Part shown: piece after piece, positions 1 to 64,000 of the stretch
Layout: every line of letters starts with the position of its first letter
Numbering within the stretch: position 1 is the stretch's first letter
Assembly (NCBI GenBank): GCA_024398135.1
Contig: CP073750.1
Coordinates: 682,001-746,000 of the forward strand
Length of the DNA: 64,000 nucleotides
DNA from: a bacterium SCSIO 12643
GTDB taxonomy: Bacteria > Bacteroidota > Bacteroidia > Flavobacteriales_G > Salibacteraceae
Direction of reading: 5' to 3'
Program-made: the position numbers and the translations under genes
Notes under the pieces: generated by a model
Databases searched by the model: none
What the model saw: the letters and a program-made list of their open reading frames with translations, nothing else
Told to the model about the DNA's origin: nothing

Positions 1-250
1 TCATTGGAATTCGAATAGACTGCCCTATTCGAATTCCAAACTCTTCTATATCTTGATTCGCACTTTTGATATCTTCCACCGAAACAGAATATTTCTTTGA
101 AATTGCGTAAAGTGTCTCTCCTTTCTTCACCACATGAATTATATATTCTAATCCATCTGTTTTAATTGTAGCAGGTTCTTGTGCCGAGATCTCCATAAAA
201 GGATTTAAACACAATAACAAACACACGCTTATCGAAATAATATTCTTCAT
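1..250 (-). CDS. LysM-domain secreted protein, N-terminal part (cut by window start)
   Basis: Direct translation of the minus strand from an ATG at 248-250 gives an uninterrupted frame to base 1. It begins MKNIISISVCLLLCLNPFM, a signal peptide, followed by a LysM peptidoglycan-binding module with the features YIIHVVKKGETLYAISKKYS and a closing GQSIRIP. The remainder of the protein lies outside the window. It starts 30 bases downstream of the guaA stop on the same strand. In many Bacteroidota a LysM protein with a periplasmic-binding-protein-like second half follows guaA; that this is the same protein is inference. It probably acts in the periplasm on or near peptidoglycan. The domain call is firm; the full product is unknown. 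Confidence 0.8.
   Translation of the reverse strand, partial: MKNIISISVCLLLCLNPFMEISAQEPATIKTDGLEYIIHVVKKGETLYAISKKYSVSVEDIKSANQDIEEFGIRIGQSIRIPM
4..39. repeat. Perfect 15-bp inverted repeat with 6-nt loop inside LysM gene
   Basis: Bases 4-18 (TTGGAATTCGAATAG) are exactly reverse-complemented at 25-39, with a six-base loop. Each arm contains the self-complementary core ATTCGAAT. It lies within coding sequence, encoding the GIRIGQSIRIP end of the LysM module, so part of the symmetry comes from two IRI codon sets. No T-run follows, so it is not an ordinary terminator. Confidence 0.75.
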
Positions 251-280
251 TCTCAATATCAAAATTAACTATCTATGATC

Positions 281-1813
281 CTACTCCCATTCAATAGTAG
301 CTGGTGGCTTTGAACTGATATCATATACCACTCTATTAACCCCCTGAACTTTATTGATAATGTCGTTAGACACTTTTGCCAAAAACTCGTAAGGCAAATG
401 TACCCAATCTGCCGTCATTCCATCCGTAGACTCTACAGCTCTCAAAGCCACAGCATTCTCGTAGGTTCTTTCATCTCCCATAACCCCTACAGATTTCACC
501 GGTAATAAAATAGCTCCAGCCTGCCACACCTTATCATACAACCCATTAGATTTCAATCCATTGATAAATATTGCATCGACTTCTTGCAACAAGCGTACCT
601 TTTCTGCTGTAATATCCCCTAAAATACGAATTGCTAAACCTGGTCCTGGAAAAGGATGACGTCCTAACAATTCATCTGATAAGCCCATCGCTCGACCTAC
701 ACGTCTTACCTCATCCTTAAACAGACTCCTTAACGGTTCCACAATTTTCAATTTCATAAAGTCCGGCAAACCACCTACATTATGATGCGATTTAATAGTT
801 GCTGATGGACCGCCATTTACAGAAACAGACTCAATCACATCCGGATAAATGGTTCCTTGAGCAAGCCAAACAACATCCTCGATTAAATGCGCCTCTTCAT
901 CGAAAACTTCAATAAACGCGTTTCCAATCGCTTTTCTTTTCTTTTCAGGCTCTTCCAGGTTAGCTAATGCATCATAAAACTTGTTACTGGCATCTACCCC
1001 TTTCACATTTAACCCTAGACCTTGATATTGCTCTAATACACTTTTAAACTCATCCTTTCTAAGTAAACCGTTATTTACGAAAATGCAATATAGATTCTGT
1101 CCAATCGCTTTGTGTAACAACATAGCAGCCACAGAAGAATCTACACCACCGGAAAGACCTAACACCACTTTATCATTTCCAAGTTTTTCTTTTAACTCAG
1201 CAACCGTGCTATCCACAAAAGAATCGGGAGTCCAATCTTGAGAACATCCACAAACATCAACCAGGAAGTTTTTCAAAAGAATGGAACCTTCAGTTGAATG
1301 ATATACTTCAGGATGAAATTGAATTCCAAAAATATTCACGCCATCAAATTGGTAACCCGCAACTTTGACATCCTCAGTACTACAAATCACTGTAGCTCCA
1401 TTTGGTGGAACATTAATGGTATCACCATGCGACATCCACACTTGAGAATTATGAGAAATCCCTTTCATCAAAACATTCTCGCTATCCACAAATGATAAAT
1501 TCGCACGGCCATATTCTCTGGTTTTAGATGGATAAACATCTCCGCCATGTGTTTGCGCTAAAAATTGTGCCCCATAACACACACCTAAAAGTGGCAAATT
1601 TTCAGGAATCTTATCTAATTCTGGAACCGGATGGTCAGCATCCCTAACGGAGGAAGGACTACCTGAAAGAATTACACCTTTTGTATCAGCATCTAATTCA
1701 GGAATTTTGTTGAATGGATGTATCTCGCAGTAGATATTCTGCTCTCTAACACGTCTTGCAATTAACTGAGTATATTGCGAACCGAAGTCTAAAATGATGA
1801 TTTTTTCTTGCAT
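281..1813 (-). CDS. guaA: GMP synthase (glutamine-hydrolysing)
   Basis: Converts XMP to GMP using glutamine and ATP, the last step of guanine nucleotide synthesis in the cytoplasm. Numbering from the ATG at 1813 gives 510 residues, normal for the family. The N-terminal class I glutamine amidotransferase domain carries the Cys79 nucleophile in GVCYGAQ and His167/Glu169 in FHPE. The ATP-pyrophosphatase domain has the PP-loop SGGVDSS at 221-227, and the C-terminal dimerisation domain ends [10 protein letters not shown] longer frame begins at a TTG at 1817-1819, but that TTG is part of a TACATTTG promoter element, so ATG 1813 is chosen. The LysM gene follows in the same direction after 30 bases. 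Confidence 0.97.
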
Positions 1814-1816
1814 GCG

Positions 1817-1824
1817 CAAATGTA
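1817..1824 (-). promoter_or_regulatory. Putative guaA -7 element (TACATTTG)
   Basis: The minus strand reads TACATTTG, an exact match to the Bacteroidota -7 consensus TAnnTTTG. It ends only three bases before the guaA ATG, so the predicted transcript would have almost no leader. No clear TTG box is seen at the usual 19-base spacing. Confidence 0.5.
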
Positions 1825-1908
1825 AAATTCTCGTAGAAATCTACTTATACTCTTAGTTATCTTTAATTACATTATTTATATATATTTCCATTTTAGGCAT
1901 ATAAATGT

Positions 1909-1916
1909 TACATTTG
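1909..1916 (+). promoter_or_regulatory. Putative -7 element for the T9SS lamin-tail gene
   Basis: TACATTTG matches the Bacteroidota TAnnTTTG consensus, 33 bases upstream of the ATG at 1950. The region upstream is very AT-rich and no good -33 TTG is at the standard spacing. It is divergent from the guaA promoter. Confidence 0.5.
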
Positions 1917-1949
1917 CAGGTAATTAATTTCTGAACAAAACAAACTACT

Positions 1950-4076
1950 ATGATCAAAACACTTACAAAAAAAGCCGCACTAGTACTATTATTATTTATT
2001 CCGTTGGCTCAGATGGCTCAAACGGTTGTCATTTCGGAAGTTGGTTTTAGATCATCGGCTTCTAGTGATGATTATGTTGAATTATATAATACTACTGGAT
2101 CAGCGATTAATCTTAACAACTATACATTAGTTCCTTCTGTAGGATCTACTGTTACAATAACCGGTACAATTCCTGCGAATGGATTTTTCATTATCGCTAA
2201 AAATACAGCTCAAGCAAGTTTTGAATCTTCATGGGGCGTTACGCTTGGTGCTTCTGTAGGTTATTACAATTCTGGAAATGTTTTATCGACCACAAGTGGA
2301 GTTACCTTTACTTTAAACGATGCTTCAGCAACTGCCTTAGATAATACTACCGGCTATGGAATCACACCCGGAACTAGATTATACCAATGTCCTGTAGGTT
2401 CTTTTTTAGGGAATAATCAATCAAATACCAGTATTTCTGATTGCAATCCTGGAAGTGTTGAATCTTTGAGTGTAGATGATCTTACTCACTGGACTGTGAG
2501 TATCTATAATAATACATGGGATGTTCCAAGAATTAACCACGTAACTCCAACCGAAAACCTAATCATTAAAAATGAGGCATGGACTCCTGCTCCAAGTGAT
2601 TTGGTTAACGATGTTTATATCAGCAATTCATCTTATATAAATATTACTACTAGTGCCGTGACCGTTGGTGGTAATTTATATATCAATGATAATGGCAGTG
2701 TTCGTATCACAAGTACGGGTAGTTTATCTGTTACGGGTACTGTTTATCATACTATGACTGGGGAAAATACAAATAATAAATACAATGTTTGGTCTACACC
2801 ATTTAGTTCTACGACAGATATTTTAGGAACATTTACAGGTGTCAACCCTTGTGATGTCTACACATTTCAGGCAACAACGCAAGAGTGGAAAAGTGACTAT
2901 AGTGTACCTTTTAGTACAACATGTAATGGTAATTCTGTTACATTTCAGAGTGCTAATGTAATCTCGTCTCCTGAGGGAACTCCAGATGGAAATATGGATG
3001 TTGGTAGAGGTTATTTTATTCCTGGAGATGCTAGTAATACGACTAGAACTTTATCTGGATCTAGTTTAAACAATGGAAACATCAATGTTTCTGTTTATGG
3101 TTCTAGTGTTTCCGTTGCAGGAGGAAATGACTGGAATATTGTTGGGAATCCTTATCCAGGTGGTTTATGGATTAATCAATTTCTGCAAAATGCAAATAAT
3201 GCTAGTTTAATCAATGCTGTTTACATCTATAATGGTAATAGTGGCGCTTATGAGACATATAATCCAACTTCAGGATTTGTTATTTCAGCTTGTCAAGGAT
3301 TTTTTATTAATGCAGTCTCTACCACAGATGGTTTATTAGGATCTTTGAATTTCACCAATAGTATGAGATCTAGATACTCTACTACTTTTAGAAATAGTAA
3401 TCAAACTATCTATATTTCTATGACAGCACCTCAATTTTCTGACAATATTCAAATTGTCCTAGATCCAAATAGTTCGGATGGATTGGATCCAGTTCATGAT
3501 GCGTTTAAATTACCTAATCCAAACAACTTTAATTTAGCGACTTATATTGATACTGAGTTATTTGTTTTTAATGGTATTAAACCAATTGAGGAAAATCAAA
3601 CAAAAACTGTAAGAGTCTATGTTCAGACTCCAGATGCAGGAAACTATGAAATCAATATTGATTCGTTAAACATGATTGGGGCTAATATTGATGTGGTATT
3701 AGAGGATAAGGTTAATGGAAGTTTTACAAATTTGAAAAATTCAAATTACGCCTTTTCAACTGCTCAATCCGAAACATTCGACAATCGCTTTTTCTTGCAT
3801 TTAACAAACAACGTAACTTCAGTTAGTGAGTTAACAAATGAGCTAAATGTTTCCATCTATACTACAGATGGTTTTGTCAATGTAAATGCGTTAGGCAAAA
3901 CGAATATTGATAAAGTTGAAATCTATGATGTTTTAGGTAAAATTACTTACCTATCAAACAAATCAAATAATTCTCACATTATCAATGTTGAGGAATACCA
4001 ATCAGGGGTTTATTTTGTAAAAGCTTATGGAGAGAATGGTAAGCTATCTACTAAAAGAATCTACATTAGTAACTAA
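1950..4076 (+). CDS. Secreted lamin-tail-domain protein with T9SS type A sorting domain
   Basis: A 708-residue exported protein. Residues 1-23 form a signal peptide ending AQMAQ. Residues about 24-130 match a lamin-tail (LTD) beta-sandwich: VVISEVGFRSS, DYVELYNTTG, INLNNYTL and GFFIIAK are typical. The middle is a Thr/Ser/Asn-rich beta region with no recognised catalytic motif. The last 80 or so residues are a T9SS type A sorting domain, with VEIYDVLGK, YQSGVYFVKAY and terminal STKRIYISN, which directs outer-membrane translocation and anchoring. It is a single-gene unit with its own promoter element and a terminator directly downstream. A role in adhesion or surface structure is plausible, but no function is proven by the sequence. 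Confidence 0.88.
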   Translation: MIKTLTKKAALVLLLFIPLAQMAQTVVISEVGFRSSASSDDYVELYNTTGSAINLNNYTLVPSVGSTVTITGTIPANGFFIIAKNTAQASFESSWGVTLGASVGYYNSGNVLSTTSGVTFTLNDASATALDNTTGYGITPGTRLYQCPVGSFLGNNQSNTSISDCNPGSVESLSVDDLTHWTVSIYNNTWDVPRINHVTPTENLIIKNEAWTPAPSDLVNDVYISNSSYINITTSAVTVGGNLYINDNGSVRITSTGSLSVTGTVYHTMTGENTNNKYNVWSTPFSSTTDILGTFTGVNPCDVYTFQATTQEWKSDYSVPFSTTCNGNSVTFQSANVISSPEGTPDGNMDVGRGYFIPGDASNTTRTLSGSSLNNGNINVSVYGSSVSVAGGNDWNIVGNPYPGGLWINQFLQNANNASLINAVYIYNGNSGAYETYNPTSGFVISACQGFFINAVSTTDGLLGSLNFTNSMRSRYSTTFRNSNQTIYISMTAPQFSDNIQIVLDPNSSDGLDPVHDAFKLPNPNNFNLATYIDTELFVFNGIKPIEENQTKTVRVYVQTPDAGNYEINIDSLNMIGANIDVVLEDKVNGSFTNLKNSNYAFSTAQSETFDNRFFLHLTNNVTSVSELTNELNVSIYTTDGFVNVNALGKTNIDKVEIYDVLGKITYLSNKSNNSHIINVEEYQSGVYFVKAYGENGKLSTKRIYISN

Positions 4077-4096
4077 TGTTATCCAGAAAATAAAAC

Positions 4097-4128
4097 AAAA
4101 AAAGAGCCGCTAATGCGGCTCTTTTTTT
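4097..4128. terminator. Bidirectional rho-independent terminator
   Basis: The stem AAAGAGCCGC/GCGGCTCTTT (4101-4110 with 4115-4124) has a TAAT loop, is GC-rich at the apex side and is flanked by A-runs on the left and T-runs on the right. It can therefore end transcription of the T9SS gene (+) and of bshC (-), which converge on it. Confidence 0.88.
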
Positions 4129-4152
4129 GTTTTATTAATTCGAATAATTACG

Positions 4153-5742
4153 TCATATATGTATTAATGATATAGTTCTATCGAAACTATCTGATTGTTG
4201 ATAGAGCATATCAATAAAACCCGTTCCATATTTTCTTAGCATATCAACCACATTTACTCTTCTTTCCTGAAAAACATTCCCTGGGAAAACTTCTTCTCGA
4301 ATAGTATCTACTAAATTTACTTTATCTACATGCTGTTTTTTCACAGATCTATAAATGCTCTTTTCAAGTTTTGAGAGTTCATTAAAGATTTTCTTTTGTC
4401 TGGCATTTACCGAATGTTCAATATTTTTATCAACACCTCTAACTTTAGATATCAGCAGCTCTGTTTCCTTTTTAAGTTCTTTTTTATATTGTACAAAATC
4501 TTCCCCTAATGGGATGTCATCCGCTAATATCAATTTAAGTAGTTCCTCTTTCTTTAAAAACAAACTCTCCCACGGTATATTATACTTTCCGATCTTCTTT
4601 AATACGCTAGAACTTAAAATTGCATAAGAACTTCTAATCTGTAATAATGGATAAGATACATTGTAATGATTAAAAAGAGATCTTAACTCTAACCAATACG
4701 CTAATTCTGCTCCTCCACCAATATACATTATATTAGGCAAAACAATCTCCTGATAAAGAGGTCTCAAAATTACATTGGGACTAAACCTCTCCGGATACTT
4801 TTTTAGCAAAGTCAATATCTCCTCTTGTGTAAAAATGATGTCTGTATTAACTACTTCAAATCCCGATTCAGTTTTTACAATTCGTTCACGCAAATTTTCC
4901 GTAGCATAAAATAAATTAAGTTCTCTAGGATTAACCTGGGCTTTAAACTCTTTAGAAAATGATTCGATTGATTCTGAAACCAGCTTATAAGAATTAGTCT
5001 CTAATAATTCTTTTTCAACTATTCCAGCGAATCGCTTTTTCAAATTAGGACTATTACCATCAACTATAATTAAGCCATAGTCCTGAAATAAAGAATTCAC
5101 CAAACATCGTGTCGCTTCTGCAAGATTCTTTTTTCCTAAATACGCAGCCTTAAGACTATTTAATATCTCTTCATCAAACAACGAATCATCCAAGAGCTTT
5201 TTTAGCTGATCAAAAACGTTTTCAATCTTGTCCAATTTGAAATCACCAACCATTCCAAATTGGTTAGTATTCCATTGCACCTTTTCTCCAGATATATATG
5301 TATGATTGATTTCCTCAAAATCATGATCCTCTGTTGCCATCCAATACACTGGAACAAATGAGTAATCTGGATACATTTGATTCAAATCATCTGCAGTTTT
5401 TATCGCAGAAATAATTTTATATATAAAATACAATGGCCCAGAAAAAAGGTTGAGCTGGTGTCCGGTAACTACCGTATAACAATTTTCCTCTTTAAGATAC
5501 TGAATATTCTTCGCAATTCTTTTTCCCAATTTGATTCCCGAATATTGACTTTCTAACTCTCTAACAAGCTCTAACCTATCACATGAGAGCATTTTTTTTC
5601 GCTGTCTGATTATTTCCGGAACACTTTCAGGTGTTGAGGGTAAATTATATAGATGTCGAACCGAATGGTCATCATTTAGATAAGCTCTGGTAATTTTAGA
5701 CAACATTTTTGCCTGGTCATACGATATTGAAACCTTTGTCAT
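4153..5742 (-). CDS. bshC: Bacillithiol synthase, cysteine-adding enzyme BshC
   Basis: Catalyses addition of cysteine to glucosaminyl-malate, the last step of bacillithiol synthesis in the cytoplasm. The 529-residue length fits the family. Recognition rests on TGHQLNLFSGPLYFIYK (93 onward), PVYWMATEDHDFEEI (131-145) and a long C-terminal coiled-coil region, as in known BshC structures. The ATG at 5742 has a TAnnTTTG element 22 bases upstream. bshA and bshB are not in the window. Bacillithiol is the low-molecular-weight thiol of many Flavobacteriia, consistent with the assignment of the organism. Confidence 0.94.
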   Translation of the reverse strand: MTKVSISYDQAKMLSKITRAYLNDDHSVRHLYNLPSTPESVPEIIRQRKKMLSCDRLELVRELESQYSGIKLGKRIAKNIQYLKEENCYTVVTGHQLNLFSGPLYFIYKIISAIKTADDLNQMYPDYSFVPVYWMATEDHDFEEINHTYISGEKVQWNTNQFGMVGDFKLDKIENVFDQLKKLLDDSLFDEEILNSLKAAYLGKKNLAEATRCLVNSLFQDYGLIIVDGNSPNLKKRFAGIVEKELLETNSYKLVSESIESFSKEFKAQVNPRELNLFYATENLRERIVKTESGFEVVNTDIIFTQEEILTLLKKYPERFSPNVILRPLYQEIVLPNIMYIGGGAELAYWLELRSLFNHYNVSYPLLQIRSSYAILSSSVLKKIGKYNIPWESLFLKKEELLKLILADDIPLGEDFVQYKKELKKETELLISKVRGVDKNIEHSVNARQKKIFNELSKLEKSIYRSVKKQHVDKVNLVDTIREEVFPGNVFQERRVNVVDMLRKYGTGFIDMLYQQSDSFDRTISLIHI

Positions 5743-5764
5743 ATATGTTTTTGATCTTCGTAAT

Positions 5765-5772
5765 CAAAAATA
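5765..5772 (-). promoter_or_regulatory. Putative bshC -7 element (TATTTTTG)
   Basis: The minus-strand TATTTTTG fits TAnnTTTG and sits 22 bases before the bshC ATG. No convincing -33 TTG at the standard distance was found. Confidence 0.4.
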
Positions 5773-5819
5773 ATCATTCGATAGATTGAAGTTGGATATT
5801 TTAGCCAGTTAACAAATCT

Positions 5820-6635
5820 TTATCCAATACTATTACAAACAATAAATGGTGGGTTTAATAACTCTGACTTATTATATCTTAATTCTTCCTTTGTAGTATA
5901 GTCCAAAACATAAAATCCTGCTGCCCTACAAATTGCATCACCAGCAGCAGTATCCCACTCCATTGTGGGGCTAAAACGTGGATACACATTTGCTTTTCCC
6001 TCCGCTATCATACAAAACTTTAAAGAACTACCTTTTGAGATCAATCCTACATTATTATGTTGCTTTTCCGCATCGGTAACATAATCAAGAATTCTATCGC
6101 TCATGTGTGATCTACTACTTACAATTACGTATTCATCACGAGAAGTCATTATAGGAAGTTTTACTATATCAACCCGGTCAACCTCATTAAGATTATTGGG
6201 GCAATTCTCAATTTTAAACGCACCATGAGATTTACTTCCAAAATACAAGGTTCGGCTCATAGGTACATAAATTATGCCCTCCACTGGAATATTATCTTCT
6301 ATTAAAGCAATATTAACCGTAAACTCTCCATTCCGATTAATAAACTCTTTAGTACCATCCAAAGGATCTATTAACCAATAAGTTTTCCACTTCTTTCTTT
6401 CTTCAAATGAAACAGAGCGCCCCTCTTCACTTAAAATCGGAAGTTTAAATTGTGCATTTAGACACTTTTCTAAAATATTGTGAGATTCTTGATCGGCTAT
6501 CGTTAAAGGACTATTATCTGACTTTAGTTCTGGTTCAAAATCATTTTTTTGATAAATCTCAAGGATTGCCTTTCCCGCATTTATTGCAGCCTGTAATACA
6601 GCTACTTTTTCAAAATAATCATTAACCCTACTCAA
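5820..6635 (-). CDS. cysQ: 3'(2'),5'-bisphosphate nucleotidase CysQ
   Basis: Hydrolyses 3'-phosphoadenosine 5'-phosphate to AMP, clearing a by-product of sulfate assimilation. It is a 271-residue member of the Mg-dependent inositol-monophosphatase superfamily. Metal-binding motifs are LSEEG (68-72), DPLDGTKEF (90-98) and EWDTAAGDAI near 226-235. The start is a TTG: there is a stop three codons upstream in frame, and the next internal Met is far into the domain. It lies 31 bases downstream of rimO and probably forms the end of the ftsY-rimO-cysQ transcript. Another inositol-phosphatase-family substrate cannot be excluded from sequence alone. Confidence 0.9.
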   Translation of the reverse strand: MSRVNDYFEKVAVLQAAINAGKAILEIYQKNDFEPELKSDNSPLTIADQESHNILEKCLNAQFKLPILSEEGRSVSFEERKKWKTYWLIDPLDGTKEFINRNGEFTVNIALIEDNIPVEGIIYVPMSRTLYFGSKSHGAFKIENCPNNLNEVDRVDIVKLPIMTSRDEYVIVSSRSHMSDRILDYVTDAEKQHNNVGLISKGSSLKFCMIAEGKANVYPRFSPTMEWDTAAGDAICRAAGFYVLDYTTKEELRYNKSELLNPPFIVCNSIG

Positions 6636-6666
6636 AATAAATCATTTACGAGCCTCAAGATAATCT

Positions 6667-7983
6667 TTATCTTGCTACAACACCAAACAAATCATAAGGT
6701 TCGGCATCTGTAATCTGTACATCTGCAAAATCACCGATCGATAGATAGTGTTCGTCATCCATGGTCACCCATACCTCATTATCCACTTCAGGCGAATCAT
6801 ATTCAGTTCTTCCAACGTAAAATCCAGATTCAATTCTATCTATAAGTACTCGAAGTGTATGTCCAATTTTGGATTTATTTTTTTCATGTGAAATCCCACT
6901 CTGTAACTCCATAATTTTGTCTACACGCTCTTTCTTCACCTCATCCGGGACATCATCCTCTAAATTAAATGCAGAAGTATTTTCCTCATGTGAATACGCA
7001 AATATCCCAAGTCTATCAAACTTCGTTTCCGCTACCCAGTCATACATTTCCTGAAAATCTTCTTCTGTTTCTCCAGGGTACCCTGCAATCAATGTTGTTC
7101 TCAAACCAATATTTGGAATACGCTCTCTTATCTCTTCAACTAAAGAAATCGTTTTTTCTTTAGTGATCATTCTTCGCATACTCTTTAACATTCTATTGCT
7201 AATATGCTGAAGAGGCATGTCTAAATAGTTACAAATGTTTGATTTTTCTTGCATCACATCCAAAACATCTTTTGGAAATGCTGACGGATATGCATAATGT
7301 AGTCTGATCCATTCAATGCCCTCTACTTCACTAAGCTCACGCAATAAATCAGCTAATTGTCTCTTCCCATTTAAATCAATTCCATAATAAGTAAGATCTT
7401 GTGCTATCAACAATAACTCTTTAGTTCCGTTTGCTGCCAACCGCCTCGCTTGTTTTTTTAATTCTGCTATTGGAGTAGATACATTCATTCCCCTCATAAT
7501 TGGAATCGCACAAAAAGAACATGTACGATCACAACCCTCAGAAATTTTGAAATATGCGTAATGTGTAGGGGTAGTTAATAACCGTTCACCAACCAATTCT
7601 TTTTTATAATCAGCCTTTAGCGTTTTTAATAATCTTGGTAGTTCCTTGGTACCAAACCAGGAATCAACTTCCGGGATTTCCCCTTTTAAATCATCTGCAT
7701 ATCTTTCAGATAAACAGCCCATGACAATGACTTTCTCAACATCACCATTCTTTTTAGCGTCTACCCAATCTAAAATCGTATCAATGGACTCCTGCTTGGC
7801 ATCACCTATGAAACCACATGTATTTATAACAACAGTATCCGCACCATAAGAATCTTCTTCGTGCCCCACACTGACATTTGAAGCTTTTAATTGCCCCATT
7901 AAAACCTCAGAGTCAAAGATATTTTTCGAACATCCTAGAGTGACAACGTTCACGGATGACGTACGCTTTTTACCTGTCTTCAT
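6667..7983 (-). CDS. rimO: Ribosomal protein S12 methylthiotransferase RimO
   Basis: A radical-SAM enzyme that adds a methylthio group to a conserved aspartate of ribosomal protein S12. The N-terminal MTTase domain has three cluster-binding cysteines, at 18 (LGCSKN), 56 (INTCGF) and 90 (MGCLSERY). The radical-SAM motif CDRTCSFC places Cys151, Cys155 and Cys158. A C-terminal TRAM domain follows and ends with EPYDLFGVV, typical of RimO rather than MiaB. Length is 438 residues, as expected. It begins 9 bases after the ftsY stop, so co-transcription is likely. Confidence 0.95.
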   Translation of the reverse strand: MKTGKKRTSSVNVVTLGCSKNIFDSEVLMGQLKASNVSVGHEEDSYGADTVVINTCGFIGDAKQESIDTILDWVDAKKNGDVEKVIVMGCLSERYADDLKGEIPEVDSWFGTKELPRLLKTLKADYKKELVGERLLTTPTHYAYFKISEGCDRTCSFCAIPIMRGMNVSTPIAELKKQARRLAANGTKELLLIAQDLTYYGIDLNGKRQLADLLRELSEVEGIEWIRLHYAYPSAFPKDVLDVMQEKSNICNYLDMPLQHISNRMLKSMRRMITKEKTISLVEEIRERIPNIGLRTTLIAGYPGETEEDFQEMYDWVAETKFDRLGIFAYSHEENTSAFNLEDDVPDEVKKERVDKIMELQSGISHEKNKSKIGHTLRVLIDRIESGFYVGRTEYDSPEVDNEVWVTMDDEHYLSIGDFADVQITDAEPYDLFGVVAR

Positions 7984-7992
7984 GAATTATTG

Positions 7993-8952
7993 TTATTTCT
8001 TTCCTCCAAATAATGAATCAACAAATTCAAGCTTATTAAAAACTTGTAAATCATCAATACCTTCTCCTACTCCTATATATTTCACCGGAATTTGAAACTG
8101 ATCTGAAACCCCAATAACGACTCCGCCTTTAGCCGTACCATCTAATTTTGTTACAGCTAATGAAGTCACTTCGGTTGCTTTTGTAAAGGCTTTAGCCTGT
8201 TCAAAAGCATTCTGACCAGTAGAGCCATCAATAACGAGCATGACATCATGTGGAGCATCAGCATGAACCTTTTTCATCACGTTTTTGATCTTTGACAGCT
8301 CATTCATCAGGTTAATTTTATTATGTAATCTACCAGCAGTATCTATAATGACAACATCAACATCATTCGCAACCGCTGAGGATATGGTATCATATGCCAC
8401 TGATGCAGGATCTGCCCCCATTCCTTGAGATACAACTGGAATATCAGTACGTTCTCCCCAAATTTTGATTTGATCTACTGCAGCAGCTCTAAAAGTATCG
8501 GCAGCTCCAAGCATCACCTTTAATCCTTTACTTTTGAATTGATTGGCCAACTTACCAATCGTAGTTGTTTTTCCAACTCCATTTACACCTACCACCATGA
8601 TCACGTAAGGACCTTCTACATTTGGAATTTCAAAATCATCTACTCCCTTAGAACCATTCTCTTCTAAAAGTTCAGCAATTTCCTCACGTAAAATTCTATT
8701 TAATTCTGAAGTTCCTACATATTTATCTTTTGCTACTCTTTCCTCAATTCTCTCAATCACCTTAAGAGTTGTTTCTACCCCCACATCTGAAGTTACCAAT
8801 ACCTCTTCCAAATCATCCAGCACTTCATCATCCACAGTATCTTTTCCCGCAACGGCTCTAGATATTTTAGATAAAAAACCCTCCTTGGTTTTTTCCAACC
8901 CTTTATCGAGTTTTTCCTTCTTTTCTTTAGAAAATATATTCAACCAACCCAT
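7993..8952 (-). CDS. ftsY: Signal recognition particle receptor FtsY
   Basis: An SRP-family GTPase that receives SRP-ribosome complexes at the inner membrane. This 319-residue form has the short charged N-terminus usual in Bacteroidota, an N domain, then the G domain: GVNGVGKTTT (122-131), DTFRAAA, DTAGRLHNK and TKLDGTAKGG, ending with the GEGIDDLQVF signature. It is the first gene of the ftsY-rimO-cysQ unit and has a TACATTTG element 43 bases upstream. It is separated from the ribosomal operon by a terminator. Confidence 0.96.
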   Translation of the reverse strand: MGWLNIFSKEKKEKLDKGLEKTKEGFLSKISRAVAGKDTVDDEVLDDLEEVLVTSDVGVETTLKVIERIEERVAKDKYVGTSELNRILREEIAELLEENGSKGVDDFEIPNVEGPYVIMVVGVNGVGKTTTIGKLANQFKSKGLKVMLGAADTFRAAAVDQIKIWGERTDIPVVSQGMGADPASVAYDTISSAVANDVDVVIIDTAGRLHNKINLMNELSKIKNVMKKVHADAPHDVMLVIDGSTGQNAFEQAKAFTKATEVTSLAVTKLDGTAKGGVVIGVSDQFQIPVKYIGVGEGIDDLQVFNKLEFVDSLFGGKK

Positions 8953-8995
8953 ATCAATATTATTTATTCCTACTTAATTCCCCCATTTAGCGACA

Positions 8996-9003
8996 CAAAT
9001 GTA
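8996..9003 (-). promoter_or_regulatory. Putative ftsY -7 element (TACATTTG)
   Basis: An exact TAnnTTTG match on the minus strand, between the ribosomal-operon terminator and the ftsY ATG. A TTTG occurs further upstream at 9032-9035, but at 28 bases it is too far to count as a standard -33 box. Confidence 0.5.
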
Positions 9004-9030
9004 CATTGAAATCTATCTGAATTTAATAAT

Positions 9031-9071
9031 TCAAAAAAAAAGCTTCTTTAGAAGAATCCAAAGAAGCTTTT
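9031..9071 (-). terminator. Terminator of rpmB-rpmG-DUF4295 operon
   Basis: The 12-bp arms 9038-9049 and 9060-9071 (AAAAGCTTCTTT and its complement) flank a ten-base loop. On the minus strand the stem is followed by a run of T (complement of 9033-9040). It lies 20 bases past the DUF4295 stop. Confidence 0.85.
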
Positions 9072-9090
9072 CTGTAATTAATTTTCTTAA

Positions 9091-9243
9091 TTATTTTGAG
9101 ATGAACTCATTTACTTTGTCAGTTGGCACAAGTTTTTCTTCAAACATATATGCCCCAGTTTTTGGTGATCTAACTGTCTTAATAACTTTAGTAATGCTCT
9201 TTGCACCACCTTTACCTAACGTTGCTACTGTTTTCTTAGCCAT
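9091..9243 (-). CDS. DUF4295 family small protein
   Basis: A 50-residue basic protein found by translating the minus strand from the ATG at 9241-9243. It begins MAKKTVATLGKGGAKSITKV and ends TDKVNEFISK. The sequence and position directly after rpmG match the DUF4295 family, a Bacteroidota-restricted small protein conserved next to rpmB-rpmG. The composition (Lys-rich) and locus suggest a ribosome-associated role, but that is inference. It starts 16 bases after rpmG and is followed by the operon terminator. Confidence 0.92.
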   Translation of the reverse strand: MAKKTVATLGKGGAKSITKVIKTVRSPKTGAYMFEEKLVPTDKVNEFISK

Positions 9244-9259
9244 TTCTTATAATTTAGGT

Positions 9260-9445
9260 TTATTTAATCTCTTTATGAACTGTCATTCTCTTAAGAATAG
9301 GATTGTATTTTTTCAATTCCATTCTGTCCGGAGTATTCTTTCTATTCTTAGTAGAGATATAACGAGATGTTCCTGGTAATCCAGAAGCTTTATGCTCTGT
9401 ACACTCAAGTATTACTTGAACTCTATTTCCTTTTTTCTTTGCCAT
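9260..9445 (-). CDS. rpmG: 50S ribosomal protein L33
   Basis: A 61-residue large-subunit protein beginning [19 protein letters not shown] and containing [20 protein letters not shown], the L33 core. Only one cysteine remains, so this is the zinc-free (C-minus) type. It lies between rpmB and the DUF4295 gene with short spacers, in one operon. Confidence 0.97.
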
Positions 9446-9460
9446 GATTCAATCTCCTTA

Positions 9461-9700
9461 TTATCCTTTATAATAACCTTTTGCTCTTGCTTCTTTCAAA
9501 CAAGCGGTAATTCCTTTTTTGTTGATGGTGCGAATAGCAGAAGTAGAAACTTTTAAAGTAATCCATTTATCCTCTTCCGGAATATAAAATTTCTTTAACT
9601 GAAGATTTGGTTTAAAAACTCTCTTAGTATGTGCACGTGAGTGAGAAACATTGTTTCCCGACATTCTCTTCTTTCCTGTTATTTGACAAATATTAGCCAT
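9461..9700 (-). CDS. rpmB: 50S ribosomal protein L28
   Basis: A 79-residue large-subunit protein. It starts MANICQITGKKRMSGNNVSH and ends KARAKGYYKG, with the conserved TKRVFKPNLQ and ALRTI-like (SAIRTINKKG) segments. It is the first gene of rpmB-rpmG-DUF4295, with its own promoter overlapping the end of pncC. Confidence 0.97.
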   Translation of the reverse strand: MANICQITGKKRMSGNNVSHSRAHTKRVFKPNLQLKKFYIPEEDKWITLKVSTSAIRTINKKGITACLKEARAKGYYKG

Positions 9701-9741
9701 CTTTTCTTCTTGTTATAATTCACCCTACTTATAAGGGGCTG

Positions 9742-9774
9742 CAAATATACAACATTTATTTTGATTTTTTCAAA
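9742..9774 (-). promoter_or_regulatory. Ribosomal operon promoter (TTTG-N21-TATATTTG)
   Basis: The minus-strand -7 element TATATTTG (9742-9749) is preceded by TTTG at 9771-9774, a 21-base spacing, close to the Bacteroidota optimum. The -33 box lies inside the 3' end of pncC, so the ribosomal operon can be transcribed independently of the polysaccharide cluster. Confidence 0.65.
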
Positions 9775-10244
9775 TCCTTTTTTAATTCTTTTAAAAGTAA
9801 TTCTAATGCACTTTGTGTTGCTTGTTTTATAACAGACTTTCGATCACCCAAAAACACATATTTAATAGCGTACACATCTGATTTAGAAGCCAGTCCTACC
9901 CAAACAGTTCCTACAGGTTTTTCCTCTGAGCCTCCAGATGGTCCCGCAATTCCGGTAGTCGAGATAGCGTAATCCGTTTGCATCAATCGTCTGACTCCAT
10001 CCGCCATACTCTTTGCAACAGGTTCACTTACCGCACCATAATTAGACAAGTCTTTACTATCTACTCCAAGAACACGTTCTTTAATTTCGTTAGAATAAGA
10101 TACGACCGAACCTAAATAATATTCAGAACTACCACTTGAAGAAGTGATTTGACCAGCTATATTACCTCCGGTACAACTTTCCGCTGTAGAAATGAATACT
10201 CTCTTACCAATTAAAAGTTTATGTAATTTAATTTTAACATCCAC
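9756..10244 (-). CDS. pncC: CinA-family nicotinamide-nucleotide amidohydrolase
   Basis: A 162-residue stand-alone CinA C-terminal domain, which deamidates nicotinamide mononucleotide to nicotinate mononucleotide in NAD salvage. Motifs are STAESCTGGNIAGQIT, VVSYSNEIKERVLGV and ISTTGIAGPSGGSEEKPVGT. The start is a GTG at 10242-10244, three bases after the stop of the aminotransferase gene; no in-frame ATG is available nearby. It sits directly at the downstream end of the polysaccharide cluster and may be co-transcribed with it, although its function is unrelated. Confidence 0.9.
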   Translation of the reverse strand: MDVKIKLHKLLIGKRVFISTAESCTGGNIAGQITSSSGSSEYYLGSVVSYSNEIKERVLGVDSKDLSNYGAVSEPVAKSMADGVRRLMQTDYAISTTGIAGPSGGSEEKPVGTVWVGLASKSDVYAIKYVFLGDRKSVIKQATQSALELLLKELKKDLKKSK

Positions 10245-10247
10245 CTG

Positions 10248-11432
10248 TTAGGCAATTTTGGACATCGTAACACCTTTATCATCTTCATGAGAGCCATTAA
10301 AGACCTCTCTAATAATACCAACAACTCTATTTAAATCACTCTGAGTCAAATTAGAACCGGATGGCAAACACAGACCATGCTGAAAAAGATTCTCGGCTAC
10401 TCCATTTCCATAGTATTCTGCATACTTATAAACTGGTTGCATATGAAGTGGCTTCCATAACGGTCTGGATTCAATATTATCAGCATCAAGTGTAAGACGA
10501 ATTCTCTCTCTCGTAACACCATTAGACAACTTTGGCTCAACAACTATTGCGGTTAACCATCTATTTGAAAAATGTCCATCAGGTTCCATTAAAAATGATA
10601 AACCTGGAAGGTCATTTAACTTCTCATAGTAAAAGTCAAAATTAGCCCTTCTTTGCTGCACTCTCTTGTCTAAGACTTTCATTTGTCCGACTCCAATTGC
10701 GGCACAAATGTTCGAAATTCTATAATTGTATCCAATTTGTGAATGTTGATAATGAGGCGCATTATCTTTTGCTTGAGTAGCTAAAAATCTAGCTTGGGAA
10801 ATAGTATGCCAATCATTACTTAATAAGGCACCACCACCACTTGTAGTAATAATTTTATTTCCATTAAAACTCATTATTCCCATTCTTCCGAATGAGCCGC
10901 ATTTCTTACCTAAATAGGTTGACCCGGCTGCTTCAGCTGCATCCTCAATAATAGGGATATCAAATTCCATTGATATGTTTTCCAATTCTGTCATTTTAGC
11001 AGGCATTCCATACAAATGCACCACAATAATCGCTTTCGGCTTCTTCCCCTTTGCTATTTTATCAACAACAACTTGCCTAACAACTTCAGGGTCAATATTC
11101 CACGTATTACTTTCAGAATCAATAAATATAGGTTTCGCTCCAAGATATGTAATAGGGTTTGCAGATGCTGCAAAGGTCATAGATTGACAAATAACCTCAT
11201 CACCTCTCTTCACTCCTAAATTCACCAAAGCCAGATGTAAAGCACCAGTTCCAGAAGCTAAAGCAGCAGCATCATGCACATTAAAATACTTCGCTAAATC
11301 TTTTTCAAATTGATGAATAGCTGGCCCAGCAGGAGCCACCCAATTATTTTCAAATGCATCCTTTACATTTTCTAACTCTTCATCCCCCATGTGAGGCGAT
11401 GATAACCATATCTTTGGATTTTGAATACTCAT
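10248..11432 (-). CDS. DegT/DnrJ/EryC1/StrS-type sugar aminotransferase (PglE-like)
   Basis: A PLP-dependent enzyme expected to aminate a nucleotide 4-keto sugar. It has 394 residues. The PLP lysine is Lys193 in SFNGNKIITTSGGG, and the PLP-pyridine aspartate is Asp164 in IIEDAAEAAG. The opening IWLSSPHMGDEE is typical of the PglE/WcfR branch. The next genes upstream are a NeuD/PglD-like acetyltransferase and a PglC-like phosphosugar transferase, so by analogy with Campylobacter PglC-D-E it probably makes the 4-amino precursor of a bacillosamine- or AAT-Gal-type first sugar. The expected 4,6-dehydratase (PglF) is not in the window. The exact sugar is inference. Confidence 0.85.
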   Translation of the reverse strand: MSIQNPKIWLSSPHMGDEELENVKDAFENNWVAPAGPAIHQFEKDLAKYFNVHDAAALASGTGALHLALVNLGVKRGDEVICQSMTFAASANPITYLGAKPIFIDSESNTWNIDPEVVRQVVVDKIAKGKKPKAIIVVHLYGMPAKMTELENISMEFDIPIIEDAAEAAGSTYLGKKCGSFGRMGIMSFNGNKIITTSGGGALLSNDWHTISQARFLATQAKDNAPHYQHSQIGYNYRISNICAAIGVGQMKVLDKRVQQRRANFDFYYEKLNDLPGLSFLMEPDGHFSNRWLTAIVVEPKLSNGVTRERIRLTLDADNIESRPLWKPLHMQPVYKYAEYYGNGVAENLFQHGLCLPSGSNLTQSDLNRVVGIIREVFNGSHEDDKGVTMSKIA

Positions 11433-11504
11433 ATTTTACACTTAGGTTCGATACAAATAAACAAATAATCTTTAAAACGTCTAAGGGTTAGTTTAACATA
11501 TTAC

Positions 11505-12149
11505 CTAAATATTCAAAACCCTTCCCGGGTTACCTACTACAGTCACTTTATTAGGGACATCTCTAATTATAACTGCGCCCGCTCCCACTGTTACCCATTC
11601 ACCTATCTTTTTTTGATTGATAATTGTAGCCGAAGTCCCTACATAAACACCTTCACTAAAAAATGTTTCTCCTGAAATATTTACATTCGGCATAAATGAG
11701 CAATAATTCTTTATAACTGCATCATGACCTACCGTACAACATAGATTTAGCGTAACAAAATCACCTAGCTCAAAATTTTCAGTTAAAATACAACCAGCTG
11801 TTATAATACAGCCATTTCCCATTTTATAGTTCTCACCGATTTCAACATTTGGATGTATTAATGTTGGATAAGACAGCATTGTATTTTGATTGAGTTGTAC
11901 CAAAACATCTTTTTTCACCTTCGGACTTCCAACACCCAAAACCAAGCTAATAGAATCTTTTACCATTTTTAAGTCTTCAATTCCTCCCAAAACTTCGTAG
12001 CCATTTACAAGAGTACCTTTTTCATGACCATCATCAAAGAAACCAATAAAATCCCATTTTTTCTCTACCCTATTAATCTGGTTGATGAGCATTAATACCT
12101 CTCTACCGAAGCCACCTGCTCCAAAAACCGCAATTCTATTCATAGCCAT
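11505..12149 (-). CDS. NeuD/PglD-family sugar N- or O-acetyltransferase
   Basis: A 214-residue cytoplasmic acyltransferase. The N-terminus has a Rossmann-like nucleotide-sugar-binding motif, VFGAGGFGREVL. The C-terminal half is a left-handed beta-helix of hexapeptide repeats with the probable catalytic His in TVGHDAVI, ending GNPGRVL. This layout matches PglD/NeuD/PerB enzymes. The neighbours (aminotransferase on one side, phosphosugar transferase on the other, 5 bases away) support N-acetylation of a UDP-4-amino sugar. ATG codons two residues apart are both possible starts; the longer is given. Confidence 0.85.
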   Translation of the reverse strand: MAMNRIAVFGAGGFGREVLMLINQINRVEKKWDFIGFFDDGHEKGTLVNGYEVLGGIEDLKMVKDSISLVLGVGSPKVKKDVLVQLNQNTMLSYPTLIHPNVEIGENYKMGNGCIITAGCILTENFELGDFVTLNLCCTVGHDAVIKNYCSFMPNVNISGETFFSEGVYVGTSATIINQKKIGEWVTVGAGAVIIRDVPNKVTVVGNPGRVLNI

Positions 12150-12154
12150 CTTAT

Positions 12155-12760
12155 TTAATTATTACCTTTAAATTTAGTTGTCGTTGCCATACCAGGTGCT
12201 GTAATACCATGTGATGCGATAACTTTATACAATGTTTTGTACAAGATAATAATATCAAACTTCAAACTCACATTTTTTACATAATAAACATCATGTTTGA
12301 ACTTATCCTCCCAGGAAATCGTATTTCTACCATTTACTTGTGCCCACCCCGTAATTCCAGGGCGAATCGTATGTCTTAACCTTTGCTCTTCGTTATATAG
12401 TTCCAAATACTCTACTAATAGAGGTCTTGGACCAATTAAACTCATATCACCTTTAATAACATTAAGTAATTGCGGAATCTCATCCAACGAAGTTTTTCTA
12501 ACAAACTTTCCAATTTTAGTAAGCCTTTCAGAATCTGGAAGTAAATTACCTTCATCATCACGCTTATCATTCATCGTTCTAAATTTGATCACCTTAAATA
12601 TCCGTTCATTCTTACCCGGTCTAGCCTGAAAAAAGAATGGCTTACCACTATTAGCAATAAATAATGCTACCATAACAATTAAAAACACTGGTAATAGCAG
12701 AACAAACCCAATTAGTGAGAGCATAAAATCAAAAGCTGGCTTAAATATATTCTTATACAT
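12155..12760 (-). CDS. Short priming phosphoglycosyl transferase (PglC/WbaP-C type)
   Basis: Transfers a sugar phosphate from a UDP-sugar to undecaprenyl phosphate, which starts repeat-unit assembly at the inner membrane. At 201 residues it is the minimal monotopic form. It has an N-terminal hydrophobic re-entrant helix (FDFMLSLIGFVLLLPVFLI), KFRTM, the catalytic Asp-Glu in TSLDEIPQLLNV, and GPRPLLVEYLELY. The acetyltransferase and aminotransferase directly downstream suggest a diNAcBac-like substrate. A second, larger enzyme of this superfamily is at the right end of the window. Confidence 0.92.
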   Translation of the reverse strand: MYKNIFKPAFDFMLSLIGFVLLLPVFLIVMVALFIANSGKPFFFQARPGKNERIFKVIKFRTMNDKRDDEGNLLPDSERLTKIGKFVRKTSLDEIPQLLNVIKGDMSLIGPRPLLVEYLELYNEEQRLRHTIRPGITGWAQVNGRNTISWEDKFKHDVYYVKNVSLKFDIIILYKTLYKVIASHGITAPGMATTTKFKGNN

Positions 12761-12764
12761 CTCC

Positions 12765-14003
12765 TTATTTAATAATTTGGTTTAGGGAATCTAAATATTT
12801 ATTAGCAATTACTTTGCGATCAAAATGTTTCTTAGCATATGAATATCCATTTTCACCTTGTTCACTTAATTTATCATTTGAATAATCCAAGAACTTGCGA
12901 ACTACCTTCTCAATTTCTAAGCTATTTTCTGGCTCGGCATATAATCCACATTCTGCATTTTCTACCAATTCCCGACTTACACCATCTATCAAAAGTAAAA
13001 TTGGCTTCTTACACGCCATATAGTCGAATGTTTTATTGGAGTAGATAGTTTTAAACGTATCGACCTTCTTCAATACAGATGTTCCAATATCTGAAGCCAA
13101 AATGTATTTAAATACTTCACTTTTTGAAACAGGGTCCCTAAATACAATATTTTCTAATCCTCTTTTTTTAGTTTCTTCAACTAGCATATCTTTTTGCATT
13201 CCAGAACCAATTAACTGAAAAATCACGGAAGTATCTTTAAGTAATTCAGCAGCATCAACCAACTGAATTAGATGGTTCGCCACACCATGCGCCCCAACGT
13301 AAGTAATTACACATTTATCCTGAAATCCTAAATCCTTCTTAAACTGTATCGCGTCAAAACGCTTTAAGAGTTCATCCGATAACTGAAAATCAGCAGCATT
13401 TGGTAACATAATTACCTTTGACTTTGACACCTTCTTTTCTTCTATTAATTTCTTTTGAAAAGCGGGAGTAAGCGTATTAATCAAACTAGCCCTTTCATAA
13501 ATAAAGTTTTCAAACCAAAAGGCGAATTTAATAAGTAGTTTATTTGTCAACACTCCAGTATCAATAGCCGATTCAGGCCATAAATCTCTAATTTCAAATG
13601 CAAATGGAATTCTTTTGATTTTTGAAATGACATAAGCTGTAATTCCAACAAATAGCGGAGGACTTGTAACCACTATTACATCGAATTTCCCTTTTGTCTT
13701 AAACAATCCAGCCCAGATACTACTGAAAACAAACGAAAAATAAGCCCACATCCTTCCAATAAAGTTTACATTATAGGCCTCGGAAACATGACAACGAACA
13801 ATGTTTACTTTTTCGTGTTGATCTTTAAAAAACCATTTATTCCTATAACGGTCTGCTTTTTTTCCTGTAGCATAATGCACCATTCCAGCTAAAACAGTTA
13901 CCTCATGTCCTAACTCAGTCCATTCTTTGGTCATTTCATTAAACCTGGAACCTCCACCGTCATCTTTTTCAAGAAAATACTGGTGAATTAATAATATTTT
14001 CAT
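12765..14003 (-). CDS. Glycosyltransferase family 4 protein (WbuB-like)
   Basis: A 412-residue GT-B fold transferase beginning MKILLIHQYFLEKDDGGGSR. The glycine-rich acceptor-side opening, the IRDLWPES motif and the C-terminal EX7E-like region (SNKTFDYMACKKPILL) are typical of the WbuB/WcaL group, which often acts directly after a priming transferase. Its neighbour 4 bases downstream is exactly such a transferase, so it may add the second sugar. Its 5' end overlaps the heparinase-like gene by 35 bases, an unusually long coding overlap. Confidence 0.88.
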   Translation of the reverse strand: MKILLIHQYFLEKDDGGGSRFNEMTKEWTELGHEVTVLAGMVHYATGKKADRYRNKWFFKDQHEKVNIVRCHVSEAYNVNFIGRMWAYFSFVFSSIWAGLFKTKGKFDVIVVTSPPLFVGITAYVISKIKRIPFAFEIRDLWPESAIDTGVLTNKLLIKFAFWFENFIYERASLINTLTPAFQKKLIEEKKVSKSKVIMLPNAADFQLSDELLKRFDAIQFKKDLGFQDKCVITYVGAHGVANHLIQLVDAAELLKDTSVIFQLIGSGMQKDMLVEETKKRGLENIVFRDPVSKSEVFKYILASDIGTSVLKKVDTFKTIYSNKTFDYMACKKPILLLIDGVSRELVENAECGLYAEPENSLEIEKVVRKFLDYSNDKLSEQGENGYSYAKKHFDRKVIANKYLDSLNQIIK

Positions 14004-15879
14004 CGATCGTTATTTCAGTTTTAAAATACTTCCCCGAGCTTTCTAATTCGAGCTGTTTGAATGGTGTTAACATACCATATTGAACAGCATTCCAGCCATC
14101 TTTATCGGAATATTGCATTAATTCCCCATTCGTATCGTAGGTCTTCAAAGAAATGAACTTTTCATATCTTGACAAATAATTCCAGTGTAATTTTACATTA
14201 TTATCATTCGTATCACCTAAAACTTCATCCTCTACAATCCAATTCAGCTGACCTTTTACTTTATTTATTTTTCTCGATATCCAAATCCCGCCAGTTTCTT
14301 CTTTAAATCCAAAGTATTTCCCCGAATATGAAAATACATGATCCTCCTCTTCCAAAAGGTTTTCTGTTCGCTTAATCCAATTGTACCAAATGAACCTATC
14401 TCCCTTAAACATTTGATCATACCTTCCAATTTGAATGCTATTGTGTCCTCCAGTACCAAAAAAGAAATCTACATACTTTTTCTCCGTATTATACTTATAG
14501 GTTCCAGGATCAAAAAAAACATTATGCCCTGACACGTGTATATCTAAATGTAATTGATCACTTTGCGCAGGTCTATTTATATAACAAGGATTATTGATAA
14601 CCGTAGTAGTTACATCATCTTTAATTACATATTGACCAGCTATTTCGAATTCCTTGATATGCGAATTAGATTCATAATTCTGCATCTTACTTCCATTCGT
14701 TAATCCATACCATTGTGCATCTGTATACAGGGATTCTTCTATAGGTAAGTCTAACAAAATTCTTAATGCCTGCAATTGAGGTCTAAAATCCCTAAAATGT
14801 TGATCTGAAAATGGAAAAAACAATGCGCCATCATTTTGTCCATAATTGGGTAACCACCCCGTTTCTCTTTGACATAACTCAGATAAAAACTCAACACTTT
14901 TAACGGCCCTTTCAATCACAACTTTCGAGAAGGACTCCTTGTGCTTTCTTGCTGTCAATATTCCCCATGTCATTAGTTGTATAACCACTCTATGGTAGTT
15001 ATGACTATACTGCAAAAAACCTCCATCTTTATACAGCTGATAAACTATTTCAGTTTCAAACCATTTTTTTCCTTTTATACTCCAACTCTTAGCATTTGGA
15101 ATAAATGGGAACCATTTACCAATCATATATAGCGCCAACGTTTCAGTAATCGCGTGATTATTTCTAACTGCTATCCTAGAAAAGTTTATGTTGTTAAATA
15201 TATGATGGTAGTGTGCATATATGGAATCGATTATTTTGTCAAATAACTTTTGTGTTAAATACTCGCTATTTCTATAATAAAACAATGCATAGGACCAATT
15301 AAATATACGTATACTCATTTCCTGACTACACTTATATTGAGGACCGAAATTTACAGGGTTATGATCAATAAAACTCTCTATCTCATTGAATATAAAATCA
15401 TCTTGACTTTCTCCTGTTTGTTTTTCGTACTTAATCAAACTATAAACGAAGGAAAATCTAGCTTTTTCCCAAACATATTTTATATCTCCTATTTCAGAAG
15501 AAAAATCATTTATTTCAGTAAAGTGTTTCTGAGGATAAACATAACCACTTATTGGGTGTTTGGCCCAATTGGAAATTTTTATCCATTGGTGACCAAAAAA
15601 AAGTATTTCACCAGCTTTTATTCGTTGGACAGTTCTTTTTAAATTTTCTAATTGTTGATCGTCATAAGAAGATACAGATAAATTATTAAAATCAATAAAA
15701 AAATCAGATTCAAACCCTCTCCAATTATCAAGTGTAGGCTTCTCAAAAGGAGGAAACGAGGTTGGGAATTTTTTTTTTATCAATCCAAGTTTTGAACCCA
15801 ATAAATATCCAACACGAAAACTAACGTAACGCCATCCCATGTTGGTAAACAACTGTAATATTAACCTTAAACTCCTCAA
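13969..15879 (-). CDS. Heparinase II/III-like protein of polysaccharide cluster
   Basis: A 636-residue protein. The N-terminal half is an alpha/alpha-toroid (RNNHAITETLALYMIGKWF, FLQYSHNYHRVVIQLM) and the C-terminal half a heparinase II/III beta-sandwich (QLHLDIHVSGHNVFFDPGTY, FFFGTGGHNSIQIG). These are lyase-fold motifs. No signal peptide is visible. Such proteins occur inside O-antigen/EPS clusters together with a two-domain oxidoreductase, as here, where they may modify or trim glycan; catalysis is unproven. The start is a TTG overlapping the wecB TGA (TTGA at 15876-15879). An ATG at 15838-15840 would remove 13 residues that look like family sequence. Confidence 0.8.
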   Translation of the reverse strand: MRSLRLILQLFTNMGWRYVSFRVGYLLGSKLGLIKKKFPTSFPPFEKPTLDNWRGFESDFFIDFNNLSVSSYDDQQLENLKRTVQRIKAGEILFFGHQWIKISNWAKHPISGYVYPQKHFTEINDFSSEIGDIKYVWEKARFSFVYSLIKYEKQTGESQDDFIFNEIESFIDHNPVNFGPQYKCSQEMSIRIFNWSYALFYYRNSEYLTQKLFDKIIDSIYAHYHHIFNNINFSRIAVRNNHAITETLALYMIGKWFPFIPNAKSWSIKGKKWFETEIVYQLYKDGGFLQYSHNYHRVVIQLMTWGILTARKHKESFSKVVIERAVKSVEFLSELCQRETGWLPNYGQNDGALFFPFSDQHFRDFRPQLQALRILLDLPIEESLYTDAQWYGLTNGSKMQNYESNSHIKEFEIAGQYVIKDDVTTTVINNPCYINRPAQSDQLHLDIHVSGHNVFFDPGTYKYNTEKKYVDFFFGTGGHNSIQIGRYDQMFKGDRFIWYNWIKRTENLLEEEDHVFSYSGKYFGFKEETGGIWISRKINKVKGQLNWIVEDEVLGDTNDNNVKLHWNYLSRYEKFISLKTYDTNGELMQYSDKDGWNAVQYGMLTPFKQLELESSGKYFKTEITIDENIINSPVFS

Positions 15880-16967
15880 TTCGTTAATTGCAACAAATGA
15901 TCAATAATTCGTTCAGCAGTTCCACCATCCCATAATTCCGGAACGCCTCCTTTTTTCCAATCTCCAGCAAACAATTTTTTCATGGCTGGTGCTATTGCCT
16001 CAGGGTTAACACCTAATAACTCATTGGTCCCGATAGCAATTGTTTCAGGTCTTTCGGTATTATCTCTTAAAGTCATGCAAGGAACACCCATTACTGTTGT
16101 TTCCTCGGTAATTCCACCCGAATCAGTTATTACTGCCTTAGCATTCTCTACCAAATAATTAAACTCTAAATAACCAAGGGGATCGATCATATAAAGTTTA
16201 GGGTAACTTATTCCCATTCTTTCAAGAATCTTTTTTGTTCGAGGATGAACCGGAAAAACCAATGGTAGATCATGACTTGTTTTCACAATTGAAGCAATCA
16301 ACTGTTTTAAAGTACTTTCTTCATCAACATTAGCTGGTCTATGTAATGTCATTACTATATAGTCTCCTTTAGACAAATCCAACTCGTCCCAAATTGGAGG
16401 AGCCATAAACCTTGGTCTTTGTTTCAAAAGAGTGTCAATCATTGTATTTCCTACAAAGAATATTTTATCCTCATTAACTCCTGATTTAATTAAATTATCT
16501 CCTGCTAACTTGGTAGTGGTAAAAAAATAGTCTGTGATACTATCAGTAACCATTCTATTTATTTCTTCCGGCATTGAAATATCACCTGAACGTATTCCCG
16601 CTTCAACATGAGCCACTTTGACATGCAGTTTTTTCGCTGCAATCGAACAAGCCATTGTTGATGTAACATCACCAACTACTAGGCATAAATCGGTTGATTC
16701 TTTCATTAACAGCCCCTCATATCCTACCATAATTTTCGCAGTCTGTTCAGCTTGAGTTCCACCTCCTGCTTCAAGGTTAATGTGCGGCTTAGGAATATTA
16801 AGTTGCTCAAAAAAAGCACCACTCATATTCTTGTCATAGTGTTGGCCAGTATGGACTAATCTAAATGAAATCTCTTTACCTAACTTCATTTGCTTCTGAA
16901 TCGCATGAACTATTGGGGCAATTTTCATAAAATTTGGCCTTGCACCAGCAATTAAATCAATTTTCAT
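15876..16967 (-). CDS. wecB: UDP-N-acetylglucosamine 2-epimerase (non-hydrolysing)
   Basis: Interconverts UDP-GlcNAc and UDP-ManNAc, or a 3-acylamido-uronic acid version as WbpI does. It has 363 residues. Family motifs are GARPNFMKIAPI at the start, HTGQHYDKNMS, HVEAGIRSGD, PEEINRMVTDSI, TLHRPANVDE and the UDP-binding SGGITEE. With a nucleotide-sugar dehydrogenase in the same cluster it could feed a ManNAcA-type residue. Which epimerisation takes place cannot be decided from motifs. It is translationally coupled to the next gene. Confidence 0.9.
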   Translation of the reverse strand: MKIDLIAGARPNFMKIAPIVHAIQKQMKLGKEISFRLVHTGQHYDKNMSGAFFEQLNIPKPHINLEAGGGTQAEQTAKIMVGYEGLLMKESTDLCLVVGDVTSTMACSIAAKKLHVKVAHVEAGIRSGDISMPEEINRMVTDSITDYFFTTTKLAGDNLIKSGVNEDKIFFVGNTMIDTLLKQRPRFMAPPIWDELDLSKGDYIVMTLHRPANVDEESTLKQLIASIVKTSHDLPLVFPVHPRTKKILERMGISYPKLYMIDPLGYLEFNYLVENAKAVITDSGGITEETTVMGVPCMTLRDNTERPETIAIGTNELLGVNPEAIAPAMKKLFAGDWKKGGVPELWDGGTAERIIDHLLQLTN

Positions 16968-17001
16968 CCTCTAAAATTTTCGGTTATTTAATATGAATTC
17001 T

Positions 17002-19122
17002 TTAATCAAGTACCTCCACCCAGGTTCCTGTCTTCAAACTCTCAATACAGGCAAAACTTGCTTTTGTAGCATTAATCAACTCTTCATAAGGAATCATATT
17101 AACCCCTTTACCTTCACCCATATTTTGAACCAGTCTAGAAAATTGATTTTTATGACCTTTATCTAACTTTGTTTTCAATTTGGAAAAACCTTTAAATCCA
17201 TACCCTTCTGTTTTTAAGAAGTTATCCATAACCAAAGTTCTTTCTTGACTATAAACTTCTAACCTCTCCTTAGAATAAGACTTGGAACCATTAGCGAAAT
17301 AATTAATAACACCAGTAGATCCATTCTCCATCTTCAACATAATCGAAGCATTATCCGTATTCTCTGCAGGATTTTCTCCCATAGCATTCATGCATACGGA
17401 TTTAACCATACTACCCGTAAGAAATATAATTAAATCAATATAATGACATGCTTCTCCAATTATCCTTCCGCCACCAACAGCCATGTCATGCACCCAAACA
17501 TTAGCAGGAATTGCTCCGGCATTCATCGTAGCAATAACATTCATCTGAGAGTTTCCCAATAGTGCTTTCATTTTCTCAGTATGTGGAGAAAACCTTCTAT
17601 TAAAACCAATCATCAATGAACCTTTGCTTTTACTATAACTTTCTTCAATCGATTTTAATTCATCGATGTTTAAGGCCAATGGTTTTTCTACAAAAACATG
17701 TTTATCATCGTTAAGGGCATCAATAACCATTTTAGCATGTAGATTATGTCTGGTAGTGATCATCACTATATCTACATCAGAATCTGTTAAAACCTGATTA
17801 TAATCTGTGGTACTATTTGTAATTTCATACTTCTGTGCAAGAGCAGTTCCATTTACCCCTCCAGCAGAAACTATATATTGTAAATTCGCTCCTGTCCCTT
17901 TTAATGCAGGTAGCATTGTCATTTTCGTAAAGTTACCCGCACCAACTATAGCTATATTACCATTAGACCTGCTCACTTCCTTTTCGGTCACTTTAACCGA
18001 ACGAACCGGCTGATTAGATTCTTCATACTTTAAAATAGACGCAATAGACTTGGATGATCCTATATCACCATAGATTTGATCAAAATTCTCAATTTCAACC
18101 ACCTCTGTTATCAAATTCTTTACATCTAACTTTCCAGAAGAAATAGCTCCTAATACCGCTTCAAAATTTCTCTTTTCCGTCCATCTTACAAACGGTAGCG
18201 GATAATCAATTCCCTTTTGTTCATAGGCATCATCGTAACGTCCGGGTCCATATGAGCATGAAACTTGAAACGTTAATTCTTTTTCATAAAAATCTGCTCT
18301 CGATATATCCAAACCTATTACACCCACCAAAATAATTCGACCACGTTTACGAGACATATTTGCAGCATCTGATATGATCTCATTATTCTTCGCAGATGCT
18401 GTTATTATAATAGCATCTGCTCCAACTCCATTAGTTTGATTATGAACAAAATTCACAGGATTATCTCCAGATGCCGGATTAAACGCAATGATTCCCTTTT
18501 CTCTAGCTATTTGAACTTTTGTATCGTCCAGGTCATAACCTATCACTTTACAACCATTTGCAATTAGCATTTCAGCAGTTAATAAACCAATCAATCCCAA
18601 CCCAATAACAACAACGGTTTCTCCAAATGTCGGATCAGCCAATCGAATACCTTGTAAACCAATTGATCCAATTACAGTAAATGCCGCTTCATCATCACTA
18701 ACATTATCTGGAATATGAGCTACAAGGTTCTGTGGAACAGATACAAATTCGGCATGTCCACCATTGGAAGCAACACGATCACCAACCTTGAAATCCGTAA
18801 CCCCGGCACCAACTTCAATAACCTTTCCAACATTACAGTATCCCAGAGGTAATGGTTGTTCCAATTTATTAAAAACTGTTTCCAATGTCGGCATCAATCC
18901 TTCGGCTTTGATTTTGTCCAACACCATTTTCACTTTATCTGGCTGCTGTCTTGCTTTTGAAATCAGCGATGCCTTACCAAACTCAACTAACATTCTTTCA
19001 GTACCAAGAGATACTAAACTTCTTGTTGTCTGAATAAGAACTTGTCCATTTGACACCCTGGGAGCAGGTAGTTCTGCTAACTCTGTAACACCCGTTTTAA
19101 ATGATTGTAATATTTGTTTCAT
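17002..19122 (-). CDS. Fused MDR dehydrogenase / Gfo-Idh-MocA oxidoreductase
   Basis: A 706-residue fusion of two NAD(P)-dependent modules. Residues 1 to about 360 form a medium-chain dehydrogenase with the Rossmann motif VVIGLGLIGLL. The usual zinc-binding CGTD is replaced by LGTE, so the domain is probably zinc-free. Residues about 390-706 form a Gfo/Idh/MocA domain with NIAIVGAGNFTK, EKPLALNIDEL and GGGRIIGEACHYIDL. Bi-domain enzymes of this type travel with heparinase-like proteins in surface-polysaccharide clusters. The substrate is unknown; oxidation-reduction of a nucleotide-linked or lipid-linked sugar is inferred. WbpB-like chemistry by the second domain is one possibility. Confidence 0.87.
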   Translation of the reverse strand: MKQILQSFKTGVTELAELPAPRVSNGQVLIQTTRSLVSLGTERMLVEFGKASLISKARQQPDKVKMVLDKIKAEGLMPTLETVFNKLEQPLPLGYCNVGKVIEVGAGVTDFKVGDRVASNGGHAEFVSVPQNLVAHIPDNVSDDEAAFTVIGSIGLQGIRLADPTFGETVVVIGLGLIGLLTAEMLIANGCKVIGYDLDDTKVQIAREKGIIAFNPASGDNPVNFVHNQTNGVGADAIIITASAKNNEIISDAANMSRKRGRIILVGVIGLDISRADFYEKELTFQVSCSYGPGRYDDAYEQKGIDYPLPFVRWTEKRNFEAVLGAISSGKLDVKNLITEVVEIENFDQIYGDIGSSKSIASILKYEESNQPVRSVKVTEKEVSRSNGNIAIVGAGNFTKMTMLPALKGTGANLQYIVSAGGVNGTALAQKYEITNSTTDYNQVLTDSDVDIVMITTRHNLHAKMVIDALNDDKHVFVEKPLALNIDELKSIEESYSKSKGSLMIGFNRRFSPHTEKMKALLGNSQMNVIATMNAGAIPANVWVHDMAVGGGRIIGEACHYIDLIIFLTGSMVKSVCMNAMGENPAENTDNASIMLKMENGSTGVINYFANGSKSYSKERLEVYSQERTLVMDNFLKTEGYGFKGFSKLKTKLDKGHKNQFSRLVQNMGEGKGVNMIPYEELINATKASFACIESLKTGTWVEVLD

Positions 19123-19151
19123 TACTAATAAATAGTCGTTTGTTAGTTTAA

Positions 19152-21032
19152 TTATTTTTTCCAGCTAAATTGCTTCAGCCAACTTTGTAATGCCAGCAGG
19201 CTTAAGATCGTATAGCCATGGTCCTCTTTTCCAGAATTATGATCATCTAATAATCTCTGTACCGCTAAGGGAGAGAAAATACCTTGTTGTGCTAGTGAAT
19301 CCGAACTTAGATAGGTTTCAATTAATGGTTTAAGTTCATTACTAATCATATCACGTACCGGTGCACCAAAACCTGTTTTTGATCTATATATAACCTCTTT
19401 AGGTAAATATCGTTCTGCTACCTTTTTTAATATATACTTTGCTTCTCCTCCCTTTATCTTAAAAGAATCCGGAATCATGTTAGCCAAAGCCACCAACTCA
19501 AAATCAAGAAAAGGTACCCTTGCTTCAACACCTTCCAACATTGACATTTTATCGGTATAATTTAAATTATGATCTACTAAAAAAGTAGCCTGTTCAAGAT
19601 ATAACATTTGCTGTAGCAGCGATTCTCCTTTATTATTAGCTAATATTTGTTCACCATAATTATTGGGGTTATAATCATCACTTAATTCCGGCACAATCTC
19701 ATGAACAAAATTGTTATTTGGTAACCAATTAAAATACCCTAATAAACGTTCATGCGATGTTTTACCCCAATCCCTGCTTAATTTATTCATTCTCCTAAAA
19801 AAAGGAATTTTACCTGGTAACATGTTAATTATACCTTTAAAAAGGTAGAGCAATCCCTTTGGAACTTTCTCAATTTTTTCTTCTAATAAGATTGCATGAT
19901 GGCGTCTATAACCACTAAACAAATCATCTCCTGCAGCTCCTCCAATCAAAACTTTTATCCCTTTTTTCTTTGCCAAATTGCAAATCAATCGAACATTTTC
20001 TGGTGCTAAATCTGCTTGCGGCTCATCCAATGTATAAATCATTTGATCAAACCTATCGACACTTCCTCCATCAATATCTACTTCATGAAGATTCACTCCA
20101 AGGTGTTGAGCTACTTTCCTTGCATATGGCAAATCATCAGAGAATCCTTCTTTTCCTTTATTCGTTGATGTGTTTATCGTAAAACAATCCAGATCTAAAT
20201 TTGGATTTTGTTTTCTCGCCATTGCAACCAATAAACTAGAATCCAGACCTCCAGATAGGAAAAAACCAAGCGGTACATCTGACAACATTTGTCTTTTAAC
20301 CGCACGATTCAGTACCTCATCAACTTTATCAATCCATTCTTCTTCTGTTAATTTTGATAATATTTCATTTGGACTGTAAAACTCTCCTTTTTGGCTTTTA
20401 ACGGAATTATCTTTAAGGTTAACCTCAAGTTCAAATCCCGGTAATACTTTCTTTACACTTTGATACATCGTATCCTCTCCGGGACTCCATAAAAAACTTA
20501 AATAATTCCCTACAGCATCCAAATTAATCCTATTATCAAAGAACTTTAAACTATTAAATGACTTTAGCTCTGAAGAAAACACGAATTGATCCTTATCTTG
20601 GTATACATATAGAGGCTTAACACCATAAGGATCTCTAACCACATTTAAACAAGATTTTTTAAGGTCGTAGATAGCAAAAGCAAATATTCCATTTAATCTT
20701 TTAAGAATCTCTCGCCCCTCATGAATCCAACCTTTTAATAATGTTTCTGTATCAGAACCCGAATTAAATTCTACATTATATTTTGACTTCAAGTAATCCC
20801 TAATATCTAAGTGATTATAAATCTCCCCATTAAAAATAACAACAAATTTTTCATCCTCCGATATCATTGGCTGATTACCGGCTGCACTTGTATCAATAAT
20901 ACTTAACCGTGTATGACCCAGATATAAATTACCATTAGAATAACTTGATGAATAATCCGGCCCTCTCTGTAAAATGGATTTTAAAGGGTCTTCAACCCAT
21001 TTAGCATTAACACTTCCAACTATTCCACACAT
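19152..21032 (-). CDS. asnB: AsnB-type glutamine-dependent amidotransferase of glycan cluster
   Basis: A 626-residue class II glutamine amidotransferase fused to an ATP-pyrophosphatase synthetase domain. The catalytic Cys2 is in MCGIVGSVNA; the PP-loop SGGLDSSLLV follows near residue 260, and YTDKMSMLEGVEARVPFLD is conserved. The general family makes asparagine. Inside O-antigen clusters, homologues amidate the carboxyl of a uronic acid residue. The co-located nucleotide-sugar dehydrogenase makes that role the more likely one here, but asparagine synthesis is not excluded. The start overlaps the preceding glycosyltransferase stop by 13 bases. Confidence 0.88.
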   Translation of the reverse strand: MCGIVGSVNAKWVEDPLKSILQRGPDYSSSYSNGNLYLGHTRLSIIDTSAAGNQPMISEDEKFVVIFNGEIYNHLDIRDYLKSKYNVEFNSGSDTETLLKGWIHEGREILKRLNGIFAFAIYDLKKSCLNVVRDPYGVKPLYVYQDKDQFVFSSELKSFNSLKFFDNRINLDAVGNYLSFLWSPGEDTMYQSVKKVLPGFELEVNLKDNSVKSQKGEFYSPNEILSKLTEEEWIDKVDEVLNRAVKRQMLSDVPLGFFLSGGLDSSLLVAMARKQNPNLDLDCFTINTSTNKGKEGFSDDLPYARKVAQHLGVNLHEVDIDGGSVDRFDQMIYTLDEPQADLAPENVRLICNLAKKKGIKVLIGGAAGDDLFSGYRRHHAILLEEKIEKVPKGLLYLFKGIINMLPGKIPFFRRMNKLSRDWGKTSHERLLGYFNWLPNNNFVHEIVPELSDDYNPNNYGEQILANNKGESLLQQMLYLEQATFLVDHNLNYTDKMSMLEGVEARVPFLDFELVALANMIPDSFKIKGGEAKYILKKVAERYLPKEVIYRSKTGFGAPVRDMISNELKPLIETYLSSDSLAQQGIFSPLAVQRLLDDHNSGKEDHGYTILSLLALQSWLKQFSWKK

Positions 21033-22156
21033 ATTTCCTGGTATTTATCAAATAAATAATCAAAAGTAGCCCCTGCACAGTTTTCCCAAGTTCTCTTCTC
21101 AGCAAATTCCAGTGCTTTTGCACTCAGCTCTTCTCTCAACTCATTCGACTCTTCCAAAAGAGTTATATTGGATTTGATACTCTCTTGATCTAAAGGGTTA
21201 AAATAAATTGCCGAACTTCCAAAATTACTTCTCATTGAACTATATTTTGAGCATAAAATTGGCAGTCCCATTCCCATAGCTTCGGTTACAACCATACCAT
21301 ATGTTTCACATGTTGAAGCAAAAATAAAAGCATCTGCCGAACTATAAACATCCACTAATTCTTCATATGGTATTTTTCCAGTATATCTTATAGCATGGTT
21401 TAATTCTGGTTTTCTATTCAGCTCCTCATTTAATTTCTTCAAAGCCGGGGGATAAGAAGGACCTACAAGGATTAGCTCTATTCTCTTACCTTTTTCAACC
21501 AAATCTTTAACCGCTCGAACTATTTCCCATTGATGCTTATAAACATCAACAACTGACACATACAGTAACCTAAAAACATCACCTGTTTTCCGTTTGTTTA
21601 CTCCAATATTTTTTTTAAACTTATCTGATAATCCATGAAGAATCACTTTTAAATCAGAACTATTCACATTCACATGTCCCTTTAAATGATTTCGACAATA
21701 ATCATTTAAACATATTATTCCTGATGCGTTCTTAAATGAATACTTATGTATCTCTCTCAACAAAAGAAGTCTAAGCCAAGTCTTAGAAAAAAAATACCTC
21801 CTGGTTTCTCTACTCTCTAGAGGCAAAAGGTTCCTGAACATAGTTATATACGGCATCCTACTAGAACCTGTCCCTGGAATAAATAATAAACTATTTGTGC
21901 TTTTAACTTCTCTTGGTAAAATAAAATATTGCCAGATACTAATCTTCAAATATCCCTGTTCCAGATACGCATGATGCTTCTTTTCTAGTTTATCAAAATC
22001 TTTCAAACTATCTAAAGTAGCTTGAGATGCCCAAACCAAAACTCGAGTAAATTTTGAATTTAAGAATGCCTGACTAGATAAAATTTCTTTTAAATGCGTC
22101 AAACCTCCTCCTGCTCGAATATTGGAAGCATCAATTGTTAAACTAACCTCTTTCAT
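21020..22156 (-). CDS. Glycosyltransferase family 4 protein
   Basis: A 378-residue GT-B transferase. The start is set at the ATG 22154-22156 (MKEVSLTIDASNIRAGGG) rather than a TTG three codons earlier. Both overlap the 3' end of the Wzy-like gene. The C-terminal donor domain has FRLLYVSVVDVYKHQ, YTGKIPYEELVDVYSSAD and FASTCETYGMVVTEAMGMG, the EX7E motif of family 4. It probably adds one sugar of the repeat unit at the cytoplasmic face of the membrane. Linkage and donor are unknown. Confidence 0.87.
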   Translation of the reverse strand: MKEVSLTIDASNIRAGGGLTHLKEILSSQAFLNSKFTRVLVWASQATLDSLKDFDKLEKKHHAYLEQGYLKISIWQYFILPREVKSTNSLLFIPGTGSSRMPYITMFRNLLPLESRETRRYFFSKTWLRLLLLREIHKYSFKNASGIICLNDYCRNHLKGHVNVNSSDLKVILHGLSDKFKKNIGVNKRKTGDVFRLLYVSVVDVYKHQWEIVRAVKDLVEKGKRIELILVGPSYPPALKKLNEELNRKPELNHAIRYTGKIPYEELVDVYSSADAFIFASTCETYGMVVTEAMGMGLPILCSKYSSMRSNFGSSAIYFNPLDQESIKSNITLLEESNELREELSAKALEFAEKRTWENCAGATFDYLFDKYQEICVE

Positions 22157-23465
22157 AATTAACAACAGAATTCATATCCTTAACTGAAGCCCCAAGAGCT
22201 ATTGCAATAATATATAAAGTGTGGACTGAGAAAAATACCATACCAAATATTATCCCCGTATAAAAAATGAAAATATAATCCTGTTTAACACTTAATGATA
22301 TAATCTTATTGGTTCTAAAAAAAAACCAGGCCCAAATAATCAACCCAATAATCCCTACTGATGATAGCTGATTTACAATCATATTATTGGGAACAGAATC
22401 GATTCTTTTTTCAGTATAAAAAATAGAGTGCTTGGGGATGTATTTACTAGAAGGTATGTGCACTAAATTAGGGCCTACGCCAAAAGCCAAATACTCTGGA
22501 GATTCTTTAAAGAAAATAAGAGCCAATCGATCAAATATGTCAAACTTTTTAAACAAAAATGGTTCATTTTCAATCCACTCTTGATCTTCACTATAAACCA
22601 CCTTTTCAATCTTTCTAACAGTTTCTTTGGAATATAGAAAAGAAAGGTTTGATATGATCAACTTAAAGTCAATAAAGAAAAAAACCACAAGCATTGATAC
22701 CATCAAAATTTTAAGTACCAGATTCTTTCTCAATAAAACAACAGCAACCAAAAACATAAAAAGCATAACAAACGCTGATGCACTATTACTTAATACCAAA
22801 CCAATAGCGGCAACCATAACATACGGCCAATCCTTATCCAACCTTCCTAATGCGATTAACAGGGCTATGGTCAAACTCATTGATCTTCCAAAAACTTTTG
22901 GTTCCCCATTTAACCCAATAAATCTATTTGCTAAATCTGCCCTGAAGTAAAATAAAGTTTCCACTATTCTATGACCTAAAACCATCCTATCTAAAACCGC
23001 TACCACGAAACCCACAACCAGCATTATTTTAAGATACTTCAATATTAAATCCTTATCGACCTTACCCGTTCGAATAATTAAATAGATATATAAAAAAATA
23101 GATATCTCACTTATTAATCGAGATATACTAATCAAACTTCTACCAAAAGATTGCTGCCCCCAGGAACGAAGGCCGGAAATGTCTATCCAAGGATCAAAAA
23201 CACCAAAATAAAAGAAAGATACAAGGTATAAAATTATGAGTATGAATAATGGCGTTCTAATCAACTTTAGCTCTCTTAAATAAGCTCTATTCTGAAAAAC
23301 AAACGGCAAGACCAAAAAGCCAACAAAATGCGCAGATAACATTGAACCCACTACGTTTATCCTCAATACATCTGCAAAGAGAGAAAAAAAAGTTACGAAA
23401 AATAATATCCTATGCTTACTAAATACAGTAGCCCAAACTAAAAATATACCTAAGACTAACTCCAA
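22143..23465 (-). CDS. Putative Wzy-type O-antigen/EPS polymerase
   Basis: A 440-residue integral membrane protein with about ten to twelve hydrophobic segments spread along its length and a larger loop in the second half (around EDQEWIENEPFLF and FGVGPNLVHIPSSKYI). This topology and the location between glycosyltransferases fit a Wzy polymerase, which joins flipped repeat units in the periplasm. Sequence conservation in this family is low, so the call is by topology and context. The start is a TTG at 23463-23465, the only option that keeps the first membrane helix: an in-frame TAA, the stop of the GT2 gene, lies two codons upstream. Confidence 0.75.
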   Translation of the reverse strand: MELVLGIFLVWATVFSKHRILFFVTFFSLFADVLRINVVGSMLSAHFVGFLVLPFVFQNRAYLRELKLIRTPLFILIILYLVSFFYFGVFDPWIDISGLRSWGQQSFGRSLISISRLISEISIFLYIYLIIRTGKVDKDLILKYLKIMLVVGFVVAVLDRMVLGHRIVETLFYFRADLANRFIGLNGEPKVFGRSMSLTIALLIALGRLDKDWPYVMVAAIGLVLSNSASAFVMLFMFLVAVVLLRKNLVLKILMVSMLVVFFFIDFKLIISNLSFLYSKETVRKIEKVVYSEDQEWIENEPFLFKKFDIFDRLALIFFKESPEYLAFGVGPNLVHIPSSKYIPKHSIFYTEKRIDSVPNNMIVNQLSSVGIIGLIIWAWFFFRTNKIISLSVKQDYIFIFYTGIIFGMVFFSVHTLYIIAIALGASVKDMNSVVNYERG

Positions 23466-23468
23466 AAT

Positions 23469-24434
23469 TTACTTTAGTTTTAAATATATAGGATAAATCA
23501 ATTTCAATAATCTAATAAAGCTTTTAGGTAAAAGTTTAGCCGCATTCTTAAAACTATCATTGTTTTTAGAATAATTAGCAGAATCACTTAAGATCTCAAG
23601 AAATAAAGAAAAATTTAACTTTTTTCCACTCAGAAGAGAACCATACAGTTTCTTTTGTTGCTCAATATATCTTATATCTTCTTGATTCCATTCTTTGGTA
23701 TAATTGTCTTTTAGATATTCAAAAGCTTCTAACATAGCTTTCCACCCATCTTCTAAGTAGTTTTTATCTCTCTTTTTAGTGACTCCTACTTCCACTCTAT
23801 AAATTCCACCTACTTCATTTATATAGACAATTTTATCAGCTTCTGAAATATGATTGAACCCTTTATAAATATCTAAAGCTAAATGACTATTAAAATTAGA
23901 CGACAACTCTTTTTCAGATTTACATTTATCATATAGAACTCGCGAAAAACCAACTCCTCTAAAACTAAGTCCTTGTCTTAATCTACTCCAATAAACACCT
24001 TTATCTCTTTCAGAATAATTATCCCATAATGAAGTTAATCCATTTGGATACAGATGCACCGAATTAGATATAATCAAAAAATTATCTGTTAGTTTCAATT
24101 CATTTTCAGCAATTGCCTTATTCAGATTCTCCAAGATATTTACATCCAACAAATCATCTCCAGAACACCAGGAAACAACATCTCCTTTTGGTAGTTTCTT
24201 AATAAAATTGAAATTTTCAATCAACCCCATATTCGATTCATGACGTATATATTTTATATATTCAAATTTACGTGCATATTCTAATACGATCTCGCCAGTA
24301 TTATCGGTTGAGCAGTCATCAACAACATATACTTCAAATGGTTCAATAGTTTGACTTACTATTGAGTCCAATGCTTTTGATATAAACTGTTCCTGATTAT
24401 ATGTTGGAACTAATATGGAATGACGTACTTTCAT
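23469..24434 (-). CDS. Glycosyltransferase family 2 protein
   Basis: A 321-residue GT-A transferase. It starts MKVRHSILVPTYNQEQFISK, has VYVVDDCSTDNT for nucleotide binding and a metal-binding CSGDDLLD motif near residue 90. No membrane helices are evident. It starts 2 bases after the stop of the next gene upstream, and so is tightly packed in the operon. It adds one sugar of the repeat unit; the donor is unknown. Confidence 0.88.
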   Translation of the reverse strand: MKVRHSILVPTYNQEQFISKALDSIVSQTIEPFEVYVVDDCSTDNTGEIVLEYARKFEYIKYIRHESNMGLIENFNFIKKLPKGDVVSWCSGDDLLDVNILENLNKAIAENELKLTDNFLIISNSVHLYPNGLTSLWDNYSERDKGVYWSRLRQGLSFRGVGFSRVLYDKCKSEKELSSNFNSHLALDIYKGFNHISEADKIVYINEVGGIYRVEVGVTKKRDKNYLEDGWKAMLEAFEYLKDNYTKEWNQEDIRYIEQQKKLYGSLLSGKKLNFSLFLEILSDSANYSKNNDSFKNAAKLLPKSFIRLLKLIYPIYLKLK

Positions 24435-24436
24435 AT

Positions 24437-25618
24437 TTAAAGCGTCTTCAACTCTTTTTTAAGTCGCTCACCATTAACTCTATAATCGAATTTTGTTTCA
24501 GCAAGTTTTCGGCTATTCTTAGCGATTTGTTCTTTTAAACTAACATCTGTAATCACCCTTTGAATCGCATTTTTCATACTATTAGAATCACTAGGCTCGC
24601 ACATTACAGAATTAACCCCATCTTCAAAATAATATGGAACGTCTCCTACTTTTGTTACCAAAATTGCTTTCCCAGATGCTGAGTATTCCGCTAGTTTCGT
24701 TGGCAATCCTGCTTTTGAAAAATCATGATCGGTTTGACTCACCACCAACAAGTCTGCCGCGGAAAATATTTTTTTAACCGTATTGGTGTCCACCCATCCT
24801 GGCAGGATCACTTTATCCTTAATACCCAACTCTTCTACCATTCCTTCAACATCATCATGCAATGGACTTTTGGTATACTTACCTGCAATTAATAATTTAG
24901 CATTTGGAAACTCCAATTGAATTTTGTTAAACGATTCAACTAAATATTTAACCCCTTCATGATGCCATAACCCTCCAACATATGCAATTAAGAAGTCATC
25001 CTCTGATAATCCCAAACCTTCTTTTGATGGCAATTTATTTTTTAAAATTTCTTCACTATCAAATAAATCAGAATCAACGAAAATAGGATACTTAACTATT
25101 GGCACATGAGGAGCAAATCCTTCTATTCGGTCTTTTAAAAAATCTGAAATTGTAACAACAAGATCTGCCTCTTTTGGTAAATTTTCATCATTCTTTATTG
25201 CTAAGTGCTCTTTTAGACTCCAATTACCAGTAACACCTGAATGTAAATCACAAATCTCAACAATAACTTTCAGGCCACGCTTCCTTGCTCTCTTCGCAAA
25301 ATAAGCACTTTCATAAGTTGTATTATATAAAAACAAATGTGTATACCCTTCTTTTTCACAGAGTTTAATCAAACTTGTCCAAAATAAAAACCTATTTAAT
25401 ACTTTAACCTTTGCTCCCAACTTATTACCGATGTATCTAATTTGAAAGTCTTCAGGAGCATCTTCATATGAAGACGCTCTTTGATATTGTGGTATAAACA
25501 TCGTAACATCTGCACCAGCTGATTTTAAACCTCGCACATAATCTCTAATTCTCCGATCAGCACCGCTTGCTCCCGTTTTCTTAGGATAAGGACTGGTATA
25601 TACCACTGCAACTTTCAT
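24437..25618 (-). CDS. Glycosyltransferase family 4 protein
   Basis: A 393-residue GT-B transferase. The ATG at 25616-25618 (MKVAVVYTSPYPKKTGASGA) is chosen. A TTG 36 bases upstream would extend it into the epimerase gene and add residues unlike the family start. The C-terminal domain shows LIAYVGGLWHHEGVKYL, VILPGWVDTNTVKKIFSAAD and GLPTKLAEYSASGKAIL, the donor-site EX7E region. With this start there is one base between the epimerase stop and the ATG. Confidence 0.88.
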   Translation of the reverse strand: MKVAVVYTSPYPKKTGASGADRRIRDYVRGLKSAGADVTMFIPQYQRASSYEDAPEDFQIRYIGNKLGAKVKVLNRFLFWTSLIKLCEKEGYTHLFLYNTTYESAYFAKRARKRGLKVIVEICDLHSGVTGNWSLKEHLAIKNDENLPKEADLVVTISDFLKDRIEGFAPHVPIVKYPIFVDSDLFDSEEILKNKLPSKEGLGLSEDDFLIAYVGGLWHHEGVKYLVESFNKIQLEFPNAKLLIAGKYTKSPLHDDVEGMVEELGIKDKVILPGWVDTNTVKKIFSAADLLVVSQTDHDFSKAGLPTKLAEYSASGKAILVTKVGDVPYYFEDGVNSVMCEPSDSNSMKNAIQRVITDVSLKEQIAKNSRKLAETKFDYRVNGERLKKELKTL

Positions 25619-25619
25619 A

Positions 25620-26678
25620 TTACTTACTTTTTTCAAAGTTAAAGATTTGGACAAGGATGTCTTTTACATCATATTTTTGTTCCCATCCAGGGTAATGTGC
25701 TTTAAACTTAGAAGTATCACTGATATACCAAATATGATCACCAATTCTATTTACTTCTGAATATTTATAATTAAACTTATTACCAGTGATTTCTTCAGAC
25801 ATCTCAATCGCCTCCATCATTGAGCAATTAGAAAACCTTCCTCCTCCAACATTGTATACTTCGGCAACCCTTGGTGATTTATGGAATTCATGGAACATAC
25901 GAATCAAATCATCACTGTGAATGTTGTCTCTAACCTGTTTTCCTTTATAACCAAAAATGGTATACTCTCTTCCTGTAATTGCACATTTCATCAGATACGA
26001 TAAAAATCCATGCAACTCAGTTCCAGCATGATTTGGACCAGTCAAACATCCACCTCTAAATATTCCAGTATTCAAATTAAAATATCTACCATATTCCTGT
26101 ACCAAAACATCTGCTGCAACCTTAGATGCTCCAAATAAAGAGTGCTTTGATTGATCAATAGAAAACTTCTCATCAATTCCTTGTGCAAAGTATTGATGAT
26201 TTTGATCAATCTCCCAACGTTTATCTAATTCTACTAATGGTAGAGAATTTGGTAAATCCCCGTATACTTTATTTGTTGAAGTAAAGACAAATGTTGCTTT
26301 CTCTGCATACTTTCGGTATGCCTCCAACAGCACTAATGTCCCATTTGCATTAACACTAAAATCAGTAAAAGGCTCTCTCGCTGCCCAATCATGCGATGGC
26401 TGTGCCGCAGTATGAATTATTAACTCAATATCCTTTCCATATGCCTCGAATACTTTGTTTATTGCTTTTTCATCTCTAATATCAGCTTCAACATGCACAA
26501 AATTTTCAATCTCCTTTTGTAAAAATTCTGAAGAATGTTTTGTTGACGCTTCTTTTCCAAAAAAGTATGATCTCATGTCGTTATCAATCCCAACAACTGT
26601 ATCGAAATGTTTTGAAAAATGATTCACTGATTGACTTCCAATTAAGCCTCCTGATCCTGTAACTATTACTACAGACAT
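25620..26678 (-). CDS. NAD-dependent epimerase, RfbE (CDP-paratose 2-epimerase)-like
   Basis: A 352-residue extended short-chain dehydrogenase with an N-terminal dinucleotide motif ([10 protein letters not shown], 7-16) and [10 protein letters not shown] (133-142), a segment shared with CDP-tyvelose/CDP-paratose 2-epimerases. Where most members have YxxxK, this protein has FGASK (Phe182, Lys186), so the usual catalytic tyrosine is absent at that position. No CDP-sugar synthesis genes are in the window, so the RfbE name indicates kinship only. It probably acts on a nucleotide sugar used by the neighbouring transferases. Substrate and reaction are open. Confidence 0.8.
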
Positions 26679-26688
26679 AATTATAAAT

Positions 26689-27285
26689 TTAAGTTATTGA
26701 TTTAATATATTTTGCAGGGTTTCCACCCCAAATTTCATTTTCTGGTATTTTACCTTTAACAACAGATCCAGCACCAATAATGCTATTCTTTCCTATTACA
26801 GACCCTTTGAGTACGATTACATTACAACCCAAAAAAGCATTTTCTTCGATTATTACAGGAGCTGTTTTTATTTTTTCATCTTCTATTTTAAGCCTTTCTT
26901 TCCATTTTAATGAATGGAAATCTGTATCATATATCTGACAACCACCACCTATCATAGCCCCTGATTTAATATGAATACTTTTCTGAGAAAAAATAACCGA
27001 ATTACTAATGGCTACATTATCATCAATCTTAATATTTCCTCCTGGAGAACAATAAATTGAAGTATTAGAACCGCCTCCAACCGGGTTAGATTTATTACTA
27101 GAAGTTAGTATATTTTGTTTCCCTAAAGCAATCTTCCCTCTATTCAAAACATTAATACGCCCAGCCACCTTTGGAAACCTTGAATAGTCGACACCCTCAA
27201 CACTAAATATCAGCCAATTAATCAAAATGCTGTATAATTTAAAAATCAGCCCAGTAATTTTATTTAATATTTTTGAAATGATCAT
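26689..27285 (-). CDS. Hexapeptide-repeat acyltransferase (WbbJ-like)
   Basis: A 198-residue acyltransferase with a short hydrophobic N-terminus and a left-handed beta-helix built of hexapeptide repeats: [31 protein letters not shown] (probable active-site His), [28 protein letters not shown], and the closing GNPAKYIK. It is expected to O- or N-acetylate a sugar of the repeat unit. It overlaps the upstream glycosyltransferase stop by four bases (ATGA), indicating translational coupling. It could serve as the WbpD-like 3-N-acetyltransferase, but motifs do not separate the options. Confidence 0.87.
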
Positions 27286-28769
27286 CTCAATTTACTTAAA
27301 ACTACTCGTGGGATTTGAAGGGCTGCCATAAATATTCCTTCTATTGAAATTCGACTTTTTAATTGCCTAACTTCCTCAATAAAAAACCTTCTGTTAAACA
27401 TATTTTCGAACTGCAAATATAAATCTAATAATTCCTTTCTATCCCATGAAAAACCCTCAATATCATTAATTTCATACCCTAAATTTCCATCTCGGAATCT
27501 ATCCATGTTTTCTTGAAAACTTTTTTTATCGGGAAAAGAGTAATATAATTTCTTAAGGATACCTATTTGCCCTTTGGTCAATCCCTCCTTACTAAAACGA
27601 TTAAGTTGAGTCACAAAGCTTTTCACATTTAAACTATCAAAATCATCCCCACTTAAATAAACCTCTTTAGTTCCATAAATTCCTTTTAACTTCTGAGTGG
27701 AAACCCGAAAAACTGGTTTGAAATTTCTGATTGCAATTTGTCTCATTAACCCACCACCAAATGGAAATGTATCTATTAGACAATCAACTTGTTCCAAAAC
27801 TTTATCCAAATCTTTTTGATAACCAAGAAACTTCACACGATCTAATAATTCTTGTTTTTTGAAATATTCTTTAATTTCTTCTTGGCCTCCAATAGTTGCT
27901 ATCCAAATACTTAATTTAGGAATACTATTTAATGACTGAGTCAAAGCATCAAGTAACCCTTCTGCACCTGGATATAAAATTTTAAGTCTATTTCCCGAAA
28001 CTAACGCGATCGTCTTACCATCAGTTACTCTAGGTGTATATAACCATTTACTTTCTTCACTTTTTTGTTCTCCAACTCCAATCGGATAAAATGGTACTAA
28101 CCCCAAACTTGACTCTTTGATTTTACGAAATCTACTAGATGAATAAACTCCTCCCATTTGAAACTCTGTAAATTTCTCAACCAGATCAGTTCCTAACCAA
28201 AAACTATGTGAATTATGCACTATGTAGAGTCCCGTCATTTTTTTAAACAAACTCAATGCTGCATATCCTTCAACATGATCAGGAGCTAGATGAATCCATA
28301 TTTCGGACGGATTATAATCTTTGATTACTCCTGCCAGGTCCTTTATCTGTGCAACCCCTTCAGAAGCAATTGTAACATTTTCCTTTGTTTTAGATAAAAT
28401 TCTTTTTCCTCTTTGAGATGCCTGATTATCAGTAGTTACGTATAAATAGTCTTCACCTCTGTCAATTAGGTAATCGAGATATTGCTCAGTTAGTGCTCCA
28501 TTATCAACCGTTTGAGAACTAAAAAATAGAATCCCTTTTTTCTCAGTTTCTTTTTCCGAGAGGTTAACAACTTTATTTCCTAACTTTAATAAACCCGCTT
28601 CGATTTCAAGATCAACAAAATCTTCTAAAATAGGAAACCGTCTAGCCAAAGAACATGCATAATTTGCGTGAACCAAAGCAGTTTCAAAACTATTTTTTTC
28701 CAATTGATTAAGAAAAGCCCTCTTATGTTTTTGAAATCTCTTAAGAACCAGTTCTTCCGTTACCAACAT
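27282..28769 (-). CDS. Divergent GT-B glycosyltransferase with long N-terminal extension
   Basis: A 495-residue protein. Residues 1 to about 75 form a helical, charged leader. Then comes a Rossmann-like acceptor domain (ILFFSSQTVDNGALTEQYLDY, cut here to its core; VHNSHSFWLG). The donor domain near 330-380 contains RVKFLGYQKDLDKVLEQVD followed by LIDTFPFGGG, a pattern close to the DTFP motif of GT41 (OGT/SPINDLY) enzymes. The final 90 residues are helical. No membrane helix is clear. It probably adds one sugar of the repeat unit; the family is not firmly recognised. Confidence 0.7.
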   Translation of the reverse strand: MLVTEELVLKRFQKHKRAFLNQLEKNSFETALVHANYACSLARRFPILEDFVDLEIEAGLLKLGNKVVNLSEKETEKKGILFFSSQTVDNGALTEQYLDYLIDRGEDYLYVTTDNQASQRGKRILSKTKENVTIASEGVAQIKDLAGVIKDYNPSEIWIHLAPDHVEGYAALSLFKKMTGLYIVHNSHSFWLGTDLVEKFTEFQMGGVYSSSRFRKIKESSLGLVPFYPIGVGEQKSEESKWLYTPRVTDGKTIALVSGNRLKILYPGAEGLLDALTQSLNSIPKLSIWIATIGGQEEIKEYFKKQELLDRVKFLGYQKDLDKVLEQVDCLIDTFPFGGGLMRQIAIRNFKPVFRVSTQKLKGIYGTKEVYLSGDDFDSLNVKSFVTQLNRFSKEGLTKGQIGILKKLYYSFPDKKSFQENMDRFRDGNLGYEINDIEGFSWDRKELLDLYLQFENMFNRRFFIEEVRQLKSRISIEGIFMAALQIPRVVLSKLR

Positions 28770-28771
28770 AG

Positions 28772-30250
28772 TTACAATATTTTTTTCTTAATAAGGTTTG
28801 TTATGTCCAGTCTCTTATTTAATTCGTTGTAAGACATAATAATTGAAACTAAAAAAATGATCCCTCCAAAAATATATTTAGTCCAATCAGATATTAAAAA
28901 ATGAACTAAAACAATTCCGGTGACCAGAGATAACTGAATCAACAACATTCTTATAAAACTATTCGAAAATGAAAAGTCAATTTTCCTTCGAATAATAATG
29001 TATACTTGAATACCATAAATAATGTATGTGACCAGTATGGCTAATCCCAGACCAGAGAGTCCAAAAAAGTAATATCCTAATAAACTAGATACAAAAAAGT
29101 ATATATTATAAACCAGTTCATTCCAGAAAAAAGCTTTGCTCTCTCCAGTTGCCAAAAAGACATAAGCCAACGCCCAGCTCACACCTTTTAACATCGTTCC
29201 GAGTGCAGCCCACACAACCATATTAGTTACTGATAAAAAATCAGAAGAATATAAAATGCTAATTCCAAAATGAACGAATAAAATTAATCCGCCCAATATA
29301 GGTGTCAACATTATAGAAGTTATTTCAGCTTGCTGATTAACCAATAATATCATTTGCGACTTATCATTATTAGCTGCCGATAACCTCGGAAAATAATCAG
29401 TACTCATAGCAGAAAATACAAGTCCTACATATGAATTCACAATAGTGAACCCTGCCGTAAAAAGGCCAACATCATCTAACCCGCCATCACTCCTCATATA
29501 AATCCGAATCCCATACGCTACAACCATATTTAATATACCCGAAACAGATATCGCCATTCCAAGTTGTAACAAAGGCTTAGAATTCTTTATCAATTCATTT
29601 GAATCTAGTCTAACTCTTTTTATTTTTAGCTTTTTGAAAAAAGGTATCGTTACAAAATACCCCACAATTGATGACAATATCATACTTGGGACAACACCAT
29701 CAAGTCCATACCAGTAATATAATGGAACAGACACACATAGACCTAAAAAGCTCCCAAAAAGAGTTGACAATGCCAGATATGACAATTTTCGAGAACCTTG
29801 AAAAATTGCCTTGTTCCCAACCAATAATTGATTTACCAATAAAGTGATTGATAGCAATCTTAAACCCGTATTAAAATCACTATTACCAAAAGTTAGCTTC
29901 CCAATTGGCTCAGCAAAAATTAGTAAAAGTAAAGCTCCAAAAATTCCAGTTACCCAAACTACTCGCCTAATTATTCCAACTGTCTTATAAAAATCTTCTT
30001 TATCATCAGAAACATAAGCTTGTGAAATCTCCTTAACCGCACTCGTACCAATACCAAAGTTGGTTAGATTCGTTATTAAACTGATCGTGGTATTTAATAA
30101 TCCGACTAAACCGAAACCTACAGGCCCTAGTAAAACCGCCATTACTTTAGATTTCGCTATCTGAATTATTATTTGAAATACCTGTACTCCACCAAATAAA
30201 GTTGTCCCTTTGAGAATATCAGAGTATCCCTTACTTTTATTCAAAATCAA
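28772..30250 (-). CDS. wzx: O-antigen/EPS flippase Wzx
   Basis: A 492-residue polytopic membrane protein of the MOP/MATE superfamily with about twelve to fourteen helices. The start [20 protein letters not shown] and the [20 protein letters not shown] segment are typical of the O-antigen translocase branch. It moves undecaprenyl-linked repeat units across the inner membrane for the Wzy polymerase. The start is TTG, overlapping the TGA of the QdtB-like gene (TTGA at 30247-30250). A second, different flippase is at 52464-53948. Confidence 0.9.
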
Positions 30251-31344
30251 TAATTGTTAATAGTATCTACTACCAATTCCAACTCATCTTTACTCAAGAC
30301 CCCACTCATTGGTAAACTTAAGACTTCATTGTGTAGTTTTTCTGTTAAAGGATAGCTTTGATCTTTATAATTACTATACGCTTTTTGTTTATGTGGTGGT
30401 ATTGGATAGTGAATAATAGTACTCACCTTATGATCCAACAGATATTTTTGAAATTCTTCTCTGTTTGATATTCGAATAACAAATAAATGCCAAACGTGAC
30501 CTACTTCACTCAATACTGTAGGCAACACAAGCTTTTCATTATTAATATTTGTCAGATAAAAGTTTGCCACGCTTCTTCTTGCATCAATATCATCTTTTAG
30601 GTATTTCAATTTCACATTAAGAAATGCAGCTTGCATTTCGTCCATTCTAGAATTATATCCCTGGTACATATTTTCATATTTAACATGCGATCCATAATTC
30701 CTTAAAGCCGAAATTACATTCATCAATTCCTTGTCATTCGAAGTTACCGCTCCAGCATCACCGAGCGCTCCTAAGTTTTTACCTGGGTAAAAACTATGCC
30801 CTGTAACATCTCCTATACCACCTGATATTTTTCCATTCCACTCGGCACCATGTGACTGGGCACCATCTTCAACCACCTTCAGTCCATATTTCTCCGCAAG
30901 AGCTAACATGTTATGATCTATGGATATTTGTCCATATAAATGAACAGCTAAAATTGCCTTAGTTTTTGAAGTAATTTTTTCCTCAATTTTAGCACTATTA
31001 AGATTGTAGGTACTTTCGTTAGGTTCTACAAATACTGGTATCAAATTATTATCCGTAACAGCCAATACCGAAGCGATATAAGTATTTGCAGGAACAATAA
31101 CCTCGTCTCCATGATTCATTACTCCCATCTCAATATAAGCCCTAAAAATCAGACGTAAAGCATCTAAACCATTCGCCACACCCAAAGCATATTGAGTATT
31201 ACAAAATTTGGCATAGTCAGACTCAAATTGATTCAACTCTTCTCCTAATAAATACCACCCTGAATCAATTACTCTATTTGCTGCTTCCTTTAATTCCTGG
31301 TGATATTGTGCATTTACTTTCTGTAAATCCAAAAATTTAACCAT
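30247..31344 (-). CDS. dTDP-3-keto-6-deoxyhexose 3-aminotransferase (QdtB/FdtB-like)
   Basis: A 365-residue PLP enzyme of the DegT/DnrJ family, with Lys189 in [18 protein letters not shown], Asp160 in [11 protein letters not shown] and the early [11 protein letters not shown] typical of FdtB/QdtB. It would convert a dTDP-3-keto-6-deoxyhexose made by the adjacent ketoisomerase into the 3-amino sugar, which the N-formyltransferase then modifies. The gene order rmlB-rmlA-cupins-formyltransferase-this gene supports the pathway. Whether the product is the gluco (Qui3N) or galacto (Fuc3N) isomer depends on the ketoisomerase and is not determined. Confidence 0.9.
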
Positions 31345-32530
31345 TGTTCAATACTTTATTTATACCATTAAAATGTTGGTTATTTGGATCAAGATAATCT
31401 AAAACTGAAAGTCCTTTCCAATCTTTTTTATCAATACCAACTCCCAGTTTAATAAGCCTTTCTATCATTTTTAGATCACCACTAATCTCTGCATACGATT
31501 TAGCATACATTAAGACTGTAGTGCCTTTAAAATTCTCACTATTAACGTCTGCCCCATTTTGCAACAAATATTCAAACAAATCCAAATATCCGTTATACGC
31601 AGCTATTATAATGGCATTCCACCCTTTTTTGTTTCTGAAATTCACATCGTCAATAAACGAAATCATATTCTTAATACCATCCAAATCATTCTTCTCAACT
31701 AATTTGATGAATTTCAAATAGTAATCTTTAAACAATCGAATATTATAATCAATTGTTGAAATTTCGAAATACTCATCCGTCTCTTCGAAAATCGTTCCTG
31801 GCTTAAATACACTAGCAACATTTGTCATTTCACTTTTGGCTATTTCCCATCCTTTATAACTAACCAACTGATAATCTCTAAAACTAAATGCTCTAATAAA
31901 ATTATGCACTTGATATGCACATTGCTGAAAGTTGATTTTAATATTTGAGAAATCAATGGTCGTTCTGGAGTAATAAGAAGCTCCCTCACAAGGTTGCTTT
32001 TGGGATGTTTCCGTCCCATTTAAAAGACTTGGTAAATTTGCTTTAAACAAATCAAAACTTTTGTCCAAAAACGCTTGATACAAATCCCGACTATTCATGT
32101 CCAAAGAAATTGGAATACGCTCTTGCGAAATGATCTCTCCTGTATCAATTCCACGATCAATTCTATGTAAAGTTACTCCTGTAAACTCCTCACCATATAA
32201 AATTGGTAATACCGCAGTAAACATTCCCTTGTAGCTTGGCAACATAGAAAAATGAACGTTATATAATCTTTTCGTAGCAAATAACTTTGGTTTAATAATC
32301 TGATCAAACTCTAACGACAAAAATAATAAGTCTCTAATGCCATATAAATCTTTAAGCTCTAGAATCGGCAGGTTTCTATTTTGAGCTTCAAACTTTAAAG
32401 ATGGTTGCCAGTCTGGAATTCCTGAATCAGTCCTATTAGCAACAACTACTAATTCTTCATTTGGGTAGTTTTCATGAATATAGATTAGCGCATTCACCGC
32501 TATTTCATTTTTTCCCGCAATACAAATCAT
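31337..32530 (-). CDS. Sugar N-formyltransferase with C-terminal ankyrin repeats (QdtF-like)
   Basis: A 397-residue protein. Residues 1 to about 200 form the N10-formyl-tetrahydrofolate-dependent formyltransferase fold with the catalytic triad Asn91, His93 ([14 protein letters not shown]) and Asp129 (GIDTGEI). A small beta domain follows. Residues about 280-397 hold ankyrin repeats ([59 protein letters not shown]). The same architecture is known from Providencia QdtF, where the ankyrin part contains a second nucleotide-sugar site. It sits between the cupin and 3-aminotransferase genes, so the likely product is a dTDP-3-formamido-3,6-dideoxyhexose. Overlaps with both neighbours are short. Confidence 0.9.
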
Positions 32531-32937
32531 TTTTGAGCTTTAAAGTCTTTATAATCTCTAATATAATCACTTTCTGTATATACCTCAGAAGCCAACACCA
32601 TACAAATTGATCCTGAAGAAAAGTTCTCTAACTCACGCCATAAACCCGGTACAATATGCAAAGCAAGATTCGGTCTATTAAGAGTCACTCTTTTTTTATT
32701 GGTTCCATCATCTAGAACAACATCAAAACTTCCACTCGCAGCAATTATAAATTGTTCTAACTCTAAATGTCCATGTCCCCCTCTTGATTCTCCTCCTGGC
32801 ACATCATATAAGTAATATATTCGTCTAACATCAAATGGAATATTATTTCCATTCTCAACAACCGTTATATTTCCTGAATCGTTATGGACCTTGCCTATAT
32901 CGATTATCGAACAATCAAAAACTTTATTATCCTTCAT
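32527..32937 (-). CDS. FdtA/QdtA-type 3,4-ketoisomerase, intact HxH
   Basis: A 136-residue single-domain cupin. It shares the family frame IPFDVRRIYYLYDVPGGESR, then GGHGH with His55 and His57, the histidine pair used in FdtA/QdtA catalysis, then [18 protein letters not shown] and SDYIRDYKDF. It should convert dTDP-4-keto-6-deoxyglucose to the 3-keto isomer. It is the second of two tandem cupin genes, overlaps the first by 11 bases and the formyltransferase start by 4. Of the two it is the better candidate for the active enzyme. Confidence 0.88.
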   Translation of the reverse strand: MKDNKVFDCSIIDIGKVHNDSGNITVVENGNNIPFDVRRIYYLYDVPGGESRGGHGHLELEQFIIAASGSFDVVLDDGTNKKRVTLNRPNLALHIVPGLWRELENFSSGSICMVLASEVYTESDYIRDYKDFKAQK

Positions 32938-33337
32938 CGTTAAATTTTATCCCCTTAAACTCATCAAAATCTCTAATATAATCACTCTCCTTAAATGGAA
33001 TCGAAGACACAATTAATGCTAAAGAGTTTGTAGAAAAATTTTCTAATCTTCTCCACAACATATTAGGCACATATACCCCGTAATACGAACGGTTCAATGC
33101 AAACCTCATTTCTTTATCACCATCATTTAATACTACATCGAAACTTCCGGATAATGCAATGATAAATTCATGAGATTCTTTAAACGCATGACTCCCTCTT
33201 ATTTCTCCTCCTGGAACATCATAAATCCAATAAGCTCTTCTTATTTCAAATGGAATTTGATTTTGATTTTCAAAAAAGCTAAGATTCCCTCTTCTATCCT
33301 TAATCTTAGGCAATTCAATTATATATGGCTTACTCAT
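32927..33337 (-). CDS. FdtA/QdtA-family cupin with altered HxH
   Basis: A 136-residue paralogue of the next gene, sharing [34 protein letters not shown] and [11 protein letters not shown]. At the catalytic site it reads [10 protein letters not shown]: His50 is kept but the second histidine of HxH is replaced by Phe52. It may therefore be inactive alone, have another specificity, or act as a partner subunit of the HxH paralogue. Its ATG overlaps the rmlA stop by four bases, and its 3' end overlaps the paralogue by 11. Confidence 0.85.
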
Positions 33338-34203
33338 GAAATAACTCGCTTAATGTAAGAGTAATATTCACTTTTTTTGTTCTCAACGAGTTGGACTACC
33401 TCATCAGTTGTCAACCAACCTTTTCTCCAGGAAATTTCTTCCAAACAAGCAATTTTTAACCCTTGTCTTTTTTCAATGGCATGTACAAATTGTGTAGCTT
33501 CACTCAAGGCCTCATGAGTACCAGTATCCAGCCAGGCAAAACCTCTACCCAATAACTCAATTGATAGTTGCTTTTCATCAAGGTACATTTGATTTAGTGT
33601 AGTGATCTCCAACTCACCTCTATCCGAGGGTCTTACTTCTTTAGCCATTTGAGATACTCCCGATGGATAAAAATATAATCCTACGACTGCATAATTAGAT
33701 TTAGGGTTCTGCGGTTTTTCCTCAATCGAAATCACTTCTCCTTTATCATCAAATTCTGCTACCCCATACCTTTCCGGATCCTGAACCTGATAACCAAATA
33801 CCACCGCTTTTCTATCTTCTTCAACCTTTCTCTTAGCTTCTCTAAGAATACTCGTAAATCCTTGACCGTAAAATAAATTATCCCCCAAAACAAGGCAAAC
33901 ATCATCATTTCCAATGAAATTTTCTCCCAATAAAAAAGCTTGTGCCAAACCATCAGGGCTCGGTTGTTCAATATAACTTAGCTTTAAACCGAATCTACTT
34001 CCATCTCCTAGTAACTTCTCAAATATCGGTAAATCCGTAGGAGTAGAAATTATTAATATCTCACTTATATCCGCCAGCATTAATGTTGCCAGAGGATAAT
34101 AAATCATTGGTTTATCATGAACTGGCAATAATTGCTTTGATATCGTTTCGGTTAATGGATGTAATCGAGTACCTGAACCACCCGCAAGAATAATACCTTT
34201 CAT
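33334..34203 (-). CDS. rmlA: Glucose-1-phosphate thymidylyltransferase
   Basis: Makes dTDP-glucose from glucose-1-phosphate and dTTP. It has 289 residues with the nucleotidyltransferase signature [11 protein letters not shown] (8-18), [22 protein letters not shown] and [13 protein letters not shown]. It is followed in the operon by the cupin pair rather than rmlC and rmlD, which are absent from the window, so the dTDP sugar here is directed to an amino-deoxyhexose and not to rhamnose. Confidence 0.96.
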
Positions 34204-34206
34204 AAA

Positions 34207-35259
34207 TTATCTGTTTAAATACATTTCATCATAATATTTCTGGTAATCACCTGATGTGATATTGTCCATCCATTCCTGATGGTCCATATACCAGTTTATG
34301 GTTTTCTCGATTCCTTCTTCAAATTGTAATGATGGTTCCCAACCTAATTCGGACATCAGTTTAGAGGAGTCAATCGCATATCTTAAATCATGACCTGCAC
34401 GATCTTTCACAAAAGTGATCAGCTTTTCTGAAGTGCCTGTTTCTCGGCCTAGCCTTTTATCCATGGCTTTACAAATTACTTTGATCAGCTCAATATTGGT
34501 CCATTCGTTTTCCCCTCCAATATTATAAGTCTCTCCATCAACTCCTTTATGGAATATGACATCAATAGCACGGGCATGATCAATCACAAATAACCAGTCT
34601 CTGACATTTTCACCTTTACCGTATACTGGTAAAGGTTTGTTGTTTCTAATGTTATTAATGAATAACGGAATCAGTTTTTCGGGAAATTGATTCGGACCGT
34701 AATTATTAGAACAGTTGGAAATAACCGTTGGCATTCCATAAGTATCATGATAGGCTCTCACAAAATGATCTGAGCTTGCTTTAGAAGCTGAGTATGGGCT
34801 ATGTGGATCGTAAGCTGTAGTTTCTAAAAACATCCCTGTTTCGCCAAGTGAACCATATACTTCATCGGTAGAAACGTGATAGAATAATTTGTTTTCAAAG
34901 TTATTGTTCCAAATATGCTTAGCAGCATTCAGTAGGTTAACCGTACCTACCACATTGGTCATTACAAACTCAATTGGATTTGAAATGGAACGATCTACAT
35001 GACTTTCTGCAGCCAAATGAATTACTGCATCAAACTGGTGCTCTTCAAAAATAGATTGAATAAAACTAGCATCAACGATATCCCCTTTAATGAAGGTATA
35101 GTTAGAAGCATCTTCTATATCTCTGATGTTTTCCAGGTTCCCCGCATAAGTAAGTTTATCCAGATTATAGATATGATAATTGGGGTAATTCTGAACAAAT
35201 AGTCTGACAACATGACTACCGATAAAACCTGCTCCTCCTGTTATTAGAATTTTTTGCAT
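34207..35259 (-). CDS. rmlB: dTDP-glucose 4,6-dehydratase
   Basis: Converts dTDP-glucose to dTDP-4-keto-6-deoxyglucose with bound NAD. The 350-residue SDR protein has GGAGFIGSH (8-16), HLAAESHVDRSI, the dehydratase STDEVYGSL, and an intact YSASKASSDHF catalytic Tyr/Lys pair. It lies 3 bases upstream of rmlA and 2 bases after the nucleotide-sugar dehydrogenase, tightly packed. It provides the common intermediate for the 3-amino-sugar branch encoded downstream. Confidence 0.96.
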   Translation of the reverse strand: MQKILITGGAGFIGSHVVRLFVQNYPNYHIYNLDKLTYAGNLENIRDIEDASNYTFIKGDIVDASFIQSIFEEHQFDAVIHLAAESHVDRSISNPIEFVMTNVVGTVNLLNAAKHIWNNNFENKLFYHVSTDEVYGSLGETGMFLETTAYDPHSPYSASKASSDHFVRAYHDTYGMPTVISNCSNNYGPNQFPEKLIPLFINNIRNNKPLPVYGKGENVRDWLFVIDHARAIDVIFHKGVDGETYNIGGENEWTNIELIKVICKAMDKRLGRETGTSEKLITFVKDRAGHDLRYAIDSSKLMSELGWEPSLQFEEGIEKTINWYMDHQEWMDNITSGDYQKYYDEMYLNR

Positions 35260-35261
35260 AT

Positions 35262-36548
35262 TTATAATCTCCCATCAATTTTGTTAATATCTAAAACCCC
35301 CTTGGTATCAAAGACTATTGCTTTATCATCTTTCAAGGACTCCATATCTAATCTCAAAAACTCTTCATGAGAAACAGCTAAAATAACAGCTCCATATTTT
35401 TTATCAGGTAATTCATTACTAATTTCAAGACTATACTCCTCCATCACTTCACTTTTATCAGCCCATGGGTCATATATATCCACATTACATTCAAAACCTT
35501 TTAATTCATCAACAATATCTACAACCCTGGTATTTCTAATATCAGGACAATTCTCTTTAAAAGTAACTCCCAGAATCAAAATATCAGCTCCTTTAATCAC
35601 ATGTCCTTTACCAATCATTAATTTAACAACTTTATTTGCTACAAACATCCCCATATTATCGTTAACCCTTCTACCAGATAAAATTACTTGGGGGTGATAG
35701 CCCAGGGCTTCAGCTTTATGAGCTAAATAATATGGATCTACTCCAATACAATGCCCTCCAACAAGACCTGGCTGATATTTAAGAAAATTCCATTTAGTCC
35801 CCGCAGCTTTCAAGACATCATGCGTATCAATACCAACACGATCAAAAATTAGAGCCAATTCATTGACAAAGCTGATATTTAAATCTCTTTGAGCATTCTC
35901 AATTGCTTTACTAGCCTCCGCCACTTTCATATTAGGGGCCTTATGAGTTCCTGCTTCAATGATCACATTGTACAAGTCATCTACCTCGTCAGCAGTTTGA
36001 GGTGTTGAACCTGACGTAACTTTAACTATTTTAGTTAGAGTATTCACTTTATCTCCCGGATTTATTCTTTCTGGAGAATAACCACAGAAAAAATCTTTAT
36101 TAAAAGTTAAACCTGAACTTTTCTCTAACTGCGGCACACATTCTTCCTCTGTACAACCAGGATAAACAGTAGATTCGTATATCACAACATCCTCAATATT
36201 CAAATGTTTACCCACCATTAAAGATGCATTCCTTAATGGGGATAAATCAGGTGCATTAAATTGATCAATTGGTGTTGGCACAGTTACTATGATTATATTA
36301 CATGAATCCAAGTCATTTTCATCAAATGAAAACTCAATTCCATTGCTACTTCCATTTTTTTGCGCTTCAATTAACATTTGAAGGTCATCAATATTAGCTT
36401 CTAATGTACTATCCTCACCTTTTTGCAATTCTAAAATACGGGCCTCATTAATATCAAAACCAACCACTTTAAAATGCTTTGCAAACTCAATTGCCAGAGG
36501 TAATCCAACGTAGCCTTGACCGATTACCGCAATTTTTTTATTTTTCAT
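35262..36548 (-). CDS. Nucleotide-sugar 6-dehydrogenase (WbpO/TviB-type)
   Basis: A 428-residue UDP-sugar dehydrogenase that oxidises C6 to a carboxylate in two NAD-dependent steps. It has the N-terminal Rossmann IGQGYVGLPLA (9-19), YESTVYPGCTEEECVP, and the active-site Cys267 in GGHCIGVDPYYL. The KWNFLKYQPGLVGGHC run and the ECVP motif resemble enzymes acting on UDP-HexNAc (WbpO, TviB) more than UDP-glucose dehydrogenase. Together with WecB and the AsnB-like amidotransferase it points to an N-acetylated hexuronic acid, possibly amidated. Preceded by a 175-base gap holding a promoter-like element. Confidence 0.9.
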   Translation of the reverse strand: MKNKKIAVIGQGYVGLPLAIEFAKHFKVVGFDINEARILELQKGEDSTLEANIDDLQMLIEAQKNGSSNGIEFSFDENDLDSCNIIIVTVPTPIDQFNAPDLSPLRNASLMVGKHLNIEDVVIYESTVYPGCTEEECVPQLEKSSGLTFNKDFFCGYSPERINPGDKVNTLTKIVKVTSGSTPQTADEVDDLYNVIIEAGTHKAPNMKVAEASKAIENAQRDLNISFVNELALIFDRVGIDTHDVLKAAGTKWNFLKYQPGLVGGHCIGVDPYYLAHKAEALGYHPQVILSGRRVNDNMGMFVANKVVKLMIGKGHVIKGADILILGVTFKENCPDIRNTRVVDIVDELKGFECNVDIYDPWADKSEVMEEYSLEISNELPDKKYGAVILAVSHEEFLRLDMESLKDDKAIVFDTKGVLDINKIDGRL

Positions 36549-36618
36549 TATATATATCGTTAGATTCGTTCAATCAATTTATTCAGTCCCTCTTAAATTA
36601 TTCTTCTCGGAACCGTTT

Positions 36619-36626
36619 CAAATGTA
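36619..36626 (-). promoter_or_regulatory. Putative internal cluster promoter (TACATTTG)
   Basis: The minus-strand TACATTTG lies in the 175-base gap between the DegT aminotransferase and the dehydrogenase, about 70 bases before the latter's ATG. This is the widest gap inside the cluster, so a second transcript could start here. No good -33 box is seen. Confidence 0.4.
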
Positions 36627-36723
36627 GTAAATGGTTATAAATAAGTATTAAGAATTACGTTCTTTTTATATGCAGGAATTAATTATTCATCACTCAATAA
36701 TCTCATTATTTTGTATCATATAT

Positions 36724-37860
36724 TTAATCCTTTAATAAATCCAAAAGCACGTTACACACATACTCGACATCTTGCTTATCTAATGTGGGATGAATTGGCA
36801 GACTTATCATTCTTTCCTGTACTCTCTTTGTATTACTCAAAGGTTCAATCACTTCTTCCATAAACGGCTTCTGCTCATGTATGCTTTTGGGATAATACAA
36901 CTTTGCCGGCACACCTCTTTGGTTTAGCTCATTCAATACTTGATCCCTATCCGCATTAATTAAAATGGTAAACTGATGAAAAACATGTTCTGCATAATCT
37001 GGCACTATTGGTAAGCTTATTTTTTCGTTCACTCCTAAAAGCTCCTTATACCATTCTGCAACAATCTTTCTTTTTATATTCCACTGATCCAAACATCTAA
37101 ATTTCACCAATAGGACTGAAGCCTGCAAAGTATCCAATCTACTATTTAACCCTATTATTTCATGTTGATACTTTGAAACTTGCCCATGATTAGCAATCAT
37201 TCTTACTTTTTCCAATAAGTCTTCATCCTTTGTGACAATAGCCCCACCATCACCAAAACATCCTAAATTTTTAGATGGGAAAAATGAAATGCATCCGATG
37301 TCACCTATCGTAGATAAGTATCTTTTCCTTCTTGTTTCAACATCGATATAGCGCGACCCTATTGCTTGAGCAGCATCTTCAATAACATAAATACCTTTAC
37401 TTTTAGCAATATCTAAAATCCCCTTCATATCACAAGCCAAACCGTATATATGAACAGGCATTATAACTTTTGTTCTCTCAGTTACCTTAGACATCAAATC
37501 CCCAACATCAACAGTATAAGTTTTGAGATCAATATCAACAAAAACTGGTTTTGCACCTACCCTAAGTATCGCCTCAACACTAGCGAAATAACTAAATGAT
37601 GGTACAATCACTTCATCCCCCGCACCCACATCTAAAGCTAACAAACTAATTAACAACGCATCAGAACCGTTAGCAACTCCTAACACCTTAGCACCAAGAT
37701 AATCCCCCAACTCTTTCTCAAAAGTTTTCACCTCAGGCCCATTAATAAACCTTTGATGCTGTAAGACATTACCAATTGCCAAATCCAACTCGGCTTTTAT
37801 CGGATCATGCAATGCTTTTAGATCAACATCGTAAATTGGCCTAGATGGGTGAGTACTCAT
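36724..37860 (-). CDS. DegT/DnrJ/EryC1/StrS-family sugar aminotransferase
   Basis: A 378-residue PLP enzyme with Lys197 in SFFPSKNLGCFGDGGAI and Asp162 in VIEDAAQAIGS. An 8-residue charged insertion (VETRRKRY) precedes the PLP lysine. It resembles the WbpE/WlbC type, which aminates UDP-3-keto-HexNAc-uronic acids. The dehydrogenase gene is next downstream, which would fit, but a clear WbpB partner is missing unless the fused oxidoreductase at 17002-19122 provides it. It is the third DegT-family gene in the cluster, and the substrate is unresolved. Confidence 0.85.
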   Translation of the reverse strand: MSTHPSRPIYDVDLKALHDPIKAELDLAIGNVLQHQRFINGPEVKTFEKELGDYLGAKVLGVANGSDALLISLLALDVGAGDEVIVPSFSYFASVEAILRVGAKPVFVDIDLKTYTVDVGDLMSKVTERTKVIMPVHIYGLACDMKGILDIAKSKGIYVIEDAAQAIGSRYIDVETRRKRYLSTIGDIGCISFFPSKNLGCFGDGGAIVTKDEDLLEKVRMIANHGQVSKYQHEIIGLNSRLDTLQASVLLVKFRCLDQWNIKRKIVAEWYKELLGVNEKISLPIVPDYAEHVFHQFTILINADRDQVLNELNQRGVPAKLYYPKSIHEQKPFMEEVIEPLSNTKRVQERMISLPIHPTLDKQDVEYVCNVLLDLLKD

Positions 37861-37886
37861 ATATCACATTTTTTTAAAACCTTATG

Positions 37887-40334
37887 TTATATTATTTTCT
37901 TCCACCAAGGAAGGTTCAACTCATCCTCATCATAATAACCATAACCGTATCCATAACTATATCCGTAGTTATAACCATAACCGTAGTTATAACCATAACC
38001 ATATGCAGTATGAACTACATCATTAAATACAATAGATATATTTTTAACGTTATTTGAATTATACTGATCATTAATAATCGTAAGTAAATCCTTATGAGTA
38101 TAATTCTGTCGGGTAAGGTATAATGTGGCATCTGCATATTTCATGAGCTCTAGCGCATCTGAAACCAATGCAATTGGTGGTGTGTCCAAAATAATATAAT
38201 CATACTCTTTTTTTAACTTTTCGAATAGCTCAGGCAACAAAGAACTCAACAACAACTCACTTGGATTTGGAGGTACTGGCCCAGCAGTAATGAAATCTAA
38301 ATTATCAATTTGAGTACTCGTAACAATATCATCAATTCCCGTTTGCCCTGACAGGTAGTTGCTCAAACCTAAATCATTACTTAATTTAAAATCATTAAAT
38401 ATTTTAGGTTTCCTCATATCTAAACCTATAATTACAGTCTTTGCTCCACTTATTGAGATAATTGACGCCAGATTCATTGCACAGAATGTCTTTCCCTCGC
38501 CTCCAATGGAAGACGTCACCAAAATCATTTTTGATGTCCCCAGACTTGTGGACTGCTTAAACAAAAAATTGAGATTGGTTCTAATAATCCTAAAGCTTTC
38601 TGCCACAGCCGACTTCAGTCCATTTTCAATAACAATATTACTTGAGCCAGAAGAATGTCCAATTGTTCCAATAATTGGAATTCTCGTAATTTTTTCAAGT
38701 TCTTTCCTAGACGAAATTTTTGTATTAAAGAAATCCCTAATGATAACAAATGTTGCAGGTATCAATATCCCCACAATTAAACCTATCATATAGTTCAAAG
38801 ATTTTTTAGGTTTAATTGGCATATCGAAATAATCTTGAGCTCTATCAATAACTTGTAAATCAGGCAAATTACCAGCCATTGACAATTCTGCTTCAGCTCT
38901 TTTTTCTACTAAAAAATCATATTGCCTACTACTCAACTCATATTTCCTTCTAATATTTATAAGCGATTGCTCAGTTCCTGGTAATGATGATAGTTTAACT
39001 CTCATATCTGCAATTCGACCATCCAATTCCTTTTGCTTAATTGAAGTCGCCTGAATCAAATTACCTACATTTTCTTTTAAACTGTTTTTAGTAAGTAGGA
39101 TTTCACTTTTTATCTGTTCTAAAGCTGGGTTTTCCAGCTTTAGCGAATACATCATTCTGTTTTTCTTGATACTAAGTTCAACCAAATTATTAACTAAAGT
39201 CACCAACACAGGATCCTCAACTCCAACTACCGAAGGTGTCATTAATGAACTAAAATCATCCCCATCTCTAAGATAAGAAAGAAGATAAGTATAGTATTTC
39301 TCTTCAAGAATCAACTCAGCTTTATTTTGCTCCAGATTAAGAAACTTGGTATATAGTTCGCTAGCTTGCGAGCCTAAATCCATTACTTCATGCTCTACTC
39401 TAAAATTCTGCAATTCCAATTCTACTATTCTTAGAGTATCAATAACACTTTGTATTTGCATATCCACGAATTTTATCGTGTTCTCCGCGAGTTTATTTTT
39501 CTCTTCTAACTCATACTCCGCCAATAAATCAATTGATGTATTTAGGTAGGCAATTATTTTAGACTTATTATCACCAACCATTGATACATTCAACAGAGAC
39601 CCGCCCTCAGACTCGTGAGTAACATTTATGTTATTCACATAACTATCAACAATGGACTTCGGGGATTGGAATTGAAAAAACCAATTTGTATTCTCATCAA
39701 TACCAACGAATTCTTCATTCCAAACAATCTTAAATCTACAAGCTTCATTTTCTACCCACTCACCAACTTTATAATTTTCTTTAAACTTAGCACCTTTTAC
39801 AGTATAAGATTTACCATTTGAAAACTCTATTACATTATAATGCGCAGGTTGTTCAAACTTTAAAGTGAATTGTTTTTGATCGTTTGAAAAATCGATATCA
39901 AATGGAATATTTAAGATTTGAGGATGTGTTTTATCGAATTCTACTTTGAAAGGTGACTGACCATACCTTGTAAACATCTTAATTCTTCCAGTAGAATAGT
40001 ATTCTACTTCCAAATTAAGTCTATCGATCACCTTTATATTATGATTTCTTGATTTAAGTATTGCTATATGAGACTGGATTAACTCACTGGCTCCTCCCCA
40101 CTTAAACATCAAATTTACACTTGAGCCTGCTAACGGGTTCTCACTTTCTTTAATATTAACCAAGGTAGACAACTTATATACTTCGGTTGAATATCTATTT
40201 ACCAACCAAGAAATAAAACTGGTCACCACAATTGCTATTAAAAACAACTTCCAGTGTGACAACAATTTAAACAGAATATCTTTAAAATCTACCTCTTCTA
40301 GTTCATGAGCCTTATTCTCATTAATACTTTGCAT
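37887..40334 (-). CDS. wzc: Wzc-like polysaccharide co-polymerase / tyrosine autokinase
   Basis: An 815-residue inner-membrane protein. It has an N-terminal Wzz-type domain with membrane helices near 30-47 and 510-530 enclosing a large periplasmic, partly coiled-coil region. The C-terminal BY-kinase has Walker A SIGGEGKTF, Walker A' VIIGLDMRKPK and Walker B YIILDTPP. The tail has 13 tyrosines in about 25 residues (YGYGYNYGYGYNYG type), the autophosphorylation cluster. It controls chain length and export with the Wza-like protein 3 bases upstream. No Wzb phosphatase is in the window. Confidence 0.94.
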   Translation of the reverse strand: MQSINENKAHELEEVDFKDILFKLLSHWKLFLIAIVVTSFISWLVNRYSTEVYKLSTLVNIKESENPLAGSSVNLMFKWGGASELIQSHIAILKSRNHNIKVIDRLNLEVEYYSTGRIKMFTRYGQSPFKVEFDKTHPQILNIPFDIDFSNDQKQFTLKFEQPAHYNVIEFSNGKSYTVKGAKFKENYKVGEWVENEACRFKIVWNEEFVGIDENTNWFFQFQSPKSIVDSYVNNINVTHESEGGSLLNVSMVGDNKSKIIAYLNTSIDLLAEYELEEKNKLAENTIKFVDMQIQSVIDTLRIVELELQNFRVEHEVMDLGSQASELYTKFLNLEQNKAELILEEKYYTYLLSYLRDGDDFSSLMTPSVVGVEDPVLVTLVNNLVELSIKKNRMMYSLKLENPALEQIKSEILLTKNSLKENVGNLIQATSIKQKELDGRIADMRVKLSSLPGTEQSLINIRRKYELSSRQYDFLVEKRAEAELSMAGNLPDLQVIDRAQDYFDMPIKPKKSLNYMIGLIVGILIPATFVIIRDFFNTKISSRKELEKITRIPIIGTIGHSSGSSNIVIENGLKSAVAESFRIIRTNLNFLFKQSTSLGTSKMILVTSSIGGEGKTFCAMNLASIISISGAKTVIIGLDMRKPKIFNDFKLSNDLGLSNYLSGQTGIDDIVTSTQIDNLDFITAGPVPPNPSELLLSSLLPELFEKLKKEYDYIILDTPPIALVSDALELMKYADATLYLTRQNYTHKDLLTIINDQYNSNNVKNISIVFNDVVHTAYGYGYNYGYGYNYGYSYGYGYGYYDEDELNLPWWKKII
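37963..37998 (-). repeat. 18-bp perfect tandem repeat in wzc tyrosine tail
   Basis: CCGTAGTTATAACCATAA occurs twice in direct succession (37963-37980, 37981-37998), inside a wider stretch of degenerate repeats at about 37939-38008. Each unit encodes YGYNYG on the minus strand. The in-frame unit length means copy-number changes would lengthen or shorten the tyrosine cluster without a frameshift. Confidence 0.9.
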
Positions 40335-40337
40335 AAA

Positions 40338-41138
40338 CTATCTTAAATTACTAAATGATACAATTATTAAAAGTGTGGAAGATATTAACGACAAAATTAG
40401 TGCTGTAGATTGTGCAGCATTTGTCCCAACTCCCCATGATTTTGCAGGTAAAGGCTCTACATATATCACATCATTTGGTTGAATAAAATAATAGGGGGTA
40501 TGTATTAGATTACGATCCAATAAATTAATCTTATGGATTTTTGTTCCCTCAGGATACTGTCTTATTATCTTTACATCTGATCTGGATGCAACCATATCCA
40601 AATCACCCGCTAAGGCAATCGCCTCGAAAATAGTAGCCTGATTTTGTAAAATTGTGTACTTTCCTGGTCGTTTAAATTCTCCAAGAGCTGAAAATCGGAT
40701 CCCTCCAAGTTTTAACACTAAATAATATTTCGAAAAATACTTACGAACATGTAAATCGACTTCTCTTTTAGCTTCTTCCAATGTTTTATCTAGAATGTTC
40801 ACTTTACCAATAATCGGTAAACTAACGTACCCACTATCATCAATACTATATCCTGTGATATAGTACAAATCTCCTAAATTCGCTGTCTGCGCAGCACTAC
40901 TCGCAACGGAAACATTATTAGAATTAAATAGTTTATTAACCTTTTCATCCAATGAAACAATTTTTACATCCACAATATCATTAACCTGCAACTTATAATC
41001 CACACGTTCGTATAAAAAAACCGAATCACCTTCATTATTCTCCGATTGAAGATAAACCATCTTCTTTTTAGGCACACACGAAGCGAACCACATGATCAGC
41101 CCTAAAAATATAACCAGTCTTACAACGATCGAACGCAT
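40338..41138 (-). CDS. wza: Wza-like outer-membrane polysaccharide export lipoprotein
   Basis: A 266-residue lipoprotein starting at the ATG 41136-41138. MRSIVVRLVIFLGLIMWFASC is a signal peptide ending in a lipobox with the modified Cys at about residue 21. The upstream in-frame ATG at 41237 would bury that signal and lies upstream of the promoter element. Residues about 45-140 form the Poly_export domain (YKLQVNDIVDVKI), followed by a SLBB domain (GGIRFSALGEFKRPGKY). A C-terminal hydrophobic helix (STALILSLISSTLLIIVSF) fits the outer-membrane anchor. It is the first gene of the cluster. Confidence 0.92.
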   Translation of the reverse strand: MRSIVVRLVIFLGLIMWFASCVPKKKMVYLQSENNEGDSVFLYERVDYKLQVNDIVDVKIVSLDEKVNKLFNSNNVSVASSAAQTANLGDLYYITGYSIDDSGYVSLPIIGKVNILDKTLEEAKREVDLHVRKYFSKYYLVLKLGGIRFSALGEFKRPGKYTILQNQATIFEAIALAGDLDMVASRSDVKIIRQYPEGTKIHKINLLDRNLIHTPYYFIQPNDVIYVEPLPAKSWGVGTNAAQSTALILSLISSTLLIIVSFSNLR

Positions 41139-41182
41139 ATCCACTTTAATTAAATTGTTAATTCCAAATATTGCAAAGCGCA

Positions 41183-41190
41183 CAAATGTA
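41183..41190 (-). promoter_or_regulatory. Main polysaccharide-cluster promoter (TACATTTG)
   Basis: An exact TAnnTTTG element on the minus strand, 44 bases upstream of the wza ATG, in a very AT-rich 255-base divergent intergenic region. No conserved -33 TTG is found at 19 bases. It is the best candidate promoter for the whole minus-strand cluster. Confidence 0.5.
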
Positions 41191-41347
41191 AAGGAATAGT
41201 TTATATAATATATTATCAGAATATAACTAAAACTCATGCCTTTTCCTTAATTTTCAACAAACATTAAATAAAACTTTTTTTGAGCAACTCTTTAATGCAA
41301 AAAACTAAATGAATAAAACATATTGTTTTCAAGACATGTAATATTCA

Positions 41348-41374
41348 TTGGAAAACATCATTTATTTACTTTCG
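41348..41374 (+). promoter_or_regulatory. Possible galE promoter
   Basis: TACTTTCG (41367-41374) is one mismatch from TAnnTTTG, with a TTG at 41348-41350 sixteen bases upstream. It lies 20 bases before the galE ATG. The spacing is shorter than optimal, so this is a weak call. Confidence 0.3.
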
Positions 41375-41393
41375 TGGGTAATAATTAATTTTT

Positions 41394-42431
41394 ATGCCTA
41401 AAATACTTGTTACAGGTGGAGCTGGATATATTGGTAGTCACACAATTATAGAACTACTCAACTCTGGATATGATATTTTATCTGTGGATAATTATAGCAA
41501 CTCATCAGAGTCTACCTACAATCGAATAAAAGACATTACAAGAACAGAAATTCTTTTTGAGCAATTGGACTTATCGAATCAATTAGATACTGATGTTTTT
41601 TTTGAAAAACACACAGACATTGATGGTATTATTCATTTTGCTGCATTAAAGTCCGTTCCGGACTCAGTAGAAAGACCTATTGAGTATTATAGAAATAACA
41701 ATGATAGTTTGCTTAATGTTTTAGAGCAAGTTCAAAAGCACTCCATTAAGGCTACGATTTTTTCTTCTTCGTGTTCAGTTTATGGAAATCTCAGATCGGA
41801 TCAACTACCTGTAGTTGAAACTACAAGTTGGAATGAAGCCGAATGCCCGTACGCAAACACTAAACAAATGGGGGAAGATTTTATTCGAAACTTTTCTAAA
41901 ATCTGTAAGCAAAACTTCATTGCACTTCGCTATTTTAACCCTGTCGGTGCGCACATTAGTGGATTAAACGGTGAAATGCCTTCAAAAGTTGTAAACAACC
42001 TAGCTCCAATAATCACTCAAGCTGCCGCTGGATTAAGAGACCAGCTAACGGTTTTTGGAGACGATTACAATACCAGAGATGGCTCCTGTATTCGTGATTA
42101 TATCCATGTAAGCGATATTGCCAAAGCGCATGTTAAGGCTATAGATTTGGCACTGTCAAATCGTATGGAAAATAATTTTGACGTCATTAATCTCGGATCG
42201 GGGAATGGTATAACGGTATTCGAGGCTATTCAAGCTTTTGAAAATACCACAGGGATTAAAGTACCATATCAAATAGGGTCCAGAAGACCAGGCGATGTTG
42301 AAGCCATTTTTAGTGATTGTACCAAAGCTGAAAGTACATTGAATTGGAAATGTCAATATGATATTAATGACATGATGAAATCTGCCTGGAAATGGCAACA
42401 ATATCTTATTCAGCAAAACTTAATAGCCTAA
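41394..42431 (+). CDS. galE: UDP-glucose 4-epimerase
   Basis: Interconverts UDP-glucose and UDP-galactose, or the N-acetyl forms. The 345-residue SDR protein has TGGAGYIGSH (7-16), FAALKSVPDSVERP, SSSCSVYGN and the catalytic pair in YANTKQ. It also has RYFNPVGAH and RDYIHVSDIAKAH, all typical of GalE. It is divergent from the polysaccharide cluster and probably supplies UDP-Gal or UDP-GalNAc to it. It converges on rlmH, with 6 bases between stops. Confidence 0.94.
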   Translation: MPKILVTGGAGYIGSHTIIELLNSGYDILSVDNYSNSSESTYNRIKDITRTEILFEQLDLSNQLDTDVFFEKHTDIDGIIHFAALKSVPDSVERPIEYYRNNNDSLLNVLEQVQKHSIKATIFSSSCSVYGNLRSDQLPVVETTSWNEAECPYANTKQMGEDFIRNFSKICKQNFIALRYFNPVGAHISGLNGEMPSKVVNNLAPIITQAAAGLRDQLTVFGDDYNTRDGSCIRDYIHVSDIAKAHVKAIDLALSNRMENNFDVINLGSGNGITVFEAIQAFENTTGIKVPYQIGSRRPGDVEAIFSDCTKAESTLNWKCQYDINDMMKSAWKWQQYLIQQNLIA

Positions 42432-42437
42432 CTCATA

Positions 42438-42911
42438 CTATGAGTGATGGTATGGTTCTCCTTTGATTATAGTATAGCTTCTATATACCTGCTCTAAGAT
42501 AAAAACGCGTATCAACTGATGGGGAAAGGTTAATTTCGATATTGCCAATTTCCCGTTAGCTCTAGCATATAATTCTTCACTAAATCCATAAGCTCCACCA
42601 ACCACAAAAACAAGATTTTTAAGTCCTGAGTTCATTTTCTTCTTGAAGAAAGAGCTCAGCTGCACAGAAGTCATTTCTTTACCTTTCTCATCAAACAAGA
42701 TTAATTCATCATCATTATTTAACTTACTTAAAATTGATTTACCTTCAATCTTTTTCAGTTCATCAGCGGAAACTTTACCTCTATTTTTGTAATCCGGTAA
42801 TTCCACCCAATCTACCTGAATATATCTTCGTAACCTTTTTCGGTACTCATCCATCAATATCGTTAACTCTCTGGACTGCGTTTTACCTACTACAATAATG
42901 GTTATTCTCAT
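42438..42911 (-). CDS. rlmH: 23S rRNA (pseudouridine-1915-N3)-methyltransferase RlmH
   Basis: A 157-residue SPOUT methyltransferase that methylates pseudouridine 1915 in helix 69 of 23S rRNA. Conserved features are MRITIIVVGKTQ at the start, VFVVGGAYGFSEEL (SAM-binding trefoil knot), and the C-terminal FPHQLIRVFILEQVYRSYTI followed by YHHS. Length is normal. A single-gene unit, convergent with galE. Confidence 0.96.
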   Translation of the reverse strand: MRITIIVVGKTQSRELTILMDEYRKRLRRYIQVDWVELPDYKNRGKVSADELKKIEGKSILSKLNNDDELILFDEKGKEMTSVQLSSFFKKKMNSGLKNLVFVVGGAYGFSEELYARANGKLAISKLTFPHQLIRVFILEQVYRSYTIIKGEPYHHS

Positions 42912-42997
42912 TTTTTCAAAGTCTAAAGACGACCAAAACTAATTTAACCAAAATTACTGGCATAGTTTTAGCTTAATGAGTTATCGTAAAAAAATTG

Positions 42998-43027
42998 TTG
43001 AACTAATCATCAAATCACTTAATTTTG
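42998..43027 (+). promoter_or_regulatory. Bacteroidota promoter TTG-N19-TAATTTTG
   Basis: TTG at 42998-43000 and TAATTTTG at 43020-43027 are exactly 19 bases apart, the optimal spacing. The predicted start of transcription, near 43033, is just before the ATG at 43048. It is therefore used to set the start of the DUF4783 gene. Confidence 0.7.
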
Positions 43028-43047
43028 GCTGTGATATTTTCTTCTAT

Positions 43048-43434
43048 ATGAAAAAAATAAAATATACTCTAACTTTTGGCTTACTGTTTGTCTTCCTTTG
43101 TTCCTTTACTGGAATAACTGAAGATGTGGCTGCAGCGCTTAAAAGTGGGAATGCTTTTAAACTTTCAAAGTTTTTTCAGGAAAAAGTGGATTTAACCATT
43201 TTGGATGAAAGTGATCTCATCAGTAAACTTGAAGCTGAACAGAAGCTTTATGCCTTTTTCCGTGAAAACCAACCTTCAAACTTTGAAATTCTGCACCAGG
43301 GTGAATCTAAATCCGGTTTAGAATATACCATTGGAAAACTGGTTACCGATAATGGTAATTATCGTGTTTCTTTCTACATAAAAAAAACATCTAATTCTGA
43401 ATTTATTCAACAGATAATAATAGATACAGAATAA
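43048..43434 (+). CDS. DUF4783 family secreted protein
   Basis: A 128-residue protein from the ATG at 43048. It begins MKKIKYTLTFGLLFVFLCSF, a signal peptide, then DVAAALKSGNAFKLSKFF, LEAEQKLYAFFRENQPSNFEILHQG and YRVSFYIKK, the DUF4783 layout (an NTF2-like small domain known mainly from Bacteroidota). A longer frame from 42976 adds 24 residues, but it starts upstream of the well-formed promoter. It is probably periplasmic, function unknown. In other Bacteroidota it also precedes nadC; here nadC follows after 14 bases. Confidence 0.87.
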   Translation: MKKIKYTLTFGLLFVFLCSFTGITEDVAAALKSGNAFKLSKFFQEKVDLTILDESDLISKLEAEQKLYAFFRENQPSNFEILHQGESKSGLEYTIGKLVTDNGNYRVSFYIKKTSNSEFIQQIIIDTE

Positions 43435-43448
43435 TCCTCGATACATTT

Positions 43449-44285
43449 ATGAATGAAATTGAATTTCTAAAATCTGCACTTCAAGAAGATGTTGCAGAAG
43501 GTGATCATTCTTCTTTGTCTACAATTCCCTCTTCAGCAAAAGGCAAAGCGCATCTTTTAGTCAAAGAAGCAGGAATTATTTCGGGTATTGATGTTGCAAA
43601 AAAAGTTTTTGATCTCGTTGATCCTGATATTCAACTTGAAATTTTCATTAGAGACGGTGATCAGGTCTCTTCTGGAGATATCGTATTTATTGCAAGTGGT
43701 TCATCTCAAAACTTATTAAAAGCAGAGCGTTTAATGCTGAACCTGATGCAGCGCATGAGTGGAATCGCAACCACGACTCATAAATATGTGCAACTTACAG
43801 CGGGCACTAAAGCTAAAGTGTTGGATACAAGAAAAACAACACCTAATCTAAGAGCATTTGAAAAACAGGCTGTAGTTCACGGAGGTGGAACAAATCATAG
43901 ATTTGGGCTATATGATATGATTATGATTAAGGATAATCATATTGATTTTGCTGGCGGAATTGCAGAAGCACTGACCAAAGCACATAATTACATCAAGAAA
44001 AATAAACTCGAACTTAAAATCGAGATAGAAGCTCGAGATTTGGATGAAGTTCGACAAGTTCTGGACTGCGGACTTGGAGACCGTATTATGCTGGATAATT
44101 TCAACTATGAAGATACTAGAATTGCTGTTGAATTAATCAATGGCCAATATGAAACTGAATCTTCCGGTGGAATCACTCTTGACACTATTGCAAATTATGC
44201 CAAATGCGGTGTAGATTACGTATCTGTTGGTGCACTCACCCACTCAGTTAAAAGTTTAGACCTTAGCTTCAAAGCAATTAATTAA
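43449..44285 (+). CDS. nadC: Nicotinate-nucleotide pyrophosphorylase (carboxylating)
   Basis: Converts quinolinate and PRPP to nicotinate mononucleotide in de novo NAD synthesis. It has 278 residues with NLMQRMSGIATTTHKY, LDTRKTTPNLRAFEKQAV, the HGGGTNHRFGLYDMIMIKDNH core, and VDYVSVGALTHSVKSLDLS at the C-terminus. It is the middle gene of DUF4783-nadC-BrkB, with spacers of 14 and 5 bases. nadA and nadB are not in the window. Confidence 0.96.
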   Translation: MNEIEFLKSALQEDVAEGDHSSLSTIPSSAKGKAHLLVKEAGIISGIDVAKKVFDLVDPDIQLEIFIRDGDQVSSGDIVFIASGSSQNLLKAERLMLNLMQRMSGIATTTHKYVQLTAGTKAKVLDTRKTTPNLRAFEKQAVVHGGGTNHRFGLYDMIMIKDNHIDFAGGIAEALTKAHNYIKKNKLELKIEIEARDLDEVRQVLDCGLGDRIMLDNFNYEDTRIAVELINGQYETESSGGITLDTIANYAKCGVDYVSVGALTHSVKSLDLSFKAIN

Positions 44286-44290
44286 CAGTT

Positions 44291-45244
44291 ATGTTTTTTA
44301 AAATACTCAGTAATCTAAAAAATAAGCTTTATCAGATTACATTTATTCGGAAACTGGTATTTTTTGTCAAGCATGTTAAAATCCCATTCTTTGGTGGTCT
44401 TGAAATTTACAAGGTAGGAATATTCTTTATTCGTGGCTTAGCAGGTGGTTTTTTGACTACAAGAGCCGCTGCAATTGCATTTAATTTCTTTCTTGCAATT
44501 TTTCCATCAATAATTTTCATCTTTAGTTTAATCCCATTCATTCCTATAGATGGTTTTCAGGAAGAGCTGCAAGCAGAATTATTATTTGCCGCCCCAAAAA
44601 TCATGGATACTTTCCTTGAAGATACTTTATTTGATATCATAAAAAACAAACATACCAGTCTACTTTCTTTAGGTTTTATTCTGGCCATGTATTTTGCCAC
44701 AAATGGAATTAACTCATTACTCACTGCATTTGTAATGTCTTACCATACTGAAGAACATCATGCGAGATCTTGGTTCTCTCAACAAATAACAGCTATAATG
44801 CTGACGATTTTCCTAACTATATTTCTATTTATAGCAATATTCTTAACCATTTTTGGAGGGCAAATTATCCAATTTGTATTCGATACGATATTAGACTTTA
44901 GTCGATTTGACATTCTTCTCATCAATCTGGCAAGATGGATAATTATTATCGCATTTATCTATTTTTCAGTAGCCTTTATATATTTCTATGGGCCTAAGCA
45001 AAAAGTTCAGTTTTTCTCTCCGGGAGCCTCATTAGCCACGATTGCAGTAATTCTATTCACCTTGGGGTTTGCTTTCTATATCGACAACTTTGCTTCATAT
45101 AACAAACTCTATGGATCCATTGGAACGGTTATGGGGATTATGCTTATGATTTACTTAAATAGTCTCGCGCTACTTATCGGGTATGAACTTAATGCCGCAA
45201 TTGAACATGGGAGTACACATATTCGGTTAGAAGAGTATGAATAA
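44291..45244 (+). CDS. YihY/BrkB-family inner-membrane protein
   Basis: A 317-residue polytopic membrane protein with about six helices. Family motifs are AAAIAFNFFLAIFPSIIFI, PKQKVQFFSPGASLAT and LYGSIGTVMGIMLMIYLNSL, ending at the helix holding GYELNAAIEH. The family was once called tRNA-processing RNase BN by mistake. Recent work on related proteins suggests transport or lipid-envelope roles, but the function is not settled. Last gene of the nadC operon; it converges on the T9SS type B gene with one base between. Confidence 0.9.
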   Translation: MFFKILSNLKNKLYQITFIRKLVFFVKHVKIPFFGGLEIYKVGIFFIRGLAGGFLTTRAAAIAFNFFLAIFPSIIFIFSLIPFIPIDGFQEELQAELLFAAPKIMDTFLEDTLFDIIKNKHTSLLSLGFILAMYFATNGINSLLTAFVMSYHTEEHHARSWFSQQITAIMLTIFLTIFLFIAIFLTIFGGQIIQFVFDTILDFSRFDILLINLARWIIIIAFIYFSVAFIYFYGPKQKVQFFSPGASLATIAVILFTLGFAFYIDNFASYNKLYGSIGTVMGIMLMIYLNSLALLIGYELNAAIEHGSTHIRLEEYE

Positions 45245-45245
45245 A

Positions 45246-48200
45246 TCACCTCACAATAGTAAAACTACCTTGAACCGGCTTTTCATTCTGTCCTAAAAAA
45301 AGAGTATAAAAATACACTCCTTCCGGAACATTGTATGCATCCCAAAAATTTCTATAATTGGTTGTCTGGAAAATAATCACTCCCCATCTATTAAAAATTG
45401 TCAGTTCATTAGTTTCAAACTTTCCAATATTCGGGAACTCCAAATAATCATTAATTCCATCTCCATTTGGTGTAATCACATTCACACTCACCACATCATC
45501 AGATATTCTATAATTAAATTTCACCGAATCTATACATCCATTTTCTGCCCAAACTTTATGTAATATTTCTAAATTTTGTCCTGAATAAAATGTGATATCC
45601 AGATCCTCATTCTCTGAAAGAATAGAATCATTCACATTCCAAAACCACCGCACTAAATTTCCAGGACTAATTTGAGAATCATCATAAAAAGTTAGCGGGA
45701 CATATGCCATGGAAACATCCTCTGGATCCACGGTAATTCCTGCATTGGGAGCGGGTATAAAATTTAATTGAAACGTATCCACATAGATACATCCATTTGA
45801 ATCGAATACTCGCAATTCATGTTGACCATAATTCACATAGATGGAATCTAAAGTATCTCCACTACCCCATTCGTAAAAATGATTATTCTGTCTATTAAAA
45901 GTTAGCAGCCCTTGCATATTTTCACAAACTTCACTCTCTCCTACAATGGTAACCTCAGGACTTGATGACGTGACTTTAAATAGAGGAGATTTTGCAGTGC
46001 AACCATCATTATTTCTAACAAAAACTGAATATACTCCAGCTCTCACTTTAATACTGGAATCTGTCTCATTTGTGGACCATAAATAGTGATCAAACCCGCT
46101 AATATTCAGTATAGCAGAATCTTCAAAACAGTAATGATTTATTCCCTGAATGACGGGATAAATCGATGGTTTAACAACAACATCAATTGTATCAGATGTA
46201 ACACAATACCCCTTATCCTCAACAGTCACAGAATATATCCCTGGGTTTGTGTATGAAATCCCCGGACTAGTTTCTCCAGTATTCCAAATAAATTGCTGAT
46301 AACCCAAATCAACATATAAAAAACCTCCGTTGGTATCACACATCACAGTATCTCCCAAAATCTGCACAGTATCAGGTGTATTCATTGTGATCGTGACCGT
46401 ATCTGTAGTTGCAAAGCATGAGTCTAAATGTACCACGCACCAATAATCTCCCGGAGCATTTATATTCGTTGAAAAACCGATGCTTCCATTGCTCCATTGA
46501 TATAAATCAAATCCGAACTCAACCGTAAGTTGCGTACTTTGTCCTGGACAGATTTCAGTAACTCCATGGACATCGACACCATTTATTAGTTCATTTACAC
46601 GATGCCATTTAACAGAAGAACAACCATCTTTCCATGCCGTAACTCTTTTCCAACCATATCCTGTATATATAGTGTCGGTGATATCTCCCGTGTTCCAAAA
46701 CAATGAATCCCAAACATCTCCAACCGCGACTAATCTGGCACTATCCACAGTATCACAATAAAATAAATTACCCAAAATCCCTAAACTCGGAGTATCTACA
46801 CCTAAAATATTAAAACTCAATGAATCAATACACGTACTGTAAGAAACCTCTACAAAATGTAACCCTGGAATAGAATAAATGCTACTTTGCGCTGTTATTC
46901 CATTATCCCATAAATAAGAGTCAAATACACTATTTACGGAAATTACGGTACTTTCATCCCCACAAATAACCGAATCCCCGGAAACAGTCAACGTTGGATA
47001 TGTTACATCCCCAATTAAAATACTATCATATGCATGGCACACCGTGCCATCTCCAGAAAATTGAGTAACTGTTATTAAATAATTTCCTGCGAGCACATTA
47101 ATAGAATTAGATATATCACCCGTACTCCAAAGAATACTATCATAGATATCAGGAACAAATAGTATCACCGAATCACCATTACATGAATTTACATTGCTGG
47201 CCGCAAGATTAACATCATGATCACTAAAACTTGTAATTTCAACGCTATCGGAATTTACACATCCATCATTAAATACTGTTACAGAATAAACACCTGGTTG
47301 TGTTATATTAATTTTAAATACTGAATCTCCAGTATTCCATTGATACATATCATTATTATCAAAAACACTTAACTCCAAAGTATCTGGAAGACAAATAAAT
47401 GGTTCAGATACTATATCTGAATTAGGGATATTTGCTTTTACCAAATGGCTCACTGACTTCTCGCAGTGGTTATACCCAACTGTTACTGTATAAATTCCAG
47501 GAGTAACATTTATTACACTTGATCTCCCTCCATTGCTCCATAAGTACGTTTCATATACTGAAGCGACTGATAATTGTGTTGTGTCATAACTACAAATGAT
47601 CGTATCTCCTATGATATTCACCGGTTCAGGTAGACTATCTATTTGAACAACAAGTTCTATTTCATAAAAGTGACCTGGCTGACCATTATCAATTATTGTA
47701 ATTGGTATCGAATGAACTCCGATATTATTAACTCCTCCAACAATTTCCAAATCTAATGAAGCTACGTTTCCTGTAATTATATTAGTTATTTTTTGCCCAA
47801 TAAACGCACTGGTATCCGCATTGATATATGTTAATTGATCTGTTTCAGGCGCAAAGAAATATAACGTTTCTCTAAGCGTATCACCAATGCAAACTCCAAT
47901 GGTATCTTTTAATTTATCACCTAAAACACCAGGCTTATTATTCAATGAATCACATGGATTTAGATAAATCGTTTTTCCTTCTAATGCCAACACTCCATTT
48001 AAAGAATCTTTAGACACAGAAAAAGATGTATCATTTTTATTAAAAGCTCCGATACTTGAGTATCTAGTTCCATCCCCATAATTTAGTCCTATTTGTGCTG
48101 GTGCTCCTCCAAATCCTCCGATACCTCCCGAACCATCTCCTGTAGTCCATTCCATATTATCGTAAAAGAAACCTATCGTATAGCCAAAAGGTAATAACTC

Positions 48201-48740
48201 AGAAGATCCATCTGTAATGATTAATTGAAAAGAATTTCCTTTTGAAGCATTTTGTTCATAATACCCTACATCCTCCCAGGAAACAATCAATGCATTGGGT
48301 AATAATTTGTAAAAAACACCACCTCTACTTCTGGTATCAACATCCGACCAATACGGAGCAATAACCTGAAAATTAGAAAAAGGCATTGCGATTGGGGTAC
48401 CCGTAGAAAATGATTGATCAAACGAAATATTACCATTTGAATTGATATAAACTTCGTTTTTCACATCTCCCCACCAACAAAAGTCAAATGGTAAATTAAT
48501 CAAAGCGGAACTCCCATCATCACTTGGGGGTATAGCTTGAATAAAAGATGAATCAGAAGGACCTAACGAATAGCTGGCTCGATTAGCGTTTAACCTGATA
48601 CTATAGGATTCAAAAAACGACAATTTCGAAGTTCCCTTTAACTTTGCATACTCATTTTCACTAATAGATATTTGGCCCCATATCTTCGTGACAAACAACA
48701 TTTGCATCAAAAAAACACCTATATGCAACAGTCTAAACAT
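45246..48740 (-). CDS. Large T9SS type B surface protein: NIDO domain plus nine ~70-residue repeats
   Basis: A 1164-residue secreted protein; the ATG at 48738-48740 is preferred over a TTG just before it. After a signal peptide (to about 23), residues about 80-260 match a nidogen-like domain (VYINSNGNISFD, YWSDVDTRSRGGVFY, NMEWTTGDGSGG). From about 375 to 995, nine Ig/PKD-like repeats occur about every 70 residues. Each has a W-[NSD]-[TSN]-G core and a GxYxVxV strand, paired with cysteines. The last 80 residues form the gliding-motility-associated type B sorting domain (ITPNGDGINDYLEFPNI, FNRWGVIIFQT, VPEGVYFYTL). Probably a cell-surface adhesin or structural protein exported by T9SS. Confidence 0.92.
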   Translation of the reverse strand: MFRLLHIGVFLMQMLFVTKIWGQISISENEYAKLKGTSKLSFFESYSIRLNANRASYSLGPSDSSFIQAIPPSDDGSSALINLPFDFCWWGDVKNEVYINSNGNISFDQSFSTGTPIAMPFSNFQVIAPYWSDVDTRSRGGVFYKLLPNALIVSWEDVGYYEQNASKGNSFQLIITDGSSELLPFGYTIGFFYDNMEWTTGDGSGGIGGFGGAPAQIGLNYGDGTRYSSIGAFNKNDTSFSVSKDSLNGVLALEGKTIYLNPCDSLNNKPGVLGDKLKDTIGVCIGDTLRETLYFFAPETDQLTYINADTSAFIGQKITNIITGNVASLDLEIVGGVNNIGVHSIPITIIDNGQPGHFYEIELVVQIDSLPEPVNIIGDTIICSYDTTQLSVASVYETYLWSNGGRSSVINVTPGIYTVTVGYNHCEKSVSHLVKANIPNSDIVSEPFICLPDTLELSVFDNNDMYQWNTGDSVFKINITQPGVYSVTVFNDGCVNSDSVEITSFSDHDVNLAASNVNSCNGDSVILFVPDIYDSILWSTGDISNSINVLAGNYLITVTQFSGDGTVCHAYDSILIGDVTYPTLTVSGDSVICGDESTVISVNSVFDSYLWDNGITAQSSIYSIPGLHFVEVSYSTCIDSLSFNILGVDTPSLGILGNLFYCDTVDSARLVAVGDVWDSLFWNTGDITDTIYTGYGWKRVTAWKDGCSSVKWHRVNELINGVDVHGVTEICPGQSTQLTVEFGFDLYQWSNGSIGFSTNINAPGDYWCVVHLDSCFATTDTVTITMNTPDTVQILGDTVMCDTNGGFLYVDLGYQQFIWNTGETSPGISYTNPGIYSVTVEDKGYCVTSDTIDVVVKPSIYPVIQGINHYCFEDSAILNISGFDHYLWSTNETDSSIKVRAGVYSVFVRNNDGCTAKSPLFKVTSSSPEVTIVGESEVCENMQGLLTFNRQNNHFYEWGSGDTLDSIYVNYGQHELRVFDSNGCIYVDTFQLNFIPAPNAGITVDPEDVSMAYVPLTFYDDSQISPGNLVRWFWNVNDSILSENEDLDITFYSGQNLEILHKVWAENGCIDSVKFNYRISDDVVSVNVITPNGDGINDYLEFPNIGKFETNELTIFNRWGVIIFQTTNYRNFWDAYNVPEGVYFYTLFLGQNEKPVQGSFTIVR

Positions 48741-48829
48741 CAAAACAATATAACTCTTACTTCAATTACTGGCAAAGGTCAACACATAATAATAACTACA
48801 CAATTAATTTTTCACTTAATTTGCAAGCG

Positions 48830-48847
48830 TGTTTTCTGATGAAAACA
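48830..48847. promoter_or_regulatory. Possible operator-like inverted repeat upstream of GT2 gene
   Basis: TGTTTTC and GAAAACA, seven-base arms with a TGAT loop, lie about 32 bases upstream of the GT2 ATG, next to a TATATTTTG sequence that resembles a -7 element. No T-run is present. It could be a protein-binding site or chance. Confidence 0.25.
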
Positions 48848-48878
48848 TATATTTTGCAACTACTAATTGCAATAACAC

Positions 48879-49820
48879 ATGAGCAATACAAAAGTTTCTA
48901 CTCCACAATTATCGGTGATTGTTTGCACTTATAATCGTGAAAAGTACATTTTAAGAAATCTTGAAAGTTTCATAAATCAAACTGCGGATTACTCTGAATT
49001 TGAAGTTATTATCATCAATAATAACAGTCCAGATAATACGGACCAAATATGTCGCCACTTCATAAAGAACAATCCTAAAATTCAAACGACATATGTTATT
49101 GAAAAAAATCAAGGACATACTTTCGCTAGAAATAGAGGGATAAAAGAATCTAACAGTAAAATTTTAGCCTTCATAGATGATGATGCTTTTATACGTCCAG
49201 AATACTGTGAAAACATTATAAAATTCTTCTCTCAACATCCAATGGTAGATATTATCGGAGGTAAAATTATCCCTGTTTACGAATCTGGAAAAGAACCAAA
49301 TTGGATGTCTCCTTATCTTCTTACATTAATGGCTGCTCAAGATTATGGCGATCAAGTCAAAGAGTTTAATAAGAATAAATTTCCAATTGGGGCAAATATG
49401 ATTTACCGATCAAGTGTTTTTGACAAGATTGGTTTATTCAACACAGAATTAGGACGAAGAGGTGATGGTTTAGAAGGAGGAGATGAAAAAGATTTGATAC
49501 ACAGATTTAGGCAAACAGACGGACTTATTTACTATGTTCCAAACGTTGTCGTTGACCATATAATTGGGATACATCGTGAAGACATGAAGTATATCAAAGC
49601 CATGGGTATTGGTGTTGGCACTAGTGAAAGAACCAGGTTAAAAGAATCTGGAACAAATGTTATTTTAGAAAAAATACTCATGGAAACTTTTAAATCCATG
49701 GCTACTCTTATTCTTTTAATATTTTACTTACTAACTATTAGACCATCAAAAGGATGGACTCTTGTAAAATTCAGATTCTGGGTTATTCAAGGATTAATTT
49801 TAGATAAACAAAGACAATGA
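48879..49820 (+). CDS. Glycosyltransferase family 2 protein
   Basis: A 313-residue GT-A transferase opening the second glycan island. It has LSVIVCTYNREKYILRNL, VIIINNNSPDN, the metal-binding FIDDDAFIRPEY, and a C-terminal hydrophobic segment (MATLILLIFYLLTI) that may anchor it in the membrane. The next gene starts inside its stop codon (ATGA), so the two are coupled. Product linkage is unknown. Confidence 0.9.
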   Translation: MSNTKVSTPQLSVIVCTYNREKYILRNLESFINQTADYSEFEVIIINNNSPDNTDQICRHFIKNNPKIQTTYVIEKNQGHTFARNRGIKESNSKILAFIDDDAFIRPEYCENIIKFFSQHPMVDIIGGKIIPVYESGKEPNWMSPYLLTLMAAQDYGDQVKEFNKNKFPIGANMIYRSSVFDKIGLFNTELGRRGDGLEGGDEKDLIHRFRQTDGLIYYVPNVVVDHIIGIHREDMKYIKAMGIGVGTSERTRLKESGTNVILEKILMETFKSMATLILLIFYLLTIRPSKGWTLVKFRFWVIQGLILDKQRQ

Positions 49821-50839
49821 TTACTATTTTAACCGGAGCCAAAAAAAATATAGGGGACTATTTGATTGGTGATCGAGCAAAATCTCTTTTAAAAGAATTC
49901 GTTGACGATGATATTCTTGAACTTGATCGATTTAAAGATTTAACTCCTCATCTGGATCAGATTAATTCCTCTAGAGCATTGATACTTTGCGGAGGGCCGG
50001 CATACGATGAAGATATATATCCGGGTATTTACCCTCTGGTTAATGATTTATCCAGAATTAAAGTTCCGATTATCCCATTTGGACTAGGTTGGTCCGGAAA
50101 ACCTATTTTTCAACCGAAAGCATTTACTTTTAAACCAGAAGCACTCGACTTCATACAATCTATTCACTCCAAAATTGAAAAATCAAGTTGCAGAGATATT
50201 GTCACTGAAAAGATTTTAAACAATCAAGGTATTAAAAATGTAATCATGACGGGCTGCCCTGTCTGGTATTCTTTACCTGATATCGGTAAAAAAGCAAAGA
50301 ATACCACAATAAAAAAAATTGTAGTAACAACACCGGCTGGAAAGCATTTATGGAATCAATCAAATGAAGTTCTTAAATCTGTAAAAAAACAATTCCCAGA
50401 AGCAGAAATCATATATAGTTTCCACAGAGGTATTTACCCTGGTTCCGGAACACCATTAAGACAAGGTTTAAGCTATATGTTAATGTCATTTTTAGGATTC
50501 ATTAATGGCGCTAAAATTGTTGATGTTTCTTACGATCTTAATAAAATTAAATTCTATGATGAATGTGACTTGCATGTAGGTTATAGAGTACACGCGCATT
50601 TATACTTTCTTAGTAAACGAATACCATCGATACTTATCAATGAAGATGGTAGAGGTCTTGGTATGACCGAATCTTTAGGACAGGAGAATTTAACTATTAA
50701 TCAAGAAAATTTATTAGAAAGATTAAACTTTATTCTTTCAAATAACAAACAAAACAACTTTAAATGGTTTGATCAGGTATACAACAAAATTGATTCTCAT
50801 TTTGAGGTGATGAAAGACTTTTTAAAGTCTATTAAATAA
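49817..50839 (+). CDS. Polysaccharide pyruvyl transferase family protein
   Basis: A 340-residue GT-B-like protein of the CsaB/WcaK-type family, whose studied members transfer pyruvate from phosphoenolpyruvate to a glycan sugar as a ketal. Evidence is ALILCGGPAYDEDIYPG, VPIIPFGLGWSG, CDLHVGYRVHAHLYFLSKRIP and LINEDGRG. Some family members have other activities, so pyruvylation is likely but unproven. It is coupled to the upstream GT2 and followed by an acetyltransferase 5 bases away. Confidence 0.83.
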   Translation: MITILTGAKKNIGDYLIGDRAKSLLKEFVDDDILELDRFKDLTPHLDQINSSRALILCGGPAYDEDIYPGIYPLVNDLSRIKVPIIPFGLGWSGKPIFQPKAFTFKPEALDFIQSIHSKIEKSSCRDIVTEKILNNQGIKNVIMTGCPVWYSLPDIGKKAKNTTIKKIVVTTPAGKHLWNQSNEVLKSVKKQFPEAEIIYSFHRGIYPGSGTPLRQGLSYMLMSFLGFINGAKIVDVSYDLNKIKFYDECDLHVGYRVHAHLYFLSKRIPSILINEDGRGLGMTESLGQENLTINQENLLERLNFILSNNKQNNFKWFDQVYNKIDSHFEVMKDFLKSIK

Positions 50840-50844
50840 CACAA

Positions 50845-51474
50845 ATGATAGGTAATCTACTTCGAAAATATTTATTAAAACTGAAGCATCCAACCGCAAA
50901 ATGTTCAAAATCGGCTGTAATTAATAATGTTGACTTTGGAGAATATACTCAGGTGACCTCAAATGCATCCCTAAGCAATACTAAACTCGGTGACTATAGT
51001 AGTGTTGGTAGAAACACAACTATCAACCATGCTGATATTGGGAAGTTTTGCAGCATTAGCTGGAATGTTACTATTGGCGCCACTTCACATCCAGATAATC
51101 ATATAACTACACATGCTTTTCCATACATTAGCCAATTTGGGATGGTTAAAAAAAATAAAAAAATAAAAGTAAAAACTATCGTTGGGAATGATGTGTGGAT
51201 TGGTACAAATGTAGTTATTATGCCTGGTATTAGTATTGGAAATGGAGCCATTATTGGAGCTGGCAGCATTGTAACAAAAAATGTCCCTGATTATGCTGTC
51301 GTTGTTGGTGTTCCCGCTAAAATTACTCGCTATAGATTCACATCTCAAGAAATAAATATCCTTTCAAAATTAGAATGGTGGAATTGGCCTAGAGAAAGGA
51401 TTAAAAATAATATTGAATTATTCAAAATTCCAATTACGGAAAGCCTGCTAAAAAAACTAAAAGATATTAGTTAA
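50845..51474 (+). CDS. Hexapeptide acetyltransferase, CatB/xenobiotic type
   Basis: A 209-residue left-handed beta-helix acyltransferase. The repeats SVGRNTTINHADIGKFCSISWNV are followed by the ATSHPDNHITTHAFPY loop with its likely catalytic His. The helix then continues in DVWIGTNVVIMPGISIGNGAIIGAGSIV and closes with VVGVPAKITRYRF. The CatB-like loop also occurs in many capsule and O-antigen acetyltransferases, and the neighbours favour that role over antibiotic resistance. Its end overlaps the convergent next gene by eight bases. Confidence 0.87.
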   Translation: MIGNLLRKYLLKLKHPTAKCSKSAVINNVDFGEYTQVTSNASLSNTKLGDYSSVGRNTTINHADIGKFCSISWNVTIGATSHPDNHITTHAFPYISQFGMVKKNKKIKVKTIVGNDVWIGTNVVIMPGISIGNGAIIGAGSIVTKNVPDYAVVVGVPAKITRYRFTSQEINILSKLEWWNWPRERIKNNIELFKIPITESLLKKLKDIS

Positions 51475-52342
51475 CACTTTTACGTTTAAACGCATCAATA
51501 AAAGAATTTGGTGTCAAATTAATTATTTCACACCCTATCGATTTTGCATATCCATCGATAACAAAGTAAGATTTAAATGCGTAAGTAAACTTTTGTAACA
51601 CTTCATATAATTTACGATCAAATGATTTACTATTTGCATTATACATTTTCTTTTCTTGCGCTTCCTTTTCATCGTAAAAGTGTTTTTGAACCATTACTAC
51701 TTGATTTTCTTCTGTCACCCTAACATATGGCATCCAAGAATGATCTGCCCCCAAAATATTTATTGTTTTATAACCCAAATTAATACCAACAACTAACGCT
51801 GGAATCAAAACATTATGTGGTCTAGGCAACCCTAATCTATTCCTCATAATCCAATTAGCTATTTTCTGATTTCCATCAATTGGCGTCATATTAACAAAAT
51901 AGATTTTTATTCGTTTATTCTTCGAAAAATATCCTAAGGCATTTTTACAATTCTTAGCAGTCAATGGAGCTATAATTGATAAATTCCATTCAGTATCATA
52001 AATCAACGGATCTGCGGTTTTGTAAAACTCATCTTTCAGAAATTGATCATGTTCATGATCCCAAAACTCAATCGGAGTTAAAACCAATACCGAAGGTTTT
52101 AACTTTTTATACAAAGGAGACCTAGACAGATGATTTACACCTATTAAATCAGAGTTTAATATTAAATCATGATGTTCATCAATACTTTTAAGTAAACTTG
52201 GACCGTTACCTAAAATCAAAAGGTGTTTTCGATTACCTTTATTAGGCAAAGGTTCCCTTTTCCATCCGCCAATAGCAACTTTCATTAAGGAAAGCCCCCC
52301 CATTACCAAATCAACAATTTTTTTCTCCGTTTTTGGATTCAT
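51467..52342 (-). CDS. Unassigned glycan-island protein with GT42/DUF115-like motifs
   Basis: A 291-residue soluble protein, not assigned with certainty. Visible motifs are LLILGNGPSLLKSID (46-60), PRPHNVLIPALVVGINLGY, NILGADHSWMPY, and LTPNSFIDAFKR at the C-terminus. The order GNGPSL...xxxALGY...GxDxx...PNS resembles GT42 sialyltransferases and the DUF115/MptE-like group. It lies on the opposite strand between glycan genes, with its own TAGATTTG element. No CMP-sialic-acid synthesis gene is in the window. A glycosyl- or phosphotransferase role is inference. Confidence 0.6.
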   Translation of the reverse strand: MNPKTEKKIVDLVMGGLSLMKVAIGGWKREPLPNKGNRKHLLILGNGPSLLKSIDEHHDLILNSDLIGVNHLSRSPLYKKLKPSVLVLTPIEFWDHEHDQFLKDEFYKTADPLIYDTEWNLSIIAPLTAKNCKNALGYFSKNKRIKIYFVNMTPIDGNQKIANWIMRNRLGLPRPHNVLIPALVVGINLGYKTINILGADHSWMPYVRVTEENQVVMVQKHFYDEKEAQEKKMYNANSKSFDRKLYEVLQKFTYAFKSYFVIDGYAKSIGCEIINLTPNSFIDAFKRKSVN

Positions 52343-52377
52343 TTTGCACAGAATGTTATTGTTTATCCTAATAGTAG

Positions 52378-52385
52378 CAAATCTA
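52378..52385 (-). promoter_or_regulatory. Putative -7 element of GT42/DUF115-like gene
   Basis: The minus-strand TAGATTTG fits TAnnTTTG and lies 35 bases before the ATG at 52342. It is divergent from the flippase promoter 23 bases away. No -33 TTG at the usual spacing. Confidence 0.45.
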
Positions 52386-52408
52386 ATCGTTTCTAGTATC
52401 TAATGTTT

Positions 52409-52416
52409 ACATTTGG
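52409..52416 (+). promoter_or_regulatory. Putative -7 element of second flippase gene
   Basis: TACATTTG, 47 bases before the ATG at 52464. A TTG at 52413-52415 that could open a longer frame is part of this element, which supports the downstream ATG. Confidence 0.5.
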
Positions 52417-52463
52417 AATCTAAATCTGGTCATCTTTTAAAATTACATTTCTTACCTATAAAT

Positions 52464-53948
52464 ATGGGAAGTATTTCCAACCAAGCATTTAAATCTTCAA
52501 TTTTTTCATACTTAGGTGTTCTAATTGGATTTGTAACCATTGGATTTCTTTTACCAAGACTTTTTTCAACAGGTGAAGTTGGAGTTATTCGTCTAATTTT
52601 GAATTATTCTGAAATAGCAGCAAGAATTGCTGCTTTAGGCTCAGGAACTTTAATTCTTAGATATTTTAAATTATTCAAAAACCCAAACAATAAGAACAAT
52701 GGATTTCTCACCTATATGATTCTTATTAATATAATTGGTTTTATTTTATTCTTTGTTGGATTTCAGGTAGTAGATGATTATTTAATTGATCATAACCAAA
52801 GTAGATCACCACTTTTTGCTCAATATTTCAAATGGATTCTTCCTATAACACTTTCTGTGCTAATTTTCCATTTAATGGATACATACGCCACCGCTCTTAA
52901 ATTATCAGCTGTAGGAATCTTCTTTCGTGAATTTATTCAAAGAATACTAATTCTATTCCTATTGGTTGGAACTGGAATTTTTATTTTGCCTTTCTCAACT
53001 ATTATTGGTTTATACATGCTAATAATTATCTCAACGCCACTTTTATTAACAGTCTATCTTCAACATAACAACCATTTAGGATTAGGGATAAACTTAAATT
53101 TTTTAAACAAAAAACTGCTATCAGAGATGGGCTCTGTGGCTAGTTTCGCTCTTTTCACTGGTATTGGAGGCACAGCCGTTGTTTTCATAGATAACATCAT
53201 GATTAATGAATTAATGGGAGAAAATCAAACCGGAATCTACAGCACTCTTTTCTTTTATACCGCTTTAATTTTAATCCCAACTAAAAGTATTTCGAAAATA
53301 GCCTCATCTTATGTCGCTGATGCCTTTGTTAGTAACAAAATAAATGAAATAAAATCCATATACTATAAAAGTTGTTTAAATCAATTTATCCCGGGGCTTC
53401 TCATTTTCATATTCATCTGGACAAATTCTGATTTTATTTTCTATATACTCCCATCAGAATATCAAAATGGAAAATATGTACTTCTTATATTGGGAATTGG
53501 TAATCTTTTTAATGCTGCAACTGGAGTAAACACTCAAATAATTGCATTCTCTCCTTTTCACAAATATAACACCATATTCATCATAGGACTTTTAATAATA
53601 ACCATCGTATCAAATATTGTTTTTATTCCAATATATGGTATAACAGGAGCTGCAATTGCGACTGCTATTTCACTATTCACATTTAATCTTGCGAAATTTC
53701 TACTGATATTATTAAAATATGGACTTCAACCATTTGACAAAAAATACCTTATTCTAATTTCAATAACCTTACCAATTCTTTATCTTGGAAGCTTAATCGT
53801 AATCGACAATATATTTCTTCAATCTACATTAAGAACGATTCTTGTTTTTTTGCTCTTTGTTATACCCACTTATTCGTTAAATATTTCTCCGGACTTAAAT
53901 GCATTTATTATCAATCTAGTAAAAAAATATGTCCCTTTTAGTTTTTAA
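52464..53948 (+). CDS. Second Wzx-type oligosaccharide flippase
   Basis: A 494-residue polytopic membrane protein of the MOP superfamily with about fourteen helices, starting MGSISNQAFKSSIFSYLGV, a standard family beginning. GFLLPRLFSTGEVGVIRLI and the late segment TGAAIATAISLFTFNLAKF are typical. The longer TTG-initiated frame is rejected because its start lies within a promoter element. It differs clearly from the Wzx at 28772-30250, so it may serve a second glycan made by the neighbouring genes. It converges with the YfhO gene, overlapping by four bases. Confidence 0.88.
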   Translation: MGSISNQAFKSSIFSYLGVLIGFVTIGFLLPRLFSTGEVGVIRLILNYSEIAARIAALGSGTLILRYFKLFKNPNNKNNGFLTYMILINIIGFILFFVGFQVVDDYLIDHNQSRSPLFAQYFKWILPITLSVLIFHLMDTYATALKLSAVGIFFREFIQRILILFLLVGTGIFILPFSTIIGLYMLIIISTPLLLTVYLQHNNHLGLGINLNFLNKKLLSEMGSVASFALFTGIGGTAVVFIDNIMINELMGENQTGIYSTLFFYTALILIPTKSISKIASSYVADAFVSNKINEIKSIYYKSCLNQFIPGLLIFIFIWTNSDFIFYILPSEYQNGKYVLLILGIGNLFNAATGVNTQIIAFSPFHKYNTIFIIGLLIITIVSNIVFIPIYGITGAAIATAISLFTFNLAKFLLILLKYGLQPFDKKYLILISITLPILYLGSLIVIDNIFLQSTLRTILVFLLFVIPTYSLNISPDLNAFIINLVKKYVPFSF

Positions 53949-56491
53949 ATTTCAGGAGTTTTGTTGCGATTTACTTTAAAACCAAAATAAATTCCACCTA
54001 TCATCAATAAAATGAGGATAATTGATCCTCCCAAAGCAATTTGTTCACCAACATAATATGAATCAGGAGCAAAAATGAATTCTATTTCATGTTTACCAGC
54101 AGGCACCTCAATCGTTCTCAACAGATAGTTTGCTCTACCAATTTCTATAGGTTCTCCATCTATAGTTGCCTTCCATCCAACCGGATACCAAATCTCAGAT
54201 AAAACAGCCACCTGATCCGAAGTTGAATTGGTTTGATAAACTAAGCGATCCAAATCATAATTAACTAATGAAATAGTACCATTTCCATCACCTGCGTTAT
54301 GAATCACATCTTTCTGATCAGTTCTGATAACAGCGGTATTTTTCAAGTCTGTTACCCCAATAGTCATCATCTCCTCATCCGCATTATCGACCCACTTGAT
54401 ATTATTTACAAACCAGGCACCTCCATTCGCTTTTGGATTTCTTATCGCAGGTGAATTTGGATCATAGATTACATATTTAGTATTCAACATATTTAGGACC
54501 GGTGTACTTTCAAAAACAGGAATGATATCATTCATTGTTTTCGCATTTCTTAAGCCTCCGATAAACAATTGAATTTCTCCTGAAATGTATTGTTCAATAA
54601 CTTCTTGATATTTTTTAAGTTTTGCACCATTATATCCTCCTAAAGAATGATGGAAATAAGAAGTACCTGTTTCATTAAAGGTACTTACACTAACATTCAA
54701 CACACGTTTATCAGGTGCGTTATCAGCTAAAATTGACTGATCTGCTTTAGACATCTGGAACGGTTCTGTAACGTTCTTTTTCTTTTCAAAACCTTTCTTC
54801 ACATCCATGTATCTCGTATTCACTCCCCACATATCTATTAAAACCAAAGCAGCAATAATATACAATGATGTTACCGGCTTGATTTTATCTTTCATATAAG
54901 CCCATATCAACCCAGTAGCCACTAGTATAAATCCAAACGTTCGAATGGCATCAGCTTTAAATATTGCCACTCTTGCCGCTTCTACATTCATCATCAACTC
55001 ATCAATCTGATTTACTGGCCAACCATTTTTTTGAAGCGTATTCATATAATTATCATACTCATCCATTTTAAAGAAATCAAAAAATGTAGTTGGCATCAAC
55101 CAAAACAATAGCGCTATACCTCCTGTTAAAGCAAATGATATATAAACCGCTTTTTCGTTAGTCCAGCTTAACGTTTTTCCAAAAATCACCATTGGTTTAT
55201 GTAAAAGGTCTTTGTCGGAATAGATCGTTTTTAAAGCTAAAACCGCTAGCAATGGTATCGCAAACAAAGCCACTATTTCAATAGATACAACAGCTCTAAA
55301 TTTGTTATACATTGGGAAATAATCAATAAAGAAATTCGTTAATGAAGGGAAGTTTTTACCCCAGGATAGCATTGTGGTCATAACGGTAGCAAAAACCAAA
55401 GCCCATTTCAACATACCATCTACTACAAATAATGCCAATACAAACAAAAACATAATAATGGCTCCTGCATACATAGGACCTCCAATAATAGGTTGATCTC
55501 CCCAATAGGCTGAAATACCATCCATAGGCTTTTTATACTGCCTATCAACTGCGTTCATACCTACTTTATGATCAGACAAACGACTAGACCCAGGTCCTTT
55601 AGCATGTGGTATTAACAATGACCATGTCTCACCAATACCTCCACTCCAGTTGGTAATGTATGATCGATCTAAACCTGAAGTCTTATCCTGATTATCGGTA
55701 ATAGTTAATTCTGACTTTCCTCTGGTACTATTCGGAGTATACTCCTTCGTTGTCATCAATTGTGATGCCGATGGTAATATTCCTAAGAATACTGCTAAAC
55801 CAAAAAGACCGGCCGAAACCAAATAACTTTTTACCTGTTTGCTCTTAAAGTCCTCTATAAATTCTAGCACAAAATATATAGCGATAAAAAACACAAAAAA
55901 ATAATAAGTCATCTGTGGATGATTAGAAATGATCTCAAATGACATAAACAATGTGGTAACAACTATACCTAGTAGATATTTCTTTTGTCTAAGCAACAGT
56001 GCTCCTGCAAAGATTCCAGGTAAATACCCCAAAGCCATTACCTTTGCAAAGTGTCCTGCCGCAAGAATTACAAAATTATAACTTGAAAACGCATACCCAA
56101 CCGAACCAAGTATTCCTATGGGATATGGAACTCTTAAAACCAACATTAAAACAAAAAATGATGCTAAACTCCAAAAGATATATAAAGCAGGTCTCTCCAA
56201 CCCCAGAGTCGTGAGTGGTCTAACATATTTCGAAATCAAATTCTTGGGGTATCTCATACCAACATAATATGCCGGCATTCCACCAAACATAGAATTTGAC
56301 CATAATGCTACTCTATCGGTTTCATCAAATGCTTTATTTATTTCATGCACTCCACCTTTCCACTGTTTTTGATCATGTGTGGCTAATTTTTTTCCCTGTA
56401 ACTGCGGATAAAAATAGCCTAAGCTTATTGTGATAAAAAATAATAACACACCTACATATGGTAGTAACTTTTTGAAACTAAAGTTATTCAT
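53945..56491 (-). CDS. YfhO-family membrane protein (GT-C-like)
   Basis: An 848-residue integral membrane protein with about a dozen helices and a large soluble C-terminal domain closed by a last helix before the end (IALGGSIILILLMIGGIYF). The N-terminal WSNSMFGGMPAYYVGMRYPK and late SEIWYPVGWKATIDG are YfhO hallmarks. Gram-positive YfhO proteins are needed for glycosylating teichoic acids as GT-C enzymes using lipid-linked sugars. A comparable role on a surface glycan here is inference, supported by the flippase next door. Confidence 0.88.
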   Translation of the reverse strand: MNNFSFKKLLPYVGVLLFFITISLGYFYPQLQGKKLATHDQKQWKGGVHEINKAFDETDRVALWSNSMFGGMPAYYVGMRYPKNLISKYVRPLTTLGLERPALYIFWSLASFFVLMLVLRVPYPIGILGSVGYAFSSYNFVILAAGHFAKVMALGYLPGIFAGALLLRQKKYLLGIVVTTLFMSFEIISNHPQMTYYFFVFFIAIYFVLEFIEDFKSKQVKSYLVSAGLFGLAVFLGILPSASQLMTTKEYTPNSTRGKSELTITDNQDKTSGLDRSYITNWSGGIGETWSLLIPHAKGPGSSRLSDHKVGMNAVDRQYKKPMDGISAYWGDQPIIGGPMYAGAIIMFLFVLALFVVDGMLKWALVFATVMTTMLSWGKNFPSLTNFFIDYFPMYNKFRAVVSIEIVALFAIPLLAVLALKTIYSDKDLLHKPMVIFGKTLSWTNEKAVYISFALTGGIALLFWLMPTTFFDFFKMDEYDNYMNTLQKNGWPVNQIDELMMNVEAARVAIFKADAIRTFGFILVATGLIWAYMKDKIKPVTSLYIIAALVLIDMWGVNTRYMDVKKGFEKKKNVTEPFQMSKADQSILADNAPDKRVLNVSVSTFNETGTSYFHHSLGGYNGAKLKKYQEVIEQYISGEIQLFIGGLRNAKTMNDIIPVFESTPVLNMLNTKYVIYDPNSPAIRNPKANGGAWFVNNIKWVDNADEEMMTIGVTDLKNTAVIRTDQKDVIHNAGDGNGTISLVNYDLDRLVYQTNSTSDQVAVLSEIWYPVGWKATIDGEPIEIGRANYLLRTIEVPAGKHEIEFIFAPDSYYVGEQIALGGSIILILLMIGGIYFGFKVNRNKTPEI

Positions 56492-56565
56492 TAGATTACG
56501 ATTTTTGTGCCTGCAAAATACAGAATATAGGTTGATTTTTTACTTATTTAATTTAGATTAATACA

Positions 56566-56601
56566 AAACAAAAAAGCACTCTCAAATTTGAGAGTGCTTT
56601 T
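56566..56601 (-). terminator. Terminator after DUF4834 gene
   Basis: A perfect palindrome, AAAAGCACTCTCAAA joined to its complement (56572-56601), is followed on the minus strand by T-rich sequence (complement of 56566-56576). It lies directly after the DUF4834 stop codon and ends the carB-DUF4834 transcript. Confidence 0.88.
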
Positions 56602-56603
56602 GA

Positions 56604-56915
56604 TTATTCTACTTCTTCAAAATCCACATAATCACCTATATCATCAAAGGATTTTGTTGGTGACTTCTGCGATTTTGTCTTTTTGATTGATACTTTACCA
56701 TCATCCGAAACTCTTTCTTCATTCGCGTTTCGAAATCCAGAAGTATCAAATCCCTGATTACGTAAATTTTCCTGAGCCTTCTTACTCAAATACCCCATAA
56801 AGTTTTTTAGTACCCATGGGAGCACATACCTTCCAATTAATCTAAATCCCCAATAAATGGCTAAGATGATCAGAAGTGTTCTTGCAAAATTCACCAATTC
56901 AGCATGTTGTTCCAC
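56604..56915 (-). CDS. DUF4834 family small membrane protein
   Basis: A 103-residue protein with one N-terminal helix (ARTLLIILAIYWGFRLIGRY) and a polar tail ending DDIGDYVDFEEVE, the DUF4834 pattern, seen mainly in Bacteroidota. The function is unknown. It starts with GTG that shares a base with the carB stop (TAGTG at 56917-56913), so translation is probably coupled to carB. No in-frame ATG exists near the start. Confidence 0.87.
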   Translation of the reverse strand: MEQHAELVNFARTLLIILAIYWGFRLIGRYVLPWVLKNFMGYLSKKAQENLRNQGFDTSGFRNANEERVSDDGKVSIKKTKSQKSPTKSFDDIGDYVDFEEVE

Positions 56916-59731
56916 TATCTACTTAAATATAAGTTTCTTTCAGAATATACTTTCTTAAAGAATGGATCTCTTAAGTGCTTGATAAAACGAATTGCTTCAC
57001 CTGTAGATTTCATCTCTGGACCTAATTCTTTATTCACATTCGGAAATTTATCGAAAGAGAACACTGGAATCTTAATCGCGTATCCTTCTAATTGCGGATT
57101 GTAATCCAAATCCTTTACTGTCATCTCTCCTAACATTACTTTGGTTGCCCAATTCACATATGGTTGCTTGTAAGCTTTTGCAATGAAAGGTACCGTTCTA
57201 GATGCTCTTGGATTGGCCTCAATTACATAAACCGTATTATCCTTAATAGCAAATTGAATATTTAACAACCCTTTTGTTTTTAATGCAACTCCAATTTTAT
57301 GTGAATAATCTTTGATAGTCTCAATGATTTCTTCACTTAAATCAAATGGAGGCAACACCGCATATGAATCACCAGAGTGGATACCAGCTGGCTCGATGTG
57401 TTCCATTACTCCAATAACTAGGTTATCTTCTCCATCGCAAATTGAATCAGATTCTGCTTCAATAGCATTTTCTAAAAAGTGATCCAGCAAGATACGGTTA
57501 CCGGGTAAATCTTTTAAGATATTAACTACATGGTGCTCTAGCTCCTGCTCATTAATTACAATCTTCATAGACTGACCTCCTAATACGTAACTAGGACGTA
57601 CAAGTAACGGGAAACCCAATTCTTTTGATAATTCAATAGCTTCTTCAGCACTATCAACAGCCCCATACTTTGGATAAGGAATCCCAAGTTCTTTCAAAGT
57701 ATCTGAAAAACGTTCTCTGTCCTCAGCCATATCTAATGCCTCAGCCGAAGTGCCAAGAATCTTAATTCCGTAACGTGTTAACTTATCTGCCAATTTCAAT
57801 GCAGTTTGTCCACCTAACTGAACAATTACACCTTCTGGTTTTTCATGCTCAATAATCTCATAAATATGCTCCCAGAATACTGGCTCAAAGTATAATTTGT
57901 CTGCTGTGCTAAAATCTGTACTAACCGTTTCTGGATTACAGTTAATCATGATAGCTTCGTAACCTGCTTGTTGGGCAGCATACACCCCATGAACACATGA
58001 ATAATCAAACTCAATCCCCTGACCAATTCTATTCGGTCCAGAACCTAAAATAATTACTTTTTTCTTATCGCTTACAACCGATTCGTTTTCCGAATCGTAT
58101 GCAGAGTAGAAATAAGGAGTTTCAGCTGGGAACTCAGCCGCACATGTATCCACCATTTTAAATACACGGTTAATACCCATTTCCTTACGCTTATTGTATA
58201 CCTCGCTTTCTAAACAACGTAATACATGCGCAATTTGTCTATCCGCATAGCCTCTTTCCTTCGCATCTCTTAACAAACTTTCTGGAATATTACCTAAATG
58301 GTATTTTTCCATTTCATTTTCAATAGAAATCAACTCATCAATCTGGTGTAAGAACCAAGGATCAATTTTAGTAATTTCATGAATCGTGCTAAAAGGTATT
58401 CCCAGTTTAATAGCATCATACAAGTGGAATAATCTATCCCATGATGGTTTACCTAAACTAGCTAAAATTTTATCTTGATCGCGTAATTCTTTTCCATCAG
58501 CGCCAATACCGTTACGGTTAATTTCCAGCGACTGACAGGCTTTTTGAATAGCTTCTTGGAAATTACGTCCAATTCCCATTACCTCTCCTACAGACTTCAT
58601 CTGTAATCCAAGTTGTCTATCAGAACCTTTAAACTTGTTAAAATTCCAACGTGGGATTTTTACAATAACGTAATCCAATGTTGGCTCGAATAAAGCCGAA
58701 GTATTTTTAGTAATTTGATTGTCCAGCTCATCTAAGTTGTATCCAATAGCCAATTTCGAGGCAATTTTTGCAATTGGATATCCCGTAGCTTTAGAAGCCA
58801 AAGCAGAAGACCTAGATACACGTGGATTAATTTCAATGGCAATAATCTCCTCTTTCGGATCTGGCGAAACCGCAAATTGAACATTACAACCTCCAGCAAA
58901 ATCACCAATAGATCGCATCATCTTAATGGCCATGTCACGCATTTTTTGGAAAGTCGTATCCGACAACGTTAATGCAGGTGCAACAGTAATTGAATCTCCA
59001 GTATGGATTCCCATTGGATCCATATTCTCAATAGAACAAATAATAACGACATTGTCGTTATCATCTCTCAATAACTCCAGCTCATATTCTTTCCAACCTA
59101 AAACAGCCTTGTCAATCATCACCTCATGAATAGGTGAAATATGAAGTCCTTTGTCTAATAGACTATCAAACTCTTCCTCTTCATGCACAATTGCCGCTCC
59201 CGCACCACCTAAAGTAAAAGACGCTCTAACACATAACGGAAAACCAAACTCTTGAGCAATTGACTTTCCTTCCAAAAATGATTTAGCTGCCTTCTGAGGA
59301 GCCATCGGAATATCAATCTCAGTCATTAGATCTCTAAAGGCTTCCCTGTTCTCTGTGATTTCAATAGCATCAATATCAACACCAATCATTTTTACACCAT
59401 AATCTTTCCAAAGATCCATCTCATCACATTCAATACAAAGATTCAATGCAGTTTGACCACCCATCGTAGGTAGAACTGCATCAATTTGGCGCTCAGATAA
59501 AATTTTCTTAATAGACTCAGGTGTAAGAGGCAACAGATACACATGATCCGCTGTTACGGGATCTGTCATAATTGTTGCAGGATTAGAATTAATCAAAGTT
59601 ACTTCAATCCCCTCTTCCTTAAGTGATCTAGCTGCTTGAGAACCAGAATAATCAAACTCACAAGCCTGACCAATAACGATTGGTCCACTTCCTATAATCA
59701 ATACCGACTTTATACTTTTATCTTTAGGCAT
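56915..59731 (-). CDS. carB: Carbamoyl-phosphate synthase large subunit (no allosteric domain)
   Basis: Makes carbamoyl phosphate for pyrimidines and arginine from bicarbonate, ammonia and two ATP. Its 938 residues hold two homologous ATP-grasp halves: the first begins VLIIGSGPIVIGQACEFDYSG, the second VIILGSGPNRIGQGIEFDYS near 555. NPRVSRSSALASKATGYPIA and NPRASRTVPFIAKA are the paired metal and ATP sites. It stops about 130 residues short of the E. coli protein, so the MGS-like regulatory domain for UMP/ornithine is missing, as in other flavobacterial CarB. carA is not in the window. Confidence 0.96.
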   Translation of the reverse strand: MPKDKSIKSVLIIGSGPIVIGQACEFDYSGSQAARSLKEEGIEVTLINSNPATIMTDPVTADHVYLLPLTPESIKKILSERQIDAVLPTMGGQTALNLCIECDEMDLWKDYGVKMIGVDIDAIEITENREAFRDLMTEIDIPMAPQKAAKSFLEGKSIAQEFGFPLCVRASFTLGGAGAAIVHEEEEFDSLLDKGLHISPIHEVMIDKAVLGWKEYELELLRDDNDNVVIICSIENMDPMGIHTGDSITVAPALTLSDTTFQKMRDMAIKMMRSIGDFAGGCNVQFAVSPDPKEEIIAIEINPRVSRSSALASKATGYPIAKIASKLAIGYNLDELDNQITKNTSALFEPTLDYVIVKIPRWNFNKFKGSDRQLGLQMKSVGEVMGIGRNFQEAIQKACQSLEINRNGIGADGKELRDQDKILASLGKPSWDRLFHLYDAIKLGIPFSTIHEITKIDPWFLHQIDELISIENEMEKYHLGNIPESLLRDAKERGYADRQIAHVLRCLESEVYNKRKEMGINRVFKMVDTCAAEFPAETPYFYSAYDSENESVVSDKKKVIILGSGPNRIGQGIEFDYSCVHGVYAAQQAGYEAIMINCNPETVSTDFSTADKLYFEPVFWEHIYEIIEHEKPEGVIVQLGGQTALKLADKLTRYGIKILGTSAEALDMAEDRERFSDTLKELGIPYPKYGAVDSAEEAIELSKELGFPLLVRPSYVLGGQSMKIVINEQELEHHVVNILKDLPGNRILLDHFLENAIEAESDSICDGEDNLVIGVMEHIEPAGIHSGDSYAVLPPFDLSEEIIETIKDYSHKIGVALKTKGLLNIQFAIKDNTVYVIEANPRASRTVPFIAKAYKQPYVNWATKVMLGEMTVKDLDYNPQLEGYAIKIPVFSFDKFPNVNKELGPEMKSTGEAIRFIKHLRDPFFKKVYSERNLYLSR

Positions 59732-59764
59732 ACTTATAAAATAATGATGTCAAAATAATTCGCG

Positions 59765-59797
59765 CAAAAGTACACTATCGGAATAGTGGATACAAAA
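59765..59797 (-). promoter_or_regulatory. carB promoter TTTTG-N20-TACTTTTG
   Basis: On the minus strand, TTTTG (59797-59793) precedes TACTTTTG (59772-59765) by 20 bases, a good Bacteroidota promoter. It leaves a leader of about 25-30 bases before the carB ATG. Confidence 0.7.
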
Positions 59798-59914
59798 TTG
59801 AAGTATGGTTTTTACTTATGGTTAAATAGTTATTTTGAACGAGATTTCAACAGTTTTGTATCATCCCTATATTCAAATCAACTATCTCATTATTTAAATA
59901 TATTTTCGTAATCT

Positions 59915-60742
59915 ATGATTAAATCTGATTTTCATACGTATCAGAACCTTTCACTTGAGTATTATAAGTTTGGATCTGGAACTATCCCTCTTTTAGCTTT
60001 TCACGGTTTCGGAAGACATGCCAAAGATTTTGAAGCATTCGTTTCAACTTTTGGAAAAAAGTATACCATCTATGCTTTTAACCTTTTTCATCATGGTGCC
60101 AGCAAATATCCAGATCATAGAATTGAAAAAGATACACTTACCAAAGACGAGTTTAAATTATTGTTTTCTTCATTTCTGGATAAAAAACCCTTCAATAAAA
60201 CTGCAATTATGGGGTACAGCCTGGGAGGAAAAATTGCATTAATGTTTACAGAGATTTTCCCAGAACAAGTTGAGTCTTTATGGCTATTCGCTCCCGATGG
60301 TGTAAAAATGAATCCCTGGTATTTTATTGCAAGTAAAACCCAAGTGGGAAGAAGTATATACAAGTACTTTCTACATCAACCCCAACTCTTTTTTTTCATG
60401 GTAAATTCTCTTCATAATACGAAACTTATCAATGATAAGATCAAAAAATTTGCTCTAAAGAATATGGATTCCAAAGAGAAAAGAGAACTGGTCTACAAAG
60501 TATGGCTAACCTTCAAGGATACAAACCCTAATATTAAGCTATGTGTGCGCAACATACTTAAAAATAAAATTCCTGTTTATCAATTCTATGGAAAAAATGA
60601 TAAAGTCATTCCTCCAACTATAGGGCAAAAGTTTAGCAAACGACTTAAACAAGAACAGAATTTTCATATGCTACAATCCGGACATCAATTGATAACGGAT
60701 AAAACCTCAAAATACATTGCAGAACTAAGAATTATAAAATAA
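59915..60742 (+). CDS. Alpha/beta hydrolase fold protein
   Basis: A 275-residue alpha/beta hydrolase. The nucleophile elbow is GYSLGG with Ser102, the oxyanion region FHGFGRHAKDF follows strand 3, the acid is probably the Asp of YGKNDKVIPP, and the His is in LQSGHQLI near the C-terminus. No signal peptide is seen, so it is likely cytoplasmic. It stands alone, divergent from carB and convergent on rpmH. The substrate (ester, lactone or other) cannot be inferred. Confidence 0.85.
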   Translation: MIKSDFHTYQNLSLEYYKFGSGTIPLLAFHGFGRHAKDFEAFVSTFGKKYTIYAFNLFHHGASKYPDHRIEKDTLTKDEFKLLFSSFLDKKPFNKTAIMGYSLGGKIALMFTEIFPEQVESLWLFAPDGVKMNPWYFIASKTQVGRSIYKYFLHQPQLFFFMVNSLHNTKLINDKIKKFALKNMDSKEKRELVYKVWLTFKDTNPNIKLCVRNILKNKIPVYQFYGKNDKVIPPTIGQKFSKRLKQEQNFHMLQSGHQLITDKTSKYIAELRIIK

Positions 60743-60768
60743 AAAAGCCATTCGATATCGAATGGCTT
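60741..60768 (-). terminator. rpmH terminator (perfect 24-base palindrome)
   Basis: AAGCCATTCGAT and its exact complement (60745-60768) form a perfect palindrome 27 bases after the rpmH stop. On the minus strand a T-rich run follows (complement of 60735-60746). It may also stop hydrolase transcripts on the plus strand, where the T-run is weaker. Confidence 0.8.
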
Positions 60769-60795
60769 GAAATCTTTTATGAAAAGAATGACCTA

Positions 60796-60954
60796 TTAAC
60801 GCTTGTGTCTAGGCTCATCTGATACTGAAATTCTTTTTCTTCCCTTAGCTCTTCTACGTGCTAAAACTCTACGTCCATCCTTAGATGACATACGCTCGCG
60901 AAATCCGTGCTTATTCTTACGCTTTCTTTGTGAAGGTTGAAATGTTCTTTTCAT
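60796..60954 (-). CDS. rpmH: 50S ribosomal protein L34
   Basis: A 52-residue very basic protein found by direct translation of the minus strand from the ATG at 60952-60954. It starts [20 protein letters not shown] and continues [20 protein letters not shown], the conserved L34 sequence. The last eleven or so residues ([11 protein letters not shown]) are a short family-variable tail. It has its own strong promoter and terminator. The usual neighbours dnaA and rnpA are not adjacent here, as is common in Bacteroidota. Confidence 0.97.
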
Positions 60955-61017
60955 AACTTATATTTTTAATTTGTCTTCCTCTTTCGACAAATTCTTATTG
61001 TTCAAAATTTTGGACTG

Positions 61018-61047
61018 CAAATGTACTGTAATATATTTTTTCTGCAA
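61018..61047 (-). promoter_or_regulatory. rpmH promoter TTG-N19-TACATTTG
   Basis: The minus-strand TTG (61047-61045) and TACATTTG (61025-61018) are exactly 19 bases apart, the best-formed promoter in the window together with that of the DUF4783 gene. It leaves a leader of about 60 bases before the rpmH ATG. Confidence 0.75.
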
Positions 61048-61210
61048 GATAATTTTCAAAAAAAATCAATTCATTAAAAACAATATCCTAAGTCGCATTC
61101 TAACAATAATATAAAACAGAAATTTCAAACTACAATTCGAGTTTTATATCACTCCAATAGTTTATAACTAATATGACAATTTCCTAACGATCGAATCGTC
61201 CAAACATCAC

Positions 61211-61218
61211 TACATTTG
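61211..61218 (+). promoter_or_regulatory. Putative -7 element of ABC exporter gene
   Basis: TACATTTG, 19 bases before the GTG start at 61238. The leader would be about 14 bases. No clear -33 TTG is seen. Confidence 0.5.
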
Positions 61219-61237
61219 CCACCCTAAAAAAAAGCTT

Positions 61238-63046
61238 GTGTTTTCTCCTAGAAATAAAAAAGAAAAAAAGATAAAACTTCAAAAAGGAGCCTGGAAAAAG
61301 GCCTTTCAAATATTTAAATACTTCAGTCCTTATAAATTAAAATTTGGGATTGGAATGTTAATATTAGTTGTTTCCAGTTCTCTATCTATGCTCTTCCCTG
61401 CGCTAGTAGGTAAACTTATTGATGCGGTTAATGGTCAACCAGTCGACTATCTGGGCTATACTTTCAATGGAATTAATTCTTTGGCCATCGCTCTTTTTAT
61501 TCTATTTGGTATTCAAGCCGTTTTTGCTTTTTTTAGAATCTATCTGTTTAATGATGTCACTGAACGCGTTTTAATGACTATTCGAAAAGATACTTATCAT
61601 CACCTACTAACCTTACCCATGACATACTTCAATAGCAAAAGAATTGGAGATCTTAATAGTAGAATTTCTAATGACATTGCCCAAATTCAAGAAACGTTTA
61701 CTATAGTCATTGCAGAACTTATTCGCCAGGCTTTAACCCTTATTATAGGTATTACCGCACTTACATTATACTCCCATAAGCTCACATTAATAATGCTAGG
61801 GACTTTACCTGTGGTAATTATTATAGCCGTGATTATAGGCAAAAAGGTAAAACAATATTCAAAAAACACTCAAAATAAAATTTCAGAATCTAATGTCATA
61901 GTAGAAGAGACCCTGACTGCTATTCAAAGTGTAAAGGCTTTTGCTAATGAATACTTCGAAATAAACAGGTATACGAAAAAGGTTGAGGAGGTGAGAAATA
62001 TTGCTATGAAAGGTGTTTACGCCCGAGGCTTTATGAGTAGCTTCATCATTTTTGCCATTTTTGGGGCTTTTATTCTTGTTATTTGGAGAGCTGCTGTATT
62101 AATGGAGGCTGGCGAAATGTCTAACGGAGACCTAACCACCTTCTTATTCTACACTGTATTCGTAGGCGCATCTATCGGTGGATCTGCTGATTTATACTCA
62201 AGACTACAAAAGGGTGTAGGAGCCACAGAGGATTTACTTAAAATTTTTGAAGAAAAACCAGAAGCTATAATCACTACTGATAAACTTCAGAAGATTCCTA
62301 ATCTTAAAGGTGAAATTGAATTTCAAAACGTAAACTTCCATTACCCAAACAGAAGTAATATTGAAGTCCTTAGAAATATTTCATTTAAAGCAAATCAAGG
62401 TGAACGCATAGCCTTAGTCGGGCAATCCGGAGCAGGAAAATCAACTCTGGTTTCACTTATTCTAAGATTTTTCAATCCTCAAACAGGGAGTATCAAGCTA
62501 GACACAAAAAACATAGCTGAGTATGAATTATCACCTTTAAGAAACGAGATGGCAATAGTTCCTCAGGAAGTAATACTTTTCGGTGGGAGTATTCAGGAAA
62601 ATATCGCATATGGTAAACCGGATGCCTCTTTAGAAGAAATAAAAGCTGCAGCTCAAAAAGCCAACGCTTTAGAATTTATAGAATCTTTTCCAGATGGATT
62701 TGACACATTAGTTGGTGAAAGAGGGATTCAGTTATCTGGAGGGCAAAGACAAAGAATAGCTATTGCGCGTGCAGTGCTTAAAAATCCAACTATTCTTATT
62801 TTAGATGAAGCAACCTCATCTTTGGATAGTGAATCTGAAAAACTGGTACAGGAAGCCTTGGATCAATTAATGAAAAACAGAACATCTATTGTTGTAGCTC
62901 ATAGGTTATCCACAATCAGAAAGGCAGACCAGATTTTGGTTCTCAAAAATGGAGAAATCATAGAACGAGGTACCCATGAAGAACTCATTAAAATTGAAAA
63001 TGGGAATTATAGAAACCTTAACGAGCTACAGGTAAAAACAGAGTAA
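61238..63046 (+). CDS. MsbA-like ABC exporter, fused permease and ATPase
   Basis: A 602-residue half-transporter. After a basic leader come six membrane helices (about 35-325), then the nucleotide-binding domain with Walker A GQSGAGKST, signature LSGGQRQR, Walker B ILILDEATSS and the H-loop VVAHRLSTI. It works as a dimer to export lipids or drugs; family resemblance is to MsbA/LmrA-type exporters. Lipid A or a polysaccharide intermediate is a possible substrate, but not shown. It starts with GTG: no ATG occurs before the first helix. It converges on the priming transferase gene. Confidence 0.9.
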   Translation: MFSPRNKKEKKIKLQKGAWKKAFQIFKYFSPYKLKFGIGMLILVVSSSLSMLFPALVGKLIDAVNGQPVDYLGYTFNGINSLAIALFILFGIQAVFAFFRIYLFNDVTERVLMTIRKDTYHHLLTLPMTYFNSKRIGDLNSRISNDIAQIQETFTIVIAELIRQALTLIIGITALTLYSHKLTLIMLGTLPVVIIIAVIIGKKVKQYSKNTQNKISESNVIVEETLTAIQSVKAFANEYFEINRYTKKVEEVRNIAMKGVYARGFMSSFIIFAIFGAFILVIWRAAVLMEAGEMSNGDLTTFLFYTVFVGASIGGSADLYSRLQKGVGATEDLLKIFEEKPEAIITTDKLQKIPNLKGEIEFQNVNFHYPNRSNIEVLRNISFKANQGERIALVGQSGAGKSTLVSLILRFFNPQTGSIKLDTKNIAEYELSPLRNEMAIVPQEVILFGGSIQENIAYGKPDASLEEIKAAAQKANALEFIESFPDGFDTLVGERGIQLSGGQRQRIAIARAVLKNPTILILDEATSSLDSESEKLVQEALDQLMKNRTSIVVAHRLSTIRKADQILVLKNGEIIERGTHEELIKIENGNYRNLNELQVKTE

Positions 63047-63064
63047 AGCACTAAAAGACATATA

Positions 63065-64000
63065 TTAATATGCCTTCTCTTCTCCTCTGACACCATTTAC
63101 CAATGTATCGTAAATGATTTTAATATCCAGAAAGAAGTTCCAATTCTCTATGTAAAAACGATCAAGGGTAATTCTACCTTTAATATCTTGTTTTGTTTTA
63201 GTTTCCCCTCTATATCCCATGGTTTGAGCTAAACCAGTAATACCTGGCTTCACAAAATGACGTAACATATATCTATCTACAACATTAGAAAACTCTTCAG
63301 TATGTTTCACCATATGCGGTCTTGGACCAACAACTGACATATCTCCTAAAAGCACATTAATAAACTGAGGTAACTCGTCAATACTGGTTTTACGAATAAA
63401 AGCACCAATCTTCGTTATTCTGGCATCCCCTTTTGAAGCTTGTAAGCTATTAGCGTTTTTATTCACAGTCATTGATCTAAACTTAAAACAATCAAATTCT
63501 TTATTATTAATTCCTGACCTTTTTTGTTTAAAAATAACAGGACCTTTCGACTCCAGTTTAATTAATAATGCCATTAACGGCATAAGCCACGATAACACAA
63601 AAACAATAACAAATAATGAAAAAATAATGTCAAAACCTCTTTTAACCTGAGCATTCATCCAATCATCAAGGGCTATTTCGCGATAAACCAAAACTGGTTG
63701 ATATCCTACATAATCCAATTTCAAATTACTCGCAAAAAGTCCAGAAAAATTAGGCACCACACGAATCTTGATTAGATTATTGTCAGCATAATCAACAATC
63801 TTATTAAATTCGTCCGATGAAAACTGTTTTGCTGAAATGAAGACCACATCAATCTTTTTATCCTTAAGCACTTGAACAAACTTATCAAACTGGTAATCAG
63901 TATTATTCAACACTCCTTTCAAATGATATCCTAAATCATTCCCTTTAAATAAGTTCCTTTCCAAGTTTTTTGTATCAGGAGTATTTCCCAGAATTAAAAC
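63065..64000 (-). CDS. Priming sugar-phosphate transferase, C-terminal part (cut by window end)
   Basis: A polyprenyl glycosylphosphotransferase of the WcaJ/WbaP type. The frame is open to base 64000 and continues upstream of an internal TTG at 63962-63964 with VLILGNTPDTKNLERN, so the N-terminal part lies outside. The visible 311 residues contain the end of a CoA-binding-like Rossmann domain, then a hydrophobic helix (GFDIIFSLFVIVFVLSWLMP), CFKFRSM, the catalytic Asp-Glu in TSIDELPQFINVLL, VVGPRPHMVKHTEEF and KPGITGLAQTMGYRG. It probably starts a lipid-linked glycan with a hexose-1-phosphate, unlike the short PglC-like enzyme at 12155-12760. Confidence 0.92.
   Translation of the reverse strand, partial: VLILGNTPDTKNLERNLFKGNDLGYHLKGVLNNTDYQFDKFVQVLKDKKIDVVFISAKQFSSDEFNKIVDYADNNLIKIRVVPNFSGLFASNLKLDYVGYQPVLVYREIALDDWMNAQVKRGFDIIFSLFVIVFVLSWLMPLMALLIKLESKGPVIFKQKRSGINNKEFDCFKFRSMTVNKNANSLQASKGDARITKIGAFIRKTSIDELPQFINVLLGDMSVVGPRPHMVKHTEEFSNVVDRYMLRHFVKPGITGLAQTMGYRGETKTKQDIKGRITLDRFYIENWNFFLDIKIIYDTLVNGVRGEEKAY

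Follow-up and report, generated by a model that had tools for sequence, protein, structure and literature searches.

Organisation of the locus

The window, a stretch of 64,000 nucleotides of the bacterium SCSIO 12643 (bases 682001-746000 of genome G000, a single contig of 4.12 Mb), carries at 51467-52342 on the minus strand an open reading frame, here called P0001. It opens with ATG, has no internal stop and encodes a protein of 291 aa, a predicted CMP-nonulosonate transferase, probably for pseudaminic acid (Pse), with a GT42/Maf-like fold. All motifs from which a distant GT42-like transferase was originally proposed are present in this frame and in the proposed order: LGNGPSLLKSID, ALVVGINLGY, GADHSW, VQKHFYD and TPNSFIDAF.

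Three plus-strand genes lie on one side of P0001: a GT2 glycosyltransferase (48879-49820), a polysaccharide pyruvyltransferase (PF04230, 49817-50839) and a hexapeptide-repeat acyltransferase (50845-51474), the 3' end of which overlaps the 3' end of the transferase gene by 8 bases. On the other side follow a Wzx-type flippase (52464-53948, plus strand) and a membrane protein of the YfhO family (PF09586, 53945-56491, minus strand). The flippase frame opens at a TTG at 52413, but by eye the ATG at 52464 is the likelier start. A Pfam scan at E <= 10 returns nothing for this protein itself, but the PF01943 flippase at the matching site of G005, a genome from the same taxonomic family, shares 38% identity with it.

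Several of these neighbours recur beside relatives of P0001 in other genomes. Homologues of the GT2 gene stand directly before the transferase in four other loci, at 37-56% identity (56% in G005, 51% in G007). Homologues of the acyltransferase are found at most four genes from the transferase in 12 of the 37 other loci; identity to the transferase-adjacent acyltransferases is 36-43% in eleven loci and 29% in G005. Homologues of the YfhO-family protein are also present in two further family loci (L064 and L071). Of the 37 genomes that carry the transferase family, 4, this one included, have a pyruvyltransferase match at E <= 1e-8.

The corresponding chromosomal site of G005, recognised by the shared flanking clusters c70-c73 and YfhO, contains a GT2, the transferase, the acyltransferase, a PF02348 CMP-sugar synthetase, NeuB and a flippase. 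The NeuB there scores best on the NeuB_NnaB model and exceeds neither the PseI nor the NeuB cut-off. Judged by this comparison, the module in the window appears to be a nonulosonate glycan module that has been rearranged: the transferase is inverted, the synthesis genes are located elsewhere and a pyruvyltransferase is present. The comparison puts no date on the rearrangement.

The original prediction described the gene as a possible separate acquisition with a promoter element of its own, and neither part found support. Homologues of the GT2, the acyltransferase and the flippase are found near the same gene elsewhere, and its G+C content is ordinary (0.314, compared to 0.295-0.354 in six neighbours). 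A scan of the minus strand between 51300 and 52600 found no sigma-70-like site, and the two TTTG-N17-21-TANNTTTG sites in the window are not close to the gene. By eye, a lone TAGATTTG is seen about 35 bases ahead of the ATG.

Some other features of the window can be described here. The frame at 45246-48743, flanked by the GT2 gene and by the conserved gene at 44291-45244, encodes a repetitive, secreted-looking protein of 1165 aa, and the corresponding place in G005 is occupied by a 300-aa protein without a Pfam hit. At 31337-32530 a formyltransferase is fused to ankyrin repeats (PF00551 and PF12796). Next to it are a DegT aminotransferase and two genes of the FdtA family (32527-33337). Together these genes probably represent a pathway for a formylated amino sugar, within a large minus-strand polysaccharide cluster that also holds a heparinase II/III-like protein and an asparagine-synthase-like protein (13969-15879 and 19152-21032).

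Distribution of the family

P0001 is the only match at E <= 10 within its own genome. The gene is conserved, with relatives at E <= 1e-5 in 36 of 395 genomes of the same class, its own genome counted. Together with one genome from the nearest 100, these form a set of 37 genomes with 38 family genes. Among the named records with relatives (37 loci) are Solitalea longa, Emticicia aquatilis, a Fluviicola MAG and many uncultured Bacteroidetes. A phylum-wide profile search, in which no more than six candidates were scored per genome, found the family at E <= 1e-20 in at least 7 of 395 genomes, two of these outside the class. Four genomes counted as family-negative (G003, G006, G084 and G087) give partial, weak matches to the family profile and each has a strong NeuB, so the family probably includes more divergent members as well.

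The search of plasmids returned no family match, and the search of phages returned one fragment. Positions 12-383 of record MT837593.1 encode a C-terminal piece of a family relative (32.5% identity, E 2e-14). This is an unannotated 6.6-kb record from human faeces labelled "Bacteriophage sp." and it could be a mislabelled bacterial fragment.

Relationship to GT42, MptE-like and Maf proteins

The original prediction proposed a distant kinship of P0001 to both GT42 and the DUF115/MptE-like proteins, and this kinship is supported by profiles, by hhalign and by the fold. The family profile matches CstII with E 7e-4. In local mode, hhalign gives 96.6% for the profile of 62 family members against three GT42 sequences, while 15 decoy clusters from the same neighbourhoods reach at most 2.7%. 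With an alignment of 32 rows the value is 95.6%, and in global mode, run without decoys, it is 97.8%. The realigned local match covers just 55-57 columns at the N-terminal end, and the C-terminal part alone gives 31-57%.

Membership of GT42 as defined by the Pfam CST-I model (PF06002) was rejected: none of the 32 family members matches at E <= 1, while both GT42 positive controls do (L080 with 582.8 bits and L081 with 53.8 bits). In a Pfam scan of P0001, the only match at E <= 10 is MptE-like (PF01973), at 16 bits and thus under the gathering score of 34.6. This model is matched at E <= 1 by 31 of the 32 members, and two of the five members scanned singly exceed its gathering score (L016 with 37.5 bits and L021 with 35.8 bits), the other three remaining under it. 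Three of the 32 members match NCBIfam PseD and 13 a PHROG named alpha-2,3-sialyltransferase, both at E <= 0.1. As judged by the Pfam models, the family is nearer to MptE-like/DUF115 (PF01973) than to GT42. In the accessible text of one study, PF01973 is the central domain of the Maf glycosyltransferases and is said to resemble Cst-II (PMC11339370). P0001 can therefore be described as a relative of GT42 and Maf that is not a GT42 protein by the CST-I model.

Predicted structure

The AlphaFold2 model of P0001, built from an alignment of 32 members, has a pLDDT of 92.7 and a pTM of 0.91. Its top VIA-align match is the Maf structure 5mu5 (Z 14.1, 201 residues, rmsd 3.9). CstII and CstI entries follow with Z 10.5-11.9, the best being 1ro8 (Z 11.9, 183 residues, rmsd 3.7), and the Pasteurella sialyltransferase 9c08 is matched with Z 10.4. 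Foldseek ranks GT29 ST8SiaIII, HPPK and Maf on top, and CstII is absent from its best 50 matches. The guess of a GT42-like fold is borne out by the predicted model, which matches both Maf and the GT42 enzyme CstII. From these computations, P0001 is predicted to be a small single-domain glycosyltransferase with a modified GT-A (Rossmann-like) fold of the GT42/Maf type. The function is not given by the fold alone, because Corynebacterium SteA (Z 10.7 and 10.0) and thiamin pyrophosphokinases (up to Z 8.3) have the same fold.

Conserved residues

The motifs named above belong to the conserved parts of the protein. Six positions are invariant in all 62 aligned family sequences (G47, P48, P83, G198, N275 and D283), and N70 and H221 are kept in 61 of the 62. 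MAFFT pairs six residues of CstII with counterparts in P0001: N9/N46, G10/G47, S12/S49, N31/N70, G152/G198 and D154/D200. CstII R129, Y162 and H188, residues with functional roles, stand opposite P175, A228 and T253, the last two pairs lying in an unreliable stretch of the alignment.

The histidine of VQKHFYD had been suggested as a candidate for the GT42 catalytic base, which is His188 in CstII. In the alignments this histidine, H221, is conserved but does not stand opposite His188. Both hhalign and MAFFT place the FY of HFYD opposite Phe155-Tyr156 of CstII, with Y223 facing Tyr156 and H221 in a gap beside them, so that these alignments lend the suggestion no support. In the alignment, His188 has no clear counterpart in P0001, which counts against the reading as a nonulosonate transferase.

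Linkage to nonulosonate synthesis genes

A strong NeuB (E under 1e-40) is present in all 37 family-positive genomes and in 39 of 72 family-negative ones (Fisher 7.6e-8), where the negatives were drawn separately from most positives and the 72 are what remained of 94 after 22, mostly but not solely less complete genomes, had been dropped. With NeuB counted at E <= 0.001, the contrast is weaker (37 of 37 versus 49 of 72, Fisher 2.9e-5).

Within the positive genomes, the distance between the genes was counted after the 15 of 68 NeuB rows whose E exceeded 1e-50 had been removed. A strong NeuB lies within 15 kb of 26 of the 38 family genes; for eleven the contig contains no strong NeuB, and for P0001 the distance is 22.7 kb. 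PF04230 pyruvyltransferases failed as a linkage control since they are too rare, being found in 4 of the 37 genomes, and flippases were taken instead. In the same 37 genomes, 9 of 88 PF01943 flippases are within 15 kb of a strong NeuB (Fisher 1e-10). This first control was too favourable, because its limit of E <= 1e-10 missed flippases beside the family. The difference persists after correction: with 15 missed flippases from the family neighbourhoods added, 12 of them near NeuB, the count becomes 21 of 103 (Fisher 1.9e-7). A binomial with uniform placement would be an over-generous null, because glycan genes cluster.

Several family loci have the gene order transferase, PseB-like, PseC-like, further genes, NeuB and flippase. 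Counts of neighbours by cluster, at 21 of 37 and 30 of 37, are imprecise, because two of the single-linkage clusters, c2 and c3, combine other genes with PseB/LegB and PseC/LegC; for example, the galE-like gene of the window at 41394 was grouped into c2. By the NeuB counts, the family is genetically linked to nonulosonate synthesis.

Donor type within the family

Donor types were assigned to the 37 loci by best hits to reference genes. Eighteen are Pse-type, nine are Leg-type (legionaminic acid), two have NeuB only and eight have none in the examined stretch; three labels on short contigs (L040, L047 and L048) rest on one or two genes, and in L042 and L078, both labelled Pse, the synthase is closer to the Leg reference. 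Over the NCBIfam cut-offs are PseB and PseI in L073, and LegB, NeuB and NeuC in L077, the latter with a nucleotidyltransferase beside them that we take to be PtmE-like.

In a maximum-likelihood tree of 37 members, from which the distant member L057 was omitted, the sister of P0001 is L063 (support 99/95). It comes from the same taxonomic family and its locus has PseB-, PseF- and PseI-type genes. Four of the five rows nearest to P0001 by path have a Pse-type operon and the fifth is unlabelled. Several members, P0001 among them, sit on long branches, which counts against the function proposed below. The Pse and Leg labels require four changes on the tree. All three labels require six, versus 9.7 in shuffles and with none of 200 shuffles as low, a clustering to which near-copies contribute. 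The donor type varies within the family, as even the sisters L076 (Pse) and L077 (Leg) differ (support 99/98).

Nonulosonate genes in the SCSIO 12643 genome

The statement that sialic-acid genes are absent is correct for the window, in which there is no NeuB, but it does not hold for the genome, which has three NeuB matches outside it (at 757009, 763738 and 964706). It is an effect of the window edge, because a Pse operon starts 10.8 kb beyond the window end, 22.5 kb from the P0001 gene. In this operon (756793-762359) PseI, PseG, PseF, PseC and PseB each exceed the curated NCBIfam cut-off. Among the ten genes of the genome that were scanned on NCBIfam, a set that excludes the operon near 964 kb, five Pse steps and no Leg or Neu steps are over the cut-off. 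The second NeuB match scores best on NeuB_NnaB, yet under the cut-off. With three NeuB matches in the genome, the donor of P0001 is not fixed.

That the nearest NeuB match is 22.7 kb away, and not adjacent, has to be counted against the function proposed below, as has the lack of a nonulosonate gene in the examined stretch of 8 of the 37 loci. The Pse operon stands in a polysaccharide cluster of its own, with Wzy-like, Wzz and GT4 genes, and this cluster may hold its own transferase.

Two further regions of the genome are of note. At 955000-974000 (L062) there is another nonulosonate-type operon, with homologues of a dehydratase, NeuB, an acetyltransferase, an aminotransferase and a CMP-synthetase. 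Near the Pse operon, two genes of locus L060, one for 459 aa with a weak Epimerase_2 match (5839-7218) and one for 407 aa without a family match (7908-9131), are a possible second nonulosonate transferase or flippase.

Proposed function and alternatives

We consider it likely that P0001 is a stand-alone transferase that acts on a lipid-linked surface glycan with a CMP-nonulosonate as donor, probably CMP-pseudaminic acid. The PseB-C-F-G-I operon, some 22.5 kb distant, would supply CMP-Pse in the cytoplasm, and P0001, acting there too, would transfer Pse to a lipid-linked glycan that the local GT2 would help to build. The neighbouring acyl- and pyruvyltransferases may decorate this glycan and the adjacent Wzx-type flippase may export it, and its final carrier may be LPS, capsule or a protein O-glycan. 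The fold, the family, the linkage to nonulosonate genes and the presence of the Pse genes are computed results, while the CMP-sugar activity of P0001, its specificity for Pse, its acceptor and the participation of the adjacent genes in the same glycan pathway are inferred.

A different CMP-nonulosonate, of legionaminic or neuraminic type and made with one of the two other NeuB genes, would be a rather unlikely donor. Such genes could be provided by the second and third NeuB matches, the second being closest to NeuB_NnaB though under its cut-off, as is the NeuB of the corresponding G005 locus, and Leg-type genes adjoin nine of 37 family members. Yet the sister L063 and four of the five nearest rows are Pse-type, the fifth being unlabelled, and the ten scanned genes, the 964-kb operon not among them, gave five Pse steps and neither Leg nor Neu steps. 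It is improbable that P0001 is a WaaZ-like Kdo transferase acting with CMP-Kdo in LPS or capsule synthesis, the linkage to NeuB then reflecting the general clustering of surface-glycan genes. One of 32 members does match WaaZ models weakly (best E 0.0046), and PF02348 cytidylyltransferases, to which KdsB belongs, are present in all 37 family genomes. However, flippases are surface-glycan genes as well and they are less often near NeuB, 9 of 88 or 21 of 103 versus 26 of 38 for the family.

The view behind the original prediction, in which the gene is a recently acquired orphan whose donor and acceptor are unrelated to nonulosonic acids, appears very improbable. It would agree with an orientation opposite to both flanking genes and with the lack of NeuB inside the window, but not with neighbours (GT2, acyltransferase and flippase) that are homologous to family neighbours elsewhere, with a neighbour-like G+C content or with the corresponding chromosomal site in G005. 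We give hardly any weight to a pterin-type pyrophosphokinase, a function taken from the Pfam name of the nearest family. In its favour, 31 of the 32 members match PF01973 at E <= 1 and the model resembles the HPPK of M. jannaschii (8sd5) with Z 10.2, but P0001 itself, at 16 bits, is well below the cut-off of 34.6. The same Pfam family also names the central domain of Maf glycosyltransferases in the available text of PMC11339370, and an MptE function is disfavoured by the gene context, as the identified neighbours are mostly glycan and nonulosonate genes.

Comparison with known transferases

KpsS1 belongs to a capsule pathway. It is, like the proposed P0001, a Pse transferase, a retaining enzyme of GT118, but the accessible text describes it as kin to KpsC and the GT99 enzyme WbbB (PMC12887879), and by this description it is set apart. 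The same can be said of GtfS and TFUB4_00887 of Tannerella forsythia, which are likewise nonulosonate transferases from Bacteroidota, one acting with a Pse derivative, the other with a derivative of Leg; as described in the part of the text available, they have 445 and 442 aa and carry DXD, D/E-D/E-G and HP motifs (PMC6388019).

The central Maf_flag10/PF01973 domain of the Maf protein 5mu5 is the best structural match of P0001 (Z 14.1 over 201 residues) and falls in the same Pfam group; Maf enzymes transfer nonulosonic acids, as stated in the accessible text of PMC11339370. However, 5mu5 has 632 aa in three domains, while P0001 has a single domain in 291 aa, and Maf modifies flagellin, while the P0001 gene is flanked by glycan genes and a flippase. 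CstI and CstII of GT42 have a similar fold (Z 10.5-11.9) and six CstII residues align with P0001 counterparts, but PF06002 is matched by none of the 32 members at E <= 1, and MAFFT sets R129, Y162 and H188 opposite unlike residues, the last two in an unreliable stretch. The 6-hydroxymethylpterin diphosphokinase MptE (8sd5) shares the nearest Pfam model, PF01973, and a similar fold, but P0001 scores under the cut-off of that model, and the genes around the family are those of glycan and nonulosonate synthesis.

Nonulosonate transferases as such, Maf and GT42 among them, are already known. In literature listings and partial texts, outside subscription journals and CAZy, we found neither a function assigned to the P0001 family nor a description of such a free-standing family in Bacteroidota. 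In the accessible part of a review on protein O-glycans of Bacteroidota, published in 2025, the glycosyltransferases found at those loci are termed "largely uncharacterized" (PMC12871550).

Implications

It can be speculated, as a tentative generalisation that we would not yet favour, that the whole family consists of free-standing Maf/GT42-like enzymes of Bacteroidota that add Pse or Leg to lipid-linked surface glycans, with the donor switching between close relatives such as L076 and L077 and with the glycan of SCSIO 12643 also being pyruvylated. If this is true, donor specificity could be read from the paired sequences of L076 and L077, and this sister pair, one Pse and one Leg, could be used to locate the residues responsible.

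Glycans of Bacteroidota can carry pseudaminic and legionaminic acids, and a compact, sequence-recognisable family tied to Pse and Leg operons provides concrete candidates for assay. Its enzymes could become tools for attaching these sugars. The family also provides a link between Maf, GT42 and those proteins to which the misleading label "MptE-like" is attached.
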